A DNA stretch of 64,000 nucleotides from a virus. The translations under genes and the position numbers were made by a program. The stretch is from the IMG/VR virus record IMGVR_UViG_3300022188_000007, positions 62,001 through 126,000 of that record. One strand, 5' to 3'. The notes below the pieces were generated by a model. It saw nothing but the letters and a program-made list of their open reading frames with translations, did not search any database and had not been told where the DNA came from. Positions 1-64,000 of the stretch are shown in pieces (within the stretch, counting starts at the first letter, position 1; each line of letters opens with the position of its first letter).

Positions 1-215
1 TAAAAGATCGTGATGGTAATAAATGTTTAAATCCTTATTGTGATTCACCTAATAAGAATGATTTAACTATTCATCATATTGATTATAATAAGAAAAATTG
101 TAAACCTAGTAACTTAATTACTGTTTGTAGGTCTTGTAATAGTAAGGCTAATACTGACAGTGATTGGAATAAGTCTTGGTATAACAGTATATTGTGTAAA
201 AGAGGTGCCGTTTAA
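1..215 (+). CDS. HNH homing endonuclease, C-terminal part (5' truncated by window)
   Basis: Only the last 70 codons are present, read in frame 3 to TAA at 213-215. The peptide shows a zinc-ligated HNH site: C-x4-C-type pair (CLNPYC), HHIDYNKKNC, then NLITVCRSCN and a Trp-rich end (WNKSWYNSI). It is a close relative of the C-terminus of the complete endonuclease gene at 3913-4785, with the same order of motifs and visible DNA similarity. Enzymes of this kind nick or cut DNA at intron-less homing sites and spread their own gene between phages. The stop codon abuts the ATG of the next gene, so it sits inside the late operon. Confident as a family member; its N-terminus and activity cannot be judged. 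Confidence 0.85.
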   Translation, partial: KDRDGNKCLNPYCDSPNKNDLTIHHIDYNKKNCKPSNLITVCRSCNSKANTDSDWNKSWYNSILCKRGAV

Positions 216-2882
216 ATGTCACTTAATATTACCCTAGATGGCTATGCTTATGATACAGATGTATCACTAGGCAATAGTGATATATACTATCAGGCTTATT
301 TTTATAATAATAGTACCTCTTCTAGTTCGTCTAAATGGAATGATGTAAGGGTAATAGAAAGTTCTGGGTATTGGAACTGTAATTTAGGTGATAGTGATTT
401 TTTAGGTCAAACCGGTGTCGTCTTAGCAGGTTCAAAAGTAGTACTGGTGTTTTGGAAAGGTGACCCAGATAGGACAGCTGACTGTGGAGTATTGACTGAG
501 TGGGGAGCATTTGAATTGGATATAACATCAGCATCCTTTTATACTAATGATATCCAAACTAAGGTTAATATAGCGCCTAATTTAGTATGGGCTAATAATA
601 TCCCAGCTCACGGCTACGTGAATACTACTTATACTATATCTAATAGTAGTACTGATGTACATGAATGGAATTTTACTGGTATATTGTCGCCTGGAAGCGT
701 TACTATGAATCATTGGTACACACGCTATGGCCAGGATATAAACAGCGTTAATAGGATAGAATATACCGATTATGTGTGGGGGGATAGTGAGTCCTCTTTA
801 GGATTAACTGGCACTACTAATGGTACCCATTCTTATGATACTGCTGGTACGTATACTATAGATATAGAAGTATTTGACTACTGCGGAGGCTCAATAACTG
901 ATTCAGTAGAGGTTGATATGTATTGGCATATACCAGCTCCAAATATAACTAGATGTACTGAGGTTGGAGCAACACAAGGTAATACTATATATCCCCCAGA
1001 TACAGAGGTTTTCTTTAAGTATGTAGGTACAGATGTAGATGATACTATAACGTCCATAGACTGGATAATACACGACAGTGGGGCCTATGGAAATACAGAC
1101 ACTATAGTTACTGTTAGTAGGGATGATATAATAGCTCATACTGCGGGCGAGGGTACCTCATGGGATGGGCATGTTGCTACACCAGGGGCGTTTACAAATC
1201 CAGGCACTCGTAATGTATCGATGGTGGTCCATTGGTATGACGGCTATCAGTCTCAGACAGTGACTTATAATGAGAATTTTACTCAGTCTACATTCAGCGG
1301 CCCTCCAGTAGCCAATTTAATATGTAATGAAGCTACTGGTAATAATGTTCCAATACCAAGTACTCTAGTGTCTTTTGACTACACAGGTACTAATCCGGAT
1401 TCTAGGATAACCGGTATTGATTGGAATATTAATGATGATGCCACAGATACTGTTATAACTAATGTACCTTATAATACTACAGTACATCATACGGAAGGTC
1501 TGGGGGGAAGTTGGTATGGAAGTTTATCTACTCCAGGGGCATTTTCTAACTCTGGTAGCCACTCTATAGCTATCAAGGTACACTGGAACGATGGGTGGGC
1601 TGATAGAGAAGTTAATTACAGTGAGAATATCACACAAGGGCTGTTCTCAGGACCGGTGCTTAGTATGGATCAAGTACCACCTAAGGCAGTAGTAGCTAGT
1701 GGAGTAACATTTGTTAATACATCTACTAACATTGATAGGGTAGGATTAAGTCTACCAGACCATGAGGAGTATAAGTGGGTTTGGGCTGATAAATTCTTAG
1801 TAGAGTCTGAATTAGACAAACCTTATGAGTACGAGTTTACAAAGGTGCCCACCTCAGCACAATGTATAGTTTATTTATATGCTGATTGGTCAGATGGGTG
1901 GTCGCATAAAACATCTTGGATAGATGAGACTGTAGTCTTTGATACTACTGTGACCGTTACGCCTGAAGACTGCTATTATAGTATTAATATAATAGGTACT
2001 TCTTCTGATGGTTCAGCTACTAGTTATAATTGGACAGTGTCCTCAGGTATATCTGAGACGGGCCCATGGGATGTAGTTTGGGAAAGCCCAACAGATATAG
2101 ATCAACAGCAAAAGACCTTATGTTTTTCTGCTACTGGTTGGTATAAAGTTACAGGGTATGTTAATGGTACAGGTGCTACCACTAGTGATTATGAGACTTT
2201 ATTAATTACAGAAACCTGCCCGGACTCTGCGGCTATTTACAATATATGGAATGGTACGGGTATACTAGATATAGAAGTAGATTGGCAGAGAACAGGAGCA
2301 GGGGTTGAGACAACTGCTTCTAAGTACAGAGGTACAAATGGATTAGATGTAATATACGACAAGGCAGACAGTGTAGTAGAATTTACTAGAACTACAGACT
2401 CTGATATTAATGATTATGACTTCTTATCTTTTTGGATTAATATTAGAGAATGGGATAGTAAGAAAGATGTTTATATTAAATTATTTTCTTCTAACTACAC
2501 TTATGGTACTACGTTAGGTTTAAGTAATTATATCAATACATCTAATATAAATACTTGGACAAGGGTGATGATACCTTTATCCAGATTCAATTTAAAGGCT
2601 CAATTTGCTGAGTTAGGCTGGCCTACATTAATTAATAGTTTAACTTTTGAAACAAAAGGCAACATTGACTATTGGTTAGATAATGTGGCGTTAAGCATGG
2701 GTTCTTTGGTTACAGTACCTGTGTGTCCACCAGACATGGAAATTGCGGACATAGGTGATTTGACTATGACAGCGCAGAATATAGGGACAGTACCAATGGT
2801 GGCTACTGAGCCTCCAGGAATAGAACCAATAACACCAGATGTTTCGGTTATTAGTCCTTTTCCGAAACCAATAAATATATAA
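216..2882 (+). CDS. Virion surface protein with Ig/PKD-like repeats and a carbohydrate-binding-like domain
   Basis: This 888-aa protein has no signal peptide or membrane segment. A PKD-like domain lies at about residues 115-245 and ends in a typical GTYTIDIEVFDYCGG strand. Two tandem repeats of about 120 residues follow (about 250-365 and 370-485). Each carries a D-W-x-I segment, a GxSW.G...TPGAF segment and a VHW.DG segment. A further Ig-like region precedes a jelly-roll-like domain at about 669-825 that ends in IDYWLDNVAL, a pattern common in carbohydrate-binding modules. Such proteins usually decorate capsids or necks and bind surface glycans. It lies immediately upstream of head-tail connector genes, which fits a head or neck decoration. 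The exact role is inferred; the domain types are read by eye. Confidence 0.65.
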   Translation: MSLNITLDGYAYDTDVSLGNSDIYYQAYFYNNSTSSSSSKWNDVRVIESSGYWNCNLGDSDFLGQTGVVLAGSKVVLVFWKGDPDRTADCGVLTEWGAFELDITSASFYTNDIQTKVNIAPNLVWANNIPAHGYVNTTYTISNSSTDVHEWNFTGILSPGSVTMNHWYTRYGQDINSVNRIEYTDYVWGDSESSLGLTGTTNGTHSYDTAGTYTIDIEVFDYCGGSITDSVEVDMYWHIPAPNITRCTEVGATQGNTIYPPDTEVFFKYVGTDVDDTITSIDWIIHDSGAYGNTDTIVTVSRDDIIAHTAGEGTSWDGHVATPGAFTNPGTRNVSMVVHWYDGYQSQTVTYNENFTQSTFSGPPVANLICNEATGNNVPIPSTLVSFDYTGTNPDSRITGIDWNINDDATDTVITNVPYNTTVHHTEGLGGSWYGSLSTPGAFSNSGSHSIAIKVHWNDGWADREVNYSENITQGLFSGPVLSMDQVPPKAVVASGVTFVNTSTNIDRVGLSLPDHEEYKWVWADKFLVESELDKPYEYEFTKVPTSAQCIVYLYADWSDGWSHKTSWIDETVVFDTTVTVTPEDCYYSINIIGTSSDGSATSYNWTVSSGISETGPWDVVWESPTDIDQQQKTLCFSATGWYKVTGYVNGTGATTSDYETLLITETCPDSAAIYNIWNGTGILDIEVDWQRTGAGVETTASKYRGTNGLDVIYDKADSVVEFTRTTDSDINDYDFLSFWINIREWDSKKDVYIKLFSSNYTYGTTLGLSNYINTSNINTWTRVMIPLSRFNLKAQFAELGWPTLINSLTFETKGNIDYWLDNVALSMGSLVTVPVCPPDMEIADIGDLTMTAQNIGTVPMVATEPPGIEPITPDVSVISPFPKPINI

Positions 2883-2898
2883 TACGAAGGAGAGCATT

Positions 2899-3903
2899 AT
2901 GATAGGTTTATCATTTACAATTGACAATATATCGACAGTACTTACCGCGTATAATCATATACAAATCGCTAAGTACACAGGAACAGAGTCTGATCAACCA
3001 CCAGGTCCTACAGATGACGTAGATAATTGGGTTACTATGTCAGGATCGGCTGAGTTTCCAATACCAATAGCTCTATCAGCTAACCAGTCTTTCTATCAAG
3101 CATATGACAATGACGGAGAGTATAATGATTGGTATAGCTCTAGGTATATCTGGATGACTACGGAGAGCGGAGTCAGTACTATAGACACTGCTAACGGCTG
3201 GTCCTCACCCATTCTGGGGGAGACTGGTGATCTTTACTATGACCCAGAGTTTCCAAAAGAAGTCAATTATGGTACAGCTGATCAACGTATTATAGATAGA
3301 ATAAGGATATATACCGGCGATCCTCTTTCTCTCAGAAGAGAGTATGGTGAAGAAGCTATGGCATCTATCCACCCTGATGGTAAAACCTATGAGCTTTCAG
3401 AGTCTGGTTGGCCAGTTTTTATAACTATGGGCGGTAAGGCTTTCAATGATACTTTAAACCCGTCAGTAAATGGTTATAGATATTTGAAGTTTCAAGAGTA
3501 TATAGATGAAATGTGCTCCACCTGTTCAGGTATCACAAGTGTTTGTGGAGAAGAAATAATAAAAGAAACCGTTCATGGAGTTGATATTTGGTATTATTCT
3601 TTCCGAGAGTCAGATCGTCAAATAATGAATGCATATGAAACATGCCCTGTGCCCTCACAATTAACTGAAACTACTGCAACTCCATCAGTTTATATGATAC
3701 AAACAGCTATAGATTTATTACGTAAAGAACTGATTGAAGATTCGACGGAATCAGGGGCAAAAATTCGTGATGAGGGTTCTTCATATGACCCCTCGGAAGG
3801 ATTAAAAATCAGAAAAGCTTTACTAGATGATTTAAAGAAGCGGTTAGATGAAATGATAAAAACTCTAATGATGCAATCTATTTCTGGGGTACTTATTGAT
3901 TAG
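2899..3903 (+). CDS. Probable head-tail connector (neck) protein
   Basis: The 334-aa product starts at an ATG with a strong AAGGAG 7 bases upstream. Residues 1-110 form a beta-rich, Ig/fibronectin-like region with many aromatics. The helical part from about residue 128 (DQRIIDRIRIYTGDP) looks like the start of a head-tail adaptor: a short helix, an IR..TGDP turn, then a mixed domain and a C-terminal charged helix (LLDDLKKRLDEMIKTLM). Its place as first gene of a connector, stopper, completion, terminator and tube series supports a neck role, probably docking on the portal. The family was not recognised with certainty; it could also be another neck or head-completion protein. Confidence 0.45.
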   Translation: MIGLSFTIDNISTVLTAYNHIQIAKYTGTESDQPPGPTDDVDNWVTMSGSAEFPIPIALSANQSFYQAYDNDGEYNDWYSSRYIWMTTESGVSTIDTANGWSSPILGETGDLYYDPEFPKEVNYGTADQRIIDRIRIYTGDPLSLRREYGEEAMASIHPDGKTYELSESGWPVFITMGGKAFNDTLNPSVNGYRYLKFQEYIDEMCSTCSGITSVCGEEIIKETVHGVDIWYYSFRESDRQIMNAYETCPVPSQLTETTATPSVYMIQTAIDLLRKELIEDSTESGAKIRDEGSSYDPSEGLKIRKALLDDLKKRLDEMIKTLMMQSISGVLID

Positions 3904-3912
3904 GAGTACGAC

Positions 3913-4785
3913 ATGAGTAAAAAATTAACAATTGACTATGTAAGAGGGCAGTTTAAGAAAGATAATTATACACTACTCAGTAGAGAGTATGTTAACGCCC
4001 ACACTAAATTAGATTTTGTATGCCCTAAAGGACATACAGGTGGTATTAGGTGGAATGATTGGAGTCAGGGTACCAGATGCCCTTATTGTGTTGGATTAGG
4101 TAAACCTACTATAGAAGAGGTTCAAAATTCTTTTGAGAAGGTAGGTTTTATACTTTTAAGTAATGAATACGTAAATAGTAAAATAAACTTAAAATATAAA
4201 TGTCCAGAAGGACATATTAATTCATTAAGGTGGGCAGATTGGCAACGAGGAGCAAGATGTAAAGTATGTACTAGAAATATTATAACAACACAGCAACGAA
4301 TAGATAAAAGTATTATAATAAAAAGTTTTGAAGATAGTGGTTGGAAGTTATTAAACTTTGAATATATATCCGCCCATAAACAATTTAAATGTGTTTGTCC
4401 TAATGGGCATGAGCAGACTAAAACTTGGAATAAATGGAGTAGAGGACGAAGGTGTAAGATATGTTCTGATATAAGTAATTCTGGAGGGAATTGTCATCTT
4501 TGGAAAGGCGGTATTTCTTTTGAGCCATACTGTGAAGCTTGGAAGGATAAGGAATATAAACAAGATATACGAGATCGTGATGGCAATAGGTGCTTAAATC
4601 CAGATTGTTGGAAAAAAGATGGTATGTTATCAATACATCATATTGATTACGATAAGAAGAATTGTAAACCTAGTAATTTGATAACAGTATGTCGTTCTTG
4701 TAACTCTAGAGCAAACACTGATAGACAATGGCATAAAGCCTGGTATAAAGCAATAATTAAAAATAGATATCAAAGAGAGGTTTAG
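3913..4785 (+). CDS. HNH homing endonuclease with three zinc-finger DNA-binding repeats
   Basis: This is a complete 290-aa gene. Three treble-clef-like repeats, each C-P-x-G-H...W..W..G.RC..C, lie at about residues 37-59, 97-119 and 162-184. Each is preceded by a [FY]....YxLLxxEYVN-type segment, so the N-terminal half is a modular DNA-reading array. The catalytic HNH domain is at about 218-265, with C227/C232, the H242-H243-I-D motif and C260-x2-C263. The family makes site-specific cuts or nicks and is mobile. The gene sits between the connector and stopper genes of the neck module with only 9 and 1 base gaps, so it was inserted without breaking the operon. Related copies exist at 1-215 and, collapsed, at 53008-53220. 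Confidence 0.9.
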   Translation: MSKKLTIDYVRGQFKKDNYTLLSREYVNAHTKLDFVCPKGHTGGIRWNDWSQGTRCPYCVGLGKPTIEEVQNSFEKVGFILLSNEYVNSKINLKYKCPEGHINSLRWADWQRGARCKVCTRNIITTQQRIDKSIIIKSFEDSGWKLLNFEYISAHKQFKCVCPNGHEQTKTWNKWSRGRRCKICSDISNSGGNCHLWKGGISFEPYCEAWKDKEYKQDIRDRDGNRCLNPDCWKKDGMLSIHHIDYDKKNCKPSNLITVCRSCNSRANTDRQWHKAWYKAIIKNRYQREV

Positions 4786-4786
4786 T

Positions 4787-5377
4787 ATGGGATATAGCGG
4801 AATAAGTTCTAATACAAAACGTAGGTACAGAAAAGCCATGAAGAAGGTCATCAAAACTTTAAGCCGAAAGATTGTTGTTTATAAACAACCTTTAAAGGCG
4901 GAATGTCCTAATTGCTATTATGATAAGTTAACTGATAGTTCCACAGGCAAATGTAAATGGACTGCGTTGGAGGCTAGAAATAAACAGATAGAGATAGGAT
5001 TAGACAAGGAGCTTCGTTACAAATTCTTCAAGGTGGGTAGGTGCCCAATATGTAAAGGTAAGGGTTACTTAGAAACTCCTAGAAAGGTCTGGATTGATTG
5101 TTTGATTATTTGGAATCCTAATAACCGTAACAGTGTGTCATATACTCCTGCTGGAACTGAAGGATCTACCATAGTTGAATTAAAATCAGATACAAGACAC
5201 TTTGAGTTATTTAAAAACTGTGATAAGTTAACTATTGATGGTATTACTTGTAGATTATCTAAGCCCCCTATATTGAGAGGGTTAGGTAATCAAACTGTTT
5301 TAATAATAACAGCTTTCACTACTGATAAGGCTAGTATTGATAGTAATGAAATACTAAAGAATTATTCAGGAGACTAA
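4787..5377 (+). CDS. Probable head-closure (stopper) protein with zinc-binding knuckles
   Basis: The product is 196 aa, with the start one base after the upstream stop and an AGAGAGG ribosome site. Two CxxC knuckles, C40-P-N-C43 and C86-P-I-C89-K-G-K-G, probably bind one zinc. The C-terminal half is a small beta domain (strands around LTIDGITCRL and NQTVLIITAFTTD) typical in look of phage head-closure proteins. Gene order (connector, this gene, completion, terminator, tube) agrees. The zinc motif is direct from sequence; the stopper role rests mainly on position. Confidence 0.45.
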   Translation: MGYSGISSNTKRRYRKAMKKVIKTLSRKIVVYKQPLKAECPNCYYDKLTDSSTGKCKWTALEARNKQIEIGLDKELRYKFFKVGRCPICKGKGYLETPRKVWIDCLIIWNPNNRNSVSYTPAGTEGSTIVELKSDTRHFELFKNCDKLTIDGITCRLSKPPILRGLGNQTVLIITAFTTDKASIDSNEILKNYSGD

Positions 5378-5994
5378 TGAATAGAATATTTAGAGAATCT
5401 CGTAAACATATAACTACTAGATTAGAACAATCACTAGAAGTTCAGGTTGAAGTCATCAAAGAAATTATTATGGATGCCTATGATAGTTTGTCTGTCAAAG
5501 TAAGCGATCCAAAAAGTAAGACCAATCCTGAGATGTTTAGGGACCGATTCAAAGAGAGATTAGAGATTTTTGAATATTTATATAAGAGTGGAGAAGTTAC
5601 AGAATTAATTTTACCTGCATTAGATAATTTTAATTTTACAGGTATACCTATAGTGGAACAGATACTAGAGGGGACGGTTGGTACTTTTGTAGAAATTTCT
5701 CATGAAGATCTTACTAAACTTACAGGTAAATCTACCATTAATAATGAACCTATAGATCCTACAGTTACTAAACAAAAGAGGGTCTACCTAGTAAAATATG
5801 ATGATAAAATAAGACGGGGTGAAAAAAATATTTTAAAGAAAAAATTAATAAAGTTTTCTTTCTCCAACACACCTGCTTTAGATGCTACTGTCTTTGGGCC
5901 GGCAGAAGAGTATGTGGATAGTAATATAGAAAAGTGGATAGAAGGTACATTGAAGATAAGTATAAAAGAAATCTCACAAAAGTATGGGGTATAA
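5377..5994 (+). CDS. Putative tail-completion / neck protein
   Basis: This 205-aa protein has an N-terminal helix rich in charged residues, a helical middle, and a C-terminal strand/helix pair. No catalytic motif or membrane segment was seen. Its ATG overlaps the upstream TAA by one base (TAATG), implying translational coupling, and its own end overlaps the next gene. The position between a stopper-like gene and a terminator-like gene suggests a neck or tail-completion role, but I do not recognise the family from sequence alone. Confidence 0.4.
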   Translation: MNRIFRESRKHITTRLEQSLEVQVEVIKEIIMDAYDSLSVKVSDPKSKTNPEMFRDRFKERLEIFEYLYKSGEVTELILPALDNFNFTGIPIVEQILEGTVGTFVEISHEDLTKLTGKSTINNEPIDPTVTKQKRVYLVKYDDKIRRGEKNILKKKLIKFSFSNTPALDATVFGPAEEYVDSNIEKWIEGTLKISIKEISQKYGV

Positions 5995-6967
5995 TATGAA
6001 AAATTTAAGAAAAGAAGATTTAAGTTTGTATCGTTATATAAAGGATACAGTTCTAAGAGACTTTATAGAAAAAGAAGAAATGGTGCCTTTAGAGTTACTA
6101 ACCGAATTATCATGTAATGGGAGTTATGTTTATCAAGCGCAATCTCCACTGGAACCTTCCCCAATTGATAGGGGTAGAGGGTGGGTGTTCTTTGATTGCC
6201 CAGCGTACGATGATAATGGTGATTGTATATATTCTACTGATAATTGTATCTCTGAATTTGTAACAGTTACAGGTACTGACTATGGTAATACTATATCAGG
6301 TACTGAATACCCAGGCAATCCTTGTACAGGTACCCCTGAGCAATCTAATAGGGTGGTACTGTATGATGAGAATCTAGTTGTTATATCCGGCACACCTTAT
6401 TTAGTAGATTACACAGATGGTAGAATTATAATGGAAACCAATACAGTAGTACCTAAGTACATAGACTACTATTGGAATTATATAAGTGTTGTAGATGAGT
6501 GGGCTTCTATTGAAGCTTCAGAACCACCGGTTGTAGTAATAGACACTAGTGGTACTGATAAGGAAGGTTATCAATTAGGTGGCGGAAAAAAAGTTAAAAG
6601 GAAAGCAGAAATACATGTTTTTGCTGGAAATACTTCTGAACGTAACGATATTATAGAGACCATTCATGATGGCCTATATAATAAGTCAGCACCGGTTTAT
6701 AATTTTGCTACTGGGGATGTGTTAGACTATGACGGAACTTTTTATGGTCGAAAATATACCTCCAATAAACTAACCTCCTTATTTAATAGAACGTCTTTAA
6801 ATGATTTAGGTCAGCTTCATGGAGGAATGACTTTTAATAAAGTCTCGTCCAGGCATGTTAATTTACCGTTATTAATGTCTAGGGATCGTGGAGAAGTAAT
6901 GTTAAGTGATCTAAATGCTTACAGATCTAGAATAAGTTTTGAAATAGAAACTTATACAAGAAAATAA
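5984..6967 (+). CDS. Probable tail terminator / tail completion protein
   Basis: This protein is up to 327 aa. Two starts are possible: ATG at 5984, overlapping the upstream gene by 11 bases, and ATG at 5996, which has a GGGG-containing ribosome site six bases upstream and may be the real one. An N-terminal helical segment (LSLYRYIKDTVLRDFI) is followed by a Thr/Gly-rich insertion at about residues 85-115 carrying SGTEYPG. The rest is a mixed domain with GGGKKVKRKAEIHVFAGN and a helix (SERNDIIETIHDGLYNK). The IHVFAG...R..I...I pattern and its position directly before the tube gene fit terminator proteins that cap the tail tube at the head side. Confidence 0.5.
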   Translation: MGYNMKNLRKEDLSLYRYIKDTVLRDFIEKEEMVPLELLTELSCNGSYVYQAQSPLEPSPIDRGRGWVFFDCPAYDDNGDCIYSTDNCISEFVTVTGTDYGNTISGTEYPGNPCTGTPEQSNRVVLYDENLVVISGTPYLVDYTDGRIIMETNTVVPKYIDYYWNYISVVDEWASIEASEPPVVVIDTSGTDKEGYQLGGGKKVKRKAEIHVFAGNTSERNDIIETIHDGLYNKSAPVYNFATGDVLDYDGTFYGRKYTSNKLTSLFNRTSLNDLGQLHGGMTFNKVSSRHVNLPLLMSRDRGEVMLSDLNAYRSRISFEIETYTRK

Positions 6968-7075
6968 GGACAGGCTCGTTGCTGGTGAGATAGCCTCATT
7001 AATCCAGTGATGAGAGGACGTTTTAACTACCAACCTGAGTGCTATTTAAAAAAATAACAGGAGGAAAGAATAAAT
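6968..7075. promoter_or_regulatory. Structured leader before the tail tube gene
   Basis: This 108-base gap is one of the longest in the window. It holds a hairpin, CCTCAT (6994-6999) against ATGAGAGG (7010-7017). An alternative stem, GGCTC (6973-6977) against GAG..AGCC (6987-6995), shares two bases with the first, so the two are mutually exclusive. It ends in an AGGAGG ribosome site (7061-7066) before the tube ATG. It may set high expression of the tube gene through RNA stability, processing or a promoter. No tRNA-like T-loop was found. Confidence 0.3.
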
Positions 7076-8674
7076 ATGGCACGTAATAGAATAATTTATG
7101 CTTCACAATCCGTATGGGTTGATGGTGAAGTACTTTATAGAGTACAGTCTCTAGGTACAACTACATCTTTCACATCTGAGGATATCTTTGAGCTTGGTCA
7201 CCTTGATATTATCGATGTTGTTGATGATGTACCTGCAGTAACTGTAACTTTGAACACCAATGATTTTGGTGACGTAAAAACATTCGCTAAACTAGCACAA
7301 GTGGCTCCAGCAAAAATTGCTATGGACGCTACTGCTGATATAACTAATGCTAATCTTATTGCAAATGGAACTTATATGCATGGGGTGGCGCTAGCTGATT
7401 TCGCAGTAACTTGTGGTAATCTTACCGGTGTTACTTTATGGGCGCCAGTTCAGGACGAGTGTTCTATTGGTACTTTGGCTAATAACATTGATCAAACTTT
7501 GTTTCTCGATGAAGTGTATATCAATAGTCTGGAATACAGCTATACAACTGGAGCTAACGCTACAGAGAATTATGGCGCGGAAACAGACAATAAAATGTGG
7601 TTACTGAATGATGGTAGGTTTGTCAATTTTGAATCAACAATTTCAGGTTCTATGGCAGATACTGATGTTACTAATGCACTTAATGCTACCCATATAGGTA
7701 ATGGTTACGTCGAACTTAGTTTAGGGGCAGGTGTAATTGCTGACCTTTCAACAGGTTTAGGTTTTTTGAGAAAAGATAACAATGGAGTTTCAGCCGTCAC
7801 TCATTATAATATGGTAGCTGGAACCGCTGAAAATGTAGCAGTTGTAGCAGGAGTAGCAGCAGCTGTTGATACTTATGTTTATAATTCTACAGGACATCTA
7901 ATTTATTTCCCAACAGGGCCTAATGCTCCAGTGCTTGGGGATGTTCTTGCAGTTGTTTACTCAGCTGATGCCTATTCAGCAGCGATGAATAATTACTTTG
8001 TACCTCTAACAGAGGAAACTACTAGACCTGATGCCGTAGGCGCATTAAGACAGGGCCAAGTAGAAGTATACATTGTTGATCCAGACTCTAGTGCAGTTGA
8101 TTATGATAATGCTTGGAGATTAACTGGTGCTACTATCTCTACTGACCTTACTCGTGAACCCCTTGCGGAGCTCGGGCACTTGGGTCCTTATGATAGACCA
8201 CTTACTCTACCTATTCCAATTACTATGAGTATTGATACTACTGCTGGTGACTTGGAAAACTGGGCCAAGTTTGCAGGAAAACTGGTCGACTATGATGCAA
8301 CGACTATCCAATCTATAGATCTTACAGATCTTATGACTAAAGATAATCTGACTCTAGTTGTTAAAGTTTTTGAACAAACTGATGAAGAAGCTGGTGGGGC
8401 TACTGGTGCAGGACGTAAAGTTCTTACAGGCAGTGATATGATTGGCGACGAATATTTTCTTGACGGTACAATGACAACGTATAGCGCACTCGATCAAGAG
8501 TATGCACTTAAAACTATAGTTGTTAAAAACCTTAAGATCACCGATGAGGGTATGACCCTTGACGTTGGTTCTAATGCAACACAGACATTTGGTTTCAAAT
8601 CCAGTAATGACCTGTACGTAGTTAAAGGTGATATATCTTACGCTAACGTTAATGCTATCATGCGTAATGCTTAA
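7076..8674 (+). CDS. Major tail tube protein with duplicated tube domain
   Basis: This 532-aa protein contains two copies of a tail-tube-type domain. The first carries ELGHL at residues 39-43 and the second at 365-369. Both copies continue with aligned D..P, T..T, a G-D pair and a [FW]AKxA helix (TFAKLA and NWAKFA). The first copy later shows the typical SLEYSYTTGANATE strand and the second the VVKNLKI..EG strand. A 120-160 residue beta-rich insertion lies between. Fused double-tube proteins are known from T5 (pb6), where trimers replace hexamers to build the tube. The gene has a strong AGGAGG site, its own leader and a hairpin downstream, fitting a highly expressed major virion protein. No sheath gene adjoins it. 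Confidence 0.75.
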   Translation: MARNRIIYASQSVWVDGEVLYRVQSLGTTTSFTSEDIFELGHLDIIDVVDDVPAVTVTLNTNDFGDVKTFAKLAQVAPAKIAMDATADITNANLIANGTYMHGVALADFAVTCGNLTGVTLWAPVQDECSIGTLANNIDQTLFLDEVYINSLEYSYTTGANATENYGAETDNKMWLLNDGRFVNFESTISGSMADTDVTNALNATHIGNGYVELSLGAGVIADLSTGLGFLRKDNNGVSAVTHYNMVAGTAENVAVVAGVAAAVDTYVYNSTGHLIYFPTGPNAPVLGDVLAVVYSADAYSAAMNNYFVPLTEETTRPDAVGALRQGQVEVYIVDPDSSAVDYDNAWRLTGATISTDLTREPLAELGHLGPYDRPLTLPIPITMSIDTTAGDLENWAKFAGKLVDYDATTIQSIDLTDLMTKDNLTLVVKVFEQTDEEAGGATGAGRKVLTGSDMIGDEYFLDGTMTTYSALDQEYALKTIVVKNLKITDEGMTLDVGSNATQTFGFKSSNDLYVVKGDISYANVNAIMRNA

Positions 8675-8692
8675 TTAGAAAGACAATATATT

Positions 8693-8726
8693 AAGAAGGG
8701 AGGGGGATTTCCCCCCTCCTATTCTT
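8693..8726 (+). terminator. Strong hairpin after the tail tube gene
   Basis: An AAGAAGGGAGGGGG arm (8693-8706) faces a CCCCCCTCCTATTCTT arm (8711-8726) across an ATTT loop. It has a GC core of five pairs and one or two bulges. No clean U-tract follows, so it may be a partial terminator or an mRNA-end stabiliser rather than a full stop. It would lower expression of the chaperone and tape-measure genes relative to the tube. Confidence 0.6.
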
Positions 8727-8760
8727 AGGACAAGAATATGACTAAAGGAAGGTAAAGGCT

Positions 8761-9015
8761 ATGGGAGAAAGATTTCAGGACAACAGCCGGAAAAAGCTGG
8801 TTCAAGCTATGCGTAAGGAAGTCACTAAAATGATGGAAAAGACATTAGATTTTGCTGACGTAGCTTGTCCTAAAGATAATTTTAAACAACTAAGATCTAA
8901 AATATTACGTGTGGGAAATGACTGCATGCGTAATCTTACTAAGGAGTTCGATGGGTACGTAATTGAATACGATAAACTTGGTGAAGAGATCATCGAATTT
9001 AGAAATAAAGGATAA
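8761..9015 (+). CDS. Small helical protein in the tail-chaperone position
   Basis: The product is 84 aa, almost entirely helical and charged, with Lys/Arg-rich residues 9-30 and an acidic C-terminus (YDKLGEEIIEFRNKG). No known motif was recognised. It lies between the tube gene and two larger chaperone-like genes, 12 bases before the next ATG, with a ribosome site AAGGAAGG upstream. Its position suggests a tail-assembly helper. This is inference from context. Confidence 0.4.
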   Translation: MGERFQDNSRKKLVQAMRKEVTKMMEKTLDFADVACPKDNFKQLRSKILRVGNDCMRNLTKEFDGYVIEYDKLGEEIIEFRNKG

Positions 9016-9027
9016 GGAGAAACTAAG

Positions 9028-9780
9028 ATGGTAGAAGAAATTTTTGAAGACAGAAGAAGTTTTACAGGCTCTGATGAAGAGACAGAGTACTTTATTGGAA
9101 CCCCCAGCGCAGAAGATATTCGTGGGGCTGACTGGCAATACAGCAAAGTGTACACTAAATGTTTAACTGAAGGCATCCCCACAAGTGCAGAACTTATGGA
9201 TATTTTGCGGAGACGTGGGGTAATAGGGGACGACTTTGATAGACGTGCACAAGAATTATCAATCACTCTAAACGAACTCATAACTAGATTAAATGGCACA
9301 GAGGTATACAACGACAAAGCTGCTCTAGCGGTAGAAGTTTCTCAAGCCAGAGAAGCTTTATTTCAGTGGAATCAACGTCTTAGTGGTCCTATGAGTAATA
9401 CTTGTGAGCAAATGGCTGATGACGCAAGACTTGAATACCTCACTGCTTGTATTCTACAAAATAAAGATGCTACTAAAGTTTGGGAAGACTATGATAAATT
9501 TTTGGCTTCCACAGATCAAAGTCTAACACTGAAGTCTAGATATGAGGTTATGTTATTCCTACAGGGGTATGAATCTAATTTTCTAGAGAATACACCTGAG
9601 GCTAGAGCTATGAAAGAAGTGGAGACTAGTATTCTACAGGAAGCCGCTGCAGCAGTAGAAGCGGAAGCAGCTGAAAAAATTGCAGAAGAAGCAGCGCTTA
9701 AAAAGAAAGAGAAACCAAAAACTAAGCCAAAAGCTAAAGCAAAAGCTAAAGCCAAAACTAAGCCGGCTGAAAAAAAATAA
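9028..9780 (+). CDS. Probable tail assembly chaperone
   Basis: The protein is 250 aa, mostly helical. Conserved-looking stretches are PSAEDIRGADWQYSKVY (about 31-47), a segment with ELMDILRRRGV, and WNQRLSGPMSNTCEQMADD (about 114-132). It ends in a Lys/Ala/Pro tail (about 215-250) made of repeated KAKAKTK-type units. Genes in this place between tube and tape measure usually encode chaperones that coat the tape measure during tail assembly. The last sense codons lie on an A8 run (9770-9777), a classic -1 slip site, but the -1 frame meets a stop three codons later (9786-9788), so no fusion to the next gene is made. The role is inferred from position and fold type. Confidence 0.55.
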   Translation: MVEEIFEDRRSFTGSDEETEYFIGTPSAEDIRGADWQYSKVYTKCLTEGIPTSAELMDILRRRGVIGDDFDRRAQELSITLNELITRLNGTEVYNDKAALAVEVSQAREALFQWNQRLSGPMSNTCEQMADDARLEYLTACILQNKDATKVWEDYDKFLASTDQSLTLKSRYEVMLFLQGYESNFLENTPEARAMKEVETSILQEAAAAVEAEAAEKIAEEAALKKKEKPKTKPKAKAKAKAKTKPAEKK

Positions 9781-9794
9781 GGAACTAATAAAGA

Positions 9795-10802
9795 ATGCTG
9801 CTAGAGGATGAGGAAGTTGAAAGACTTATTACAAGAATTTCTACAGGAGTAAGCATTAGTATAATTGGAGATAAACCAATTGTATTTAAATTCCCTAGCA
9901 ATATGGTTAAATTAGAAGCTGATGTTCTTTATGATAAAGAATACCAAGACGCTATTGATAATGGCCTATTAAATAGATCCTCATTAGAAGAATTAATTGA
10001 AAAAAGAAATTTATTCACTAGAGAGGATCAAAAGAAATTGGATGGCTTGAAAACAAAGCTAGAAGGGCAAAGAATTTTACTTGCCAAAACTACAGTTGTA
10101 AAAGCCAATCAATCTAGAATTAAGGGAGTTATGGCAAAATTAAAATCTGAGATTTATGAGCTTACTACCCAGAAGACTTCCAAGCTTATGATGTCTGCAG
10201 AAGTAAAAGCTAACGAAGAGAAGTCATTATTCCTATGTTGGAGATGTACTTTTAGAGCTGATAAATTATTATGGAAAACTTTTAAAGATTTTAAACACAC
10301 TACTGATTTAAAATTTAGAGATAAAGTTTTAACTCCATTCCTTATATTTTATTCTGGTTTATCAGCGGATGAGATTAGATTTATTGCTCGTCATAATCTT
10401 TGGCGAATTAGGTATGTTAATAGTCAAAAATTATCTGAAGCTTTATTTGGAGTTCCTTCTACAGAATATACAACTGATATGTTAAGTTTAGCATATTGGT
10501 CAAACTATTATGATAATATATACCAAATGATGTCGGAAGATAGACCTAGTGATTTAATTATAGAAGATGATGAAGCACTTGATGCTTTCATGAAAGCTTT
10601 TTACGAGGAAAGGACCCGCGAGGACGCCGCAAGGCGAAGTAAAAGTAGGTCACCAGGTAAACTATCAGCATTTGATTCCGAAGAAGTTATAGTAACAGCT
10701 TCTAATGAATTGTACCAAGATATAGAATATGATACTCCAAGAGAAGCCCAAAAACTTAAAGAGAGAAATGAAATTAAAAAAAGGACAAAGAGGACTGGCT
10801 AG
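9795..10802 (+). CDS. Second chaperone-like protein upstream of the tape measure gene
   Basis: This 335-aa product has a helical coiled middle (about 60-140), a small Cys/Trp element (LCWRCTF, about 148-154), and a conserved-looking region with GLSADEIRFIARHNLWRIRYV. The C-terminus is basic and disordered (RRSKSRSPGK and KERNEIKKRTKRTG). Nothing catalytic was recognised. It ends 65 bases before the tape measure start, the usual place of the second tail-chaperone gene. A run of seven A (10776-10782) lies near its end; a -1 slip there would add only about nine residues before a stop at 10808. I infer a tape-measure chaperone role without a family match. Confidence 0.45.
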   Translation: MLLEDEEVERLITRISTGVSISIIGDKPIVFKFPSNMVKLEADVLYDKEYQDAIDNGLLNRSSLEELIEKRNLFTREDQKKLDGLKTKLEGQRILLAKTTVVKANQSRIKGVMAKLKSEIYELTTQKTSKLMMSAEVKANEEKSLFLCWRCTFRADKLLWKTFKDFKHTTDLKFRDKVLTPFLIFYSGLSADEIRFIARHNLWRIRYVNSQKLSEALFGVPSTEYTTDMLSLAYWSNYYDNIYQMMSEDRPSDLIIEDDEALDAFMKAFYEERTREDAARRSKSRSPGKLSAFDSEEVIVTASNELYQDIEYDTPREAQKLKERNEIKKRTKRTG

Positions 10803-10867
10803 GTAATTAAGTAACTACTAAAGGTTTAAAGGGATTTTTTTCTCAAAAATTTAGGGGGGCTATTAAC
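10802..10867 (+). promoter_or_regulatory. Leader of the tape measure gene with AAGTAAC-type motif
   Basis: The gap contains the 14-mer GGTAATTAAGTAAC (10802-10815), which recurs exactly at 38703-38716. It then has a T7 run and the ribosome site AGGGGGG (10853-10859) before the TTG start at 10868. The recurrence in the larger intergenic gaps suggests a phage regulatory or promoter element. Function is unproven. Confidence 0.3.
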
Positions 10868-13800
10868 TTGGTTAAAAAATATATATTCGAACATGCTTCA
10901 AATGAATCTAAAACATCTAGTAAGAGCGGAGGTTCTAAAGGCGTAGCGGTTGTAGAACTTTCCAAATCCGATCAAGCAAATCAGAAAAAAGTCCATGATG
11001 GCTTAAGAGAGATCAAGGAAGTATTAAAAAAACAAACTAAAGACACTTCTAGTAGCGCACTAATGCGCATGCTGGAAAAAGTCATAAAGGCTTCAGGCCA
11101 ATCTTCTAAGATAAGTTCGGCAGAACTTAAAACACTAGCCACAGCTTTCGCAAATGAACTCTCACGCAAGGGTTTTGGAGGGAGTGGTAGTGCTACAGTT
11201 TCCGGCCCACAGGGCAAAGCCTTAGATCCTAATATTATTGCTAAAGCAATAAGTAACCAAATAGCCCCAGCCCTGAAATCAGTTTTCAAATCTTTAGAGA
11301 CTAAAGATATTAAAATTGATCCTAAATCCCAAGAAGCTCTTCGTAAAGCGATGGAGTCTTCTGTATCTGATATTATCCCTTCAAAATTCTATAAAGTAAT
11401 AAATGACTTAAATTCTACACTTACCTCTGTGTTGGCGTTAAGTAAGACTAGCTTAAAGGCGTTTAATTCTGCAAAAGGAATGGCCTCTGACAAAGGCGGT
11501 CTTGAAGTAAAAGAGATTACTGGTTTTTATACTAATTTAAAAAAAGGAAGTAGCGAACTAAAAACTTTAGTAGGTCATATCAGTTCTCTTGTAAGAGAGG
11601 CAGATAAGCTTCCAGCTGAGCTTAGGGCTGCCGCCAAAGGTATGATAGACGCCGCCAGAGAAGCAAAAGATAAAACGGTACGTGGTGCTAGGGCGGTTCG
11701 TGAGGGAGCTCAAGTCCCTCAAGCCAAACTTGTTAAAGAGGTTACTAAACTTTTAGCTTCAGAGATAAAAAAACACACAACTGGTTCCACCAATCCAGCC
11801 GTCAACAATCTTATAAAAGCCCTTGATACTTTTAGTTCTAGCGCCGATGAGTTGACTAAATTAACTAAAGCACTTGATAATTTTGGAAAATCTATAGGCT
11901 CATTACAGTCAGACGGCGGAGTAGACCTAAAAGGCCTTCAAGGTGTATTGGGTAAGTTAGAAAAGACTATTAGTGCTATACCAACAGAAATTAAAGGTGG
12001 GGCTGTAAAAAGTGATGAGTGGAAGGATTTCATAGATCAGGCTAATAAAGTTATAAACACTGTAAAAACATTAGTTGTAAAGATTCAATTACCTAAAGAT
12101 GAAATAGATAGGTTCGTGAAACAGTTACCAGGTGAGTTTGACGTGGTAGCTAATATAGACATTTCTAATGTGCCTAAGGCTATAAAAGAAATAACTAAAC
12201 CGGTAGGTATACCAGTTAAGACTATCTTTTCTGCAGATGACATACAGAGGCGATTACGTTATGAGCATCCTGAAATTAGTGTAACCCAGCGAATCACAAC
12301 AGTTCATAAACAAGTCGAGGAATACCAATCTTCTAAGTCAGGTAAAGCCGTTAAAGAAGTTAGTTTACCTAATGCTAAGAGTGAAGCAGTTAAATTTTCT
12401 AAGGATCTTAATACTAGTGTAAATAATCTAATAAAAGTCTTAGAAGGGCTAAGTAAAGTTCATGCCACTGCTTACGGGAAACCGGTAGCTCAAGGATCAG
12501 CAGGAGATATAGCTAGTGATAGAATATCAGAGTTAATACATAAAATCCAAGACAAGAGAGGTAATACCTCTCAATTAAGGGAGTATGTAGATAAAACTCA
12601 AGGCCATGCCCATAAGACAGGAATACTTAGTCAGGCTGCCAGAGATGGGATTAAAGAGGTATATGAGATATTACACTCTACAACTGATGATGTTTTTAAT
12701 TCAGTTAAAAAATCTTCAGATCAAGCAACAAAGAATCTTGAGAGTGTAAGTAAGGCCTTTGATGCTGTAAATAAATCTTCGAAACAAATGGCAGACACCG
12801 CTAAAAATAATTTAGCTCAAACCCAACCATCTACAATACCTAGTAGTAGGCATGGAGCAACGTCAGTTAACACTGCCAGACAGGCACCTGCTTCTACTCA
12901 AAAGGAAGTATATAAATACTTTGAAGGTAATATCACACCTGGCAAGACAGCAAATATTGATGCAGGTAAGAAGTTAAATCTTGGAGAGGATTCTAGGAAG
13001 ATAGTTCAAGAGCATGTAAGCGGTTTAGCAAATTCGTTGTTAGACTTACAGTCGTATATGGTATCAACCCTTGAGAAAGAATTTGCTAAAGTACGTAAGG
13101 AAAGCAACTCTGGTAAAGATTGGAGGATAGTAGGTAAAACTGATACTGGCTCTATATCCGATTATTTTAAACTCACTGAAGGGTATAATCAAAAAACTTC
13201 AGGCAACGAGTATAGTTTTAAAATTGCGGATGTAAAAAATCTTAAGAGGGTTACTGGTAGTAAGACTAATGACCCCACAGCATTGATTAGTAAATTTAAA
13301 GAAGGGGTGTTTAAAGAGTTATTAGCTAAGAATGAAGCTACTATAGCAGAGTCAATTGGTAGATGGATGAAAAGGTTCTCAGAATCAGATATTTCTAGTT
13401 GGAAAGGGTTAGACTCTAGTACAGCAAGGCAATTAGCCGATATCAAATCTACCCATGATAAGGGACAAGGGACCGCACCATCCAAGAGGATGGTAGAGGC
13501 TATAAAGGGGTTAGGGGCTACAGACCCATCCGCCTTAAATAGAATATTTGAAAAGACAATTAGTGACATTGAAGCCACTCGTAGATTAGGCGAGAGAAAG
13601 TATGGCAGCTCAGTTCTAGTTAAGAAAATAGCTATACCAGCAGCTAAATTATCTGCAACTGGAGCGGCTACTATTGACACAGCTACTGGTAGTAAACGTA
13701 TCATTCCTAAATTTGCAACGTATAAAACCGGCTTTGAGAAGGTCTTCGAATCACTACAGAAAACTAAAACTTTTGATGTAGAGCAGGATTATCAAGGTAA

Positions 13801-16800
13801 AGTTAGGAAATTGGGAATCAGGCCTTCCGGCACCCAGTTTGAGGAAGCAAATAAAGTAGCTAAAGCAATGTTGATAGACCTAAGTAGGGTCAAGGATATT
13901 GTAAATGCTACAGGACAGACTACAGTGGATTCAGGCGCTGTTAGGGCTGATCTTGCTAAGCAACTAGAAACCTCCGTCGTATTAAAGGCAGGAAAATTAG
14001 AAAAATCAAAACACGTGACATCGGCTTCCGATGTATTAGCAAAAATAGACAAGAGTATTTATGCTGAGTTTGCTTCGGGCACAAAAACAATGGAAGAATT
14101 CATAGCTGCTACTTCTAAGGCCGGAGTATCTGCTTATGATCTAGTTAAAGGTATGGAGAGTATAGACTTTCAAAATATATACCAAATTTTTCAGAAGATA
14201 CTTGAGGGAACTGACTCTGTTAGTTCACCTCTTAAAGCTGTAGGAAAGAATCCAGATTTTTCTAAGAGTGTGAGGGATTTGGAATCTTATATTGGTAAAA
14301 TGGTGGGCACCATACCTATAGCGGACCCATCTCGCCCAAGACGGGCGTCTCATCAAGAAAAAGTAATTAATCTTATGAGTATGACCTCCCCTATTTACAG
14401 TCAAAAAGGTAAGGTAGGTACACAAGGATTGACCGCAGAAGGCCAGAAACAGTTCCTTAGAGATTTGAACTTATCTTTGCGGGAGTTTGTCAGGGATACA
14501 GCTATATTAAAAGATGCTGGTATGGGGCAGGGTAGATTACCCGCAGATGTTAGGACTCTATCTAGTTTGGGAGTACCTGAATCTCAAGCTGGAACTATAT
14601 CAGAATATAGAAAAGACGGTAGAAATGAAAATACGAAATATCTGGCTGCTCTTAATGCTACGACTGTTAAAATGTATTCTGATTCACTTTCAGAGATGGC
14701 TCCGTTTGGAGCACAATTTCAACAACTAGGTAGGAATATTTCCAACACTACTAATGCTATGGCATATAGACCTGGTGGAGGAGGGGTAGGGACAGACTTC
14801 CCAAGTTTACGTTCTGAGAGAGAAACTAAGTTGATCTCTGGCGGAAGGTACGGCGACAAAGGTTACGGTTTTAATGTTATAGCAGAGTTAAGAAACACCG
14901 CCTCTACTTTTGAAGATCAGATAGTAATATCAGGGAAGCTTGCTGATGTATTAACTTCTGTAACTAAGACTATAGTTCAACCAGATAAATTAGGTAGATT
15001 GAATTTAGTTGGTTCAGATGGCCAAGTGTCCTCATCACAGGAAGGTAGGGTAGGAGATATTAAACCTGATCAACAGTTAATAGGTGCTATTGAAACCGCC
15101 AATAAAGTATTTCAGGATGTTCTAGGAGTTAAACAAGAGTACAGAGGTAGAGCTGATAACGCACTTATCAAAGAGGTAACGAGTGCTTTAACTACCGTTA
15201 GAGGTAAAGATGTGCAAGTCCAGTCAGCCAAAATAGCTGAAACTTTTTTTAACCACTACGGTAGAAAGTTTACTACTAGGTATGGGTCCAAGGGTGTTTC
15301 TATAACAGCTCCTGGCGGTACAGGTGAATTAACAGGTAAGCAGTTAAAAGATTTATATGCGGATAAGAAAGTAAAAGTTTTAAGTAAGTCTGAAAGAGCT
15401 ACTGCTGGATTAGGGACTGTAGCTTTACCTAAAAGTATGGGACAATTAGTGCAGGAAATATATAAGGAGTATGCTAAAGAATTAGGACTATCTAACGCGG
15501 ATCTGGATGAGTCTCGTAAAGCGCTTATTAATAGTGGTAATAAATTCATGCTTAGTATGTTCACTGATTCATCCTTAGGGGTAGTTCCTGAAGGCAAAGA
15601 CGTAAAAGCACAACAGACTTTATTTACTAAAACAAAAAAAGCTTTAGCTAAGTTAGATTTTGATTTAGCTAAAGATATTAGCGGTATAGAGGGCTTAATT
15701 GAAGTTTATAAAGGAATGGATGGCTCTAAATTATATGAAGAAAAGCCTATAGATATTCGTATTAGTTCTCATGGTATTGCTAAGCGTGGACTTCAGGCTG
15801 AGAATCTAGAAGCTATAATGAATAATGTCATAGATGCTGGAGTTGCAGGTTCTACATCTTTAAAAACTAAATTTGACCCAAGTACTTATAAAAGATTATT
15901 GGGTACAGAAGAAGACACTACTGGTAAATTTCCAAGTCTTAGTGAGATTAGTAAGGCTTTAGGTTTTGAGAGTCAAGGTAATCCTAAAAAAAGAGGTCTC
16001 TTAGTCAAGGACATGATGAAACTACTTAAATCTAGAAATGTCCCGGGCACTGAGGATAAGTTACTAGCACAAGCCGGAAAACTAGCTGATTTGGAGATTG
16101 GATCTAGTTTCTATAGTGATATGCGAGATGAGTTTGGAAAGAGCAGGAAGAGCCTAATAGGGCCCAAATTCGTTGAAGTAATCGAAGACCCTAATGCAAA
16201 TCCAGCATGGAGCGAAACTGATATAAAGAAACAGGTAGCCGGCCAGAAGATAAATATACCTGCCTTCGGCGCTTATGCTACTGTATTTGGCGAGCAATCC
16301 CAATTCATTAAACAGATGACCTCATCTATTCCTTTAGACTCTAAGAAGCACTGGGAGTACTTAAAAGCTCTACAGGTATTAAATGATGACAGTTCAGAGA
16401 TGGCAACGCAGTTGTTATCCTCTGCTCAAGAGGTAGACGTAAGTAGTTTAAGAACCTTTACAAAATCTACTGGAAAATTTGTATCTAGAGCATCAATGTC
16501 TAATATAACTGAGATGCCTGAAGAAGATCAAGAGAGGGTTTTAAATGATACTATATTGGATATTGCAAAATTTCCTGGAGCAATGAATTTAAAAATACCT
16601 AGTACTAAAGATCCTTCTAAACGTGAATCTTTTTATGTACCAGGTGCATTAGCTCGTACTACTTACCCTGAACCTTCTTTGGCAGGAGAACGCGGCCTAG
16701 ATATGACGGCTCGTAGATTACAGGCAGTCGTAAACGCGGCAAAGAACGTAGACGAAGTAGCCGGCCAGTCAGATGAGTCAGGTAGTAAAAAGTTATGGAA

Positions 16801-19800
16801 TACTGTAGGTAGAATTAAGAAGAGATTAGCTGGTTATAGAGGGAGAGTTAAAGGGATAGTTGGGGAGTCTCCAGGTACTAAACAATTAACTTCTGGTGAG
16901 GTAGGTGAACTTGAAGGTATTTTAAGCACACTATTAGTTACATTAGATCAATCATCTGCCGATGAGAGAATGCTTTATAAGAATCAGCAGCATTTAAAGG
17001 GTGGTACTAGAGGTGATGTTATCAGAGCGTTTAAAGATAATAAATCTGGTGAAGGCAAATCACAGGCCCAAGTTTACCAAACTACTATAGATCAGGCTGT
17101 GGACCAACTTATAGGCCCGCAAGGAAGCCCCGACCCTAAAAATCCTCAGTGGGCCAGTAGGTATGACAAGCAGGCTAATGTATTAGGAGGTAAGGCTTAT
17201 AACGCTGGTCTAGCATCAGTAGAGCAGTTCGCCAAAAGCTTGAATGTACAACCATCTGATTCTGAAGATGACTTAAAGAAAGCCCTTCAATCATTAGAAA
17301 GAGCGAAAATTGAATACTATAATACCTTGGCTACTTCTGCTTTAGGTAAGACAGGTTCAGTACAAGAATTTCTATTTAATAGAAAAATGCCAGCAGTAAT
17401 GGGCAAAGCCATAAATGCTACAGTGGATAAAACAGAGGATCTAGATAATTTTAGTAAAGAACTGCTTTCAATCAGCTCGTCTGCTGGAGGTATAGGGGTA
17501 GATTTAAGTGCTTTAGAGGAAGCCTCTGAAAATATAAAAAAAATAAAAATAGAGCATGCTGAAAATGTGGAGAGTGCGCGTTCTAAAGGGATGCCTGTAT
17601 TAACTCAACATCAAGTTGGTATCCCTGAAAGTTACGCATCTAAGCTACCTACTAACTTTGCTAGAAGGTATGAGGTAGATGGAGGAACCGTACAAGAATT
17701 AAAAAAACCTATTTTTGAAAAATCTAATTTAGCTAAAATGTTGGATTATAGAGAAGAGATACAAGGAGCCCTTGATAATGTAGCCCCCGGTATGCGCTCT
17801 AAGATGGAAGCCTATTTGGAATCAGAGCTTTCTCCTTATTTAGAAAGTATGCGTTTCCCTGTCACAGGTGTAGCGTCTATTCAGCCATATGAAGCCAAGC
17901 TATTAAAACAAGGAGAAGGTCGTCAAATGACCAAACATACTTTAATGGCCCCAGGTATGCCAGAGATAGATATGGGTAAGTTTGATGCAGCTAAAAAACA
18001 AGTTGACTCAGTAATTGACGAACTAACCGAACAAAGAAAACTAGAGTATAAAGAAGAGTCCCCTGATCTGGAAAGAATAAATCAGTTAACTGCTACTATA
18101 GCCGCACTAGATAAGGCTATCTCTGATGTAATTCCTAAGTTTATAGCAGTCCAACAGAATCTAGATTTTGACGGTGATCAGATACAATTACACGCCGCTA
18201 AGACAGCTCTAGCGAGGCAAGAAATTTCACAACACTTTAAAACTATAACTGATTATGATAAGCAGGGAGGCACTACTGCTCAAGCTTTAAGAGACCAATC
18301 CACCTATAAAGCTTTAATACCATCTACAGAGAAATATACTTTAGCAGAACAGCAGATAGCCTTTTCAAAGAAGTTCCCAGAAAAAGAAGGGTTCGGTTTT
18401 ATGACTAAACCTTTCCTTACTGAGGGGCTAGATTATTTAAAACCTCAAGAACAACTAGATATTTTAAGTACTTTTCCTGGAGCTGGTGGAACAGAGAATA
18501 CCCCATTAACTGTTTTAAATAATCTATTACCAGAGCTTTTTAGAAATGAAAAACATATGGCTAAAATTGCCATGACATTGCAGGCAGTAAAACCGGAAGC
18601 CGGTAAAGATACCGCATCCAGTCAAGCGCTATTAAACGCATTAGCAAAAATGAAGCCGGTAGAAGACCAACCCAGTAGTGGTAGAGAAAAGGCCGTATTT
18701 GAAGAAGGTATAAAGACTAAGTTATATGATACTAAAATGACTAATGCTATTAATGCCAACTTTTTTAAACTTAATACCGGACAAGACACTGAAGCTCTGA
18801 ATAGGCAGTTGAAGTTATTTGAAAGAAACTTAGGGTACGGTGGCGGAGTTATACGACAGGGTGCTCAATATGAGCCTACTGCTAATTTAGCAAGTCGTTT
18901 TCCCCTAGACCTTAAATCCATGGGCAACACAATGGGGGAAGAACTACATACCATGATGAATGAGTTTTTACGTGTAGGGGTACAGAAAGGGCTGGATGTA
19001 AAACATGCTGGAGAGACCCCAATTGCTACTGAAATGGCAAATCTAATATCTAAAGGGTCCCCAGGCGTTTCAAGCTTAATAGAAAAGATAAATGCCGGAG
19101 AAGGCTCATACGGCGACCTTACTGATTTTGCAGAGGCAAATAAGAAATCCTTAGGGCGTAGATTAGGTGGTATGTCTACCGAAGATTTGTATCTTGATGC
19201 AGCCAGTATTGCTGGAGGTAGAGGTGAGTCTACTACTAAACTAGATCCAGGTAATAGAGAAGAGCTTAAAGAATACATCACTAAATCTATAGGATTTGAG
19301 GGCTTTCTTCACGAGCTGAGTAATCAAGTAATTGAAGCGGCGCATGAAGGGCTTATGAAGTCAGTTAGTGCTTGGTCCGATACCAAAAAACAAAAAGAAT
19401 TTAAAGGTAGTTCAGCAGAAGACTATGTAAAGGCTTCTATTAGAAAACAACTTAAGGGTGACGGTATTAATATATTGGATTCAGCGGAAAGTCCTCTAAT
19501 GCCTTTATATAAAATGAGGACCTCTGGCGCATCAGGCTATCAACAACGTGGTCTATATCAGGATAAATATGGTGACGTAGAGGCTCCTGAACTCGAAGGA
19601 ATCTTCCAAGGCAAAGAGGCTGATGCTTATGCCGCTAAGTATAAGGAAGCTAAAGCAGTAGCTAAAAATATACAGGATGCTCTTATAGACTTTAGTTCTA
19701 ATAAAGGTGGTAATAAGAAAGGCAGTTATTCAATGCTACTTGAAAGCAGTATAGAGAATATCTACGCTGATCAGAAAGAGATTATGAAGTTAGTACAGGA

Positions 19801-22800
19801 AATGACACTTGAGAAAGATAGAACTTCTTCAAGTGTAATGGATAGATTAAGTGGTGACGCACCTATGCATGGTTTTGCCAGGGAAGCTCTAGGTAAGAAG
19901 AACAGTAAAACTCAGAAAGAATTTCTAGAGAAATATAGTAGAATTGTAGGAGTTCCTAGCCTAGGTCAAGAATCCACAGCACTTCTGAAACAAGAGTATC
20001 TTCCTCAGGCAGCTTTCCTAGCTAATGCAGAGAAGGGGCCAGCACCACTTCAAGGTGAAACTACAGACGGAGCATATCAAGATATATTAGATGCCCATGA
20101 TAAAGCTGTAGATAAGTTAAAAGAACAATATCTAGCGGATGCTATAGTAATAGCTCAAACAGATAATATATTAAAAGCAGCCAAAACTAAAACAGGAGAA
20201 GCAACCTTTTTAACGCAACTACTCCCCACCTCTAAAGGTGATTATGCTAGTAAATCTTATGATGATCGTAGACAACGTATATCTCAAATCGCAAAGGAGA
20301 AAGTCCAAAGAGCTAATTTTGAACAACTCACTCATCCAAGAGGCTTAGAGAGAGATGCTTTTGGCAGATCAATGCCAAGTGGAGGAGGTCCAGGAGGTCC
20401 AGGAGCACTGAGCGTAGGTGGTACAGGGCCAATTGTGGACGTAAATATTGCTAGTGTTGCTGAAGGTGTAGGCGTCTTCCTAGGAAGGGCAGCCGGAATG
20501 GCCAAGACTACTGAGGATACTAGTCCTAGATTTACAATTTCTGAAGAATTAGAAAAAAAATTAGTAAGGGCTGAGGAGATAGTAGATGAGATTACCGGTG
20601 GTTTAAATAAGGCTACAGGTGATAGTTTTGCTAATAAATATAGAGCCAGTGGGTTAAAGGGAGGTCAAGGGCTAGACCAAATAAATGAAATTAAAAAACA
20701 GATGCAGGGCATCAAAGCGGGTAGGAAAGCCCGAGATATTCTAGATTCATCATCTTTACTAGGTACAGGCATTCATGCTAAACTAGAAGATAGTTATAAG
20801 AAGGAGTATATAACAGAGAGACCAGTCAGGTACGACTCAGTAGCTGGAGAAATCTCTGGCACAGTAGATGCAATTAAATATGATGATAATGAGATTGCTA
20901 CTCATATAGTAGATATTAAAACTACAAGTCAAAAGAACTACGACGATTTAAAACAAGCTGTAGCTAGATTCCAAGAAAAAACTGGTAAAGAAACTCCTAC
21001 ACTAGATGAGATAAAAGACTATGTAGGTAAGAATCTAAAAGATAGTAAATTAGGTGATGTAGCCTCTCAGCTGAATCTATATCTTGCTGCCACCAGTGAG
21101 GATGCTAAAGCATCCGCTCATTTCTATAGTAGAACTAACCCTGATCAAGAACCTATTAAGCTAGACCAGTTTTTTGATAAAGAGCGGCTAGATAATGATG
21201 TTGCTGCGGTAGGTCAAGCTAGAAGGGAGATTAAGTTGGAAGGCGGATCATTCGCTAAAACAGCTTCTTATACTGAAGCCGAAGAGATAGAAGTTTTACT
21301 GAAAAAGAAAGAAGTGGCCGAAGCAACTATAGCTGAATTAATAGCTACCAGTACAGAGTATTATACACTAGTAACAAAGCAGGGTCTCCGTGCAAGAAAG
21401 AATCTACCTTCAACAGGCGGCCTATCTGATAAAAGTTTAAATATGATAGGTACACGTGCTAGAGAATTTCAAGCACAGTCTGTTAAATTTGATGATATGG
21501 TTACAGCGAATCCTATAGCTGAAGGTCGAGAGACTTATAAAGTGCATCAGAACCTTAATGTGCTGCATGAGCGTGCTAAATATTTTCAACAAAAAGAGGG
21601 TTATGAAACGTCTGGTCCCCGGTTTGATAAAATGCACCCCCAGATCCAAGAAAGAGTAACGGAGCACGGCGAGAAGGGCCCAGGGGGCGCAGCCTTTAGT
21701 GCCCTAGTGACTGAGCTTAAAGATACTGGTAAAATTGAGGGCGGAGAGATTAATGCAGCATGGAAGGCATACAGATTAGCTGTGGGGGATTACTTTGTTA
21801 AAAAGATGGCTGCTGCAAGAAAGGAATTAGATAATACAGACCCAGGGGCTGATAATATAGTAAATGTTTTCGGTGCCTACCAGAAGTCTGTTCAAGCTTT
21901 TCAGGATTTTGCTAAGCATGGTCTAGGCAAACCTACAGATATTTATACTTATAATAAACAGTACTTACATGCAGAATCTGCAAGAGGGGCCGGAATTTAT
22001 ATGGATTCAGCTGCCCTTCAAAAAAAAGCATCTCAGCCTCTAGGAGAAGACCCCACATTACGTAATATCTTCCAAAATATGACTAATCTAGAGGGCGACT
22101 CGGTACCAATTCCTAGAGATTCTGTTAGGGCAGCATTGGAAGATTTAATGGATATGGATAGATCATTGATTAATCTTTATACAAATGCAGAAAAAGTAGC
22201 CCATATGGGCAAAGATATAAATCTAGGATGGAATTTTGATAAAGTAAAAGGCGGATTATCTAGATTAAGAGCAGCCCTAGACTTACAACTGAAACAACCA
22301 GTAGGTGAGCTTTATAATGAAGATCAGATAACCTATCTTAGAACAGTTTTAAAGGAATTAAAAGGACTGGAGACTATTTATATCAGCCTAGATCTGGATA
22401 CAGACTCTTTTAAGAATCCCACAGGTGAATATAAATTCCCGACTTTAGTTCCTGTACCGAAACAATTATCTAGAGACCAGCAGTCTGCCATGCATTACCA
22501 GAATATTGAAAAAATTAAAGGTCATTATAGAACACCAGAGGCAGAAGGTGGGGCCAGGGAAGGGGATTCCTTTGTTTATAATGCTAAGACTTTCGGGCCT
22601 AGCGGTAAACAGATGGATAACCAGAGATTTGTAATTTCTAAATACGGTGAAGCAATAAATAGTGCAGGGAAGTCTGTTCCAATTCTGAAAAGTAGGCTAG
22701 ATAACTTAAATAAATCCTTAGTGGACGGTAACAGAACTTTCAGTGTTGCTATAGAGAGAGTAGTTAAATGGGGCGCAGCCGCCACACTAGTTTATGGTGG

Positions 22801-25800
22801 ACTAAGTTATATTAAAGATGCTGTTAAACACATGTCTGATGTTGAGACTGCTATGGCTAGATTACAGATGGTGATGAATCCATTAACTACTGATTTCGAC
22901 TCTCTACAAAAAGCAGCTTTAGGTTTTGCTAAGCAGTATGGTGTGGAGACTACGGATGTTTTAGGTAGTATGAAGGTATTTGCACAGCAAGGTTTGAGCC
23001 AAGGGGAAGTAGAAGAGAGGACCCAAACTTCTACATTAGCAGCTAATGTTACAACTTTGAGTGCTGTAGACGCTACTGAAGCCTTAACTGCAGCTATGAA
23101 GGTATTTAGAGCCGAGGGTGAGAGTTCTATGAGGTTCTTAGATTCTTGGAGTCAAGTAGAGGCAAGGGCAGCTATTACAGCCGGCGATTTAGCCGATGCC
23201 ATAAAAAAATCAGCTTCTGCTGGTAGGAATGCCGGGTTCACTTTTGATGAGTTGAATGGTATGGTAGCTGCTATAGGGTCTACTACACGTCAAACAGGTA
23301 AAGAGGTAGGTACTTCTTTAAGATTTATCTTCAGACGAATTTCAGCGGATAAAGGACCTAAAGCTCTAAAAGGTGTAGGAGTAGCAACTACTACACCGAA
23401 AGGCACACTCAGACCTGGTTATAAGGTACTTGAGGATTTGGCAGGTAAGTGGGAAGAGTTAGAACAAGCTCAAAAACTAAGTATAGCCCAGGCTATTGGT
23501 GGTACTCGTCAGTACAACCAGGTATTAGTATTGATGGATAACTGGGACCAAGTAGTGAAAAGCACAACCGATAGTATGAATGCTAAAGGTTCAGCTGAAA
23601 GAAGAAACCTTAAGTTGATGAAAACTTATTCTAAGCAATTAGAACAAACTAAAGCAGTCTTTTCTGCGTTAAAAGTAGAAGTAGGTAAAGTAGTTCTTCC
23701 TAGTTTTAAAGCAGGTCTAACCGGTATAAGAGGATTGGTAGAAGCGGTGAATAATGTCCCCGCATCTTTTAAATTAGCTGGAGCCGGGATGGTGTTATTT
23801 GTGGGATATATAACTAAAGGGGCTGAGGCCCTTAATACCATAATGAGCCTAGTAGATAGAACTAAACTTTCTTTTTCAGCCCTAAAAGATGATTTTTCTA
23901 AAGGGATAGATAAAGGGATGTTTGAGGTCTTTGGTAAAGGTACTCCAGAGCTAGATTCAGATTTATTTGGTCTTTCTAAGTTAAGTGATACTGGTACTGT
24001 AAATATTGATGATATGGAAAGCTCTTTAGGTAAGTTAGCTTTCGGGGCTTTATCAGCAGGTCAAGCCTTCAATAAATTCGCAGGCATAGTAGGCTCTGAC
24101 TCTGCGTCTGCAGTTTCTGCAGTCGGTAAATACGTGACAGCCTTTGGCGCTCTAGTAGAAAAAACAGGCACCGGTATATCTTTAATACCAGGGATACCTG
24201 GTCCAGTAGACGAAGCTGTAGGGGTAGCAACAAGCTTTACAGGCAAAGCAATAAAAGGTACTGGCGGAGCTTTTGATTTTGTAGGTGATAAGGTGGGTAA
24301 AGGGGCCCAGTCCTGGATGGAGGGCTTTGCTTCACAGAATACATCTGCAATGAAATCAATGGCCCCACTTTTAGGTACATTAGGGGGGATAGCTTTATTA
24401 GCCCCAACAATAATAGACGCATTCAAAAACTTAACTCAATCTGCAACAGACTATAAAGATGAGCAGTTAAATAGGTTGGAGGTAGATGCTAAGGAGATTG
24501 ATTCTCTACAGGGATTAATTACTTCATATAAAAATTTACAAGATCAGAAAGAGAAGATAACTAGATTATCAGACCCAAAGGTTCAGGCTAAGGGTATAAA
24601 ACGTGGCGAATATAAAAGCCCTATCTTGGAAAAGATTGACGCTTTAAAGGCTACTAGAACATTTGATTCTAACTTAGGCGCTATGGACCCTAGCATGATA
24701 GCAGGTTTCGATGAGTTTGGCCGTGTAATATTAAGTAATACAGCTAATCTAACAGGATATCTAGAGGAATTAAAAAGAGCCAAGACTGTCACACTAGCCT
24801 TATCTAAACTTAAAATAGCAGCCCGTTTTACAGACGATCTTACTGAGACGGGGGGCAATCAAGAATGGAAGCAGCAGGTTAAATCACTTGCAGCCGAATT
24901 CCCATTAATTGGTGAAATGTTGGCTAAGAATATCACTGTAGGGCCTAAGAAAGCACTAGAAGTTATAAGAGAAGAGCTAGATCAACTTTTAGCGGCTAAA
25001 GCAGAAGCCCCTATGTCTACGGCATTTGATTCAGACATAGAGAGATCATTAACAGCACATGCTAAAGTATTAAAAACTTTCAGTGCTACATATGCAGAAC
25101 TAGGTAAAACCTTAAGTAGTATAAGTACTGAAGGTGCTACTGTAACTGATATCGCGGATCTATATAAATCACCAGACGCATTGAAGACGTTTGATCTTCA
25201 GGCCGCATATGAAGATAAATACCAGATTGCTGAAGTAAGGGGAACTGTTAGTGGTAGAGACATCGCAGCATCTAAAGTATTAAGAACTCAATCAAGTGGA
25301 CTGGGTTCTTATATAGAAGCGTCTAGTGTTCTTACTGAAGCTAATTTATTTTCGGCAGGACGATTACCTAGGAAACCCAAGAAAGATGGCACTATAGGTG
25401 CATCAGATAATGACCTTGTTACACTTAATAAAAACTTTGCAGAGAAATATGGTATTGCTACAGGCCAAGCTACTTTGAAAATAGGTAAAGACCATAAGTT
25501 ATTCTTAGAATTTATAGACGCACTCACAACAACCCCGACTACTAAAGAGTTTTCACAAGCAGAAATTGAAGCAGCAGCAAGAGCTTTTTTCCCTGTTGAT
25601 GAGATATTACAAAAGGCCCAAATAAGTGTAACTAAGCTTAATACTTTTGTAGCTGGAGCGTCAGCAGGTATATTAGGGGTATCTGAAAAAAAATTAAATA
25701 CACGTCAGTTTGATTTAGGTGAACGCTTCTACGATCAAATTCCTACTAATGTATTATTACAGACTGAAAAAGGTTACAATACAAAAACAGGTACTTTTGG

Positions 25801-28800
25801 AAAACAGGACTATAAAGAAGATTATAGTTCAGACTTTATTGATAAGTATTATGATCCCCTACAAAAGTATAACACAGCCAAATCTGCCTTAGGGGGAGAC
25901 AACGCCTCATTGGACGCCTCAGTATTAGGAGGTCTGGCCGAACAACTTCGAGGCCTACAAGATATTTTAAAAAACAATTCAATAGCTTTTCAATATAGAG
26001 CAGCAATAGAGGATTTAAATAAAGCACTGTATGAGGGGGCTAGAGCCACAAGGAAAAGTATACTTGTAGAACAAGAAAGGCAAAAAGTTGATAAACATAC
26101 TGCTGGGTTTATGCGCGGTAAAACTAAAGGCGTGGCTTCTATTGATCAGGGGGTTACTAACTATAAAGATTTAAATGATCAGCAAAGAGCCTCGTTAATG
26201 TTTAAAGATTATGATGCCCTAGCAAAGAAAATTCTTGTACAAGAGACTAGTATTGAAGGCTTAATAGGCCAGTCTAAGTCAGTTGCAAGCACCTATGCGG
26301 ATATCCAAGAGATAGGTAAAGCTCCTGAAGGTTTTGATGCAATAATGACTAGGGGCCGTAATGTTGAGTTAATGAGTATTATGGATAAAGTAGATAACGA
26401 TAAGGGGGCTGCTCAAATTTCAATGAGAGTTTCGGAACTGAAGTCTCCTTTAGAGGGTATTTTAGCGAACACCGACATAATGGCCGCCAATACCTATGGA
26501 AGACCAGGGGATATTAAAAGAGCTGCAGCTACTGCAGAAGAGAACTTAGTTATAGCCGAACAAAGGAAGCTTGCAGGTAAAGGCCCATTGGATAATACTG
26601 TTGACAATAAAACTGATCCAGTGAAAACATTCAAAAGTCTTCAGAAACTAATGACCATCAGAGACGCCGCCGCAAAGGAAGGAGATACTGTTACTGTACG
26701 TGCACTGGACAATACACTTGCTGATTCTTATGGTAGGGCTTTGAAAGTATATGGTATGAAGGATTTTGCTAGGTTAACTAAACTAGTTGCTCCTACCAAG
26801 TTTTTTTCTTCCAATAACAAGGAATTAGTGGCATCAAGGGCATCCGCTTTAGCACAAAAAGGTATAGGTACAACTCCAGACAGAATGATGCAATCTATAG
26901 AGTCTGCTAAGATGGCAAAAGCCGCCCTAAGGACTCAGAGCTTTATTGATAAGTTAACTGCCTTTAAAGCCCCTGAGAAAGAGATCGAGCGTGCAAAGAA
27001 TAGGCAGTGGTATGTACCTTCTAAAGAAGTAAGGGACTATGAAAAAGCCTACGCAACAGATCCCAGTAAACCACTAATAAATCCTAAAATATTTGAGAAG
27101 GCTCTAATCGCTGGAGCAATACTTCCTGCTTTTCAGGGGAAATCTTTGGGTGAGAAGAGAACTACTATAGAAGATCAAATAAACAGGTTACAGAAACAAA
27201 AAGATAATTACCCTAAGGAAGGTAAAGAGGCTGAAAAGCTAGGGATTGATAAAAAAATAGAAGGCTATCAAAAGATATTAACGGATGATTTAGATCCTCA
27301 ACAATTTGTAACTTCCACTTTACAAGGGCTATCAACAACAGCACTTGCTGCATACGAAGGGGTGGGAATATTCGGAGGCTCCCAGTCTGATAAAGAAAAT
27401 ATGGCTGCCGTAGGTGCAGGTCTTTTTGTTATAATGAAATCACTAGAGTCTAGAATAGGTAAAGACAATATGCCACAATATTTCAAGGACTTTTCTAAAG
27501 AAGCAGTGGATAAGATTAAGATCGCGGTTGAAACAGGAGATTACTCTGATATGGCCAATGATCTAGGTAAAAAAACCAAAAAGTTTTTAAAGGGTTTTAA
27601 TAAGTCCATGGAAGCTCAAACCGAAAAGGCGGAAGACGCAGGCATTGACCCTGAGAAAGACATTAGAGAACGTCGTAAAAGACTAAAAAAGTTAAATGCT
27701 ACCCTGGATCTGGAGAGTACTACTAAGTCTCTTAATGAGGTCACTGATGTAGGGAGCAACAATTTGTTGAGAGGGTTAGAAGCCATAGCAGTTGTAATGA
27801 CTGCGCAAGCAGTTGGGGGCTGGAAATCTAAAAAAGGGGAAACAGCAGCCAGAGTCAAGGATGGTGTAAACGTAGCTAAACAACAAGGTCTAGCTTCTTT
27901 AGCTTACTCTGAAAAGAATGCTGCAGCCGTAGATGCCTACATAGGAAAGCTTGTACTGACCCAAAAGGAGTTGGCAGAGAAGAAAGGTCCTGATGGCGGA
28001 GCAATTAATATAGTTATGGATGTTATGGAGGACTTTAAAACTAGTTTAACATTGGCTGCTGCCGAAGGTAAAACACTTGAGGAAGCAATGTCAGGGCTTC
28101 AAGATAAAATAGGTGACACTAAAGTTTTTACCGGTATTTACACAGATGTGGCTAAATTAATAGGAGCTATGGAGAACTTTAGAGCAGAACTTCAAAAATC
28201 ATTTACAACTTTTGATGATAAACGTTTATTAGATCCTACACGTTCTTTAAAGGGAGAGTTATTGGGTTTTGGGGGCGAGACAACTCTTCCAATAGGTAGA
28301 CGTGACATGTCGACTCAACAAAGAGCTTACGCAGGTGGGTCAGACTCCTTAAGGTCATCCTTTGCAGTAATGTCTAAAGGGATTTTGATACAAGAGGCCC
28401 AAATAAAAACTTTAGGTTTTGTTAGATCTCAGATAGCTGACACTGAACAAAATATAGATTTTGGTACCAAATATGGAACATCTGATTCACAATTAGAAGC
28501 TTGGGAGATGCACTTAAAGGGGCTTGAAGGCACTCTGGCTAACTTACAAAACGTGACTACTTTAACTAGCCAACAGTTGCAGGCGTTGGGTACTTCTATG
28601 CGAGGGGCTATTAAGTACTCAGAGGCTATCAACAAATTAAATGATGCTTTGGCAGATGTTTCTGTGGAGCACGCTGTAACTGGTATAACAGGATTAAAAA
28701 CTTATTTTGATTCTTTTGAGGTGTTGCTAGGTGGCTCAGATCCGTTAGCCGCCCAACCTGTTTCACCAGAACAAGAAAGAATGGGAGCTAAGGTAGGAGT

Positions 28801-31800
28801 AAGATTAGTTTCTGGTGAATCAACCTCTATGGATATAGAACGTGCCCAGTTACTCACAGAGATAAAGAATGCCACAGACTCTAAATCTAGAACTGCTGCT
28901 AGTATAAAACTAGGAGATCTTGATGAGAAGTATAGAAGGTTAGGTATTGATAAAGAACAACAAGTCGAGAACCAGCGGCTTGGTTCTACTATGAAGCCTT
29001 ATGAGGATTTTTACCGTAATATGGAAGGGTTGTTAGGAAGTAATGAATTAAATGATAAACAATATGGAGAAATTAGTGGCGTTAAAAATGAATTTAAAGA
29101 AGCCATGAAAAGAGCTACGGAAAAAATACCTATAGATGAGGCAATAGCTCAGCTGGAAGGGCAAAAAGACAACTTAGGGGCTAATCAATTCAAGGAAGCC
29201 ATGAAAGAATTAGTGGCAATGAAAGCAACAGGGACTACACAAGTATATAGAGGTATGGATAGAACCAAAGACTGGCAAGGTATTATGAGTAGAGTCATGG
29301 CAGGTTATGATAAAGAAATAGATGCATACAAGGCTGCAACCGGTACTACTGATTTAGATACTTCTTTAGAAAACATGGTAACTAACCCACTAGTAAATGT
29401 TATTGGGATGTCTAATCTACTTCTAGCTGAATTAGTGACACACTTTGTAGACAAAAAAACTGCGGCAGACATACTCAATGGGCCTCAAAAAAAAGAGTTA
29501 GAACCAGATTACTTATTTTCTTCAATAGTCCCTGATAAAAAAGTTGTATTAGCAGAAGCACAAGATTTTCTGAAAGGCATTAGTATTAATCCTGCGGACA
29601 ATTTAAAAACACAGCCATATGATTTCAATAACGACAATATTGATCCAAATAGAGGCCGCCCTACATTGTTTGGTAGACCTGTAGGTCCAATAAGTAAAGA
29701 TGCGCTTGGGTTGCCTCCAATACAAGATAAGGTAGTACCTCCACCTCCAACAGAGGTCGAATTAGCTGCTAAAAAGCATCCTAGGTTTAAGGAAATGGAG
29801 ACTTACGTGAAAAATATAAGCCTTGATCCTATAGCTAATTTAAAAACAGAGCCATTTGGCCCTAATTCTGAGCAAGACAATTCACAAATTGTAGCTGTAA
29901 ATGAACTTCAGTTAGTAACTCTAAAAAAAATAGCTACCAGTCTTAGCAGTAATGGTTCTGGTGATTCCACTGAACCTACTACTAAAGCCGCAGGCGGAAG
30001 AATCTTTGGAGAAGGTGGTCCAAGAGAAGATAAGGTACCCGCTTATTTAAGTCCAGGAGAGTTTGTAATAAGAGCAGCTGCTGCACAACGGCTTGGTTAT
30101 GAGAATCTAGATGTAATGAATAAGAAAGGGCAGGTCCCTGTGGCTTTTGAGAGTGGGGGCTCCTTAAACCAGAGGCACATAACACAAGCACATCAGTATT
30201 TTGTAGATCCTGATGCGGTACTGCCCCCAGAGTTTAATCCAGAGTCAGAGCTATATAATAAAGGAATAACAGGTAAATATATTGATTTACGGAAGTCAAT
30301 GCTTTCTGAAGAACAGCGGGAAGCTGTTGCAGGTATCTCCACATTAAAGGGATTATATAATACTTTTTCTGATATGGCTGGTAATGATGAGGATAAATTA
30401 AATTCTTTATTTCCTGAAGATATAATGCCTGTAATGGAGCGTTTCGAAGAGAACAAAAAAGCCCAAGAAGAGAAAGGTATATTGGGTTGGATGAAAGGAA
30501 AATTAAAAACCAAAAATAAGGCAACAGCAGGTGCAAGGGCAGTTACAGGCCTTGATAAGGCCGAGTTATTAAAAGAAATAAGTACCTATGCTGACGGTGG
30601 CCGAACCATTAGTACTGTTACTGGTAAACCTATACCCACAGCAGAGGAAACAGAAGAGGGTATGGCAAAGATGCGAGAAGCTTTAGGTTTTGTAGCTTCT
30701 GTAGGTCACCCAATTACTTCTATCCCCACCTCTATCTATGGCATGTATCAAGGTTTTAAAGAAAAAGGTCTTAGTGCCCAACCAGCTGTTGAAGGTTTTG
30801 GGGGCTTAGAACTATTAAATTATATACCACAGGCTAAAAGACTCGGTAAAATGAAAACAATTTTAAGTAAAGGTTTTGGTAGATATTTTGATAACGCAGG
30901 GGACGTGAATGATTATTTTGATATTACTGGTAAGTTAGGGGGTAAACTAACTTCATCACACGGAGATGATTTTGACGCGTTACTAGCTTCCGAGAATACT
31001 TTTGAGGAGGGCGGCTTATCTCTTTGGGATAAATTACTGGGTAAACAGTTCGATCCTACAGAGAGATGGAAGGGTAAAAAGTTACCATCAGGTATGGGAA
31101 AATTTGATAAACCTGAGGTGACAAAAAAATTAGAAGACGAAATAAAAGCTACAAAACGCCATGATGTTCATTCTTTTAGTTTCCTACGCGAAAAACATGG
31201 TTTTGTGAAAGCATTACAACTTTATGGTGCAGGATCTCGTTTACAAGAAGGGGCAGATATATTAAAGAAGGCTGATGGTGGTAAGATAAGAAGTTTTATA
31301 GGTGATTCCACAGGAGTAGCAGAGGTAGGAGAAGAGTTATTTAATGAAAGAATCAATGCCCCTGTACTAACTCGGTCTGTGGCCAGTATGATTAAATCAG
31401 AGTTTGGCACCTCAGACGTAGGTAACAATCAATTAGGTGCGCCAGTAGATAAATTAATGGGCACTTCGTTTGATCCATCTGCTACCATGTTAAAAGATAG
31501 TAGAGCTTTTACAGCTGTTGGTAATAATATAAAATCATATGCTTCTACAGCCGATTTTAATACCGGTAGAGCGAAGTCTGATAAATTGAAGGGCAATATA
31601 GGTAAAGGTAATATAATCCCAGGTATGGATGGATTAACCTCTATATATGATGGATTCTTAACTTCCAAATACAATAGCCCCTTCTTATCGCAAGAAGAGC
31701 AATCCAACAATAGGGCTTGGTATGAAGCCACTAGAGAGCAAGAGATAACCAATAAACAGAAATATGAATTATTAGGTGATGCAAAAACAGACGCAGATAG

Positions 31801-34273
31801 GAAACAGCTTACTGACTACTGGCAGTCTGTGGGTAAGGCTGCTCCAAGTAAGTTTGCTGATGGAGGGAATGTCGATGAAGAAGAGCCTGTGATTGAGTGG
31901 GGACATACTACTGCTAAAGCTGTCATGGATAAATGGACAGCGGAAGCTAAAGATGCGGCTATGTATAGATCGTTACATGCTATGTCTAGTGCTGAAGATT
32001 TTGCATTAAAATTGGATAGAAATAAAAAAGCTAGAACCGACATGACCAGAATTCTAGCTGATAACGAATACTTAGATAAAGACACCCAAGAAGGGTATGA
32101 TTATTCATTTGATAAACACCGAGGATTAAGAATACTTACTGATGAAGATTCGGGGGTGAAGGTAGGTAGAGTAATTACTAAGTCATATCGTTCTGTAGAT
32201 GAAAGTTATAGACCTAGATCTATGGCAACTGTTAAGAAACAAGTACATGACCCATTTGCTATATCCGAAGATGCTTATTCTTCTGGCGCGCTTACTGATT
32301 TCTCCGAGAGATTATCTCTAGACAGTAACTATGGTAATGAGGCTTTTAGGTACCACGGTGAGGGCCGTGATATATGGAAGAATATGCAACGCTATAAGAA
32401 ATTATTTTATGGCTCTCCGGGTGAAAGTAAAGCATCTGAAGGGTATTTAGCAAAATTTCAAGCAGGCCAAAAGAACCTTGATAAAGTACGTTTAGTGATG
32501 AAGGTTTTAGAAGAAGGTGGTAATATTTATGATGACTCCAGACTTCAACAGAAAGTGGGCGGACCAGCTAGGTTAGAGGCTTTTGATTTTGGAGGTAAGA
32601 AAGGTACTGTAGATATACCTACTAGAAATTTCAAAAGAGCTGAACTACTTAAAGAATTACAAGCGTTATATGGGGATGAATCTCAAGGGGCCATCATTAG
32701 TGCTGAGAGGATAAAGAATGAAATCTCCGCTTTAAACGCGCAGAAAATAGAAACTTCTGATGGTACAGTGGAATACATAAGGGCAGATGAACAGAAATAT
32801 ACGTCTGTTTTACAGGATATTAAAGACGCCGCCGTAATTGCACGAGGTGAGTTAGATCCTAAAGGCAAAAATGCAAGAAGACGGGCTGTTACAAGAGCTC
32901 AGTCCCCTCTATTATATAATTATTCTAATACGCTACGGGACAAAGAATTGGCAAGAGCAGGGTTCCTAAAGCAGACTGGCCCACCGAAAGATTTTTCCGA
33001 CTTCGATAAAAAAGATATTCCAGATATGAAAAAATGGCTGGCTGCTGGAGATTATGGCTATGTAACTAGTGACACAGTGCAACGAATGAAGGACTTTATT
33101 ACGAGTGAGACATACAATGTGGGTGGTGTAGCTACTAGATCTATGCCAGTTAAACATTTTGGCGGTGTGGTAACACAAACTGGCCCAGTATTTGCTCAGA
33201 AAGGTGAATACATTATACCTAAAGGATTTAAAGATGGTACTTCGGGTTTGGGTGGTGTAACCTCCAGTCCAGCTTCCCAAGCTTTAACTTCAGGATCGAT
33301 GAGATTAGATGGTTCTGAGGTATTATCACAATTAAATAGTTTAAGTTTAAAGGTGGATAATACTACGGTTAAGGTAGACACTACTGAGGCAGCAAGTAGA
33401 CTATCATCTTCTATTAGTGATGCTTTTAGTGGTATAGAACCATTTAAAGTAGAAGATAAAACTCTATTAGTAGAAGATAAGGTTTTCTCAGTAGAAGATA
33501 AAAAGTTAACTGTGGAAGATAAAACTTTTACTATTGAAGATAAAACTTTTAAGGTAGAGGATAAAATTTTCTCAGTAGAAGATAAAAAGTTAACTGTGGA
33601 AGATAAAACTTTTACTATTGAAGATAAAACTTTTAAGGTAGAGGATAAAATTTTCTCAGTGGAAGACAAAAAATTAACCGTGGAAGACAAGGTTTTTACT
33701 ATTGAGGATAAGGTTTTTAAGGTAGAGGATAAAATTTTCTCAGTGGAAGACAAAAAATTAACCGTGGAAGACAAGGTTTTTACTATTGAGGATAAGGTTT
33801 TTAAGGTAGAGGATAAAGTACTAACAATAGATGCTTCTAATATTTCAGTAGATATCGGCGATGCAGAGGCTAGATTAGCTTCAGCGATTAGCAATGCGAT
33901 TAGTAGTGCGGTAGTTAATATAAAAGTTGAGGCCCCTACTACTGGAGGGTCAGTCGGCGCGGATAAATTCGATCAGTTAGCCCAAACAGTATCAGATGTA
34001 AACGATAAACTTATAAGTAGTTCTGTGATTATGGAGAGTAGAGTGAAGATTTTAGAAGGGGGTATAGACTTAGTTGTGGATGAAAGCGTGGAAAAAAAAC
34101 TAGCTTCTAAATTGATGAGTATTAATGAAAGTGTAACAGGGGCTCTCTTGAGTGTAGATACTGTAGCTAATAATGTAACCACTCAAATAGATAGTATAAG
34201 ACGTGAGTCTAACGAAATAAAATATCTAGCACATATGGCTTTAAATGCTAGAGGTTCAGGAAATATAACTTAA
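10868..34273 (+). CDS. Giant multidomain tail tape measure protein with RNA polymerase-like and nuclease modules
   Basis: One uninterrupted 7801-codon frame starts at TTG (10868) with AGGGGGG nine bases upstream; an in-frame stop at 10808 excludes a longer start. Residues 1-1300 are helical and coiled, ending in a Gly-rich linker (RPGGGGVG, about 1301-1308). Residues about 1310-3170 contain the RNA polymerase beta-prime-like site (D2433-F-D2435-G-D2437). A second Gly/Pro linker (about 3172-3185) leads to a PD-(D/E)XK nuclease (about 3295-3440). A TP901-type tape-measure core is at about 3965-4200, with hydrophobic segments near 3973, 4303-4318 and 4498-4515. Long helical stretches follow, then tape-measure C-terminal motifs (GGRIFGEGG..LSPGEFVIR at about 6376-6400, several ADGG boxes, GEYIIPKGF), a VEDK heptad array and a helical end. 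It sits after chaperone genes and before hub genes, as tape measures do. The tape measure call is firm; the enzymatic activities are inferred. Confidence 0.9.
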   Translation: MVKKYIFEHASNESKTSSKSGGSKGVAVVELSKSDQANQKKVHDGLREIKEVLKKQTKDTSSSALMRMLEKVIKASGQSSKISSAELKTLATAFANELSRKGFGGSGSATVSGPQGKALDPNIIAKAISNQIAPALKSVFKSLETKDIKIDPKSQEALRKAMESSVSDIIPSKFYKVINDLNSTLTSVLALSKTSLKAFNSAKGMASDKGGLEVKEITGFYTNLKKGSSELKTLVGHISSLVREADKLPAELRAAAKGMIDAAREAKDKTVRGARAVREGAQVPQAKLVKEVTKLLASEIKKHTTGSTNPAVNNLIKALDTFSSSADELTKLTKALDNFGKSIGSLQSDGGVDLKGLQGVLGKLEKTISAIPTEIKGGAVKSDEWKDFIDQANKVINTVKTLVVKIQLPKDEIDRFVKQLPGEFDVVANIDISNVPKAIKEITKPVGIPVKTIFSADDIQRRLRYEHPEISVTQRITTVHKQVEEYQSSKSGKAVKEVSLPNAKSEAVKFSKDLNTSVNNLIKVLEGLSKVHATAYGKPVAQGSAGDIASDRISELIHKIQDKRGNTSQLREYVDKTQGHAHKTGILSQAARDGIKEVYEILHSTTDDVFNSVKKSSDQATKNLESVSKAFDAVNKSSKQMADTAKNNLAQTQPSTIPSSRHGATSVNTARQAPASTQKEVYKYFEGNITPGKTANIDAGKKLNLGEDSRKIVQEHVSGLANSLLDLQSYMVSTLEKEFAKVRKESNSGKDWRIVGKTDTGSISDYFKLTEGYNQKTSGNEYSFKIADVKNLKRVTGSKTNDPTALISKFKEGVFKELLAKNEATIAESIGRWMKRFSESDISSWKGLDSSTARQLADIKSTHDKGQGTAPSKRMVEAIKGLGATDPSALNRIFEKTISDIEATRRLGERKYGSSVLVKKIAIPAAKLSATGAATIDTATGSKRIIPKFATYKTGFEKVFESLQKTKTFDVEQDYQGKVRKLGIRPSGTQFEEANKVAKAMLIDLSRVKDIVNATGQTTVDSGAVRADLAKQLETSVVLKAGKLEKSKHVTSASDVLAKIDKSIYAEFASGTKTMEEFIAATSKAGVSAYDLVKGMESIDFQNIYQIFQKILEGTDSVSSPLKAVGKNPDFSKSVRDLESYIGKMVGTIPIADPSRPRRASHQEKVINLMSMTSPIYSQKGKVGTQGLTAEGQKQFLRDLNLSLREFVRDTAILKDAGMGQGRLPADVRTLSSLGVPESQAGTISEYRKDGRNENTKYLAALNATTVKMYSDSLSEMAPFGAQFQQLGRNISNTTNAMAYRPGGGGVGTDFPSLRSERETKLISGGRYGDKGYGFNVIAELRNTASTFEDQIVISGKLADVLTSVTKTIVQPDKLGRLNLVGSDGQVSSSQEGRVGDIKPDQQLIGAIETANKVFQDVLGVKQEYRGRADNALIKEVTSALTTVRGKDVQVQSAKIAETFFNHYGRKFTTRYGSKGVSITAPGGTGELTGKQLKDLYADKKVKVLSKSERATAGLGTVALPKSMGQLVQEIYKEYAKELGLSNADLDESRKALINSGNKFMLSMFTDSSLGVVPEGKDVKAQQTLFTKTKKALAKLDFDLAKDISGIEGLIEVYKGMDGSKLYEEKPIDIRISSHGIAKRGLQAENLEAIMNNVIDAGVAGSTSLKTKFDPSTYKRLLGTEEDTTGKFPSLSEISKALGFESQGNPKKRGLLVKDMMKLLKSRNVPGTEDKLLAQAGKLADLEIGSSFYSDMRDEFGKSRKSLIGPKFVEVIEDPNANPAWSETDIKKQVAGQKINIPAFGAYATVFGEQSQFIKQMTSSIPLDSKKHWEYLKALQVLNDDSSEMATQLLSSAQEVDVSSLRTFTKSTGKFVSRASMSNITEMPEEDQERVLNDTILDIAKFPGAMNLKIPSTKDPSKRESFYVPGALARTTYPEPSLAGERGLDMTARRLQAVVNAAKNVDEVAGQSDESGSKKLWNTVGRIKKRLAGYRGRVKGIVGESPGTKQLTSGEVGELEGILSTLLVTLDQSSADERMLYKNQQHLKGGTRGDVIRAFKDNKSGEGKSQAQVYQTTIDQAVDQLIGPQGSPDPKNPQWASRYDKQANVLGGKAYNAGLASVEQFAKSLNVQPSDSEDDLKKALQSLERAKIEYYNTLATSALGKTGSVQEFLFNRKMPAVMGKAINATVDKTEDLDNFSKELLSISSSAGGIGVDLSALEEASENIKKIKIEHAENVESARSKGMPVLTQHQVGIPESYASKLPTNFARRYEVDGGTVQELKKPIFEKSNLAKMLDYREEIQGALDNVAPGMRSKMEAYLESELSPYLESMRFPVTGVASIQPYEAKLLKQGEGRQMTKHTLMAPGMPEIDMGKFDAAKKQVDSVIDELTEQRKLEYKEESPDLERINQLTATIAALDKAISDVIPKFIAVQQNLDFDGDQIQLHAAKTALARQEISQHFKTITDYDKQGGTTAQALRDQSTYKALIPSTEKYTLAEQQIAFSKKFPEKEGFGFMTKPFLTEGLDYLKPQEQLDILSTFPGAGGTENTPLTVLNNLLPELFRNEKHMAKIAMTLQAVKPEAGKDTASSQALLNALAKMKPVEDQPSSGREKAVFEEGIKTKLYDTKMTNAINANFFKLNTGQDTEALNRQLKLFERNLGYGGGVIRQGAQYEPTANLASRFPLDLKSMGNTMGEELHTMMNEFLRVGVQKGLDVKHAGETPIATEMANLISKGSPGVSSLIEKINAGEGSYGDLTDFAEANKKSLGRRLGGMSTEDLYLDAASIAGGRGESTTKLDPGNREELKEYITKSIGFEGFLHELSNQVIEAAHEGLMKSVSAWSDTKKQKEFKGSSAEDYVKASIRKQLKGDGINILDSAESPLMPLYKMRTSGASGYQQRGLYQDKYGDVEAPELEGIFQGKEADAYAAKYKEAKAVAKNIQDALIDFSSNKGGNKKGSYSMLLESSIENIYADQKEIMKLVQEMTLEKDRTSSSVMDRLSGDAPMHGFAREALGKKNSKTQKEFLEKYSRIVGVPSLGQESTALLKQEYLPQAAFLANAEKGPAPLQGETTDGAYQDILDAHDKAVDKLKEQYLADAIVIAQTDNILKAAKTKTGEATFLTQLLPTSKGDYASKSYDDRRQRISQIAKEKVQRANFEQLTHPRGLERDAFGRSMPSGGGPGGPGALSVGGTGPIVDVNIASVAEGVGVFLGRAAGMAKTTEDTSPRFTISEELEKKLVRAEEIVDEITGGLNKATGDSFANKYRASGLKGGQGLDQINEIKKQMQGIKAGRKARDILDSSSLLGTGIHAKLEDSYKKEYITERPVRYDSVAGEISGTVDAIKYDDNEIATHIVDIKTTSQKNYDDLKQAVARFQEKTGKETPTLDEIKDYVGKNLKDSKLGDVASQLNLYLAATSEDAKASAHFYSRTNPDQEPIKLDQFFDKERLDNDVAAVGQARREIKLEGGSFAKTASYTEAEEIEVLLKKKEVAEATIAELIATSTEYYTLVTKQGLRARKNLPSTGGLSDKSLNMIGTRAREFQAQSVKFDDMVTANPIAEGRETYKVHQNLNVLHERAKYFQQKEGYETSGPRFDKMHPQIQERVTEHGEKGPGGAAFSALVTELKDTGKIEGGEINAAWKAYRLAVGDYFVKKMAAARKELDNTDPGADNIVNVFGAYQKSVQAFQDFAKHGLGKPTDIYTYNKQYLHAESARGAGIYMDSAALQKKASQPLGEDPTLRNIFQNMTNLEGDSVPIPRDSVRAALEDLMDMDRSLINLYTNAEKVAHMGKDINLGWNFDKVKGGLSRLRAALDLQLKQPVGELYNEDQITYLRTVLKELKGLETIYISLDLDTDSFKNPTGEYKFPTLVPVPKQLSRDQQSAMHYQNIEKIKGHYRTPEAEGGAREGDSFVYNAKTFGPSGKQMDNQRFVISKYGEAINSAGKSVPILKSRLDNLNKSLVDGNRTFSVAIERVVKWGAAATLVYGGLSYIKDAVKHMSDVETAMARLQMVMNPLTTDFDSLQKAALGFAKQYGVETTDVLGSMKVFAQQGLSQGEVEERTQTSTLAANVTTLSAVDATEALTAAMKVFRAEGESSMRFLDSWSQVEARAAITAGDLADAIKKSASAGRNAGFTFDELNGMVAAIGSTTRQTGKEVGTSLRFIFRRISADKGPKALKGVGVATTTPKGTLRPGYKVLEDLAGKWEELEQAQKLSIAQAIGGTRQYNQVLVLMDNWDQVVKSTTDSMNAKGSAERRNLKLMKTYSKQLEQTKAVFSALKVEVGKVVLPSFKAGLTGIRGLVEAVNNVPASFKLAGAGMVLFVGYITKGAEALNTIMSLVDRTKLSFSALKDDFSKGIDKGMFEVFGKGTPELDSDLFGLSKLSDTGTVNIDDMESSLGKLAFGALSAGQAFNKFAGIVGSDSASAVSAVGKYVTAFGALVEKTGTGISLIPGIPGPVDEAVGVATSFTGKAIKGTGGAFDFVGDKVGKGAQSWMEGFASQNTSAMKSMAPLLGTLGGIALLAPTIIDAFKNLTQSATDYKDEQLNRLEVDAKEIDSLQGLITSYKNLQDQKEKITRLSDPKVQAKGIKRGEYKSPILEKIDALKATRTFDSNLGAMDPSMIAGFDEFGRVILSNTANLTGYLEELKRAKTVTLALSKLKIAARFTDDLTETGGNQEWKQQVKSLAAEFPLIGEMLAKNITVGPKKALEVIREELDQLLAAKAEAPMSTAFDSDIERSLTAHAKVLKTFSATYAELGKTLSSISTEGATVTDIADLYKSPDALKTFDLQAAYEDKYQIAEVRGTVSGRDIAASKVLRTQSSGLGSYIEASSVLTEANLFSAGRLPRKPKKDGTIGASDNDLVTLNKNFAEKYGIATGQATLKIGKDHKLFLEFIDALTTTPTTKEFSQAEIEAAARAFFPVDEILQKAQISVTKLNTFVAGASAGILGVSEKKLNTRQFDLGERFYDQIPTNVLLQTEKGYNTKTGTFGKQDYKEDYSSDFIDKYYDPLQKYNTAKSALGGDNASLDASVLGGLAEQLRGLQDILKNNSIAFQYRAAIEDLNKALYEGARATRKSILVEQERQKVDKHTAGFMRGKTKGVASIDQGVTNYKDLNDQQRASLMFKDYDALAKKILVQETSIEGLIGQSKSVASTYADIQEIGKAPEGFDAIMTRGRNVELMSIMDKVDNDKGAAQISMRVSELKSPLEGILANTDIMAANTYGRPGDIKRAAATAEENLVIAEQRKLAGKGPLDNTVDNKTDPVKTFKSLQKLMTIRDAAAKEGDTVTVRALDNTLADSYGRALKVYGMKDFARLTKLVAPTKFFSSNNKELVASRASALAQKGIGTTPDRMMQSIESAKMAKAALRTQSFIDKLTAFKAPEKEIERAKNRQWYVPSKEVRDYEKAYATDPSKPLINPKIFEKALIAGAILPAFQGKSLGEKRTTIEDQINRLQKQKDNYPKEGKEAEKLGIDKKIEGYQKILTDDLDPQQFVTSTLQGLSTTALAAYEGVGIFGGSQSDKENMAAVGAGLFVIMKSLESRIGKDNMPQYFKDFSKEAVDKIKIAVETGDYSDMANDLGKKTKKFLKGFNKSMEAQTEKAEDAGIDPEKDIRERRKRLKKLNATLDLESTTKSLNEVTDVGSNNLLRGLEAIAVVMTAQAVGGWKSKKGETAARVKDGVNVAKQQGLASLAYSEKNAAAVDAYIGKLVLTQKELAEKKGPDGGAINIVMDVMEDFKTSLTLAAAEGKTLEEAMSGLQDKIGDTKVFTGIYTDVAKLIGAMENFRAELQKSFTTFDDKRLLDPTRSLKGELLGFGGETTLPIGRRDMSTQQRAYAGGSDSLRSSFAVMSKGILIQEAQIKTLGFVRSQIADTEQNIDFGTKYGTSDSQLEAWEMHLKGLEGTLANLQNVTTLTSQQLQALGTSMRGAIKYSEAINKLNDALADVSVEHAVTGITGLKTYFDSFEVLLGGSDPLAAQPVSPEQERMGAKVGVRLVSGESTSMDIERAQLLTEIKNATDSKSRTAASIKLGDLDEKYRRLGIDKEQQVENQRLGSTMKPYEDFYRNMEGLLGSNELNDKQYGEISGVKNEFKEAMKRATEKIPIDEAIAQLEGQKDNLGANQFKEAMKELVAMKATGTTQVYRGMDRTKDWQGIMSRVMAGYDKEIDAYKAATGTTDLDTSLENMVTNPLVNVIGMSNLLLAELVTHFVDKKTAADILNGPQKKELEPDYLFSSIVPDKKVVLAEAQDFLKGISINPADNLKTQPYDFNNDNIDPNRGRPTLFGRPVGPISKDALGLPPIQDKVVPPPPTEVELAAKKHPRFKEMETYVKNISLDPIANLKTEPFGPNSEQDNSQIVAVNELQLVTLKKIATSLSSNGSGDSTEPTTKAAGGRIFGEGGPREDKVPAYLSPGEFVIRAAAAQRLGYENLDVMNKKGQVPVAFESGGSLNQRHITQAHQYFVDPDAVLPPEFNPESELYNKGITGKYIDLRKSMLSEEQREAVAGISTLKGLYNTFSDMAGNDEDKLNSLFPEDIMPVMERFEENKKAQEEKGILGWMKGKLKTKNKATAGARAVTGLDKAELLKEISTYADGGRTISTVTGKPIPTAEETEEGMAKMREALGFVASVGHPITSIPTSIYGMYQGFKEKGLSAQPAVEGFGGLELLNYIPQAKRLGKMKTILSKGFGRYFDNAGDVNDYFDITGKLGGKLTSSHGDDFDALLASENTFEEGGLSLWDKLLGKQFDPTERWKGKKLPSGMGKFDKPEVTKKLEDEIKATKRHDVHSFSFLREKHGFVKALQLYGAGSRLQEGADILKKADGGKIRSFIGDSTGVAEVGEELFNERINAPVLTRSVASMIKSEFGTSDVGNNQLGAPVDKLMGTSFDPSATMLKDSRAFTAVGNNIKSYASTADFNTGRAKSDKLKGNIGKGNIIPGMDGLTSIYDGFLTSKYNSPFLSQEEQSNNRAWYEATREQEITNKQKYELLGDAKTDADRKQLTDYWQSVGKAAPSKFADGGNVDEEEPVIEWGHTTAKAVMDKWTAEAKDAAMYRSLHAMSSAEDFALKLDRNKKARTDMTRILADNEYLDKDTQEGYDYSFDKHRGLRILTDEDSGVKVGRVITKSYRSVDESYRPRSMATVKKQVHDPFAISEDAYSSGALTDFSERLSLDSNYGNEAFRYHGEGRDIWKNMQRYKKLFYGSPGESKASEGYLAKFQAGQKNLDKVRLVMKVLEEGGNIYDDSRLQQKVGGPARLEAFDFGGKKGTVDIPTRNFKRAELLKELQALYGDESQGAIISAERIKNEISALNAQKIETSDGTVEYIRADEQKYTSVLQDIKDAAVIARGELDPKGKNARRRAVTRAQSPLLYNYSNTLRDKELARAGFLKQTGPPKDFSDFDKKDIPDMKKWLAAGDYGYVTSDTVQRMKDFITSETYNVGGVATRSMPVKHFGGVVTQTGPVFAQKGEYIIPKGFKDGTSGLGGVTSSPASQALTSGSMRLDGSEVLSQLNSLSLKVDNTTVKVDTTEAASRLSSSISDAFSGIEPFKVEDKTLLVEDKVFSVEDKKLTVEDKTFTIEDKTFKVEDKIFSVEDKKLTVEDKTFTIEDKTFKVEDKIFSVEDKKLTVEDKVFTIEDKVFKVEDKIFSVEDKKLTVEDKVFTIEDKVFKVEDKVLTIDASNISVDIGDAEARLASAISNAISSAVVNIKVEAPTTGGSVGADKFDQLAQTVSDVNDKLISSSVIMESRVKILEGGIDLVVDESVEKKLASKLMSINESVTGALLSVDTVANNVTTQIDSIRRESNEIKYLAHMALNARGSGNIT
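17852..19020 (+). other. RNA polymerase beta-prime-like catalytic barrel inside the tape measure protein
   Basis: NLDFDGDQIQLH (residues 2431-2442) matches the universal beta-prime active-site signature NADFDGDQMAVH at N, D, F, D, G, D, Q and H; the three Asp are the magnesium ligands of two-barrel RNA polymerases. Upstream, MRFPVTG places R2329-x-P2331 like the R-x-P of the beta-prime NRAPT element. The R-to-D distance is 104 instead of about 35, explained by a charged helical insert of about 60 residues. Downstream, LDVKHAGET (K2712) resembles the K-x-G-type segment that follows in single-chain enzymes of the YonO and crAss-like virion polymerase group. The beta-like barrel with its lysines was not located with certainty. 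The domain is bounded by Gly-rich linkers. Confidence 0.7.
20750..21180 (+). other. PD-(D/E)XK (RecB/Cas4-like) nuclease domain inside the tape measure protein
   Basis: All signature elements appear in order and spacing: G-T-G-I-H3303 helix, SGTVD3334 (first Asp), HIVD3349-I-K3351-T (the D-x-K pair), and a helix with Q3401-L-N-L-Y3405. This H, D, DxK, QxxxY set is that of RecB/Cas4/lambda-exonuclease-related DNA nucleases and looks catalytically intact. It begins about 120 residues after a Gly/Pro linker that ends the polymerase-like module and lies about 560 residues before the tape-measure core. Possible jobs are host DNA attack on entry or processing of the phage genome end; neither is shown by the sequence. 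Confidence 0.8.
22760..23560 (+). other. TP901-type tape measure core domain
   Basis: A hydrophobic segment (KWGAAATLVYGGLSYI) leads into MSDVETAMARLQMV (from residue 3989). The conserved features of phage tail tape measure domains follow: a FAKQYGV helix, TLAANVTTLSAVDATEAL, KKSASAGRNAGFTFDELNGM, TTRQTGKEVGTSLRFIFRRI and LSIAQAIGGTRQYNQV. This is the most recognisable part of the giant protein and fixes its identity as a tape measure. Confidence 0.9.
33443..33832 (+). repeat. Tandem VEDK heptad array (21-bp units in 84-bp higher-order blocks)
   Basis: About nineteen 7-residue units of the form x-[FL]-x-[VI]-E-D-K lie near the C-terminus of the tape measure protein. Four 28-residue blocks (33482-33565, 33566-33649, 33650-33733, 33734-33817) each run FSVEDK, LTVEDK, FTIEDK, FKVEDK. 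Blocks 1 and 2 differ only at their first base and blocks 3 and 4 are identical, while the pairs differ at many silent sites and some residues. This shows recent local duplication on top of an older one. The units probably form beta strands or a solenoid. Confidence 0.95.
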
Positions 34274-34289
34274 AGGGAAATGTATAAAT

Positions 34290-36314
34290 ATGGGAAATAA
34301 TCCACCATGTATAGATAGTTTTTGGGCCGCATATGGCGATTCTTCATTATTGATTGAAATCCCCCCTCAAGGTCCTACTGGTAGTATCGCCGCAGATGTA
34401 CTAGGTACTTATAGTATCCCGGCTGCGGCCAATTCTAATATTGGGGGAAATTTACAAGGTCTAGATATAAAACATATGGATGCTATGGCAGTTATTAATC
34501 TCTCGTTACTTGAAGAGATGGCTGATCGCTCTGGGGGGATGTTTGAAGCAATAGTTAATAATTCTGGTGAAGTCGAGTTTGTAGAAATAGGTAAAGGTAC
34601 TGCTAATTTAAGTGATATATACTATCAAGTACAGACATTTTCATATGTAGAGCCGTGTAAAGGTGTATTAGTACGAGGCGGCCAAATAATGCCTACGTGG
34701 AAAGAAATGAATTGGCAATATATTTGGGGTGATGGTACAAGTAAGGATGTACATCATACTACCCAGATGGTAACTAATTGTATGTACGATAATTTTAGTA
34801 CCCATGCTACTATAACTTTTAATGATCCACACTTAGATAATAGTTCTTATAATGACGGTATCGACAATCTATATGATGTAACAAGTCCGTGGGATAAGAT
34901 TATAGGTTATGCTCGATTTATAGATTGCCCTAACGCTACCCCGTCTACTAAGATAACCTTAGATACATCTACTACTATACCTATAGAGGTTGGAGGTAGA
35001 ACAAATAAAGGCCCTAATATGGGGACATTAAAACCCCGTCCTTCTCATGACCCTAATTCTGCTGATACTGCTGAGTGCTGGCAATGGATGGAGGGTGACT
35101 CTATAGGGAGTACATCAGATGGGGTAATAATAAATTTACCAGAGTCTCTTCGTTTTGAGGATGTATCTGGCCATAAAGTAGATAAATTTGTTAAAGTAGC
35201 AGAAGTTTTGCTTATAGGTAGAGAACTTTCTATGCTACATTCTGGGGCCCTAGATGATTCAACTGCAGTTAGTCAGGACCCTATAGATACCAATACATTA
35301 GCCCTAATTTCAGAAGATAATATGAATCAAATCATCTTTAGACTCGAAGAGGGGAAACATTATGCTATTCTTTATAAAGAGGACGGTGATTTTAAACAAC
35401 CCTATATTCTATTTGCAAAGGATGCTAGGCCTAATGAACCCAAAACGTACGGTCAGGACACCAAATATATAGTTAGTCAGTATGGGGAATCAGGGTACTT
35501 TAAGGCTGGTGAGACAGGAGTGGGGACAATATTCCCAGTAGCAGGTAATAGAGGTATATTAGTACAACAAATATACGCTCTAGTGGATTTAGACACCCCA
35601 TCTATATCAATATATGACCCTGAACAACCAGGAGCTGTAGGTGCCGCTTCTAAAGCTTTAGATTTAGCTAATGCCTTAGAGTATTGGGTTACTCCAATAA
35701 TGGTAACTGAACTACCACCTTCAATATCATTTAATGGCTCACCAATAGATCAAAAACCTTCTAAAGCAGATAATGATCCTACAACTGCCCAAGTCTTTGA
35801 TGATACTCCTCTTGAAGTAGCGTATGATCAAATGGATGGAGGTGGTGGGGTAGAGCTTACTCTACCGTTCTTTAATGATCCTTCTGATGACGTTAAATTA
35901 GATAGTTTATCGGGGGCTTTATATGATTTTATGAACGCTGGTACTGGATTGGATACTACTTATGTATGTGGTCCGGATACCGATGTTACTTTAGGGGAGG
36001 CTGGTCCCGCCGGCGGAATAGTGAATAGTATTTCATACTCTTACACCGATAGTGGGTCTTATACCGTCTCTGTTAATGAGGGCCCTAGACTAGTAAAAAA
36101 TTTTTCAGGTGGAGGGCCTTCTGGACCAACAATGAAGGCATCAGATAATTTTAGTTCAAGAGGAACGATCATAGATACTCTTGGGAATGGGATGTTTTTT
36201 AAAGTTAGAATAGATGGCTATGGGGAACGTATAGCTATAAACATGTCACCTTCAATTATAAAAATAGGTGATGTAGTACAGTGTACTGTACATAATAATC
36301 CAGTGGAGGCATAA
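34290..36314 (+). CDS. Tail hub / baseplate protein with C-terminal OB-like domain
   Basis: This is a 674-aa protein directly after the tape measure gene, with a ribosome site AAAGGGA. The segment GGMFEAIVNNSGEVEFVEIG (about 82-101), followed by a beta domain, resembles the hub fold shared by gpD/gp27-type tail proteins. The C-terminal 70 residues (SSRGTIIDTLGNGMFFKVRI...IGDVVQCTVHNN) look like the OB-fold barrel found in hub spikes. Position after the tape measure supports a role at the tail tip. The hub assignment is moderately supported. No peptidase or lysozyme motif was seen. Confidence 0.5.
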   Translation: MGNNPPCIDSFWAAYGDSSLLIEIPPQGPTGSIAADVLGTYSIPAAANSNIGGNLQGLDIKHMDAMAVINLSLLEEMADRSGGMFEAIVNNSGEVEFVEIGKGTANLSDIYYQVQTFSYVEPCKGVLVRGGQIMPTWKEMNWQYIWGDGTSKDVHHTTQMVTNCMYDNFSTHATITFNDPHLDNSSYNDGIDNLYDVTSPWDKIIGYARFIDCPNATPSTKITLDTSTTIPIEVGGRTNKGPNMGTLKPRPSHDPNSADTAECWQWMEGDSIGSTSDGVIINLPESLRFEDVSGHKVDKFVKVAEVLLIGRELSMLHSGALDDSTAVSQDPIDTNTLALISEDNMNQIIFRLEEGKHYAILYKEDGDFKQPYILFAKDARPNEPKTYGQDTKYIVSQYGESGYFKAGETGVGTIFPVAGNRGILVQQIYALVDLDTPSISIYDPEQPGAVGAASKALDLANALEYWVTPIMVTELPPSISFNGSPIDQKPSKADNDPTTAQVFDDTPLEVAYDQMDGGGGVELTLPFFNDPSDDVKLDSLSGALYDFMNAGTGLDTTYVCGPDTDVTLGEAGPAGGIVNSISYSYTDSGSYTVSVNEGPRLVKNFSGGGPSGPTMKASDNFSSRGTIIDTLGNGMFFKVRIDGYGERIAINMSPSIIKIGDVVQCTVHNNPVEA

Positions 36315-36317
36315 AAA

Positions 36318-36902
36318 ATGACAATTCAATTAGTACCAATACGTGCAACAATCACAATAGGAGCCCTTACTGTAAGTACGCCTTATATACAATCATTTAA
36401 TGTGCGTAAAACAAGAGGCCAAATTAGCTCATTTGATGCAAGTTTAAAAGTGGATCATGGTGCCATTACTGGTAGTAACATGGGAGGTTTTGTTACTATC
36501 AGTGCAGGTAGTAGTGGACAGAGTAAAATATACACGGGGATTTTAAAGAAATCTACAGTATCCCCTTGTTGGGATGACCCTGGGTACGTATTATTAAATA
36601 TCAGTGGAACAGATGTATTAAGTCATTTACAAGGTAAAAAATATACTAGAAGATGTAGAGCTACTAAGAGTACTTGGATTAGTATTGACTCTGTTACTAG
36701 GGAAGGCCTTAGGGATGGAAAATTTAAAAAAGAGCATCAAGTATTATCAACCATGCCTAGCGCTATAGAAAAAGCACAAGAGCCTACTAAAACTGCAATG
36801 CCTTCAGCTAAGGCTTATACTCCAAAATCAGAAACGGAAAAAGTTGTCATAGTAAACTTTACTTCTATTGTAGGTACAGACCCAGGTCAAGGTGTTGCAT
36901 AA
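36318..36902 (+). CDS. Tail hub-like protein (gp27/gpD N-domain-like)
   Basis: This 194-aa protein starts three bases after the previous stop, with GGAGG nine bases upstream. It begins with short beta strands (ITIGALTVSTPYIQSFNVRK) and shows RGQISSFDASLKV, then ..FVTISAG, IYTGILKK and ISGTDVLSHL. This order is characteristic of the first barrel of phage tail hub proteins. The last 50 residues are Pro/Lys/Ala-rich and probably disordered. With the 674-aa neighbour it may make up the hub that is normally one protein. This is inference from pattern, not a verified match. Confidence 0.45.
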   Translation: MTIQLVPIRATITIGALTVSTPYIQSFNVRKTRGQISSFDASLKVDHGAITGSNMGGFVTISAGSSGQSKIYTGILKKSTVSPCWDDPGYVLLNISGTDVLSHLQGKKYTRRCRATKSTWISIDSVTREGLRDGKFKKEHQVLSTMPSAIEKAQEPTKTAMPSAKAYTPKSETEKVVIVNFTSIVGTDPGQGVA

Positions 36903-36917
36903 GGAGCTTAAAAATAT

Positions 36918-37307
36918 ATGGCTAATATAACAAATATCTCAATATATTTAAGAGCAGGGGAGTCTTATACGTTACATGTTCCCGTGAACATGGCCAATAA
37001 TATGGGATATTTCCCTAGAAAAGGAAGTATTAAAAAAGAAAACGGAGAACCTACTGATTTTAAGAATGGGTTTTATGTGGAAAATGAAGAAGTAGGTTCT
37101 ATAACCAAGACTCATGGAGACAAGGTAGCTGTTGATTATACACATAAACTTCCAGCGGCAAATACTATTTGGTTTCATGCAGTGACTGGTGAACGTGCTA
37201 GAATTATGATATCTAATATTCAAGTGCATTCTCATGAATCAATTGCTACAGGTGGTCCAGCTTATGGTACGTATTTTAGTGATATTGATGCAGGGGGGAC
37301 AGACTAA
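36918..37307 (+). CDS. Tail-tip structural protein, unknown family
   Basis: The 129-aa product is beta-rich with no recognised motif. It begins with alternating strands (ISIYLRAGESYTLHVPV), has a charged middle, and ends in a Gly/His-rich stretch (HSHESIATGGPAYGTYF). AAGGAG lies 11 bases before the ATG, and its stop overlaps the next start (TAATG). Its place among hub genes makes a minor baseplate role likely. Confidence 0.4.
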   Translation: MANITNISIYLRAGESYTLHVPVNMANNMGYFPRKGSIKKENGEPTDFKNGFYVENEEVGSITKTHGDKVAVDYTHKLPAANTIWFHAVTGERARIMISNIQVHSHESIATGGPAYGTYFSDIDAGGTD

Positions 37308-37909
37308 TGGCAGGTTGCTGCACTTTAGTTGGAAATTTTTTAAACGATACTGGAATAAGTCTACCTAATGGTTGCTTTCTCTCAGTGAACAGTAATGTAA
37401 ATACAGAGTACTCTGATACAGGCTGTGATGAAATGCTAGGAGGTTATACTATCGGCTCTTTAAACCTATCCGGTTATGCTGGAACTGAAGTATATACTGG
37501 TTGTGGTGGTCGAGCTGGTACACAGGTAATCTGGTTACGTAAGTATGATTGTTCTTCAGATATATTGTATTTTATATATGCGGGGGAAGGAAGGTCTTTT
37601 TTATCTGAAGATATAACTTTAGATGAGATCTCATTAAATAATACTTATCCTAATCGAACAAGAGTTTTAAGTGCCTCCGCACAGTCCGGCCCTACAGGGT
37701 TTTATACTGATGTGACACAGGCAGAAGGAAAAGGTATGACGTATGCCGGCGGTCCTATTAATTTTGATACTTCAAGTGAGGTCGGCTGCACTTTAGCCGA
37801 TATTGGACTCAGTAATAGTGGTAGTTCGTTGTATTTACAGAATTTTAGTATTGAATTAGTACCAGGATCAATCCCGGTAGCTAATTATTCTTTTGCATAT
37901 AATCCTTAA
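37307..37909 (+). CDS. Tail-tip structural protein, unknown family
   Basis: This 200-aa protein starts inside the upstream stop codon (one-base overlap), so its translation is coupled. It is Cys-containing (CC at residues 4-5 and CDEML near 40), rich in Gly/Ser/Thr and predicted all-beta. There is no membrane segment or catalytic motif. The final segment SLYLQNFSIELVPGS resembles an edge strand of a tail barrel. The function is assigned by context only. Confidence 0.35.
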   Translation: MAGCCTLVGNFLNDTGISLPNGCFLSVNSNVNTEYSDTGCDEMLGGYTIGSLNLSGYAGTEVYTGCGGRAGTQVIWLRKYDCSSDILYFIYAGEGRSFLSEDITLDEISLNNTYPNRTRVLSASAQSGPTGFYTDVTQAEGKGMTYAGGPINFDTSSEVGCTLADIGLSNSGSSLYLQNFSIELVPGSIPVANYSFAYNP

Positions 37910-37923
37910 GGAGGAATATAAAA

Positions 37924-38211
37924 ATGACAAGTATTAGCAGTGGTTTAGAGTATCGTTTGAGGGCAGGGAGTCCAATGCCTACGTCTTCCCCAGGGGTGTT
38001 TGTACTTCATTCATTTATGGCAACGCTTTCATCTGTATACATTGACGATTGTGCCTCAAGTTTACCCTCAAGTAGTCAATTTCAAGGCCAAAGTTCAGGA
38101 GGTTATTTATCCGCTAGTTATTCCAGATTACCTTTATCTGAAGAGAGGTTTAAAGGTAAGATAAACGAGGGCCCGGCCTATGTAAGCGAATCTGCAGGAG
38201 GATATAATTAA
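37924..38211 (+). CDS. Small tail-module protein, unknown
   Basis: This 95-aa protein is Ser/Gly/Tyr-rich (SSLPSSSQFQGQSSGGYLSA) and has a strong AAGGAGG ribosome site. No domain is recognisable. Spacing of 14 and 6 bases to its neighbours puts it in the same operon as the hub genes. It is probably a minor tail-tip component or linker. Confidence 0.35.
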   Translation: MTSISSGLEYRLRAGSPMPTSSPGVFVLHSFMATLSSVYIDDCASSLPSSSQFQGQSSGGYLSASYSRLPLSEERFKGKINEGPAYVSESAGGYN

Positions 38212-38217
38212 ATAATT

Positions 38218-38463
38218 ATGACCACCTTTATGGAATGCGAGTCTTTATCTATAAGCTATAATATTATGGGGATAGCTACAGTTAATTATACATTGGTTTC
38301 TACTGAAGAAGCTCCAGCATGGCCTTATAATAATGTGTCTGCAGGGAACCAAGTTTTCTCTGGTGTAGTTACTAATGTCTACACTCAACCTATAGCCAAT
38401 ACAGAGGATGCTTTAGGTGGTCCGTGGTATACTATAAATGTAACATTATTAGCGACAACTTAA
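38218..38463 (+). CDS. Small beta-rich tail-tip protein, unknown
   Basis: This 81-aa protein begins MTTFMECESLSISYNIMG, followed by a second strand pair and a short C-terminal strand (WYTINVTLLATT). The look is that of a single small beta barrel used as a tail-tip subunit. A GGAGGATAT ribosome site lies 18-20 bases upstream, rather far, so coupling to the preceding gene is likely. No family was recognised. Confidence 0.35.
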   Translation: MTTFMECESLSISYNIMGIATVNYTLVSTEEAPAWPYNNVSAGNQVFSGVVTNVYTQPIANTEDALGGPWYTINVTLLATT

Positions 38464-38479
38464 TAGAGGAGGAATACTT

Positions 38480-38707
38480 ATGGCGTGCGGTGGGTGTGGT
38501 AAGCGAAGAAGGCCTAGTCCTAATACAAGAGCGGTAACTCCAGAGGCGTACGATTTAACTGGTGGTGTCGATGTCAGAAGTTTAAATGATAGACAGATAA
38601 AGGCTAGATTGGAAGTTTTTAAGCGTAAATTTTGTAAAACTTGTAGTAACAGGTATGTATGTAGTTATGCTATATATCTAGATTGTAAAGGACTTAATCC
38701 ACGGTAA
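38480..38707 (+). CDS. Small Cys-rich zinc-binding-like protein
   Basis: This 75-aa protein has an N-terminal C3-x2-C6 in a basic context (CGGCGKRRR) and a C-terminal cluster C52-x2-C55-x5-C61-x7-C69. Six cysteines in 75 residues point to one or two metal sites. The middle is a single charged helix. It could be a small virion zinc protein or a regulatory moron. A strong GAGGAGG ribosome site precedes it. The metal site is inferred from spacing. Confidence 0.45.
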   Translation: MACGGCGKRRRPSPNTRAVTPEAYDLTGGVDVRSLNDRQIKARLEVFKRKFCKTCSNRYVCSYAIYLDCKGLNPR

Positions 38708-38735
38708 TTAAGTAACCTAATATATTATAGAAAGG
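38703..38735 (+). promoter_or_regulatory. AAGTAACCTAAT intergenic motif with AT-rich inverted repeat
   Basis: GGTAATTAAGTAAC (38703-38716) is identical to the copy before the tape measure gene. It runs on as AAGTAACCTAAT (38710-38721), shared exactly with 48425-48436. It is followed by CCTA (38716-38719) facing TATAG (38726-38730) around an AT core containing TATATTAT. It is a candidate promoter or processing site. A start here would lie very close to the ribosome site, so a standard promoter is uncertain. Confidence 0.35.
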
Positions 38736-38746
38736 AGAAATAAAAT

Positions 38747-39424
38747 ATGAGTATTCAAGTAGTTATAGGCCAGTCCACTATAGTAGATTTCGGATCTGCC
38801 TGTGTGATATCAGCAAACTGGGCATTTGAGCCTGGTAAACAAGATGCTTTTTGTTTAGGGAGCTGGGTCCCCAGCGAGGATCATATGATATTCAAACCAC
38901 AACAAACATTAAGTGTAACCCTATATGCCCCAGGACCCTCACATAATGTAGAGCCATCTGATTCATGCGATATGACCGACACAATCGATGCTAGTGTGTC
39001 TCCAGGCTTATGTAACGGAACATCTGCACCAATAACAGGGCCATGGATGGTTACGAGTTATAATTATTCTAAAGAATCAAAAGACCAACCCGCACAAGAA
39101 AGTTGGTCTTTAATTAAGTACATAGGAGCCAGCGCTTTTTTAACAGGCAATGCAGCGTTGAGAGCAGTAGAGCCAGGAACAGTACTTAGAGGAATAGCCC
39201 AAGGCCAGTGTACTGACGAAGGAGTAACCGGTATCACCTTTGGAACAGGGGGAGCTTATGCAACTTCTGTAAATGGTAGTGTATCCGCTGGAGCGATAGG
39301 AAAACAAACTACAATGCAACACGGTGTGGTAGGCTCGATAGGAGGAGGCTCCAGTGATAAAAATGCTACTGGTACAGGAAGTACTTCAATTCCTTTAAAC
39401 CCTATTTATCAGGATGTAAGTTAA
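38747..39424 (+). CDS. Tail-tip protein, possibly tube-like
   Basis: This 225-aa protein has a beta-rich N-terminal 130 residues that end in GPWMVTSYNYSKESKDQPAQ and a strand ESWSLIKYI. This resembles the closing strands of tube-like tail barrels, so it might form a ring at the distal end. The C-terminal 90 residues are Gly/Ser/Ala-rich and look disordered. A good AAAGGAG site precedes the ATG. The tube-like reading is tentative. Confidence 0.35.
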   Translation: MSIQVVIGQSTIVDFGSACVISANWAFEPGKQDAFCLGSWVPSEDHMIFKPQQTLSVTLYAPGPSHNVEPSDSCDMTDTIDASVSPGLCNGTSAPITGPWMVTSYNYSKESKDQPAQESWSLIKYIGASAFLTGNAALRAVEPGTVLRGIAQGQCTDEGVTGITFGTGGAYATSVNGSVSAGAIGKQTTMQHGVVGSIGGGSSDKNATGTGSTSIPLNPIYQDVS

Positions 39425-39426
39425 TT

Positions 39427-39861
39427 ATGAATGAATTTTTATTATCAGAACAATTTAAGTTAGAGCTCCATTGGAAGCAAGCTGCATATGATCAAGCAGG
39501 TATATGTAGATTAAAGGGGGCTTATTTTACAGGCCCAGTTTTACAAGTAGCTGTCCAGATACAATCTAATGATAGTATGTTACTGGATCTATATTCTCAG
39601 TATATAATGCTTGTTAAAGGTACTTATGTAGTTAAATTTTTGTGGGGGGATGTAGTTTATAATGAAGATGGTTCGAAGGTTTTTTTGTCGGACGCCAGGC
39701 TAGAGCATGAGGCAGACCTTAATTCTACACCTAATTTAGATTCTCTAGATTACTTTGTAATTGACACGAGTGATCACGAAATTAGTATACATCATCGTCA
39801 TCTAGTGTATAAGACTTTTTTAATAAATTCTAACAACACTTTATATAGGTTTAATGAATGA
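39427..39861 (+). CDS. Tail-module protein, unknown
   Basis: This 144-aa acidic, beta-rich protein starts three bases after the upstream TAA with only a weak ribosome site, so coupling is likely. It overlaps the next gene by four bases (ATGA). Aromatic strands (YIMLVKGTYVVKFLWGDVVY) and a His-rich stretch (DHEISIHHRHLVY) are visible. No domain is recognised. It is presumably a baseplate or tail-tip part. Confidence 0.35.
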   Translation: MNEFLLSEQFKLELHWKQAAYDQAGICRLKGAYFTGPVLQVAVQIQSNDSMLLDLYSQYIMLVKGTYVVKFLWGDVVYNEDGSKVFLSDARLEHEADLNSTPNLDSLDYFVIDTSDHEISIHHRHLVYKTFLINSNNTLYRFNE

Positions 39862-40352
39862 GTTATTTAGATAAGTTGTGCATAACAGTTTCTGGTACTA
39901 CCAGTGAGGAGATATGGAAAGAGATTCGTTCTTCTGTTGGTGGGACTCAATTTGATAGCCAAGACGCTATTGATCGAATGAATTGGGAGATAGCGGACTA
40001 TGACGCATGGGTAGGTGAGAATGGTTTTGTGCCCTTTGATAAGTGGTTGTTGTGGTTGATCAGAATAGGTACTGTTAGATATGGTAATTTACCTAGTAAT
40101 AAAATACATGAAGGTAAAGTTGGTCATAGTTATGCTCCATGTCCTTACTCTACTCAAAGTGATGAACTAAAGACCAGGCTCATGTTAAAGTTAAAACCAT
40201 CTGACCCATTACCTGCTAAAGCAGACCACACAGAGTCAGGGGTTACTTATTATTTAAGAACAACAGCTAGAGGTAGTAGGTGGGGGCAAGGGTGTACTTT
40301 TATAGGCTGCCCGTATTATATTTTAAATACTCAAAATTATTTTTATACTTAA
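39858..40352 (+). CDS. Tail-module protein, unknown
   Basis: This 164-aa protein overlaps the previous gene (ATGA). It is rich in Trp near residues 43-66 (MNWEIADYDAW, KWLLWLIRIG) and has Cys/Tyr/Gly at the C-terminus (GCTFIGCPYYILNTQNYFYT). No known motif was seen. Context suggests a minor structural role. Confidence 0.35.
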   Translation: MSYLDKLCITVSGTTSEEIWKEIRSSVGGTQFDSQDAIDRMNWEIADYDAWVGENGFVPFDKWLLWLIRIGTVRYGNLPSNKIHEGKVGHSYAPCPYSTQSDELKTRLMLKLKPSDPLPAKADHTESGVTYYLRTTARGSRWGQGCTFIGCPYYILNTQNYFYT

Positions 40353-40370
40353 AAACTAGGAGGAAAAGAA

Positions 40371-41351
40371 ATGGCACTAAACATTGATACTCAGGATCTT
40401 GAAAATTTTCCTGGAACAACAAAAAGAATTACAATCGATTTAAGTAGTATAGTCCCGATAGGGGCTGAAGGGGATGAAAAGTTTGTATTAAGTACAGTAA
40501 CTAACTCTTATAGTGATAATGAGGAGCGTACAGGTATACAAGATCTTTATGTGACTAATATGACTGCAGGTTGGTGTAAAAGCTCAGGGTTTGCTGGCTC
40601 TTCAGGTAAGTTTTATTTAGATGATACGCATAAAAGCCTAAAGGTACGGATGGACGCTACAGTGAGCGGGACAGATGGTAGTGGTTTTTATACTGTAGAT
40701 CTGACTCCCAATGATGATGATACTCCGGTGTCAGGGGAAGTAGTAGCAGCTGAATTAGAAACAAAGATAAGGGCTGTAAGTGATGTTATTGATCCTATTG
40801 ACGCTGGGTTTTCTACCGCGTATAGAAATGCCTCTGTGGAATATAAAAATGGTAAATTCTGGATAGTTTCTGGAAGTATCAGTAATTATTACTCAGGCAA
40901 CCTAAGATCTTCGGTAGTTATTAAAGCAGCAACCGCTAACGATTGTGCTCAAGTTTTAGGGTTTGATCTTCCTACTACAAGTTTTGATTTATCTAACGTA
41001 GCAGTTAAAGAAACTCTATTAAACTCAGGATACACTGCTGATACAGATACATTGAGTGTAAATACTGGTACGGGAGCTTCAGCTGGTATGGCTTTTATGA
41101 TCACTGATGGCACTAACACTGAATATTTTACAGCGTTGTCAGGAACCACTGATTCTAGTATTAAAGTGGCTACTTTAGGAACCAATGCCTATACCGGAAT
41201 AGAAAATTCCTATGGAGCTAATTCTGCTAAGTTACAATTAATGAAGGAACAAGACCCTGAAAGTGTACCTACTAATTGGTATACTTCTATTGATCAATTG
41301 GTTCGTTATGGTATAAAGGCATTGGCAAGTCAAATAGATTACAGTAGTTAA
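40371..41351 (+). CDS. Virion structural protein with an LGF-type beta module
   Basis: This 326-aa protein has a strong AGGAGG site. The middle (about 130-210) has AELETKIR, then VEYKNGKFWIVSGS, then SSVVIKAATANDCAQVLGFD. This helix, strand, strand and LGF order recurs in phage tail and fibre proteins, and a version occurs in the gene at 61645. The C-terminal helix (WYTSIDQLVRYGIKALASQI) may mediate assembly. I considered a tail sheath, but the size and missing sheath features argue against it. Confidence 0.45.
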   Translation: MALNIDTQDLENFPGTTKRITIDLSSIVPIGAEGDEKFVLSTVTNSYSDNEERTGIQDLYVTNMTAGWCKSSGFAGSSGKFYLDDTHKSLKVRMDATVSGTDGSGFYTVDLTPNDDDTPVSGEVVAAELETKIRAVSDVIDPIDAGFSTAYRNASVEYKNGKFWIVSGSISNYYSGNLRSSVVIKAATANDCAQVLGFDLPTTSFDLSNVAVKETLLNSGYTADTDTLSVNTGTGASAGMAFMITDGTNTEYFTALSGTTDSSIKVATLGTNAYTGIENSYGANSAKLQLMKEQDPESVPTNWYTSIDQLVRYGIKALASQIDYSS

Positions 41352-41370
41352 TTATTAAAAGGTTATCATT

Positions 41371-41793
41371 ATGAAGATACATAAGTTTTGGAACACACTC
41401 TGCATTGATTTGGACTATAGATTTTTTTCAGGTATCCCTATAGTGGATTTTAAGTTAATGTATGACTCTATGGATGTAGAATTCTTACACTTTGTCCCAA
41501 CTTTAGATGAAGTATTAGCGCTAGGATTAGTCAGTGGGATTAAGTTATCAGGGACAGAAGGGGCCGTAGTAATGAGTGCCAAAGCCTTTGATGTACTTAA
41601 GCCTCAATTTGATGGATTTAATAAAGTTTTTAGTGTACCTATACTATTTATTGTTGAAAATGATTACAATCCTTTAGGATTGCATCAAGCTGTATTGAAA
41701 GATGATGCTAATGTCATCAATAAATTAGTAGCATATATTAACAGTAGCAATGAATCAGCAATTTTAGTAATTAAAGGAGGGACACTGACATGA
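41371..41793 (+). CDS. TPP-enzyme Pyr-domain-like protein (ComD / sulfopyruvate decarboxylase alpha-like)
   Basis: This 140-aa protein has the pattern of the Pyr domain of two-subunit TPP-dependent 2-oxoacid decarboxylases: FFSGIPIVDFKLM (about 18-30), VPTLDEVLALGLVSGIKLSG (about 42-61) and SVPILFIVENDYNPLGLHQ (about 88-106). E47 falls where these enzymes keep the Glu that activates the TPP ring. The QNSGLGN stretch of true enzymes is replaced (MSAKAFDVL). The next gene, overlapping by ATGA, resembles the matching PP subunit, and the order and sizes match ComD/ComE. A working decarboxylase is doubtful. A structural protein derived from the fold is more likely. The family link was read by eye. 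Confidence 0.6.
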   Translation: MKIHKFWNTLCIDLDYRFFSGIPIVDFKLMYDSMDVEFLHFVPTLDEVLALGLVSGIKLSGTEGAVVMSAKAFDVLKPQFDGFNKVFSVPILFIVENDYNPLGLHQAVLKDDANVINKLVAYINSSNESAILVIKGGTLT

Positions 41794-42431
41794 CTATGAC
41801 TAGGAAAAAGATTCTAAATGGTATAGCCGCTTTGGTATTTGATACTGATATTGTTTTTTGTATTGGTAATACGTTATGTAGGGAAGCTCCAAAATTCACA
41901 GAGACTACTGTTTTTTTAGGTGATAATTTTACTGATTTTTTCTCAGTAATTACTGGAGTAGCGATGACGACCGATAAACGTGTGCTTGTTATAGTGGAAG
42001 ACCAGTATCTGTTAAGATATTTTAACTCTATTCTTCAAGCAGCAGTAAGTAAATGCACTAATTTATTTATAATAGTTGTAGTTACGTCTCTATATGAGGC
42101 ATTAGTAACTCAACCTAACTTATTTAAGGCATTAAGATCTATTAAAGGCATATTATTTAATTCAGGGATGTTAACTCATGAGTATACTAGGTATTTGGAA
42201 ACTAAAGCTTCAATTAAACAGTTGAAAGATATATACTATAATACTATGGGGCCGGTAGTAGGTTTAGTAGCTGTGTCGAGTAATAGGTTATATAATATTA
42301 ATTCTGATAGTATTTTTACAGAAGAGTTGGATACAATAAGTGAATTTATACAGAATAAAGAAATAGAGACTTCAATTCCAGAAGAGAAGCGTAGGGTACT
42401 AGATTTAGATAAAATCATGAAGGTGAAATAA
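41790..42431 (+). CDS. TPP-enzyme PP-domain-like protein (ComE / sulfopyruvate decarboxylase beta-like)
   Basis: This 213-aa protein follows ComE-type subunits along most of its length. It has IVFCIGNTLCRE (start strand and helix), TTVFLGDNFTDFFSVITGVA (about 39-58), DKRVLVIVEDQYLL (about 62-75), CTNLFIIVVVTSLYEALVTQ (about 89-108) and a C-terminal strand (GPVVGLVAVSSNR). In active enzymes the VIxGDG...N segment binds magnesium-TPP. Here GDG is E70-D71-Q72 and the Asn is lost (VTSLY), so cofactor binding is probably impaired or gone. The last 40 residues are charged and helical. It sits between tail structural genes, so it likely serves as a virion or assembly protein. Confidence 0.65.
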   Translation: MTMTRKKILNGIAALVFDTDIVFCIGNTLCREAPKFTETTVFLGDNFTDFFSVITGVAMTTDKRVLVIVEDQYLLRYFNSILQAAVSKCTNLFIIVVVTSLYEALVTQPNLFKALRSIKGILFNSGMLTHEYTRYLETKASIKQLKDIYYNTMGPVVGLVAVSSNRLYNINSDSIFTEELDTISEFIQNKEIETSIPEEKRRVLDLDKIMKVK

Positions 42432-42950
42432 ATGGCACATATTTTAGTTAAAAATAGTTTAAGTAATTATAAGGCAGTGTTAGTTGACATTAATTTTCCT
42501 ATAACTGTAACAACTGATTCTGCAGGTGACCCTCAGTGGGTTTTAGAAACTGCTTCTACATACCCATCTGCTAGTGGTACTAAGATCAGACCGGCTTATG
42601 CACATAAAGCTACAGCATTTAATAGTCTAGATGACGCAGTTGCTGATGCTATATCAGAGATTGCTAAGCAAATTGATTGGCTTCCTTTAGTGGAGGATGA
42701 TACTCCTCCATATATATCAGATATAAGGCCTTTAGGTGGTGCTGTTTCAATAGCTTCTAATATTAATATAGATATAAAGGACGATGTTCCTTCAGCCGGC
42801 ATAGATTTATCAGAAGTAAAGGTAACACTGACTACAGAGAATACTGAATTTGATATTACAGATGAATGTGTTATGGATGGAGATCCTTTTTATTATAATA
42901 TACATTGGGAACCTCCTACTAGGGTAACAAGAAATTATAAACAGGAGTAA
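42432..42950 (+). CDS. Tail protein with Ig-like C-terminal domain
   Basis: This 172-aa protein has a helix at about 65-80 (DDAVADAISEIAKQIDWLP). An Ig-like strand series follows: PPYISDIRPLGG, ASNINIDIKDD, GIDLSEVKVTL. The PPYISDIRP...SNINIDIKDD pattern is common for Ig-like domains of phage fibres and reappears in the C-terminal part of the 992-aa protein. The start follows the upstream TAA by one base. It is probably a small fibre or adaptor at the tail tip. Confidence 0.45.
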   Translation: MAHILVKNSLSNYKAVLVDINFPITVTTDSAGDPQWVLETASTYPSASGTKIRPAYAHKATAFNSLDDAVADAISEIAKQIDWLPLVEDDTPPYISDIRPLGGAVSIASNINIDIKDDVPSAGIDLSEVKVTLTTENTEFDITDECVMDGDPFYYNIHWEPPTRVTRNYKQE

Positions 42951-42952
42951 TT

Positions 42953-44209
42953 ATGACTACAGATAATTTAAAATTTAGAAAACCTCACATGACTTTCATA
43001 GACGGCTATTTTTACATGCTTGATGATGACACAGACATGCTTCTTCAGAAAACAGATGATGGCATTACTGCATTTTCTTACCCATTTGATACTTTAATGA
43101 CAGACGAGGTCCTAAGTCTTGAGTATGATGGCATCAACTTTTGGTCCCTGCATAATGGGGAAGTTGCTAGTACCTTAGTCGTTGGTAGGTGGAGAATAGA
43201 AAATTATATATGTAAATTAAAAGAAACTATTACATTGAGCAATCCAGGACACAATTTTAATGGCGAAGCATTTACTGTGGAACACTACCATTGTACTATA
43301 AGCGGTGCTTATTTACCTGGGGATGCAATTATAACCGTTGAATCAGATATTGCAGAATTACCTGGTGAATTATTAAGTGGTATGTCTGCCACTATAGGTC
43401 CTAATTATAATGGAAAAAGTGAAACAATCAACATCCAACATGTTGATGGTAATGTAATAACTTTTGCCGACCCTTTAGAGTACAATTATGAGGAGGGCCA
43501 GGAACTTAAATTTTATAATCATATATGGTTATTTAATAATGCTCATGAATTGGATACAAATAATGGCGCGCTTTATAAAATAAATGCCTACTCAGGGTCT
43601 ATTTTATTTATATATCCCAGTGGGGTATACAAGGATGTAAAAGCAACCACTTTTTCAGAGATAGATCATTTCATAGATTTCGGGGTGATAAACTCTTTGA
43701 TGTATGTAAAGGCTAGTAATTTATTATTTGTTGATATAACTTCGTCTGTATTAGAGTTGGGGTATTATGGCTCTATGGCAATGGACACTATAGACGCTAA
43801 CGAGGTGGATATCCTGGATGTTCTTGATATTTCTGTGTACGGAAAGAATGTGTATAGGTTACAGGAGAAAGCAACTTATTTCGGTACTACCTCCACTTGG
43901 GCGACTTATAGTTATCAAGCAGCTACATTTAATCAGATGGTAGCTTCCATATCAATGACAGCAACGCCTAATATTATAGCTGCTAATGAGGTCAGTGTTT
44001 CAGAAATAGAAGCTAGAGTTAAGGACCAATTTTTACAGCCAATAGTAGGCCGTTTAATTTATTTTGCTGTAGCTTCTCAATCTACTGGAGTTATCGTAGA
44101 TGGCTCAGAATATGTTAATACAGACGCTAGTGGGGTGGCGCTTTCTACATATAGATCTGGGTTGGAGGCAGAACTAATTCAGATAACAGCAAGGGTACAA
44201 CAGGTCTAG
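42953..44209 (+). CDS. Tail fibre-like protein with C-terminal Big_1 domain (paralog 1 of 3)
   Basis: This is a 418-aa beta-rich protein. The first 320 residues include a repeated pattern of G-Y-F-Y and F-W-x-L strands (IDGYFYMLDDD, EYDGINFWSL) that suggests a beta-propeller. Residues about 332-416 form an invasin-type Big_1 Ig domain (ARVKDQFLQPIVGRLIYF, then a NTDASGVALSTYRSG turn). It aligns along its length with the next two genes, a recent tandem triplication. The role is probably a side fibre or tail-tip adhesin binding host surface sugars. Confidence 0.6.
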   Translation: MTTDNLKFRKPHMTFIDGYFYMLDDDTDMLLQKTDDGITAFSYPFDTLMTDEVLSLEYDGINFWSLHNGEVASTLVVGRWRIENYICKLKETITLSNPGHNFNGEAFTVEHYHCTISGAYLPGDAIITVESDIAELPGELLSGMSATIGPNYNGKSETINIQHVDGNVITFADPLEYNYEEGQELKFYNHIWLFNNAHELDTNNGALYKINAYSGSILFIYPSGVYKDVKATTFSEIDHFIDFGVINSLMYVKASNLLFVDITSSVLELGYYGSMAMDTIDANEVDILDVLDISVYGKNVYRLQEKATYFGTTSTWATYSYQAATFNQMVASISMTATPNIIAANEVSVSEIEARVKDQFLQPIVGRLIYFAVASQSTGVIVDGSEYVNTDASGVALSTYRSGLEAELIQITARVQQV

Positions 44210-44211
44210 TA

Positions 44212-45429
44212 ATGACTTATGAGAATATTAAATTTAATAAAGACCACTGCGTAGTACGTAATGGTTATTTTTATTATATAGATGAGTTAAATAATGTTCT
44301 ATACCAGAAAGCTTCTGATGGCTTAGCTGTTTTTACATATCCCATCATAGACATAGTTGGCTCCCCAGTAAAATGTATGGGGTTCGATGGTCGTTACTTT
44401 TGGGCTCTTCAAGAGGGCCCCACCAGCCAGGACATCACCATAAAAAAATATTACGAAGTTAATTATGTAATACATTTAAAAGAAACGTTAGAGTTTTATA
44501 ATGACCCAGACCATTCTTTTGATGTGGACACTTTTACGTTAGAGTTCTATAATACCACTTTGTCAGGTGCTGTGTCTAAAAATGATACTTCGATAGTTAT
44601 TAGTAATTACACCGAGAGGGCAGTACCTGGTACTGTTGTGACATTAGGCCCTAACAGTAAGGGGGACTATGAGGATGTAACGGTTACCGGAACACTTAGT
44701 GATAGTCAGACACTTGGCCTAGACTTTTTTATTGAGCACGACTACGCTGGAGGCGTTCCAGTATATTTTGCAACTAATTTATGGTTATTAAACAAATACG
44801 CATTTAAGGTCTATGATGATGGAGCTCTTTATAAGGTCAACCTACCTAAAAAAGAAATCGAATCTATAACTGTTGATGCTGATTTTGCGGCCATAACTGC
44901 TAGTTGTTTTTATACTACATTCACAGACAGCTATGTACTTCTTGCTTGGGAGAATAGTTTGCGTTTTTTAAATCTTAATACCTTGGTAGTAGATAAAACT
45001 ATGGTATTAGATAATATAAAAGTGGACAAGGCCACTATAATACCTATAGTCGCATTACAATTGGATGGTGACACTTTATATAGATTACAAAGATCAGCGA
45101 CATATTTTGGTGTGGATAATGATTTCTCAACTGTTAATTTTCAACCCTCTCCGATGCGTCCTTTTGTGGACTCAGTGTCCATAGATGTATTACCTAAGAT
45201 TCTGCCAGCTAATGGTATAAATGTAGCTGATGTAGAGGCTGTAGTAAAGGATCAATATGGTGCGCCTATTCAAATTAAACCAGTGGTTTTTGAAGACTCA
45301 GATGAGGTAGGGTTTATAACAATAAAAGATGTTTATACTAATTTAGTAGGAACAGCTAAAACTTATTACAAGGCTGGGATAGTACCTAATACTGTATTTT
45401 TGATGGTAACAGCCACTCAATATGACTAA
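44212..45429 (+). CDS. Tail fibre-like protein with C-terminal Big_1 domain (paralog 2 of 3)
   Basis: This 405-aa protein starts two bases after paralog 1, with ACAGGT as a weak ribosome site. The matching architecture is visible: RNGYFYYIDELNNVLYQKASDG near the N-terminus, WLLNK...DGALYKVN in the middle, LYRLQRSATYFG, then a Big_1 domain at about 320-403 (AVVKDQYGAPI). It differs at most positions from paralog 1, so the duplication is old or fast-evolving. The likely role is as for paralog 1. Confidence 0.6.
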   Translation: MTYENIKFNKDHCVVRNGYFYYIDELNNVLYQKASDGLAVFTYPIIDIVGSPVKCMGFDGRYFWALQEGPTSQDITIKKYYEVNYVIHLKETLEFYNDPDHSFDVDTFTLEFYNTTLSGAVSKNDTSIVISNYTERAVPGTVVTLGPNSKGDYEDVTVTGTLSDSQTLGLDFFIEHDYAGGVPVYFATNLWLLNKYAFKVYDDGALYKVNLPKKEIESITVDADFAAITASCFYTTFTDSYVLLAWENSLRFLNLNTLVVDKTMVLDNIKVDKATIIPIVALQLDGDTLYRLQRSATYFGVDNDFSTVNFQPSPMRPFVDSVSIDVLPKILPANGINVADVEAVVKDQYGAPIQIKPVVFEDSDEVGFITIKDVYTNLVGTAKTYYKAGIVPNTVFLMVTATQYD

Positions 45430-45443
45430 AGGGGTTCATTCTA

Positions 45444-48422
45444 ATGTTTGAAAATATAAGGGTTAACAACCCTAACTTTTGTATAGGCCCACAAACTGGA
45501 ACGTATTGTTCAGTGGATTCAGATAATGACCCAGTAGTCATGCATGTAAGGAATGATAACGGGGAGTTAATAAGAACATATGGATTTTATGAGCCAGGGA
45601 TATTAGAATCAGGCCCTTATGAATATGAGGATGACACGCCCATTAGTTCTACGGGTTATTTCTATAATGAGTTTGTTACCATTAAATATATTGGCCCAAA
45701 GGACCAAGATTCTTATTTTGACGGTGCAGTATTTTATACATTAGAAAGACGTGCCAAAGTGTATAGAGAATTTTATACTTTTGAACGTGAGATGGATGTA
45801 GAAGGTCATCCATATGAACTAATAGATCCGGTTAAACCTGAAAATATAGATGATATAGTATTACCTCGCCCCACTCCTTATGAGGCCTATAATCTTAATG
45901 AAGCTCTAGGTTACCTACCTACAGATGACCATCCAGAATACAGTAGTAATATAATACGTAGATGGGTACTTGACGAAGCTAACGCCAGGTTAGTTTTAAA
46001 TTCTACCACAATAAAAAACTCAAATGACACGGATTGGTTTGGCGGAGACGCTTTTGCGGTACTACATACTGTATCTCCTATGACAGATCATACCGCGAAA
46101 GGCTCAGGCCAAATTTCTATCCCCACCACAACCACTTCAGGTCTAAAAAAATATGACACAATAATGTTAGGTCCCTCTGCTGATCAAGATAATGTTGGTG
46201 AGATAGAGGAAGTTTATGTACATAGTATAGATGGAGAAACAGTTGTAGTTAAGACTTATGAGGGATATATTCCTCCCAAGTACGACTATATGGAAGGTGA
46301 TTCTGTAACCACCTTTGGGGATATCCTTTTGTTTGGAAATACCAGGCCTGTAATTAACGAGATTCAGGTCGAATACACTACAGCTACGTCATTTGGTACA
46401 TTATTTCATTTAGACCAGACTAATTATGGGGAAGTTTCCCATAGAGAATATAGTGGGGTGTATGGTGACATACACGCCGCAGTTTGGAATGTGTATATGA
46501 ATACACTTAGTTTTGTTAAAGGTACAAATTTATTTCATATGGATATAGATGATTATGAAATAACCAGGTCACAGAATTTAGGTTTAGAGTACCCCGTTAC
46601 GAATGAATTAATAGTATTGTATGATCTAGATATAAAAGATGTGACTATCTATAGATTACAAGATGAGGTCATAAAAAAAGATGACTCGGGGCAATACGCT
46701 AAAGTAGGTTGGGACACTTATAATTACCATGCGGATTCTTTATTACCTTATTCTTTTTCTATAGCTTTACAGGCAGATAAAAATGTTTTGATGGTCGCTA
46801 ATAGATCCAATATCACTGCTACTGTAAGAGATCAATTCGGTGTAGGGCTTATTAATAAAAATATATGGTTCACCACTGAAGGTGATGCCGGAGCAGTAAT
46901 ACAGCCTGTAGACGGGTATGGACAGTCAGACCCCGATGGTCAAGCCTTTTTAATATATGATTCTGGCTATAATTCACAAGCACAAGTACAAATTAAAGTT
47001 GTAGTGGATGGCGGAAACATCACTTACGGCACCTCTTTTGTTAATGGGGTTATAAATTTAACTCAACATAATGAGTTCCTGACGGAAATGCAAGCAGTAA
47101 ATATAAATGATTTTTCTAGTGGATGCGCTGTACTTACTAAGAAGTACTTAATACCCTCTCAAGTTAAGGGTGCCCCAGTCCAGCGCCAAACCACAGTTCC
47201 AGCCTGTGATGGAACCATAGCGCTTAAACAAGTTGTTTCTTTTATGTTCCCAAGAAATGACCTATTAATGGAGGAGGATTGGCCGGATTATGGGGATCTT
47301 CTTAAGTACCCTTTTTTAATAAAACTACACGCTGAACCTGATATGCACCGAATCTTGCCCGGACTTATAGATGTAGAAGGTTTTTACAATGAATGTAGCA
47401 GCATGGCGGTAACTGTTATTAAATTGTTACTATGTAGTAATGATAGGGAGGAGAGTTACCTTAATATACCTGCTATTTCTGAGGGATTTTCTGAACATTA
47501 TCTCAGTCAAAACTATATTAGTAGGCATTTATTATATGGACACACTGCTATTGTATCATTAGACCAGTTTACTTTTGTACAAGAAGCAGTTCCAGCTATG
47601 TGGTCTGAGAAGAATAATGTGACCACCGATTACTGGATTAGGCTTCGCCCTTTTGCTAGTGATTTGGACCCTACTACTCTTGTAATAAAATTTAAGGAAG
47701 AGTCTTACTTAGGAATGGGAGAATGGTATGAGGTGACTATAGATGGGGTAATAACTATGTTTGATGCTGGAGGAGGATTAAATGGTATTGATTTTTATTA
47801 TATACCTCCAGTTGTTTTTCATCATAACGCAATTGTATATGTTTCTATTGAAGTATATGACACTTCTAATATACCAAATAAAATTTTAGTAGATTACTGG
47901 TTTAAATTAATACCTGATTTTAAAGCTCCTCATTTAGACAAGTATTTCCCAGCAATAGAAGAGCCCGAAGCTAATATCAACACACCTATTACATTTGATT
48001 GTTTAGATGTGGGTGAGGGTGTAGATATTGATACTTTAGAGATATTTGTTAATAATAGATCAACTACATTTGAGTACAATGAGTTTGAACCAGGGAACTA
48101 CCATATTACATGTAATCTTTCTTATATTTTTTATTACGGTCAGACAGTTAACGTGGTAGTTGATGTAAAAGATAGATCAGCTAATTCTAATAGATTGTTT
48201 GATGGTTGGAAATTTTTTATTACAGAAAGTTCCACACCTTGGTTTAATATGAATAACACAGAGCCTCGCCGTTGTATAGAGGGTCTTCGTAGAGACCAAG
48301 ATGTGTCTTTACAAGTTTATGGTGTAGATGACACTGGGATTAAATATGATAGTTTAAGACTAGAAGTTGGAGGTCGTTATAGAACTATTAAGATAATACC
48401 TATTGTCTATAGATTAAGCTAA
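45444..48422 (+). CDS. Long tail fibre-like protein with Big_1 and further Ig domains (paralog 3 of 3)
   Basis: This is a 992-aa protein. Residues 1-435 correspond to the N-terminal region of the two preceding genes. A Big_1 domain follows at about 440-530 (TATVRDQFGVGLINKNIWF). The C-terminal 450 residues are unique to this copy. They include a Trp/Phe-rich region with LLLCSNDREESYL and at least two Ig-like domains (ANINTPITFDCLDVGEGVDI and YGQTVNVVVDVKDRSANSNR). No catalytic motif is evident. It probably forms the long distal part of a fibre that carries the other two paralogs. Confidence 0.55.
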   Translation: MFENIRVNNPNFCIGPQTGTYCSVDSDNDPVVMHVRNDNGELIRTYGFYEPGILESGPYEYEDDTPISSTGYFYNEFVTIKYIGPKDQDSYFDGAVFYTLERRAKVYREFYTFEREMDVEGHPYELIDPVKPENIDDIVLPRPTPYEAYNLNEALGYLPTDDHPEYSSNIIRRWVLDEANARLVLNSTTIKNSNDTDWFGGDAFAVLHTVSPMTDHTAKGSGQISIPTTTTSGLKKYDTIMLGPSADQDNVGEIEEVYVHSIDGETVVVKTYEGYIPPKYDYMEGDSVTTFGDILLFGNTRPVINEIQVEYTTATSFGTLFHLDQTNYGEVSHREYSGVYGDIHAAVWNVYMNTLSFVKGTNLFHMDIDDYEITRSQNLGLEYPVTNELIVLYDLDIKDVTIYRLQDEVIKKDDSGQYAKVGWDTYNYHADSLLPYSFSIALQADKNVLMVANRSNITATVRDQFGVGLINKNIWFTTEGDAGAVIQPVDGYGQSDPDGQAFLIYDSGYNSQAQVQIKVVVDGGNITYGTSFVNGVINLTQHNEFLTEMQAVNINDFSSGCAVLTKKYLIPSQVKGAPVQRQTTVPACDGTIALKQVVSFMFPRNDLLMEEDWPDYGDLLKYPFLIKLHAEPDMHRILPGLIDVEGFYNECSSMAVTVIKLLLCSNDREESYLNIPAISEGFSEHYLSQNYISRHLLYGHTAIVSLDQFTFVQEAVPAMWSEKNNVTTDYWIRLRPFASDLDPTTLVIKFKEESYLGMGEWYEVTIDGVITMFDAGGGLNGIDFYYIPPVVFHHNAIVYVSIEVYDTSNIPNKILVDYWFKLIPDFKAPHLDKYFPAIEEPEANINTPITFDCLDVGEGVDIDTLEIFVNNRSTTFEYNEFEPGNYHITCNLSYIFYYGQTVNVVVDVKDRSANSNRLFDGWKFFITESSTPWFNMNNTEPRRCIEGLRRDQDVSLQVYGVDDTGIKYDSLRLEVGGRYRTIKIIPIVYRLS

Positions 48423-48424
48423 TA

Positions 48425-48446
48425 AAGTAACCTAATTATATATAGG
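48425..48446 (+). promoter_or_regulatory. AAGTAACCTAAT intergenic motif, second strong copy
   Basis: AAGTAACCTAAT (48425-48436) is the same 12-mer as at 38710-38721, and CCTA (48431-48434) faces TAGG (48443-48446) around an AT core (TTATATAT). It lies in one of the few larger gaps, just before the ribosome site AAGGAG of the next gene. It may be a phage regulatory element marking a transcription unit start. Confidence 0.35.
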
Positions 48447-48462
48447 AAGATAAGGAGAAACA

Positions 48463-49167
48463 ATGTCAGAACCTATTTTAACATTTTTGTATAATTATTC
48501 AGAGAGTGACACACCATACCCAGGTACTGGAGAGGCTGCTGCCGATTGGCACAGTATTTTTTTAGCTACTGGATCTGGGGTTAGTCCTGATAGAAAAGTG
48601 TATACTGGTGGAGGAATTCATCAGTCATTACCTACACCTACTGCTATTTATGGTAGAAGAGAGGCAACTTTACGACCAACTGTAGGAACATATCCAGTGC
48701 CTCAGATTTATATTGAATCTGAACTTGATAATATAATGTATCATGTGCCTTTAGCTAGTGGCCAACCAAACACTAATAGGTTTGTTTTTGGTGTTTATGT
48801 AGATGGTTTAATAACTAGTGATTTATATCTTGAGATGTGGGATGATGTTACTTTTTCAACATCTTCTATACCTACTTTATCTGGATCTATAAATTATCCT
48901 CATTCAGTTTTTAATGCCATTAGTACTACAGATTCAGCTCCTCCTGAATTTTGGACAGGTGCTGATCTTGTTACTACTTCAGGAACTGTTGTTTCAGGTA
49001 CTCCAGGAGCAGTATGTTTAGCAGGTTATACTAATAGATTAAGATTAAAAGATGCCGATGAGATACAAAATGAATGCTTATACTATAGTATGTATGCGGC
49101 TATACCATGGGATCTTGATTTTACACATGATAGACCGATAGAATCTTATAGATATTTATATATATAA
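48463..49167 (+). CDS. Virion structural protein with WDD-type domain
   Basis: This 234-aa protein has a strand series FVFGVYVDGLITSDLYLEMWDD followed by T.ST...L. This resembles the C-terminal domain of the 557-aa protein encoded downstream (FSITFGEAYDCRL.AWDDDTHSTT), so the two share a module. A short Ser-Gly-Thr stretch (TTSGTVVSGTPG) interrupts it near residue 172. It has a good AAGGAG site. The function is probably structural at the tail tip. Confidence 0.45.
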   Translation: MSEPILTFLYNYSESDTPYPGTGEAAADWHSIFLATGSGVSPDRKVYTGGGIHQSLPTPTAIYGRREATLRPTVGTYPVPQIYIESELDNIMYHVPLASGQPNTNRFVFGVYVDGLITSDLYLEMWDDVTFSTSSIPTLSGSINYPHSVFNAISTTDSAPPEFWTGADLVTTSGTVVSGTPGAVCLAGYTNRLRLKDADEIQNECLYYSMYAAIPWDLDFTHDRPIESYRYLYI

Positions 49168-49179
49168 AGGAACTTAATA

Positions 49180-49632
49180 ATGGATAAAAGAGTAAAACCA
49201 ATAAAAGGTTTAGACGCAGTAGATGGTGCTATATATGGTAAACATAATAGAGCCAAGATGGTTAATCCATATAAATCATATTTTATTGTACACTACGATG
49301 ATGGTGCTATATTTAAAGGTAAGAATTTATATGATACAGGCTGGCATAGTGTTAGACATGGTATTAAAACTTTACAATATAAGTTGTCTACTGGGCATTT
49401 AATTACTATTCCAAAATTTCAAGGCTATTTACCTACTATAGAAGTAAGTGAGTCAATAGAGGGCTTTAAGCTATTTCATGCTATCCATGTTAATTGTATA
49501 GCACATGATAAAACAATGAAGTATAAAATAATTTTGAAACAGGATAACATAAGTAAATATAATATAGGAGATATAATAGTCTCAACCTCGACTAAAAGGA
49601 TGAAGTCATCCCAATGGAAGATGGCTGTATAA
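49180..49632 (+). CDS. Small protein of unknown function in the fibre region
   Basis: This 150-aa protein is Lys-rich and notably AT-rich, unlike its acidic neighbours. It has strands around YFIVHYDDGAIFKGKNLYDTG and LSTGHLITIPKFQGYLP and a Lys-rich end. It may be a late insertion or a small structural protein. No family could be assigned. A reasonable ribosome site (AAAGGA) supports expression. Confidence 0.35.
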   Translation: MDKRVKPIKGLDAVDGAIYGKHNRAKMVNPYKSYFIVHYDDGAIFKGKNLYDTGWHSVRHGIKTLQYKLSTGHLITIPKFQGYLPTIEVSESIEGFKLFHAIHVNCIAHDKTMKYKIILKQDNISKYNIGDIIVSTSTKRMKSSQWKMAV

Positions 49633-49646
49633 AGGAGCTTAAATAG

Positions 49647-51320
49647 ATGGCAGTAACTATAATAAAAAATTTCTGGAATGGGACCGAGTATAAGAGTATC
49701 GCAAAGATAGTTTTTACTAGTCCTAATTTTACTAGTCCTTATCAGGCCGGTACCAGGTCTCATATGCAACCGGGCGGCCTATACATGGGGACTTGGTATG
49801 AAGCAGTCGACTTCATGTACAGACAACTAGTTAATCAGGATTACGTCGAGCTACCTGATGAAATGGAAGGTTTCTTTGGTAGAGTCACTGTAGACGGTGC
49901 ATTTGATTTCTCTACTGATACTACTTTAACAGTTCTACATGAGTACGGCAATACCTTTGATTTAGAAGGTCCAGGGGCATACCCTAATATACTATATAGA
50001 GATAGGGATAATTATGGCTCTATTGTTAGTGCGTCAGGCACTGGCACAGCTCCTAATGGACAAACGATAACGGATATAATACTCACCGACGTAGTAGGTG
50101 ACGCAATATTGAATGAGTGGGGAAATAATACAACTAGTGGTACAATAATTGATACTATTACAGGGCTTGCTAACCCAGTAGGTGAGCTTACTACTCTTTC
50201 CGAAATTTATACCACTACTGTGATTGCTAATGATGAGTTTAGTTCTGATTTATCAGGAGATATAACTGCAGCTGTGAGTGGTATCATGTACAGTGTGGAA
50301 AATGAGACTGTAAGTGGCACTTTAAATGGCGAATTCAGCGGTCTCTTTACGGGAGTTGTAGCTGACGGTTTAGGTACTCCAGCATCCAGTACTATATCTA
50401 GTGCAGTTTCTGTAGCAGCTACCGGTCATGATTATGGTACAACCCTTAGTGGTATTTTAGAGACTTCAATAGCTGAAACTATGTCACCTATAGGTGAAGT
50501 TATGACTACCTCTGTAAGCGGTATGGTTACTACATATACAAGTGACTCAACCTATACAACTATCAGCGGTCTGGTAGGCGGAGAGTTAAGTGGTACAGTA
50601 ATTAGTGGTACAGTGTATCCTAATGTGTCCGGCACGCTTTCGGGCACGGTTACAGGCATCTTAGAAGGGCATGATTTTATTAATGATGTTGATGTCTATA
50701 GCAGTGTTTCAGGTACCATGGTTATACCACTTACAGGACTTGAACATGTAATGTTTAATTCTACAGACACATGTAGTATCTCTGGGGTAGTAACTGGGCC
50801 AATAAGTGGAACAGTAAGTGGTACAATAGAAGGTAGTTTTGTTAAACCTTCCGAACTTTTATACCATCAGTATTCCGATGCTTACATTAATGAAGCCTCA
50901 ACTGTACCTAGGCCTCGTAGACACCATGGAGAAAATTCTATAATATTTTCAATTACCTTTGGGGAAGCCTATGATTGTAGACTTACAGCTTGGGACGATG
51001 ATACGCACTCTACAACACTTAATAAAGTATTGACCGAGGAACATTATAGAGTTGATGCAGCAACCTATAGATCTAATATGGCGGATACTGCACATTCTCC
51101 TACTTTTAGGAAGACTAATAATTTAGTATTTCCTCCTGCAATCGATGTAGTACTGAAAGGTGACGAGAGATACTATGGTAATTTTGATTTAATCTTCTCC
51201 ATAGAGGCAGATGAGTATGGAGAGTATTTAGCATTTATACCGAGGTTGGTAGATATAGATGAGTCATTTATTGCAGGGAGTTATGATTTTGTGACTACAT
51301 TGCATTACCAATATACTTAA
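49647..51320 (+). CDS. Fibre-like structural protein with long Ser-Gly-Thr repeat insertion
   Basis: This 557-aa protein has an N-terminal domain (1-125) and a C-terminal WDD domain (about 400-557, paralogous to the 234-aa protein upstream). Between them lies a repeat block (about 203-398) of short S-G-x-[VIL]-x-G units such as SGTVTG, ISGLVG and VSGTIEG, which is likely a beta-solenoid or flexible shaft. A strong AAAGGAG site precedes it. The domain order and shared module suggest a tail-tip or fibre role. The insertion could expand or contract by slippage. Confidence 0.5.
   Translation: MAVTIIKNFWNGTEYKSIAKIVFTSPNFTSPYQAGTRSHMQPGGLYMGTWYEAVDFMYRQLVNQDYVELPDEMEGFFGRVTVDGAFDFSTDTTLTVLHEYGNTFDLEGPGAYPNILYRDRDNYGSIVSASGTGTAPNGQTITDIILTDVVGDAILNEWGNNTTSGTIIDTITGLANPVGELTTLSEIYTTTVIANDEFSSDLSGDITAAVSGIMYSVENETVSGTLNGEFSGLFTGVVADGLGTPASSTISSAVSVAATGHDYGTTLSGILETSIAETMSPIGEVMTTSVSGMVTTYTSDSTYTTISGLVGGELSGTVISGTVYPNVSGTLSGTVTGILEGHDFINDVDVYSSVSGTMVIPLTGLEHVMFNSTDTCSISGVVTGPISGTVSGTIEGSFVKPSELLYHQYSDAYINEASTVPRPRRHHGENSIIFSITFGEAYDCRLTAWDDDTHSTTLNKVLTEEHYRVDAATYRSNMADTAHSPTFRKTNNLVFPPAIDVVLKGDERYYGNFDLIFSIEADEYGEYLAFIPRLVDIDESFIAGSYDFVTTLHYQYT
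50253..50840 (+). repeat. Degenerate Ser-Gly-Thr/Val repeat block
   Basis: This block encodes residues 203-398 of the 557-aa protein. Short units based on [LVI]-S-G-[TEI]-[VLI] recur about every 4-12 residues, densest at SGTVISGTVYPNVSGTLSGT and GPISGTVSGTIEGS. DNA units of the form AGTGGTACAGT recur without exact long tandems, so the repeats are old or selected at the protein level. Confidence 0.7.
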
Positions 51321-51335
51321 AGGAGTATATTACTT

Positions 51336-52994
51336 ATGCCTTTACAGGACCATGAAATACCTACGATTGTTATTGTAGGGCCACTAGACTCACATGAAGC
51401 CGATATAGCCTCTAATGTAGTATATAGTACTACTGATAGTGGCACAACTTCAATATTCATGGACTACTCTAAGTATAACGCAGATTTCACTGATACAGAC
51501 AATACAGAGGTAGAGGTAACTACACTGGATACAGAAGTTTCTTATACATCTATTATTGATACACTTGAGGTGGCTGATTTAAAGGATAAGGCATTAGACA
51601 TAGTAAGTACTGCATTTTTAGCAAAGAAAAACTCTTTTGCATATGATATAGATACTGAGTGGTATTTAAGCCCATATATTAGTACTGTATCTAATGACAC
51701 TTATATGGATTTTAGGATCAATTTAGGGGTAATACCTATTAGAGATGATATAAATGTAGACATGTTTTTTTCTAATGTGACCTACTACAGTTGTACTGCT
51801 GATCTTTATTGTTGTCTTACAGATACACCTAGGATAATAGACATAGATGTGAAGCAAGGAGATGGTAGGATAACTAGATTATCAACTGATATTTATACTG
51901 CTACTTTTGATACCTCATACTTAAATGCATCTGTTTATAGCACTGCGATGGGGATGGCTCCATCAGGCTCTAATAAACACTGTTGCTCGTATTCAGGTAT
52001 ATCGTGTTCCGGTACTGATTACCCAGGTGCCACTTTTTGCTCCACAACGTATTCTGGGTTGTTGGCTTTATGTAGTACATACTCTGGTTGTGTATATGAA
52101 GCATTAGATTACTGTATACGCACATGTTCAGGTACTTCATACTATGGCAGTGTACAGAATGATTTGGGTTATTGTATAAACACATACTCTGGTACTACGT
52201 ATTCTGGGGCAACGTACTCTGGATGTACATATGATTATTTGGATTATCGTGTTGATACTTATCCTAGAGGTATTCTTTCTGATTTAGAAGTAAGTACTGG
52301 GGGTATAACTTTGATTAATTTAGATATTTATTCTACATCGCTAGGATTATCAGCACCGACTTCAGTAGATTTTAAGACTAGAAGTCTTTTTACCGGAGAT
52401 TTTTTTGTAGAAAGAGACCAATTTGTAACAGCGTCTTCGATTGCTTGGGTAGATGTTATAGATTATTTATACCCTATTAATACTGATAACACTTTTTTCT
52501 ATGTAGAGGGTGTTTTAGCAAGCGGAGTTTATTTTGAAGACATACCAAATGGTAAACGGATGTATTATAACCCATTGAATGATTTTTACTCTGATGGAGT
52601 ATTGAATTATTCTATTCATGTAGAGAATAGTATGGGTGAAGTAGAAGAAAAGGATTTTTATTTTCTATATGGCTATGATTTACAGCTAGATGAGGTAGTT
52701 GATTGGGGTCCTAATAAACAGGTATTAGTTAGAGCAGAAGCAGGTAACTTAGTGTTTTGTCCTGGTTTAGCTGGAGCAGCTTTTGAGTTTGGAACGGTTG
52801 ATTTAACATCGTTTAATTTAGGTTGTTCAATAACACCGGTAGGTTTTGAAGATCTGACTTTTAAAATAGTACCTCAAAGTACAGTATTTTTCTATGGAAA
52901 GACTTATACTGTGAGGTTACACAATGTAAAAGATTTTGCGGGAAATACTATGCCAGATTTAGAATATGAATTTACTATAGAGGACCCAAACTAA
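51336..52994 (+). CDS. Fibre-like structural protein with Cys/Tyr/Ser/Gly repeat block and Ig-like end
   Basis: This is a 552-aa protein. Residues 1-210 are beta-rich and acidic. Residues about 215-312 form a Cys/Tyr-rich block with recurring YSG and CSG units (SGTDYPGATFC, YSGCVYEALDYC, SGTTYSGATYSGC). The last 100 residues end in an Ig-like domain with the SbsA/Big_5-type signature TYTVRLHNVKDFAGNTM. Cysteines at this density in a virion protein suggest disulfides or metal cross-links in the repeat. It follows the Ser-Gly-Thr protein and shares its low-complexity style. Confidence 0.5.
   Translation: MPLQDHEIPTIVIVGPLDSHEADIASNVVYSTTDSGTTSIFMDYSKYNADFTDTDNTEVEVTTLDTEVSYTSIIDTLEVADLKDKALDIVSTAFLAKKNSFAYDIDTEWYLSPYISTVSNDTYMDFRINLGVIPIRDDINVDMFFSNVTYYSCTADLYCCLTDTPRIIDIDVKQGDGRITRLSTDIYTATFDTSYLNASVYSTAMGMAPSGSNKHCCSYSGISCSGTDYPGATFCSTTYSGLLALCSTYSGCVYEALDYCIRTCSGTSYYGSVQNDLGYCINTYSGTTYSGATYSGCTYDYLDYRVDTYPRGILSDLEVSTGGITLINLDIYSTSLGLSAPTSVDFKTRSLFTGDFFVERDQFVTASSIAWVDVIDYLYPINTDNTFFYVEGVLASGVYFEDIPNGKRMYYNPLNDFYSDGVLNYSIHVENSMGEVEEKDFYFLYGYDLQLDEVVDWGPNKQVLVRAEAGNLVFCPGLAGAAFEFGTVDLTSFNLGCSITPVGFEDLTFKIVPQSTVFFYGKTYTVRLHNVKDFAGNTMPDLEYEFTIEDPN
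51990..52270 (+). repeat. Cys/Tyr-Ser-Gly low-complexity repeat block
   Basis: Codons for T/C-Y-S-G-x units recur through this stretch. About 12 YSG or CSG triplets in 95 residues are interleaved with L-D/G-Y-C-I-x-T segments that recur at about 30-residue spacing. A 20-base piece at 52008-52027 matches 6296-6315 in the terminator-like gene at 18 of 20 bases, both encoding SGT[DE]YPG. Confidence 0.65.
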
Positions 52995-53007
52995 ATAGGA
53001 GAAGGCT

Positions 53008-53220
53008 TTGAATAAATTAACTTATAAGTTAGTAGAAGATCAATTTGATTTAAGAGGCTACAAGTTACTTTCTAAAAAATATAAATCTAATAGAATTAAA
53101 CTAGATTATGTTTGTAGTGAAGGACATTATAGTAGTTGTAACTCAAGAGCTAACTCAGAAAGAGAATGGCACGAGGCTTGGTATAAAGCGATAATATTAA
53201 GGAGGAGTAAATTATGGTAG
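53008..53220 (+). pseudogene. Collapsed HNH endonuclease gene (internal deletion)
   Basis: This 70-codon frame starts at TTG with an AGGAGAAGG site. Residues 1-40 (LVEDQFDLRGYKLLSKKYKS, then KLDYVCSEGH) match the N-terminal segment of the complete endonuclease at 3913-4785 up to its first zinc repeat. Residues 42-63 (SSCNSRANSEREWHEAWYKA) match its last 22 catalytic-domain residues. About 219 codons (residues 42-260 of the intact protein), including most zinc repeats and the HH motif, are missing, and the join is in frame. It is a remnant of a homing endonuclease that once occupied this gap. Its stop overlaps the next ATG. A residual DNA-binding role cannot be excluded. Confidence 0.85.
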
Positions 53221-54788
53221 CGATCACAAGGTGGATTTCTTTTCCGGCAGATGCTGGAGGAGAAGTTACAGACGGTAATGGAAGCACGTATAAGGGTAAG
53301 CAAGGTTATAGTAGAGCAACTGCTAGTGTAGCAGATACTTTTACAATAGGCCCGACATCTAATAGATTATATGTTTCAATAGATGGAGATACAGGTCCGT
53401 ATATAACTATGTATTCAGGAACAAACCTTGACCCAAGATTTTTGGCAAAAGATATTACTGAGAAGATGCATGATTTAGGTAAAAATAATGATAGATGGGA
53501 TGCGGCCAAATGTGTTTGGACAAACAATAAAGCAGAGGGTAATTGTTTTGAGATATACTCAGGTACATTGGGCTCTTCGTCTAGTGTTGTAATTACTACT
53601 GGTGGCTCTAACGATGGCTCTGCTTTGTTAGGTTATGCAACTGCCATGGAGCAAGGTGGTTTAGCAGACTCTAATGGTTTTACAGGGGATATAACGGTTA
53701 CAGGGGACTACTATGGATTTTTGGATGAAACTTACACAATAGTAATTACAAATGATTCATATAGTGAAGCAGGGGTGGCTCCTAGGGGAATTGGGACTCC
53801 AGTAAAAGATTCATCTAATAGTTATGATGGTTCAATGATGACCGGAGGTGTATTTAATGGACCTTCCGATTTAACCTACACTATAAATGTAGATGTAACT
53901 AATGGCTCTACTATGGGTGGTGGATGGGGAAATGTTCCAAGAATATCTTGGGTATCTACAGGTAGTGATTCTTCAACAGTTAGTACTGAATTACTTTTTC
54001 CTAATTACTGGTACAAAGTAGGTGATTACGGGTTAATGGTTAAATTTACTGACGCAGTATTTAATCAAGTTAGTCCTGCATGGACTATAGGTTGTAAAAA
54101 ACCGGATTACGTGGGGGGAACTAATGCTTCGGGTCCCGTAGCCACAGCAGAGTATGTTTGGGCATCAGACCGTGGAGAGATGAGTTCATCTCCCTTTTTG
54201 ACTTCTTCAGGTGTAGCTACTCAATTAGGTACCAGGGGCCTATCAGTGGTATTTAATCCTAATGGGTCGGACAATTTTAATGCTGGGGACGAATTCCGTG
54301 TAATTTGTACTGCCCCTAAACCTACTAGTTATAACATAACTAGCCTTAACTACGGTAATGTTACGGTCAGTACGGAGTCCAGTGTAAAATGTGTGGTATT
54401 TGAAATTGAAGCTGGAGCGGTAGAAATGTCTACTGTAAAGTTCGGTCTTCAAAATCATGGGACTTTTAGTCATCACGATGCAGGTAATAACGATACTGAG
54501 TTTAGGTTTGGAACTGTAGGGCCTGATAATACTTCAGGGTCTAATCCATCGAATGGTATCGAATGGTGGCCTAATGTAGTTCCTGGTGATATAGATGATA
54601 ATACTGCACCAACTTATTTGTATAATACAAAAGCTAATTTATCTGTTGTATCTACGGCAGATGACAGTGAGAGTATAGGTAATACGGGATTAATGTCTGA
54701 TCCAATTTGGACAGGAATTCGACTTGGAAGTTCAGAAACAGGCGCTAATAGTACTATCAACATGCGTCTTTACTTCGATTATAGTTGA
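53214..54788 (+). CDS. Virion structural protein, beta-rich
   Basis: This 524-aa protein starts inside the end of the HNH remnant, with a strong AAGGAGGAG site. It is Gly/Ser/Thr-rich, acidic and all-beta, with no membrane segment. Segments such as TFTIGPTSNRLYVSIDGDTGPY (residues split across strands) and YWYKVGDYGLMVKFTDAVFN look like jelly-roll or fibre strands. No enzyme motif was found. Its location between fibre genes suggests a tail-fibre or decoration protein. Confidence 0.45.
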   Translation: MVAITRWISFPADAGGEVTDGNGSTYKGKQGYSRATASVADTFTIGPTSNRLYVSIDGDTGPYITMYSGTNLDPRFLAKDITEKMHDLGKNNDRWDAAKCVWTNNKAEGNCFEIYSGTLGSSSSVVITTGGSNDGSALLGYATAMEQGGLADSNGFTGDITVTGDYYGFLDETYTIVITNDSYSEAGVAPRGIGTPVKDSSNSYDGSMMTGGVFNGPSDLTYTINVDVTNGSTMGGGWGNVPRISWVSTGSDSSTVSTELLFPNYWYKVGDYGLMVKFTDAVFNQVSPAWTIGCKKPDYVGGTNASGPVATAEYVWASDRGEMSSSPFLTSSGVATQLGTRGLSVVFNPNGSDNFNAGDEFRVICTAPKPTSYNITSLNYGNVTVSTESSVKCVVFEIEAGAVEMSTVKFGLQNHGTFSHHDAGNNDTEFRFGTVGPDNTSGSNPSNGIEWWPNVVPGDIDDNTAPTYLYNTKANLSVVSTADDSESIGNTGLMSDPIWTGIRLGSSETGANSTINMRLYFDYS

Positions 54789-54862
54789 TCGTTACAATAA
54801 TTATATTATGGTTAAGTACTTGACATTTAATTAGGGTTACTTATATTAAGAAGGAGTAATGG
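54789..54862. promoter_or_regulatory. 74-base intergenic region with promoter-like sequence and inverted AAGTAAC motif
   Basis: TTGACA (54820-54825) and TATATT (54842-54847) are separated by 16 bases, a good sigma-70-like pair. The predicted start near 54854 would fall in the ribosome site AAGGAG (54851-54856), which weakens the call. TTAGGGTTACTT (54831-54842) is the reverse complement of AAGTAACCCTAA, an inverted relative of the motif at 38710 and 48425. Confidence 0.35.
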
Positions 54863-55078
54863 ATGAAATCAAAAATTTATTTAAAGGAAGTAGTGGATAA
54901 TAAATACAGGAAGTTTGGATCTAACCTGGAATATTATCCTGTTAGATTAGAAAATAATGATGGCTCTTTTACTGATGCTTTATTCACAAAGGGTCAGTTG
55001 GAGCGTGCAATAAAAAGAGCAATAGTTAACCCCGAAGATATACCAGAATTAACTTTTCTGCAAAGTATTTTCGGATAG
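54863..55078 (+). CDS. Small basic protein, unknown
   Basis: This 71-aa protein has a strand pair (YYPVRLENNDGSFTDALF) followed by a helix (GQLERAIKRAIVNPEDIPE). This compact layout is typical of small phage accessory proteins. It has a good AAGGAG site. No function can be assigned. It begins a set of three short genes. Confidence 0.4.
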   Translation: MKSKIYLKEVVDNKYRKFGSNLEYYPVRLENNDGSFTDALFTKGQLERAIKRAIVNPEDIPELTFLQSIFG

Positions 55079-55094
55079 ATAAGGAGTAGTACAT

Positions 55095-55292
55095 ATGCCG
55101 TTATATGAATTTGAGTGTGAATGTGGGAACGCATTAGATAGATTAGTACCTATGGGGACTAGCTCTATTCAATGCGAGGATTGTGGAAAGGATATGAAAA
55201 AAATTATTTCAAGATCTAGTTTTATTTTGAAAGGGCCTGGATGGGCATTTGATAACTATGGTTTAAAGGGTACTAAAAAAACCAACAAATAA
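55095..55292 (+). CDS. FmdB-type zinc ribbon protein
   Basis: This 65-aa protein has the family layout MPLYEFECECGN, then CEDCGK, an S-rich strand and the characteristic LKGPGWAFDNYG end. Cysteines 8, 10, 27 and 30 form the zinc ribbon; the first pair is spaced CxC rather than the usual CxxC. FmdB-like ribbons are small putative regulators or metal-binding adaptors in bacteria and phages. The location in a tail cluster is unusual for a regulator, so a small virion role is possible. Confidence 0.7.
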   Translation: MPLYEFECECGNALDRLVPMGTSSIQCEDCGKDMKKIISRSSFILKGPGWAFDNYGLKGTKKTNK

Positions 55293-55312
55293 TATATAAG
55301 GGGTGCAACTAT

Positions 55313-55618
55313 ATGAGAAGAGGATGGCAAGTAGAACTTCTTGATGGTTCTATACTGGAGGAAGGTAATATTGAATGGAGAAAAGTACCTAAAGTCAAGA
55401 TTAAGCGTTTGTCCTTGTTGTATGACGGCCGGCAATGGGACTTGTCTGGTAAGGCGGCTTATTTTATTAAAAATAAAGCCTCCATGGTACCTGGTATAGC
55501 GGCTTCTTTTAGAATTGAACGTAGATGTGTAGGTTACTACGACGGCGCTAAAAAGATTCATTATATAGTGGATGAGTCTACTGGTAAGTTTAATATGGAG
55601 GTCGTAGATAACGGGTAA
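55313..55618 (+). CDS. Small phage protein, unknown
   Basis: This 101-aa protein begins GWQVELLDGSILEEGNIEWRKVP, then a strand-rich centre (LSLLYDGRQWDLSGKAAYFI) and IERRCVGYYDGAKKIHYIV. The pattern of a small all-beta protein with conserved W, DG and GYY positions suggests a recognisable but unnamed phage family. AAGGGG lies upstream. It ends five bases before the next gene. Confidence 0.4.
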   Translation: MRRGWQVELLDGSILEEGNIEWRKVPKVKIKRLSLLYDGRQWDLSGKAAYFIKNKASMVPGIAASFRIERRCVGYYDGAKKIHYIVDESTGKFNMEVVDNG

Positions 55619-55623
55619 ATCTA

Positions 55624-58600
55624 ATGAAAACAGATTCTATTAATAAATGCCAGTACTGGAATAAATATGAACCAACTCTTTGTATATACTGGGATGATGG
55701 TGCTACTACGTGTAATTATCAAGCAATCGCAGCAGCCGCAGCTCAAGATTCGGCTAATGCCCTTAAAGTTCCAAATCATTCTCCAGCTTGTAATTTACTT
55801 GGTACTTCTGTCAGTTGTTCTCACTATATAGCATCTTCCCCAGGTGAAGTATTAGCAAGATGTATTCTACCTGATCCTAGAAGACATGTATGTAATAGGG
55901 CTACTGGAAAAAGTTGGGTAGTTGTCGGCGAACCAACTGGTGATGTTAATGATAGCGGCATTGAGTTGTTTGATTGGGACTTTGACACAATAAATGGGTA
56001 CAATGAGGGGGAGTGCGACGGTACTGGTACTGATACTACTTGTTCTGGTTATGCCCCATATCATATGGGTTTTGGCACCCTTCAACCCTCAGATAGCCCA
56101 GATTTAGACACTTTTGAGTCCGGTCATTATTCTTTAGATGTTGAATTTGGTTTCAGACTTCCTACTAATTTTACTATCTATAATATTCGAGCGGCACTAT
56201 CTAGGTGTCATTGGTGGAGAACTGACCCGGGCACATTTGCAGTTGACGCTGAAGGTAAAGTGAAATTAAAAGGTAATTGGGAATGTTCTTGCCCTAAGGA
56301 TACTAGTGCTTATAGTGAATTTACACTTGAAAATGGTCCCCCATGTAATGGGTGTAAGCCTGAGTGTTCTAACTATACTGGGGTTTGCTGGCAGTACTGT
56401 ATAGATGAGAAAATGGAGGATGGTGACCCTATATTAGCGGAACAGATACATGAACTGAGATATTATCATAGAGAAAATAACTGGACTAAAGAAGCAATAC
56501 AAGCAATATTTATCGATGAAGGAGAAATCTTTACTTGGCACGGCTCTGCTGATTCAGGTAAGTGTGCAACAGATGGATCTAGCCAGTCGATGGAAGAAGA
56601 CTGTGAAGATGGAGGGGCCTCTATACATGGTATATTATCTACTACTGTTGGTTCTGATGGTAATATAGAAGAGTATAGAATTCCTGCAGTTAAAGTGTCT
56701 ATGCCTTCATTTGAAGAGTTCACTATTGAAACTCAGAATGTGGAGTTGACTCAAGGCACAGAGGTGGCTGGCACACTAGAGAATTTTCCTACCTTAGTAA
56801 GAGCGTTACAATTATTCCCTTTATCCCCCATAATAAAAACAGAGTTTAATAAGCATACTACCTCTAATGATGTAGATATCGGGTTCTTTGAAACTCCTTA
56901 TCTAGCGGAAGGGATTAGTACTTTAATTTATGGTAAACTATTTTATTCTACTGTAGCTTATGCCATTAATTTGAGCGATGCTGAGGTACAGGCCATACTT
57001 CCTGTGGAATTGTATTATTTTGATGATATATACATACTAGAATCTGAACTAGGACCTGAGGCTTATGAGGTGTTTAATATTAAGTTAGAGGCTACATTGA
57101 AAGCAATAGCGACAATATCCCCTGAAAAAGTAATTCCTAATTCTTTACCTGATGAAGACAGAACATTTTTAATGGATGTGCCTGTGTTATCTAAAGACCG
57201 TACATATGACGGGTCCAATAAAAATACCATTTTGGTCTTTCAAAAAGCCAATAATATATTTACTTTCGATAAAGTAACATTTACTAAGCGAGTTGTAGGG
57301 GGTATGTTATTCCAAGATGACTTTCAGATTATAGGGGATCAGAAACTAGTTAGAAAACCGATTCCTAATTTTGAGAAATCCTTTATGACTAATTTAAATA
57401 ACAACGGCTCTATGTCGTTTCATTTCGAGCCTTTTATAGACGCAGGTCTTGCAACAGATGCGTTATATACATACAACGATGTCCGCCATGTTGATCCTGT
57501 AGACGATCCTATCTATGTTGGTAGTACTAAATATAAAATTACTATACCTCAATATACACTTGAAACTTCTACTGTTCCAGGTTCCCCACAGGAATTTAAG
57601 GTTATTGGTTCAAATGGCTATGCTCTTATCACATTGAATGACTTATTTGTTAATAATGTTATAGAGAATTGGGAAGCTAAAAAAATAGTAGCTACTTATG
57701 GTAATGATACTATAGATGAGGAGGGTAACCTAACTACCGAGTATACTGAGTGTGAAATGCAAATTGTACGCCATGGAGGGGATCGTAAATTAGCTAGCGG
57801 TCAGGTACTAGTTAAACCTAAGGATATGAGTGATTTTAATTCATTATGTGGTGATACTTTAGTGGAAATAAATGATTTAACGTATATGGAAAAAAGAAGT
57901 TTTGAACAGCCCCCAGATATAGATCTTGGTACTTATGAAGAAATAGACACAAATGGAAATGAGGTTCTTATAGAGGCGGGCGAATTTGAGGGTACTTCTG
58001 AGCAGTTCACTATTAAAAATTATAAATTTGTTCTTACTTTAGCTACGGTTATGCAAGATAGTACTGGTAGGCCTTTTACTATGTCAAGAACTAAACCTAT
58101 AGGTATGGTTAAGCAGGTAGCTTGCCCAGACGTAGAGATATATTATAAATGGACCGCGGTGTATAACCTATGGCAAAATCTTCCTATATGTACATGTTGT
58201 GGTCCTCGATCAGAAAAATTTCTAGCCTCTGGTATTTTAATATCAAACGTACCTTTATGTGGCGATCACTTTGAATGTAAAGGGTGTTATCCTGCTGCTG
58301 TCTGGTGGCCTTATAACATGTGTCAAGGATACACGGGGTACAATCAAGTCACAAATTTAGATAATTGGGACGTATCAATGATTGGGTTATTTAAAACCAA
58401 ATCTACAGATACAGAGGGCAATGAGAGTTACGATCACGGATCACATGATATGCGCATGATGGGGCCGCATATACGTTATGCCTCCAGCGGTTTGTATTGT
58501 CCACCTAAACCCTGTGCTTGTCCTATGTTGACGTATAACAATTATATGACGGAGGAGCCTTATTTCACAGGGTATGGTAGGATAAGGGCTGGAGTTAATG

Positions 58601-61215
58601 ACTATCAAATAGGAATTTGGATAGATACTGGTAGTTACCCTATAATGCAGTTTGGGAATGAATTTCGTTCTGTTCTTCGTTCATATCGTACTACGGACCA
58701 AGCTCCATATGTTAGAACAGATACTGACCCTAAAACAGGGCGTTCTGAACCTAGAACAGATTGGCATCTCATGCCGGCGGCACAAATGTTTTCTTCATCA
58801 GATATAACTGCTGATTCTGACCCTATGTGGGATTATTTTTGTGATCCTAGTGGCCCAAATGTTATTAATCCGTTAGGATTTTATCTTGCAGATGAGTTTG
58901 ATGGTATGGCTATTGATGAGACAGTGGACTACTATAATCGTTTTAGATTTGAAGATATCATAACCGTACAAAATGAATTAAATTTAGGTTATCCTAAAAC
59001 TATAGGGCAATACGTTGTATCTACTGGAGGCGCAATAATTTCTCCTTTCTATAATTTTAAAGCTTATGAAGCAGGCGGCTCGTCTACTTTCATTCAATGG
59101 GCTTGGCAAGAAGTTTGGAAACCTCTAGAAAGAAATATTAAGGAAGGCGCGGGGTATTCTTATAGTGATTTTATAGCGTTATATCTAGAAAAAGGGGTGG
59201 TAGGGAACGTTAAAGGTACCTATTTAGATAATAGCGGCTCGGTAGTAGGTAGTCACCGAATGATACAAGTTGAGTATCCCGACTATAAGTATGATTGGCA
59301 AAATAAAGAATTTAGACTTGTATGTGATGAGAATATGCAGTCCTCTATTAGGTTTTGGGCACCTGAAGAGAAAGATAAATACACTGGTGAGTATTTAGGC
59401 TACCCTTCTTTACAATTGAATAATGGCCCAAAACGAGGAATTAATTGGGCTGGTGAATGGCTTACTCCAAATAATGGCGACGGAGAACTAGCAGAGGGCC
59501 AGTCCTTGGAAGAAGAATATAATGTAACACTGTATGAGACATGTATCGGCAATCCCTCATTCGAGGGTACTATTAAATCTGGTTGGGCAGAGCAGGTAAC
59601 TTTATTTGATACAGGGTATGATGCTGACTCTATTGAGGCAGCCATAGAAGATGAGCGCCATGTTGTAACTATTAATACTATTACTGGAGATAAAATCAAT
59701 ACTTATTTTCAACGCGGTTTAAACGTAGAACTACTTTTGAATGGGCTAGGTAGCGCACCATTAAGACTTGAGCACTTGACTCAACTCACCAAACTGGGTG
59801 AACTCATGGAAGTAATGTGTGGTACCTTTGATGAGTTATCTATTGGTTTTACATTTGATAGTATAGTTCGTACTGTGGGCAGGTTTAGTTTTAGTTATGA
59901 ATACGGCCCTAAATTAGTATCACCGGAGATACCTGCAACAGCAACTACCAAGAAGGTACCTGCTGTTTACAGCTACCATCATATGCCAGAGGTATCTATT
60001 TATAAATCAGACTTAGGCAGTTCAGAGGGAGCAACTTTGTTGTATAAATCTGATGGAATGGAGCTATATGATGGTCCAAAAACAAGTCTTAATTCTTTTG
60101 AAGTAAGAGATGAGACCATAGAATGGGGGAATACTTGGGATTATATAGCTGGGGGCGGATCAGGCTTGTATGTTGTATTTAGGGTCACCCCTACAATAGC
60201 AGAAATTACCGCACTTGATGCTAGTATAACAGACCCAGGCAGATATACTAAGTACCCTAATTTTGTAAATGTATTGAATACTCAGGTATATGAAGAACAA
60301 TTGATTAATGCACAAGAGAATATAAAAAATTGGGAAAGGAAATACTATGTTTCCCACGGCTCCTCTGCTGATGGTCCTCCTCAAGGGGGAGGCGATGAAA
60401 AAACTCTGACGGCTATTCCAAATTTCCCTCATACAGTTTGGCAAGTAGATGATGTGGACGGGGTAAAAGGAATCCGTGATTCTGCCGGCCCAGCTGTATT
60501 TATAAATAAATGCAGGGGAAGATTTGTTTTTGATACCTGGGAAGATTTAACGTTATTAGACTCAGGGTCTATTCCAGAAATGGAAAATTTACAATATAAG
60601 TTATACAATCAGGCGGCTGAAAAGGCAACACAGCAATCTACTATGAAGCCGTTAATGCCCCCGGGTTTGCAAGAACTTCTTACTAAAAATGGTGTTAACT
60701 TCGCGGGCGCTGGTCCTCTTGTGCTAACAAATTCTTTAATATCTACATTGGGAGGGATAAATCAATTCCCCATAATGCAGGCAGAAGGGCATTCTTATAT
60801 AGCTAGCGAGCCCTGGACGGAGGCTTGTGCTGGGGATAATGGTTGTTATGGAGGAGATACTTTTGCATGGAGGTATACAAATTATGATGATATGTCGTCT
60901 CATACAGCAGTAGAATCATTAACTCAATATAATATGGGAACTTATTGGATGTTACAGCGTAGAAAGATGAACATAGATTTGAATGTTGGTCTTTATGTGA
61001 GGTGGTACTCAAGAAGTACAGGGAATAGGATATACCAAGCCTCTGAAGAAGAATTTTCTACTTTAATTTATCCTGAGATGGATATTAAGCCCCTTGTAGG
61101 TGGCCTAGGGACAGTAGTAGCACCTACAAAGGGCAACCCAGTCCGAAACTTGTTTTTAGGCGGCTCCTGGGGCTCAATTCAGGAGTCCATATATGGACCT
61201 GATGCCACCTGGTGA
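55624..61215 (+). CDS. Very large Cys-rich virion structural protein
   Basis: This 1863-aa protein is acidic, Trp/Tyr-rich and all-beta in appearance. The N-terminal 270 residues have many Cys, Pro and Gly, including CNGCKPEC. A second Cys cluster lies at about residues 855-970 (CTCCGPRSEKF, CGDHFECKGCYP, CPPKPCACP). The spacing CxCC, CxxC and CxCxC suggests zinc or disulfide cross-links outside the cell. No catalytic or membrane motif was seen. Its size and position after fibre genes suggest a central tail-tip or host-binding protein. The family is not recognised. Confidence 0.45.
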   Translation: MKTDSINKCQYWNKYEPTLCIYWDDGATTCNYQAIAAAAAQDSANALKVPNHSPACNLLGTSVSCSHYIASSPGEVLARCILPDPRRHVCNRATGKSWVVVGEPTGDVNDSGIELFDWDFDTINGYNEGECDGTGTDTTCSGYAPYHMGFGTLQPSDSPDLDTFESGHYSLDVEFGFRLPTNFTIYNIRAALSRCHWWRTDPGTFAVDAEGKVKLKGNWECSCPKDTSAYSEFTLENGPPCNGCKPECSNYTGVCWQYCIDEKMEDGDPILAEQIHELRYYHRENNWTKEAIQAIFIDEGEIFTWHGSADSGKCATDGSSQSMEEDCEDGGASIHGILSTTVGSDGNIEEYRIPAVKVSMPSFEEFTIETQNVELTQGTEVAGTLENFPTLVRALQLFPLSPIIKTEFNKHTTSNDVDIGFFETPYLAEGISTLIYGKLFYSTVAYAINLSDAEVQAILPVELYYFDDIYILESELGPEAYEVFNIKLEATLKAIATISPEKVIPNSLPDEDRTFLMDVPVLSKDRTYDGSNKNTILVFQKANNIFTFDKVTFTKRVVGGMLFQDDFQIIGDQKLVRKPIPNFEKSFMTNLNNNGSMSFHFEPFIDAGLATDALYTYNDVRHVDPVDDPIYVGSTKYKITIPQYTLETSTVPGSPQEFKVIGSNGYALITLNDLFVNNVIENWEAKKIVATYGNDTIDEEGNLTTEYTECEMQIVRHGGDRKLASGQVLVKPKDMSDFNSLCGDTLVEINDLTYMEKRSFEQPPDIDLGTYEEIDTNGNEVLIEAGEFEGTSEQFTIKNYKFVLTLATVMQDSTGRPFTMSRTKPIGMVKQVACPDVEIYYKWTAVYNLWQNLPICTCCGPRSEKFLASGILISNVPLCGDHFECKGCYPAAVWWPYNMCQGYTGYNQVTNLDNWDVSMIGLFKTKSTDTEGNESYDHGSHDMRMMGPHIRYASSGLYCPPKPCACPMLTYNNYMTEEPYFTGYGRIRAGVNDYQIGIWIDTGSYPIMQFGNEFRSVLRSYRTTDQAPYVRTDTDPKTGRSEPRTDWHLMPAAQMFSSSDITADSDPMWDYFCDPSGPNVINPLGFYLADEFDGMAIDETVDYYNRFRFEDIITVQNELNLGYPKTIGQYVVSTGGAIISPFYNFKAYEAGGSSTFIQWAWQEVWKPLERNIKEGAGYSYSDFIALYLEKGVVGNVKGTYLDNSGSVVGSHRMIQVEYPDYKYDWQNKEFRLVCDENMQSSIRFWAPEEKDKYTGEYLGYPSLQLNNGPKRGINWAGEWLTPNNGDGELAEGQSLEEEYNVTLYETCIGNPSFEGTIKSGWAEQVTLFDTGYDADSIEAAIEDERHVVTINTITGDKINTYFQRGLNVELLLNGLGSAPLRLEHLTQLTKLGELMEVMCGTFDELSIGFTFDSIVRTVGRFSFSYEYGPKLVSPEIPATATTKKVPAVYSYHHMPEVSIYKSDLGSSEGATLLYKSDGMELYDGPKTSLNSFEVRDETIEWGNTWDYIAGGGSGLYVVFRVTPTIAEITALDASITDPGRYTKYPNFVNVLNTQVYEEQLINAQENIKNWERKYYVSHGSSADGPPQGGGDEKTLTAIPNFPHTVWQVDDVDGVKGIRDSAGPAVFINKCRGRFVFDTWEDLTLLDSGSIPEMENLQYKLYNQAAEKATQQSTMKPLMPPGLQELLTKNGVNFAGAGPLVLTNSLISTLGGINQFPIMQAEGHSYIASEPWTEACAGDNGCYGGDTFAWRYTNYDDMSSHTAVESLTQYNMGTYWMLQRRKMNIDLNVGLYVRWYSRSTGNRIYQASEEEFSTLIYPEMDIKPLVGGLGTVVAPTKGNPVRNLFLGGSWGSIQESIYGPDATW

Positions 61216-61250
61216 TTTAAAAATAAATAATATAATTAAGGAGTAAATAG

Positions 61251-61655
61251 ATGATGGATTTAATTTGTTCTAAATGTGATAGTGAGCTTTATGAAAATTC
61301 TATAGCCACTACTTTTGAATACAATAAGGACATAAAGGTATTAATGTCGGAAGCGGGCGAGTTAGTTATTAAAAATGCTCCTAGATATATGATATTCGCT
61401 TGTAATAAATGTGGTTTTACACGGAAAATTTTTTTTGAAGATTATTTTGCTTCTAGACAAGCAGTGGCTTTAAAAACTTTAGGTAAAATGCGTTCTGATT
61501 CTTGTGTACGTACATTAGATCATTCTGTAAAATATAGTGAGGATAGCGGTTTAACTTTTTGCGGCCTCTGTCCTGGTTTGTTTGATGGTGATGGAATGTG
61601 TACTAATGATGTAATAGCTGGCTGTTCTGTAAGGAGACATCTCCTTGAAGACTAA
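61251..61655 (+). CDS. Zinc-binding protein, unknown
   Basis: This 134-aa protein has two probable metal sites: C6-x2-C9 with C51-x2-C54 (a classic zinc ribbon), and C85, C104-x2-C107, C117 and C125 in a loop-rich C-terminus. The stop overlaps the next gene, and the AAGGAG at 61631-61636 inside this gene serves that next gene. An ATG at 61254 is an equally possible start. A structural or nucleic-acid-binding role cannot be decided. Confidence 0.5.
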   Translation: MMDLICSKCDSELYENSIATTFEYNKDIKVLMSEAGELVIKNAPRYMIFACNKCGFTRKIFFEDYFASRQAVALKTLGKMRSDSCVRTLDHSVKYSEDSGLTFCGLCPGLFDGDGMCTNDVIAGCSVRRHLLED

Positions 61656-64000
61656 TTATAATCTACTAAAAGACGCTTATAGTATTAAGAATATATCTAC
61701 TTGTCAGTATGACTCATTGCATGGTTATGTGAGTGATTTTAGTAAGAATGGTGATGTGGATGGCTGGGATATATATTCTAATATATGTCTGTATGGTGTA
61801 TGGGACACAGTACTGTTCGGTACTTCTTTAGATAGGGAGTGTTACATTAGTAGAACTAATATATTTATACCTATTCCAGCAGAATCATATCATATAATGA
61901 AAGTTACAATGAAATTAACTTTACCTGATGATCTCCCTGAACAGTTTATTCCTACCAAAGGTAGGCTCATGTGGCAGACGGTAGCTGATCCTTCATGGAG
62001 TGAACAAAAATCTATAGACTTCGATCTTATTGTAAATGACCAATGGTATTCTTATATAATAAACACTGGAGAATCTCAATACTGGCAAGGTGATATTAAT
62101 AACGTCAGGATTTATCCTTTTACTGATGGCAAGCCTGAAATACGCTTTACTATTAAGGCTATTAATATTGATTCTACTGATTATTTTCAATGTATTAATA
62201 CACAGTGCGACTACTATTCTAAATATAGCCATCCTTGTGAAGGTATTGGCAAACGGGCATCGATTACTTCAGGTATTCCTAAAGAAACTTTTACAACTGT
62301 ATCCGGACTCAATGATAAGTTACTACTTAATATAGACGGTTACGGTGACCAGCAAATAAATTTAGGTAATTTTACTAATATAACTGGTAGTGATATGGCA
62401 AAAGTATTAGTAAATAGAATAAGTTTGGTAGACGTAGGGCAGTATACTTATGTAGAATCTACGTTTGATTATACTCAAAATACACTTATAATTCATTCAG
62501 GTTCGTCTACTGAAGGTGGGACAATTAGTATAGGTGGTCCAGCAGCAGAAATCTTGGGCTTTTTTAATGAGTTAGGGGAAGATGTATCTGTTGAGACTAT
62601 AGGTAAGTCTCCGGCATCTGGTTTTGATTACTCAGCCTCTCGTAGGTTAAAAGGTTTCGAGATAAATGCCTTGATCGATTCGGATGAAGAACATACCGCT
62701 TATTATCATAATCCTAATCAATATACTGTGGAAGCTGGTCGATCTGACTTTATCGATTCAATGAGCTCATCCCATGCTCCCCGGCCAATTGACATAGACT
62801 ACTATAAAGAGATAGATGGTAATAATAAATTAATCATAGACGGTTCTCATCCAGTTAATGATTCTGGAAGACTTACTTTAATAAAAGTTAACGGAACTAG
62901 ATGTAAAGATGTCGACGAGAATATGTTTGTTTCTTCAAGATTTAGTTCTTCTTTTAGTAAAGTGGTGTTGTTAAGGACTTATAGAATGACTGATGTTGAA
63001 ACTTCCTTTGTTCAAATAATTTATACAGCCACTATTGAAGATCCAGAAAAAGGCGCTGTACATACTTCAGATGATGTTACATATAGCATAGAAGTAGATT
63101 GGTTAGTAAACAAAGGTGATTTAATTGGATTTTATAATTTTAACGTACTGTGCCCCCATTCTATGCAACAGCGGCAGCCAAACGCTGTCTACTTTGAAGT
63201 GGCTGGAATGCCTGAAGGTAAATTTTCAATCGGAAAACCTGCAGCCAAAGGGGTAATAGGTTTATCTTTTTATGCAAGAAGTAGTAGAATTCAAGAGAAC
63301 ATCCAGTTGGAAATAGATCTAGGTCGGAGAGCTAATATAGCTGATTTACATGTTCATGGTGAGGAATTGAAAACTGATTATGAGTATAATGTAGCTGCAT
63401 GCCTAGATGTAACTTGGGAAGTCAATTTACATAATGACACACATTGGCACGATGTAAATCATTGCTATACCGGAGTGGTAGGCCGTAAAGTAGAGCATAG
63501 AAATAAAGCTTATGGTTTGGAATGCTTAGATGATTGTATAACTACCCCAGATAATGGTCAACAAGGCAGTACTTATACAAGTAATTCTCATGGAGGGAGT
63601 CTGCACTGGGACGGCTCCAATTACATTCAAAATGATGATCCAGATACTTATAGCGGCCTGGTTACTATTGGAGAACATAGTTATTTTTATGTTAATGGTG
63701 ATGGGGAATGGAACAGTGCTGAATGCGGGGCTACCGGAGATGAGGATGCTGCTTATCGTTATATGGAGTTTCAAAGCCCCTGGACTACAGGCGAGCCTTA
63801 TGATTATGAGTTTGACCCCTTAACATTTACCTTATTATTTCCTCCTGGCCGGCAAGTTAAAATACACAAAACTGCTATTTATTTTAAAGAGTCTAATAAC
63901 TTTAAACATCTTTCTTTGTCTTATTACCTTGGGGAGTTTGGAGGGAACGGAGATGCCGAAGAGATACATTGGAAGTATGTCCCAACATTTACTTCTGTAG
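61645..64000 (+). CDS. Large virion structural protein with LGF module, 3' truncated by window
   Basis: An open frame starts at TTG 61645, 8 bases after AAGGAG (61631-61636), overlaps the previous gene by 11 bases and runs 785 codons without a stop to the window end. It begins MKTNYNLLKDAYSIKN. Residues about 231-310 carry the helix, strand, GGTISIGG and AAEILGF order also seen in the gene at 40371. The rest is beta-rich with Tyr/Trp (e.g. VYFEVAGMPEGKF), and aromatic and His-rich near ENVNLHNDTHWHDV-like strands. No enzyme motif was seen. Likely a fibre or tail-tip protein. The start is supported by ribosome-site spacing. Confidence 0.6.
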   Translation, partial: MKTNYNLLKDAYSIKNISTCQYDSLHGYVSDFSKNGDVDGWDIYSNICLYGVWDTVLFGTSLDRECYISRTNIFIPIPAESYHIMKVTMKLTLPDDLPEQFIPTKGRLMWQTVADPSWSEQKSIDFDLIVNDQWYSYIINTGESQYWQGDINNVRIYPFTDGKPEIRFTIKAINIDSTDYFQCINTQCDYYSKYSHPCEGIGKRASITSGIPKETFTTVSGLNDKLLLNIDGYGDQQINLGNFTNITGSDMAKVLVNRISLVDVGQYTYVESTFDYTQNTLIIHSGSSTEGGTISIGGPAAEILGFFNELGEDVSVETIGKSPASGFDYSASRRLKGFEINALIDSDEEHTAYYHNPNQYTVEAGRSDFIDSMSSSHAPRPIDIDYYKEIDGNNKLIIDGSHPVNDSGRLTLIKVNGTRCKDVDENMFVSSRFSSSFSKVVLLRTYRMTDVETSFVQIIYTATIEDPEKGAVHTSDDVTYSIEVDWLVNKGDLIGFYNFNVLCPHSMQQRQPNAVYFEVAGMPEGKFSIGKPAAKGVIGLSFYARSSRIQENIQLEIDLGRRANIADLHVHGEELKTDYEYNVAACLDVTWEVNLHNDTHWHDVNHCYTGVVGRKVEHRNKAYGLECLDDCITTPDNGQQGSTYTSNSHGGSLHWDGSNYIQNDDPDTYSGLVTIGEHSYFYVNGDGEWNSAECGATGDEDAAYRYMEFQSPWTTGEPYDYEFDPLTFTLLFPPGRQVKIHKTAIYFKESNNFKHLSLSYYLGEFGGNGDAEEIHWKYVPTFTSV

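Follow-up and report, generated by a model that had tools for sequence, protein, structure and literature searches.

Why would a phage carry, among the genes of its tail, two adjacent genes that resemble the subunits of a TPP decarboxylase, and would their products still act as an enzyme? The question arises from a window of 64,000 nucleotides (positions 62001–126000 of the 144,485-bp IMG/VR virus record IMGVR_UViG_3300022188_000007), in which the two genes, here called alpha and beta, occupy adjoining positions. Most safely stated, they form a maintained, co-translated PYR/PP pair without a canonical TPP site. The features on which the argument draws are as follows, in window coordinates.

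10868–34273, + strand: giant tape-measure gene, 7801 aa (PF10145, E 2.2e-27; phrog_4211, E 3.5e-82)
40371–41351, + strand: upstream flanking gene, 326 aa, family unknown, adjoining the pair in 4/4 phages
41371–41793, + strand: alpha gene, PYR-domain (ComD/RhiE-type) homologue, 140 aa (profile search, hhalign, fold search)
41509–41511, + strand: codon of E47, the predicted TPP-activating Glu of alpha
41790–41793, + strand: ATGA 4-bp overlap of the alpha stop and the beta start
41790–42431, + strand: beta gene, PP-domain (ComE/RhiF-type) homologue, 213 aa (profile search, hhalign, Foldseek)
41997–42005, + strand: codons of E70-D71-Q72 of beta, in place of GDG
42084–42086, + strand: codon of T99 of beta, at the position of the metal-ligand Asn
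42432–42950, + strand: downstream flanking gene, 172 aa, family unknown, beginning immediately after the beta stop codon

The two genes are tightly packed and resemble cellular comDE operons in layout. Both open reading frames named in the sequence-only reading are real (140 and 213 aa), and its claim that they follow ComD and ComE in order and size holds for the order; for lack of an active-site segment, alpha falls ~25 residues short of ComD. Gaps of 19 bp before alpha and 0 bp after beta leave no space for a promoter or terminator belonging to the pair, and a consensus scan found sites no more frequently than in shuffled sequence. Judged by the ATGA overlap, translational coupling of alpha and beta is likely. 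The same 4-bp overlap occurs in two of the three phage relatives of the pair (3/4 phages with the query) and in cellular comDE.

These relatives come from three further IMG/VR contigs of uncultured phages that also carry the pair (L001, L007 and L008; n = 4 with the query). Identity to the query is 56% for alpha and 61% for beta in L001, 41% and 43% in L007, and 43% and 43% in L008. It was the upstream flanking gene that led to L007 and L008, each of which then proved to carry the pair at the same site; both genes are thus present, in the same order, in 4/4 phages having that flanking gene. An INPHARED search returned no relative of the pair and nothing significant, and no close cellular or prophage relative turned up among 84,980 prokaryote genomes scanned. 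A strict DNA motif for the canonical ComE loop, perhaps too strict, was found in 0 viral contigs. One distant INPHARED match, MT836947.1, was rejected as a phage relative. It is labeled "Bacteriophage sp." in GenBank and looks bacterial: its genes include one for a YidC-like protein and a full phosphonate operon of the aepX/aepY/aminotransferase type, with canonical aepY. The four phage records, which are possibly fragments, contain neither a PEP mutase nor another TPP_enzyme_C domain, which argues against a phosphonate pathway; pathway genes may still lie elsewhere in the genome, outside these records.

Alpha and beta are PYR and PP homologues of ComD/ComE (RhiE/RhiF)-type TPP decarboxylases. 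All four alpha proteins match TIGR03845 and/or TIGR03297 (E 7e-5 to 0.06), all four beta proteins match TIGR03846 (E 1.5e-5 to 0.002), and the family matched is always that of the subunit predicted by gene order. These scores, 13–25 bits against curated cut-offs of 148–312, are below the equivalog threshold, and a Pfam search of single alpha and beta sequences returned nothing. Family-level comparison is far stronger. Against alignments of 15 cellular references (nine two-gene pairs and six fused phosphonopyruvate decarboxylases), hhalign matched the phage alpha family to ComD/Ppd-N at E 1.3e-11 (score 71.9, alpha residues 15–138) and the phage beta family to ComE/Ppd-C at E 2.4e-9 (score 64.0, beta residues 3–189). 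Cross-subunit controls, alpha against the beta references and the reverse, were negative (E about 0.5), and 150 column shuffles per subunit reached maxima of only 21.3 for alpha and 24.1 for beta. Identity between phage and cellular subunits is only 14–18%. In searches of the PDB, the alpha profile found RhiE (9iz3) at E 5.9e-11, and beta gave chance matches only by sequence or profile. The AlphaFold2 model of beta is of middling confidence (mean pLDDT 66, core about 80), and its Foldseek matches below E 1e-3 are TPP enzymes; the TM-score to RhiF is 0.70. The alpha model is of low confidence (pLDDT 50); its top two PDB fold matches are the RhiEF chains, RhiE at E 0.006. We take this fold evidence as supportive only, the homology of alpha being drawn from sequence. 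The profile and structure searches suggested by the sequence-only reading thus found similarity to both subunits and TPP-enzyme folds, in agreement with the ComD/ComE-type identity that it had proposed.

The cofactor site has been rebuilt in all four phages. Of the columns on which at least 90% of the references agree, alpha keeps P23, E47, G56 and G61 in 4/4 phages and lacks Q69, R98 and G99 (the RG motif; a lone G stands at the G99 column in L007 only), and a stretch of ~20 residues after I94 that is present in relatives has been deleted. Beta keeps G26, G56, A58, D71 and G126 in 4/4 phages and lacks the MG loop. Its GDG is replaced by E-D-(Q/Y/S), with E and D invariant in 4/4, and its metal-ligand Asn by Thr (T99), again in 4/4. 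The loop of L007 beta reads SGGQPT where cellular proteins read TGGQPT, and is a vestige of the ancestral one. Two earlier claims hold on this comparison: that the Glu of the PYR half is retained, E47 being invariant across the four phages and the cellular references, and that GDG...N has become EDQ without the Asn, a change that is read directly from E70-D71-Q72 and T99 and is common to all four phages. In TPP enzymes the first Gly of GDG packs against the cofactor diphosphate, and a fixed Glu at this position would therefore argue against normal TPP-Mg binding. The canonical TPP site is lost. Retention of E47 and D71 is weak evidence for activity, because 24% of all alpha columns and 23% of all beta columns are invariant. 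Special conservation of the pocket loops in the phages was tested and is unsupported: the conservation of these loops does not significantly exceed that of the remainder in either protein (p 0.29 and 0.19).

Loss of the canonical site has not been accompanied by decay of the genes. Alpha and beta are intact in all four phages, free of frameshifts and constant in length within a few residues, and dN/dS is about 0.3–0.4 or lower where computable, with synonymous sites near saturation. Both genes are under purifying selection, which together with the intact frames rules out pseudogene decay. Within a 19-gene block, no genes are less conserved than the pair when L001 or L007 is compared, and against L008 the pair ranks among the least conserved. 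The upstream flanking gene, at 85/74/74% identity (L001/L007/L008), is among the most conserved of the block, and the downstream flanking gene stands at 81/56/67%. The pair thus has a maintained function and is changing faster than most of the surrounding tail genes. Beta residues 54–94 form its best conserved core (19/41 invariant columns against 30/172 elsewhere, p 2e-4 for a segment picked post hoc), which we take to be the region of the interface helices in relatives.

The setting of the pair is a tail gene cluster. Genes surrounding it are all on one strand, and the tape-measure gene upstream places it among tail genes. Putative terminase, portal and major capsid genes, as read from translations, lie further upstream, outside the window. 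The same genes flank the pair in 4/4 phages, so its position in the cluster is fixed. Neither alpha nor beta matches a known tail protein family (no Pfam match and no significant PHROG match). Placement in a tail cluster, the last main element of the sequence-only reading, is borne out by the pair lying downstream of the tape-measure gene (PF10145) on the same strand and without promoter space. Its overall interpretation accordingly stands in part: ComD/ComE identity, departure from GDG...N and tail-cluster location are upheld by profiles, four-phage alignment and synteny, and the alpha size match is not; the virion part that it raised is a candidate role.

Several other features of the record are worth recording. 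The tape-measure protein contains NLDFDGDQIQLHA (window 18152–18232), which recalls the NADFDGD metal motif of multisubunit RNA polymerase; the RNA_pol_Rpb1_2 match there (E 0.0056) is under the curated cut-off, and a PDB sequence search with the 500 aa around this stretch found no match. The same gene includes a Cas4-like PD-(D/E)XK nuclease segment (window 20756–20950; phrog_1706, E 8.3e-5), so that delivery of enzymes into the cell by this polyprotein is possible, and the C-terminal part of the protein contains tandem repeats of about VEDKxFTIEDK (window 33200–33890). Related zinc-ribbon/HNH-like proteins occur amid the structural genes at window 3913–4785 and, in the coordinates of the record (G000), at 46876–47577 and from 61349 onward, the last of which may extend into the window start; judged from their translations, they are probably homing endonucleases. 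Outside the window, the protein encoded at G000 11388–12047 begins with a signal and has at its C-terminus a PEP-CTERM-like sorting motif (VPEPTTLVLLGCGLLFIASLYRKK), which is unusual in a phage and may be a hint at the host. Also outside the window, a protein at G000 8956–9600 resembles QueC (7-cyano-7-deazaguanine synthase type) in its N-terminal SGGFDSTC motif, making DNA or RNA base modification possible.

Our leading interpretation, for and against which we find the balance about even, is that the pair is a non-canonical, exapted ComDE heteromer serving the tail or its assembly. On this view, a forebear of these phages would have captured a two-gene ComD/ComE-type TPP decarboxylase. Alpha and beta would still be co-translated and would most likely still assemble through the ancestral PYR/PP interface, and rebuilding of the cofactor pocket would have cost them the usual TPP-Mg binding and, presumably, catalysis. 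The heteromer, translated from the late tail transcript, may now be a protein part, either a tail tip/baseplate component or an assembly factor. This interpretation is supported by the pocket changes fixed in 4/4 phages, by the same site and order in four phages together with purifying selection and a one-strand tail cluster, by the lack of another TPP_enzyme_C domain or a PEP mutase, and by the high conservation of beta 54–94. Invariance of E47 and D71, which an active enzyme would need, counts weakly against it. A role in the tail or its assembly is suggested by gene position only. Low conservation relative to most neighboring tail genes is easier to square with an assembly factor, or with a component that evolves fast, than with a core tail protein, and the lowest conservation in the block counts against a core tail part. 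We treat as tentative, and somewhat doubtful, the more specific proposal that a two-subunit TPP decarboxylase fold has become tail-tip/baseplate building material in which a conserved E-D...T site replaces the cofactor site.

The main rival, which we consider unlikely, is a still-active enzyme of changed chemistry, in which the E-D...T site would bind a metal or another phosphorylated ligand, the substrate would be a component of the cell envelope or of the phage, and expression would be late because the activity is needed late. Its attraction is that E47, D71, E70 and T99 are invariant despite 41–61% identity among the four phages, that the two subunits always occur together under purifying selection, and that a related split TPP pair, LumK/LumL, has unusual substrates (PMC12746152). 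Such an enzyme would, however, have to do without both GDG glycines, the Asn, the MG loop, the RG motif and ~20 PYR active-site residues, and it would lack both significant extra conservation of its pocket loops and nearby pathway genes. An ordinary auxiliary metabolic gene, that is, a working phosphono- or sulfopyruvate decarboxylase, would explain the weak TIGR03846, TIGR03845 and TIGR03297 matches as well as the comDE-like two-gene order with its ATGA overlap. We regard it as very improbable: bit scores fall far below the curated cut-offs, the canonical TPP motif is missing in 4/4 phages, the four records hold no PEP mutase, and the position in the tail operon is fixed. The motif changes go most of the way to refuting it.

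A different role would be that of an effector or decoy, with one or both proteins mimicking a subunit of a host ComDE/TPP enzyme, mixing with the enzyme and poisoning it, or being ejected with the genome into the cell. Fast evolution beside conserved tail genes is as expected of host-interacting proteins, and an inactivated pocket would suit a dominant-negative subunit. We nevertheless think this distinctly improbable, since one subunit would suffice and yet both are kept, co-expression with late tail genes would come late for host takeover, and the low identity to cellular subunits makes mixing with host subunits unlikely. Finally, two unrelated small alpha/beta proteins might resemble these subunits by chance, as could be argued from the weak single-sequence profile matches and from the lack of a Pfam or PDB sequence match for beta. 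To this we assign practically no weight: chance resemblance is refuted by the hhalign scores with their negative cross-subunit controls and shuffles, by a fold search that returns TPP enzymes, and by the L007 loop with its near-identity to the cellular one.

Comparison with known systems places the exapted-heteromer interpretation in context. ComD/ComE sulfopyruvate decarboxylase (TIGR03845/TIGR03846) shares with the phage pair its subunit order, the 4-bp overlap and weak, consistent profile matches; the phage proteins differ in scoring far under the cut-offs, in lacking the canonical TPP motif and in having no coenzyme M genes seen alongside. RhiEF phosphonopyruvate decarboxylase of Bacillus subtilis ATCC6633 (PDB 9IZ3/9IZ4) is likewise encoded by adjacent PYR (RhiE) and PP (RhiF) genes, and RhiE is the best PDB match of alpha in both sequence and fold. 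RhiEF binds TPP at the subunit interface and decarboxylates phosphonopyruvate, whereas the phage pair lacks the GDG, Asn, MG loop, RG motif and ~20 residues, and RhiEF lies in a biosynthetic cluster whereas the phage genes lie among tail genes. ComD/ComE and RhiEF are split, ancestral-type TPP decarboxylases, with ComD/ComE regarded as living examples of the ancestral split enzyme (PMC12141560). Other viral TPP folds found in BFVD with Foldseek are transketolase-like proteins of Campylobacter phages IBB35 and CP21 and the acetolactate synthase of giant viruses; these belong to different TPP subfamilies from the phage pair, and the single strong match has E 7.8e-4. In the literature, as far as our incomplete coverage reaches, we found no description of a pair of this kind among phage tail genes.

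Retention of both subunits while the cofactor site was rebuilt would show an obligate two-chain enzyme redirected to another use, and the phage pair offers a heteromer small enough to be tested. Chemistry so far unassigned would be encoded in a late phage operon if the pair is an active enzyme. If it is a tail part, the known range of enzyme-to-virion exaptation would widen to tailed phages and a TPP enzyme of two subunits. In eukaryotic viruses, inactivated host enzymes are reported to have been exapted to structural roles. The idea is the same, that of an enzyme losing its site and becoming a virus part; here the enzyme is a two-subunit TPP decarboxylase, the virus a tailed phage, and the structural role a candidate one.
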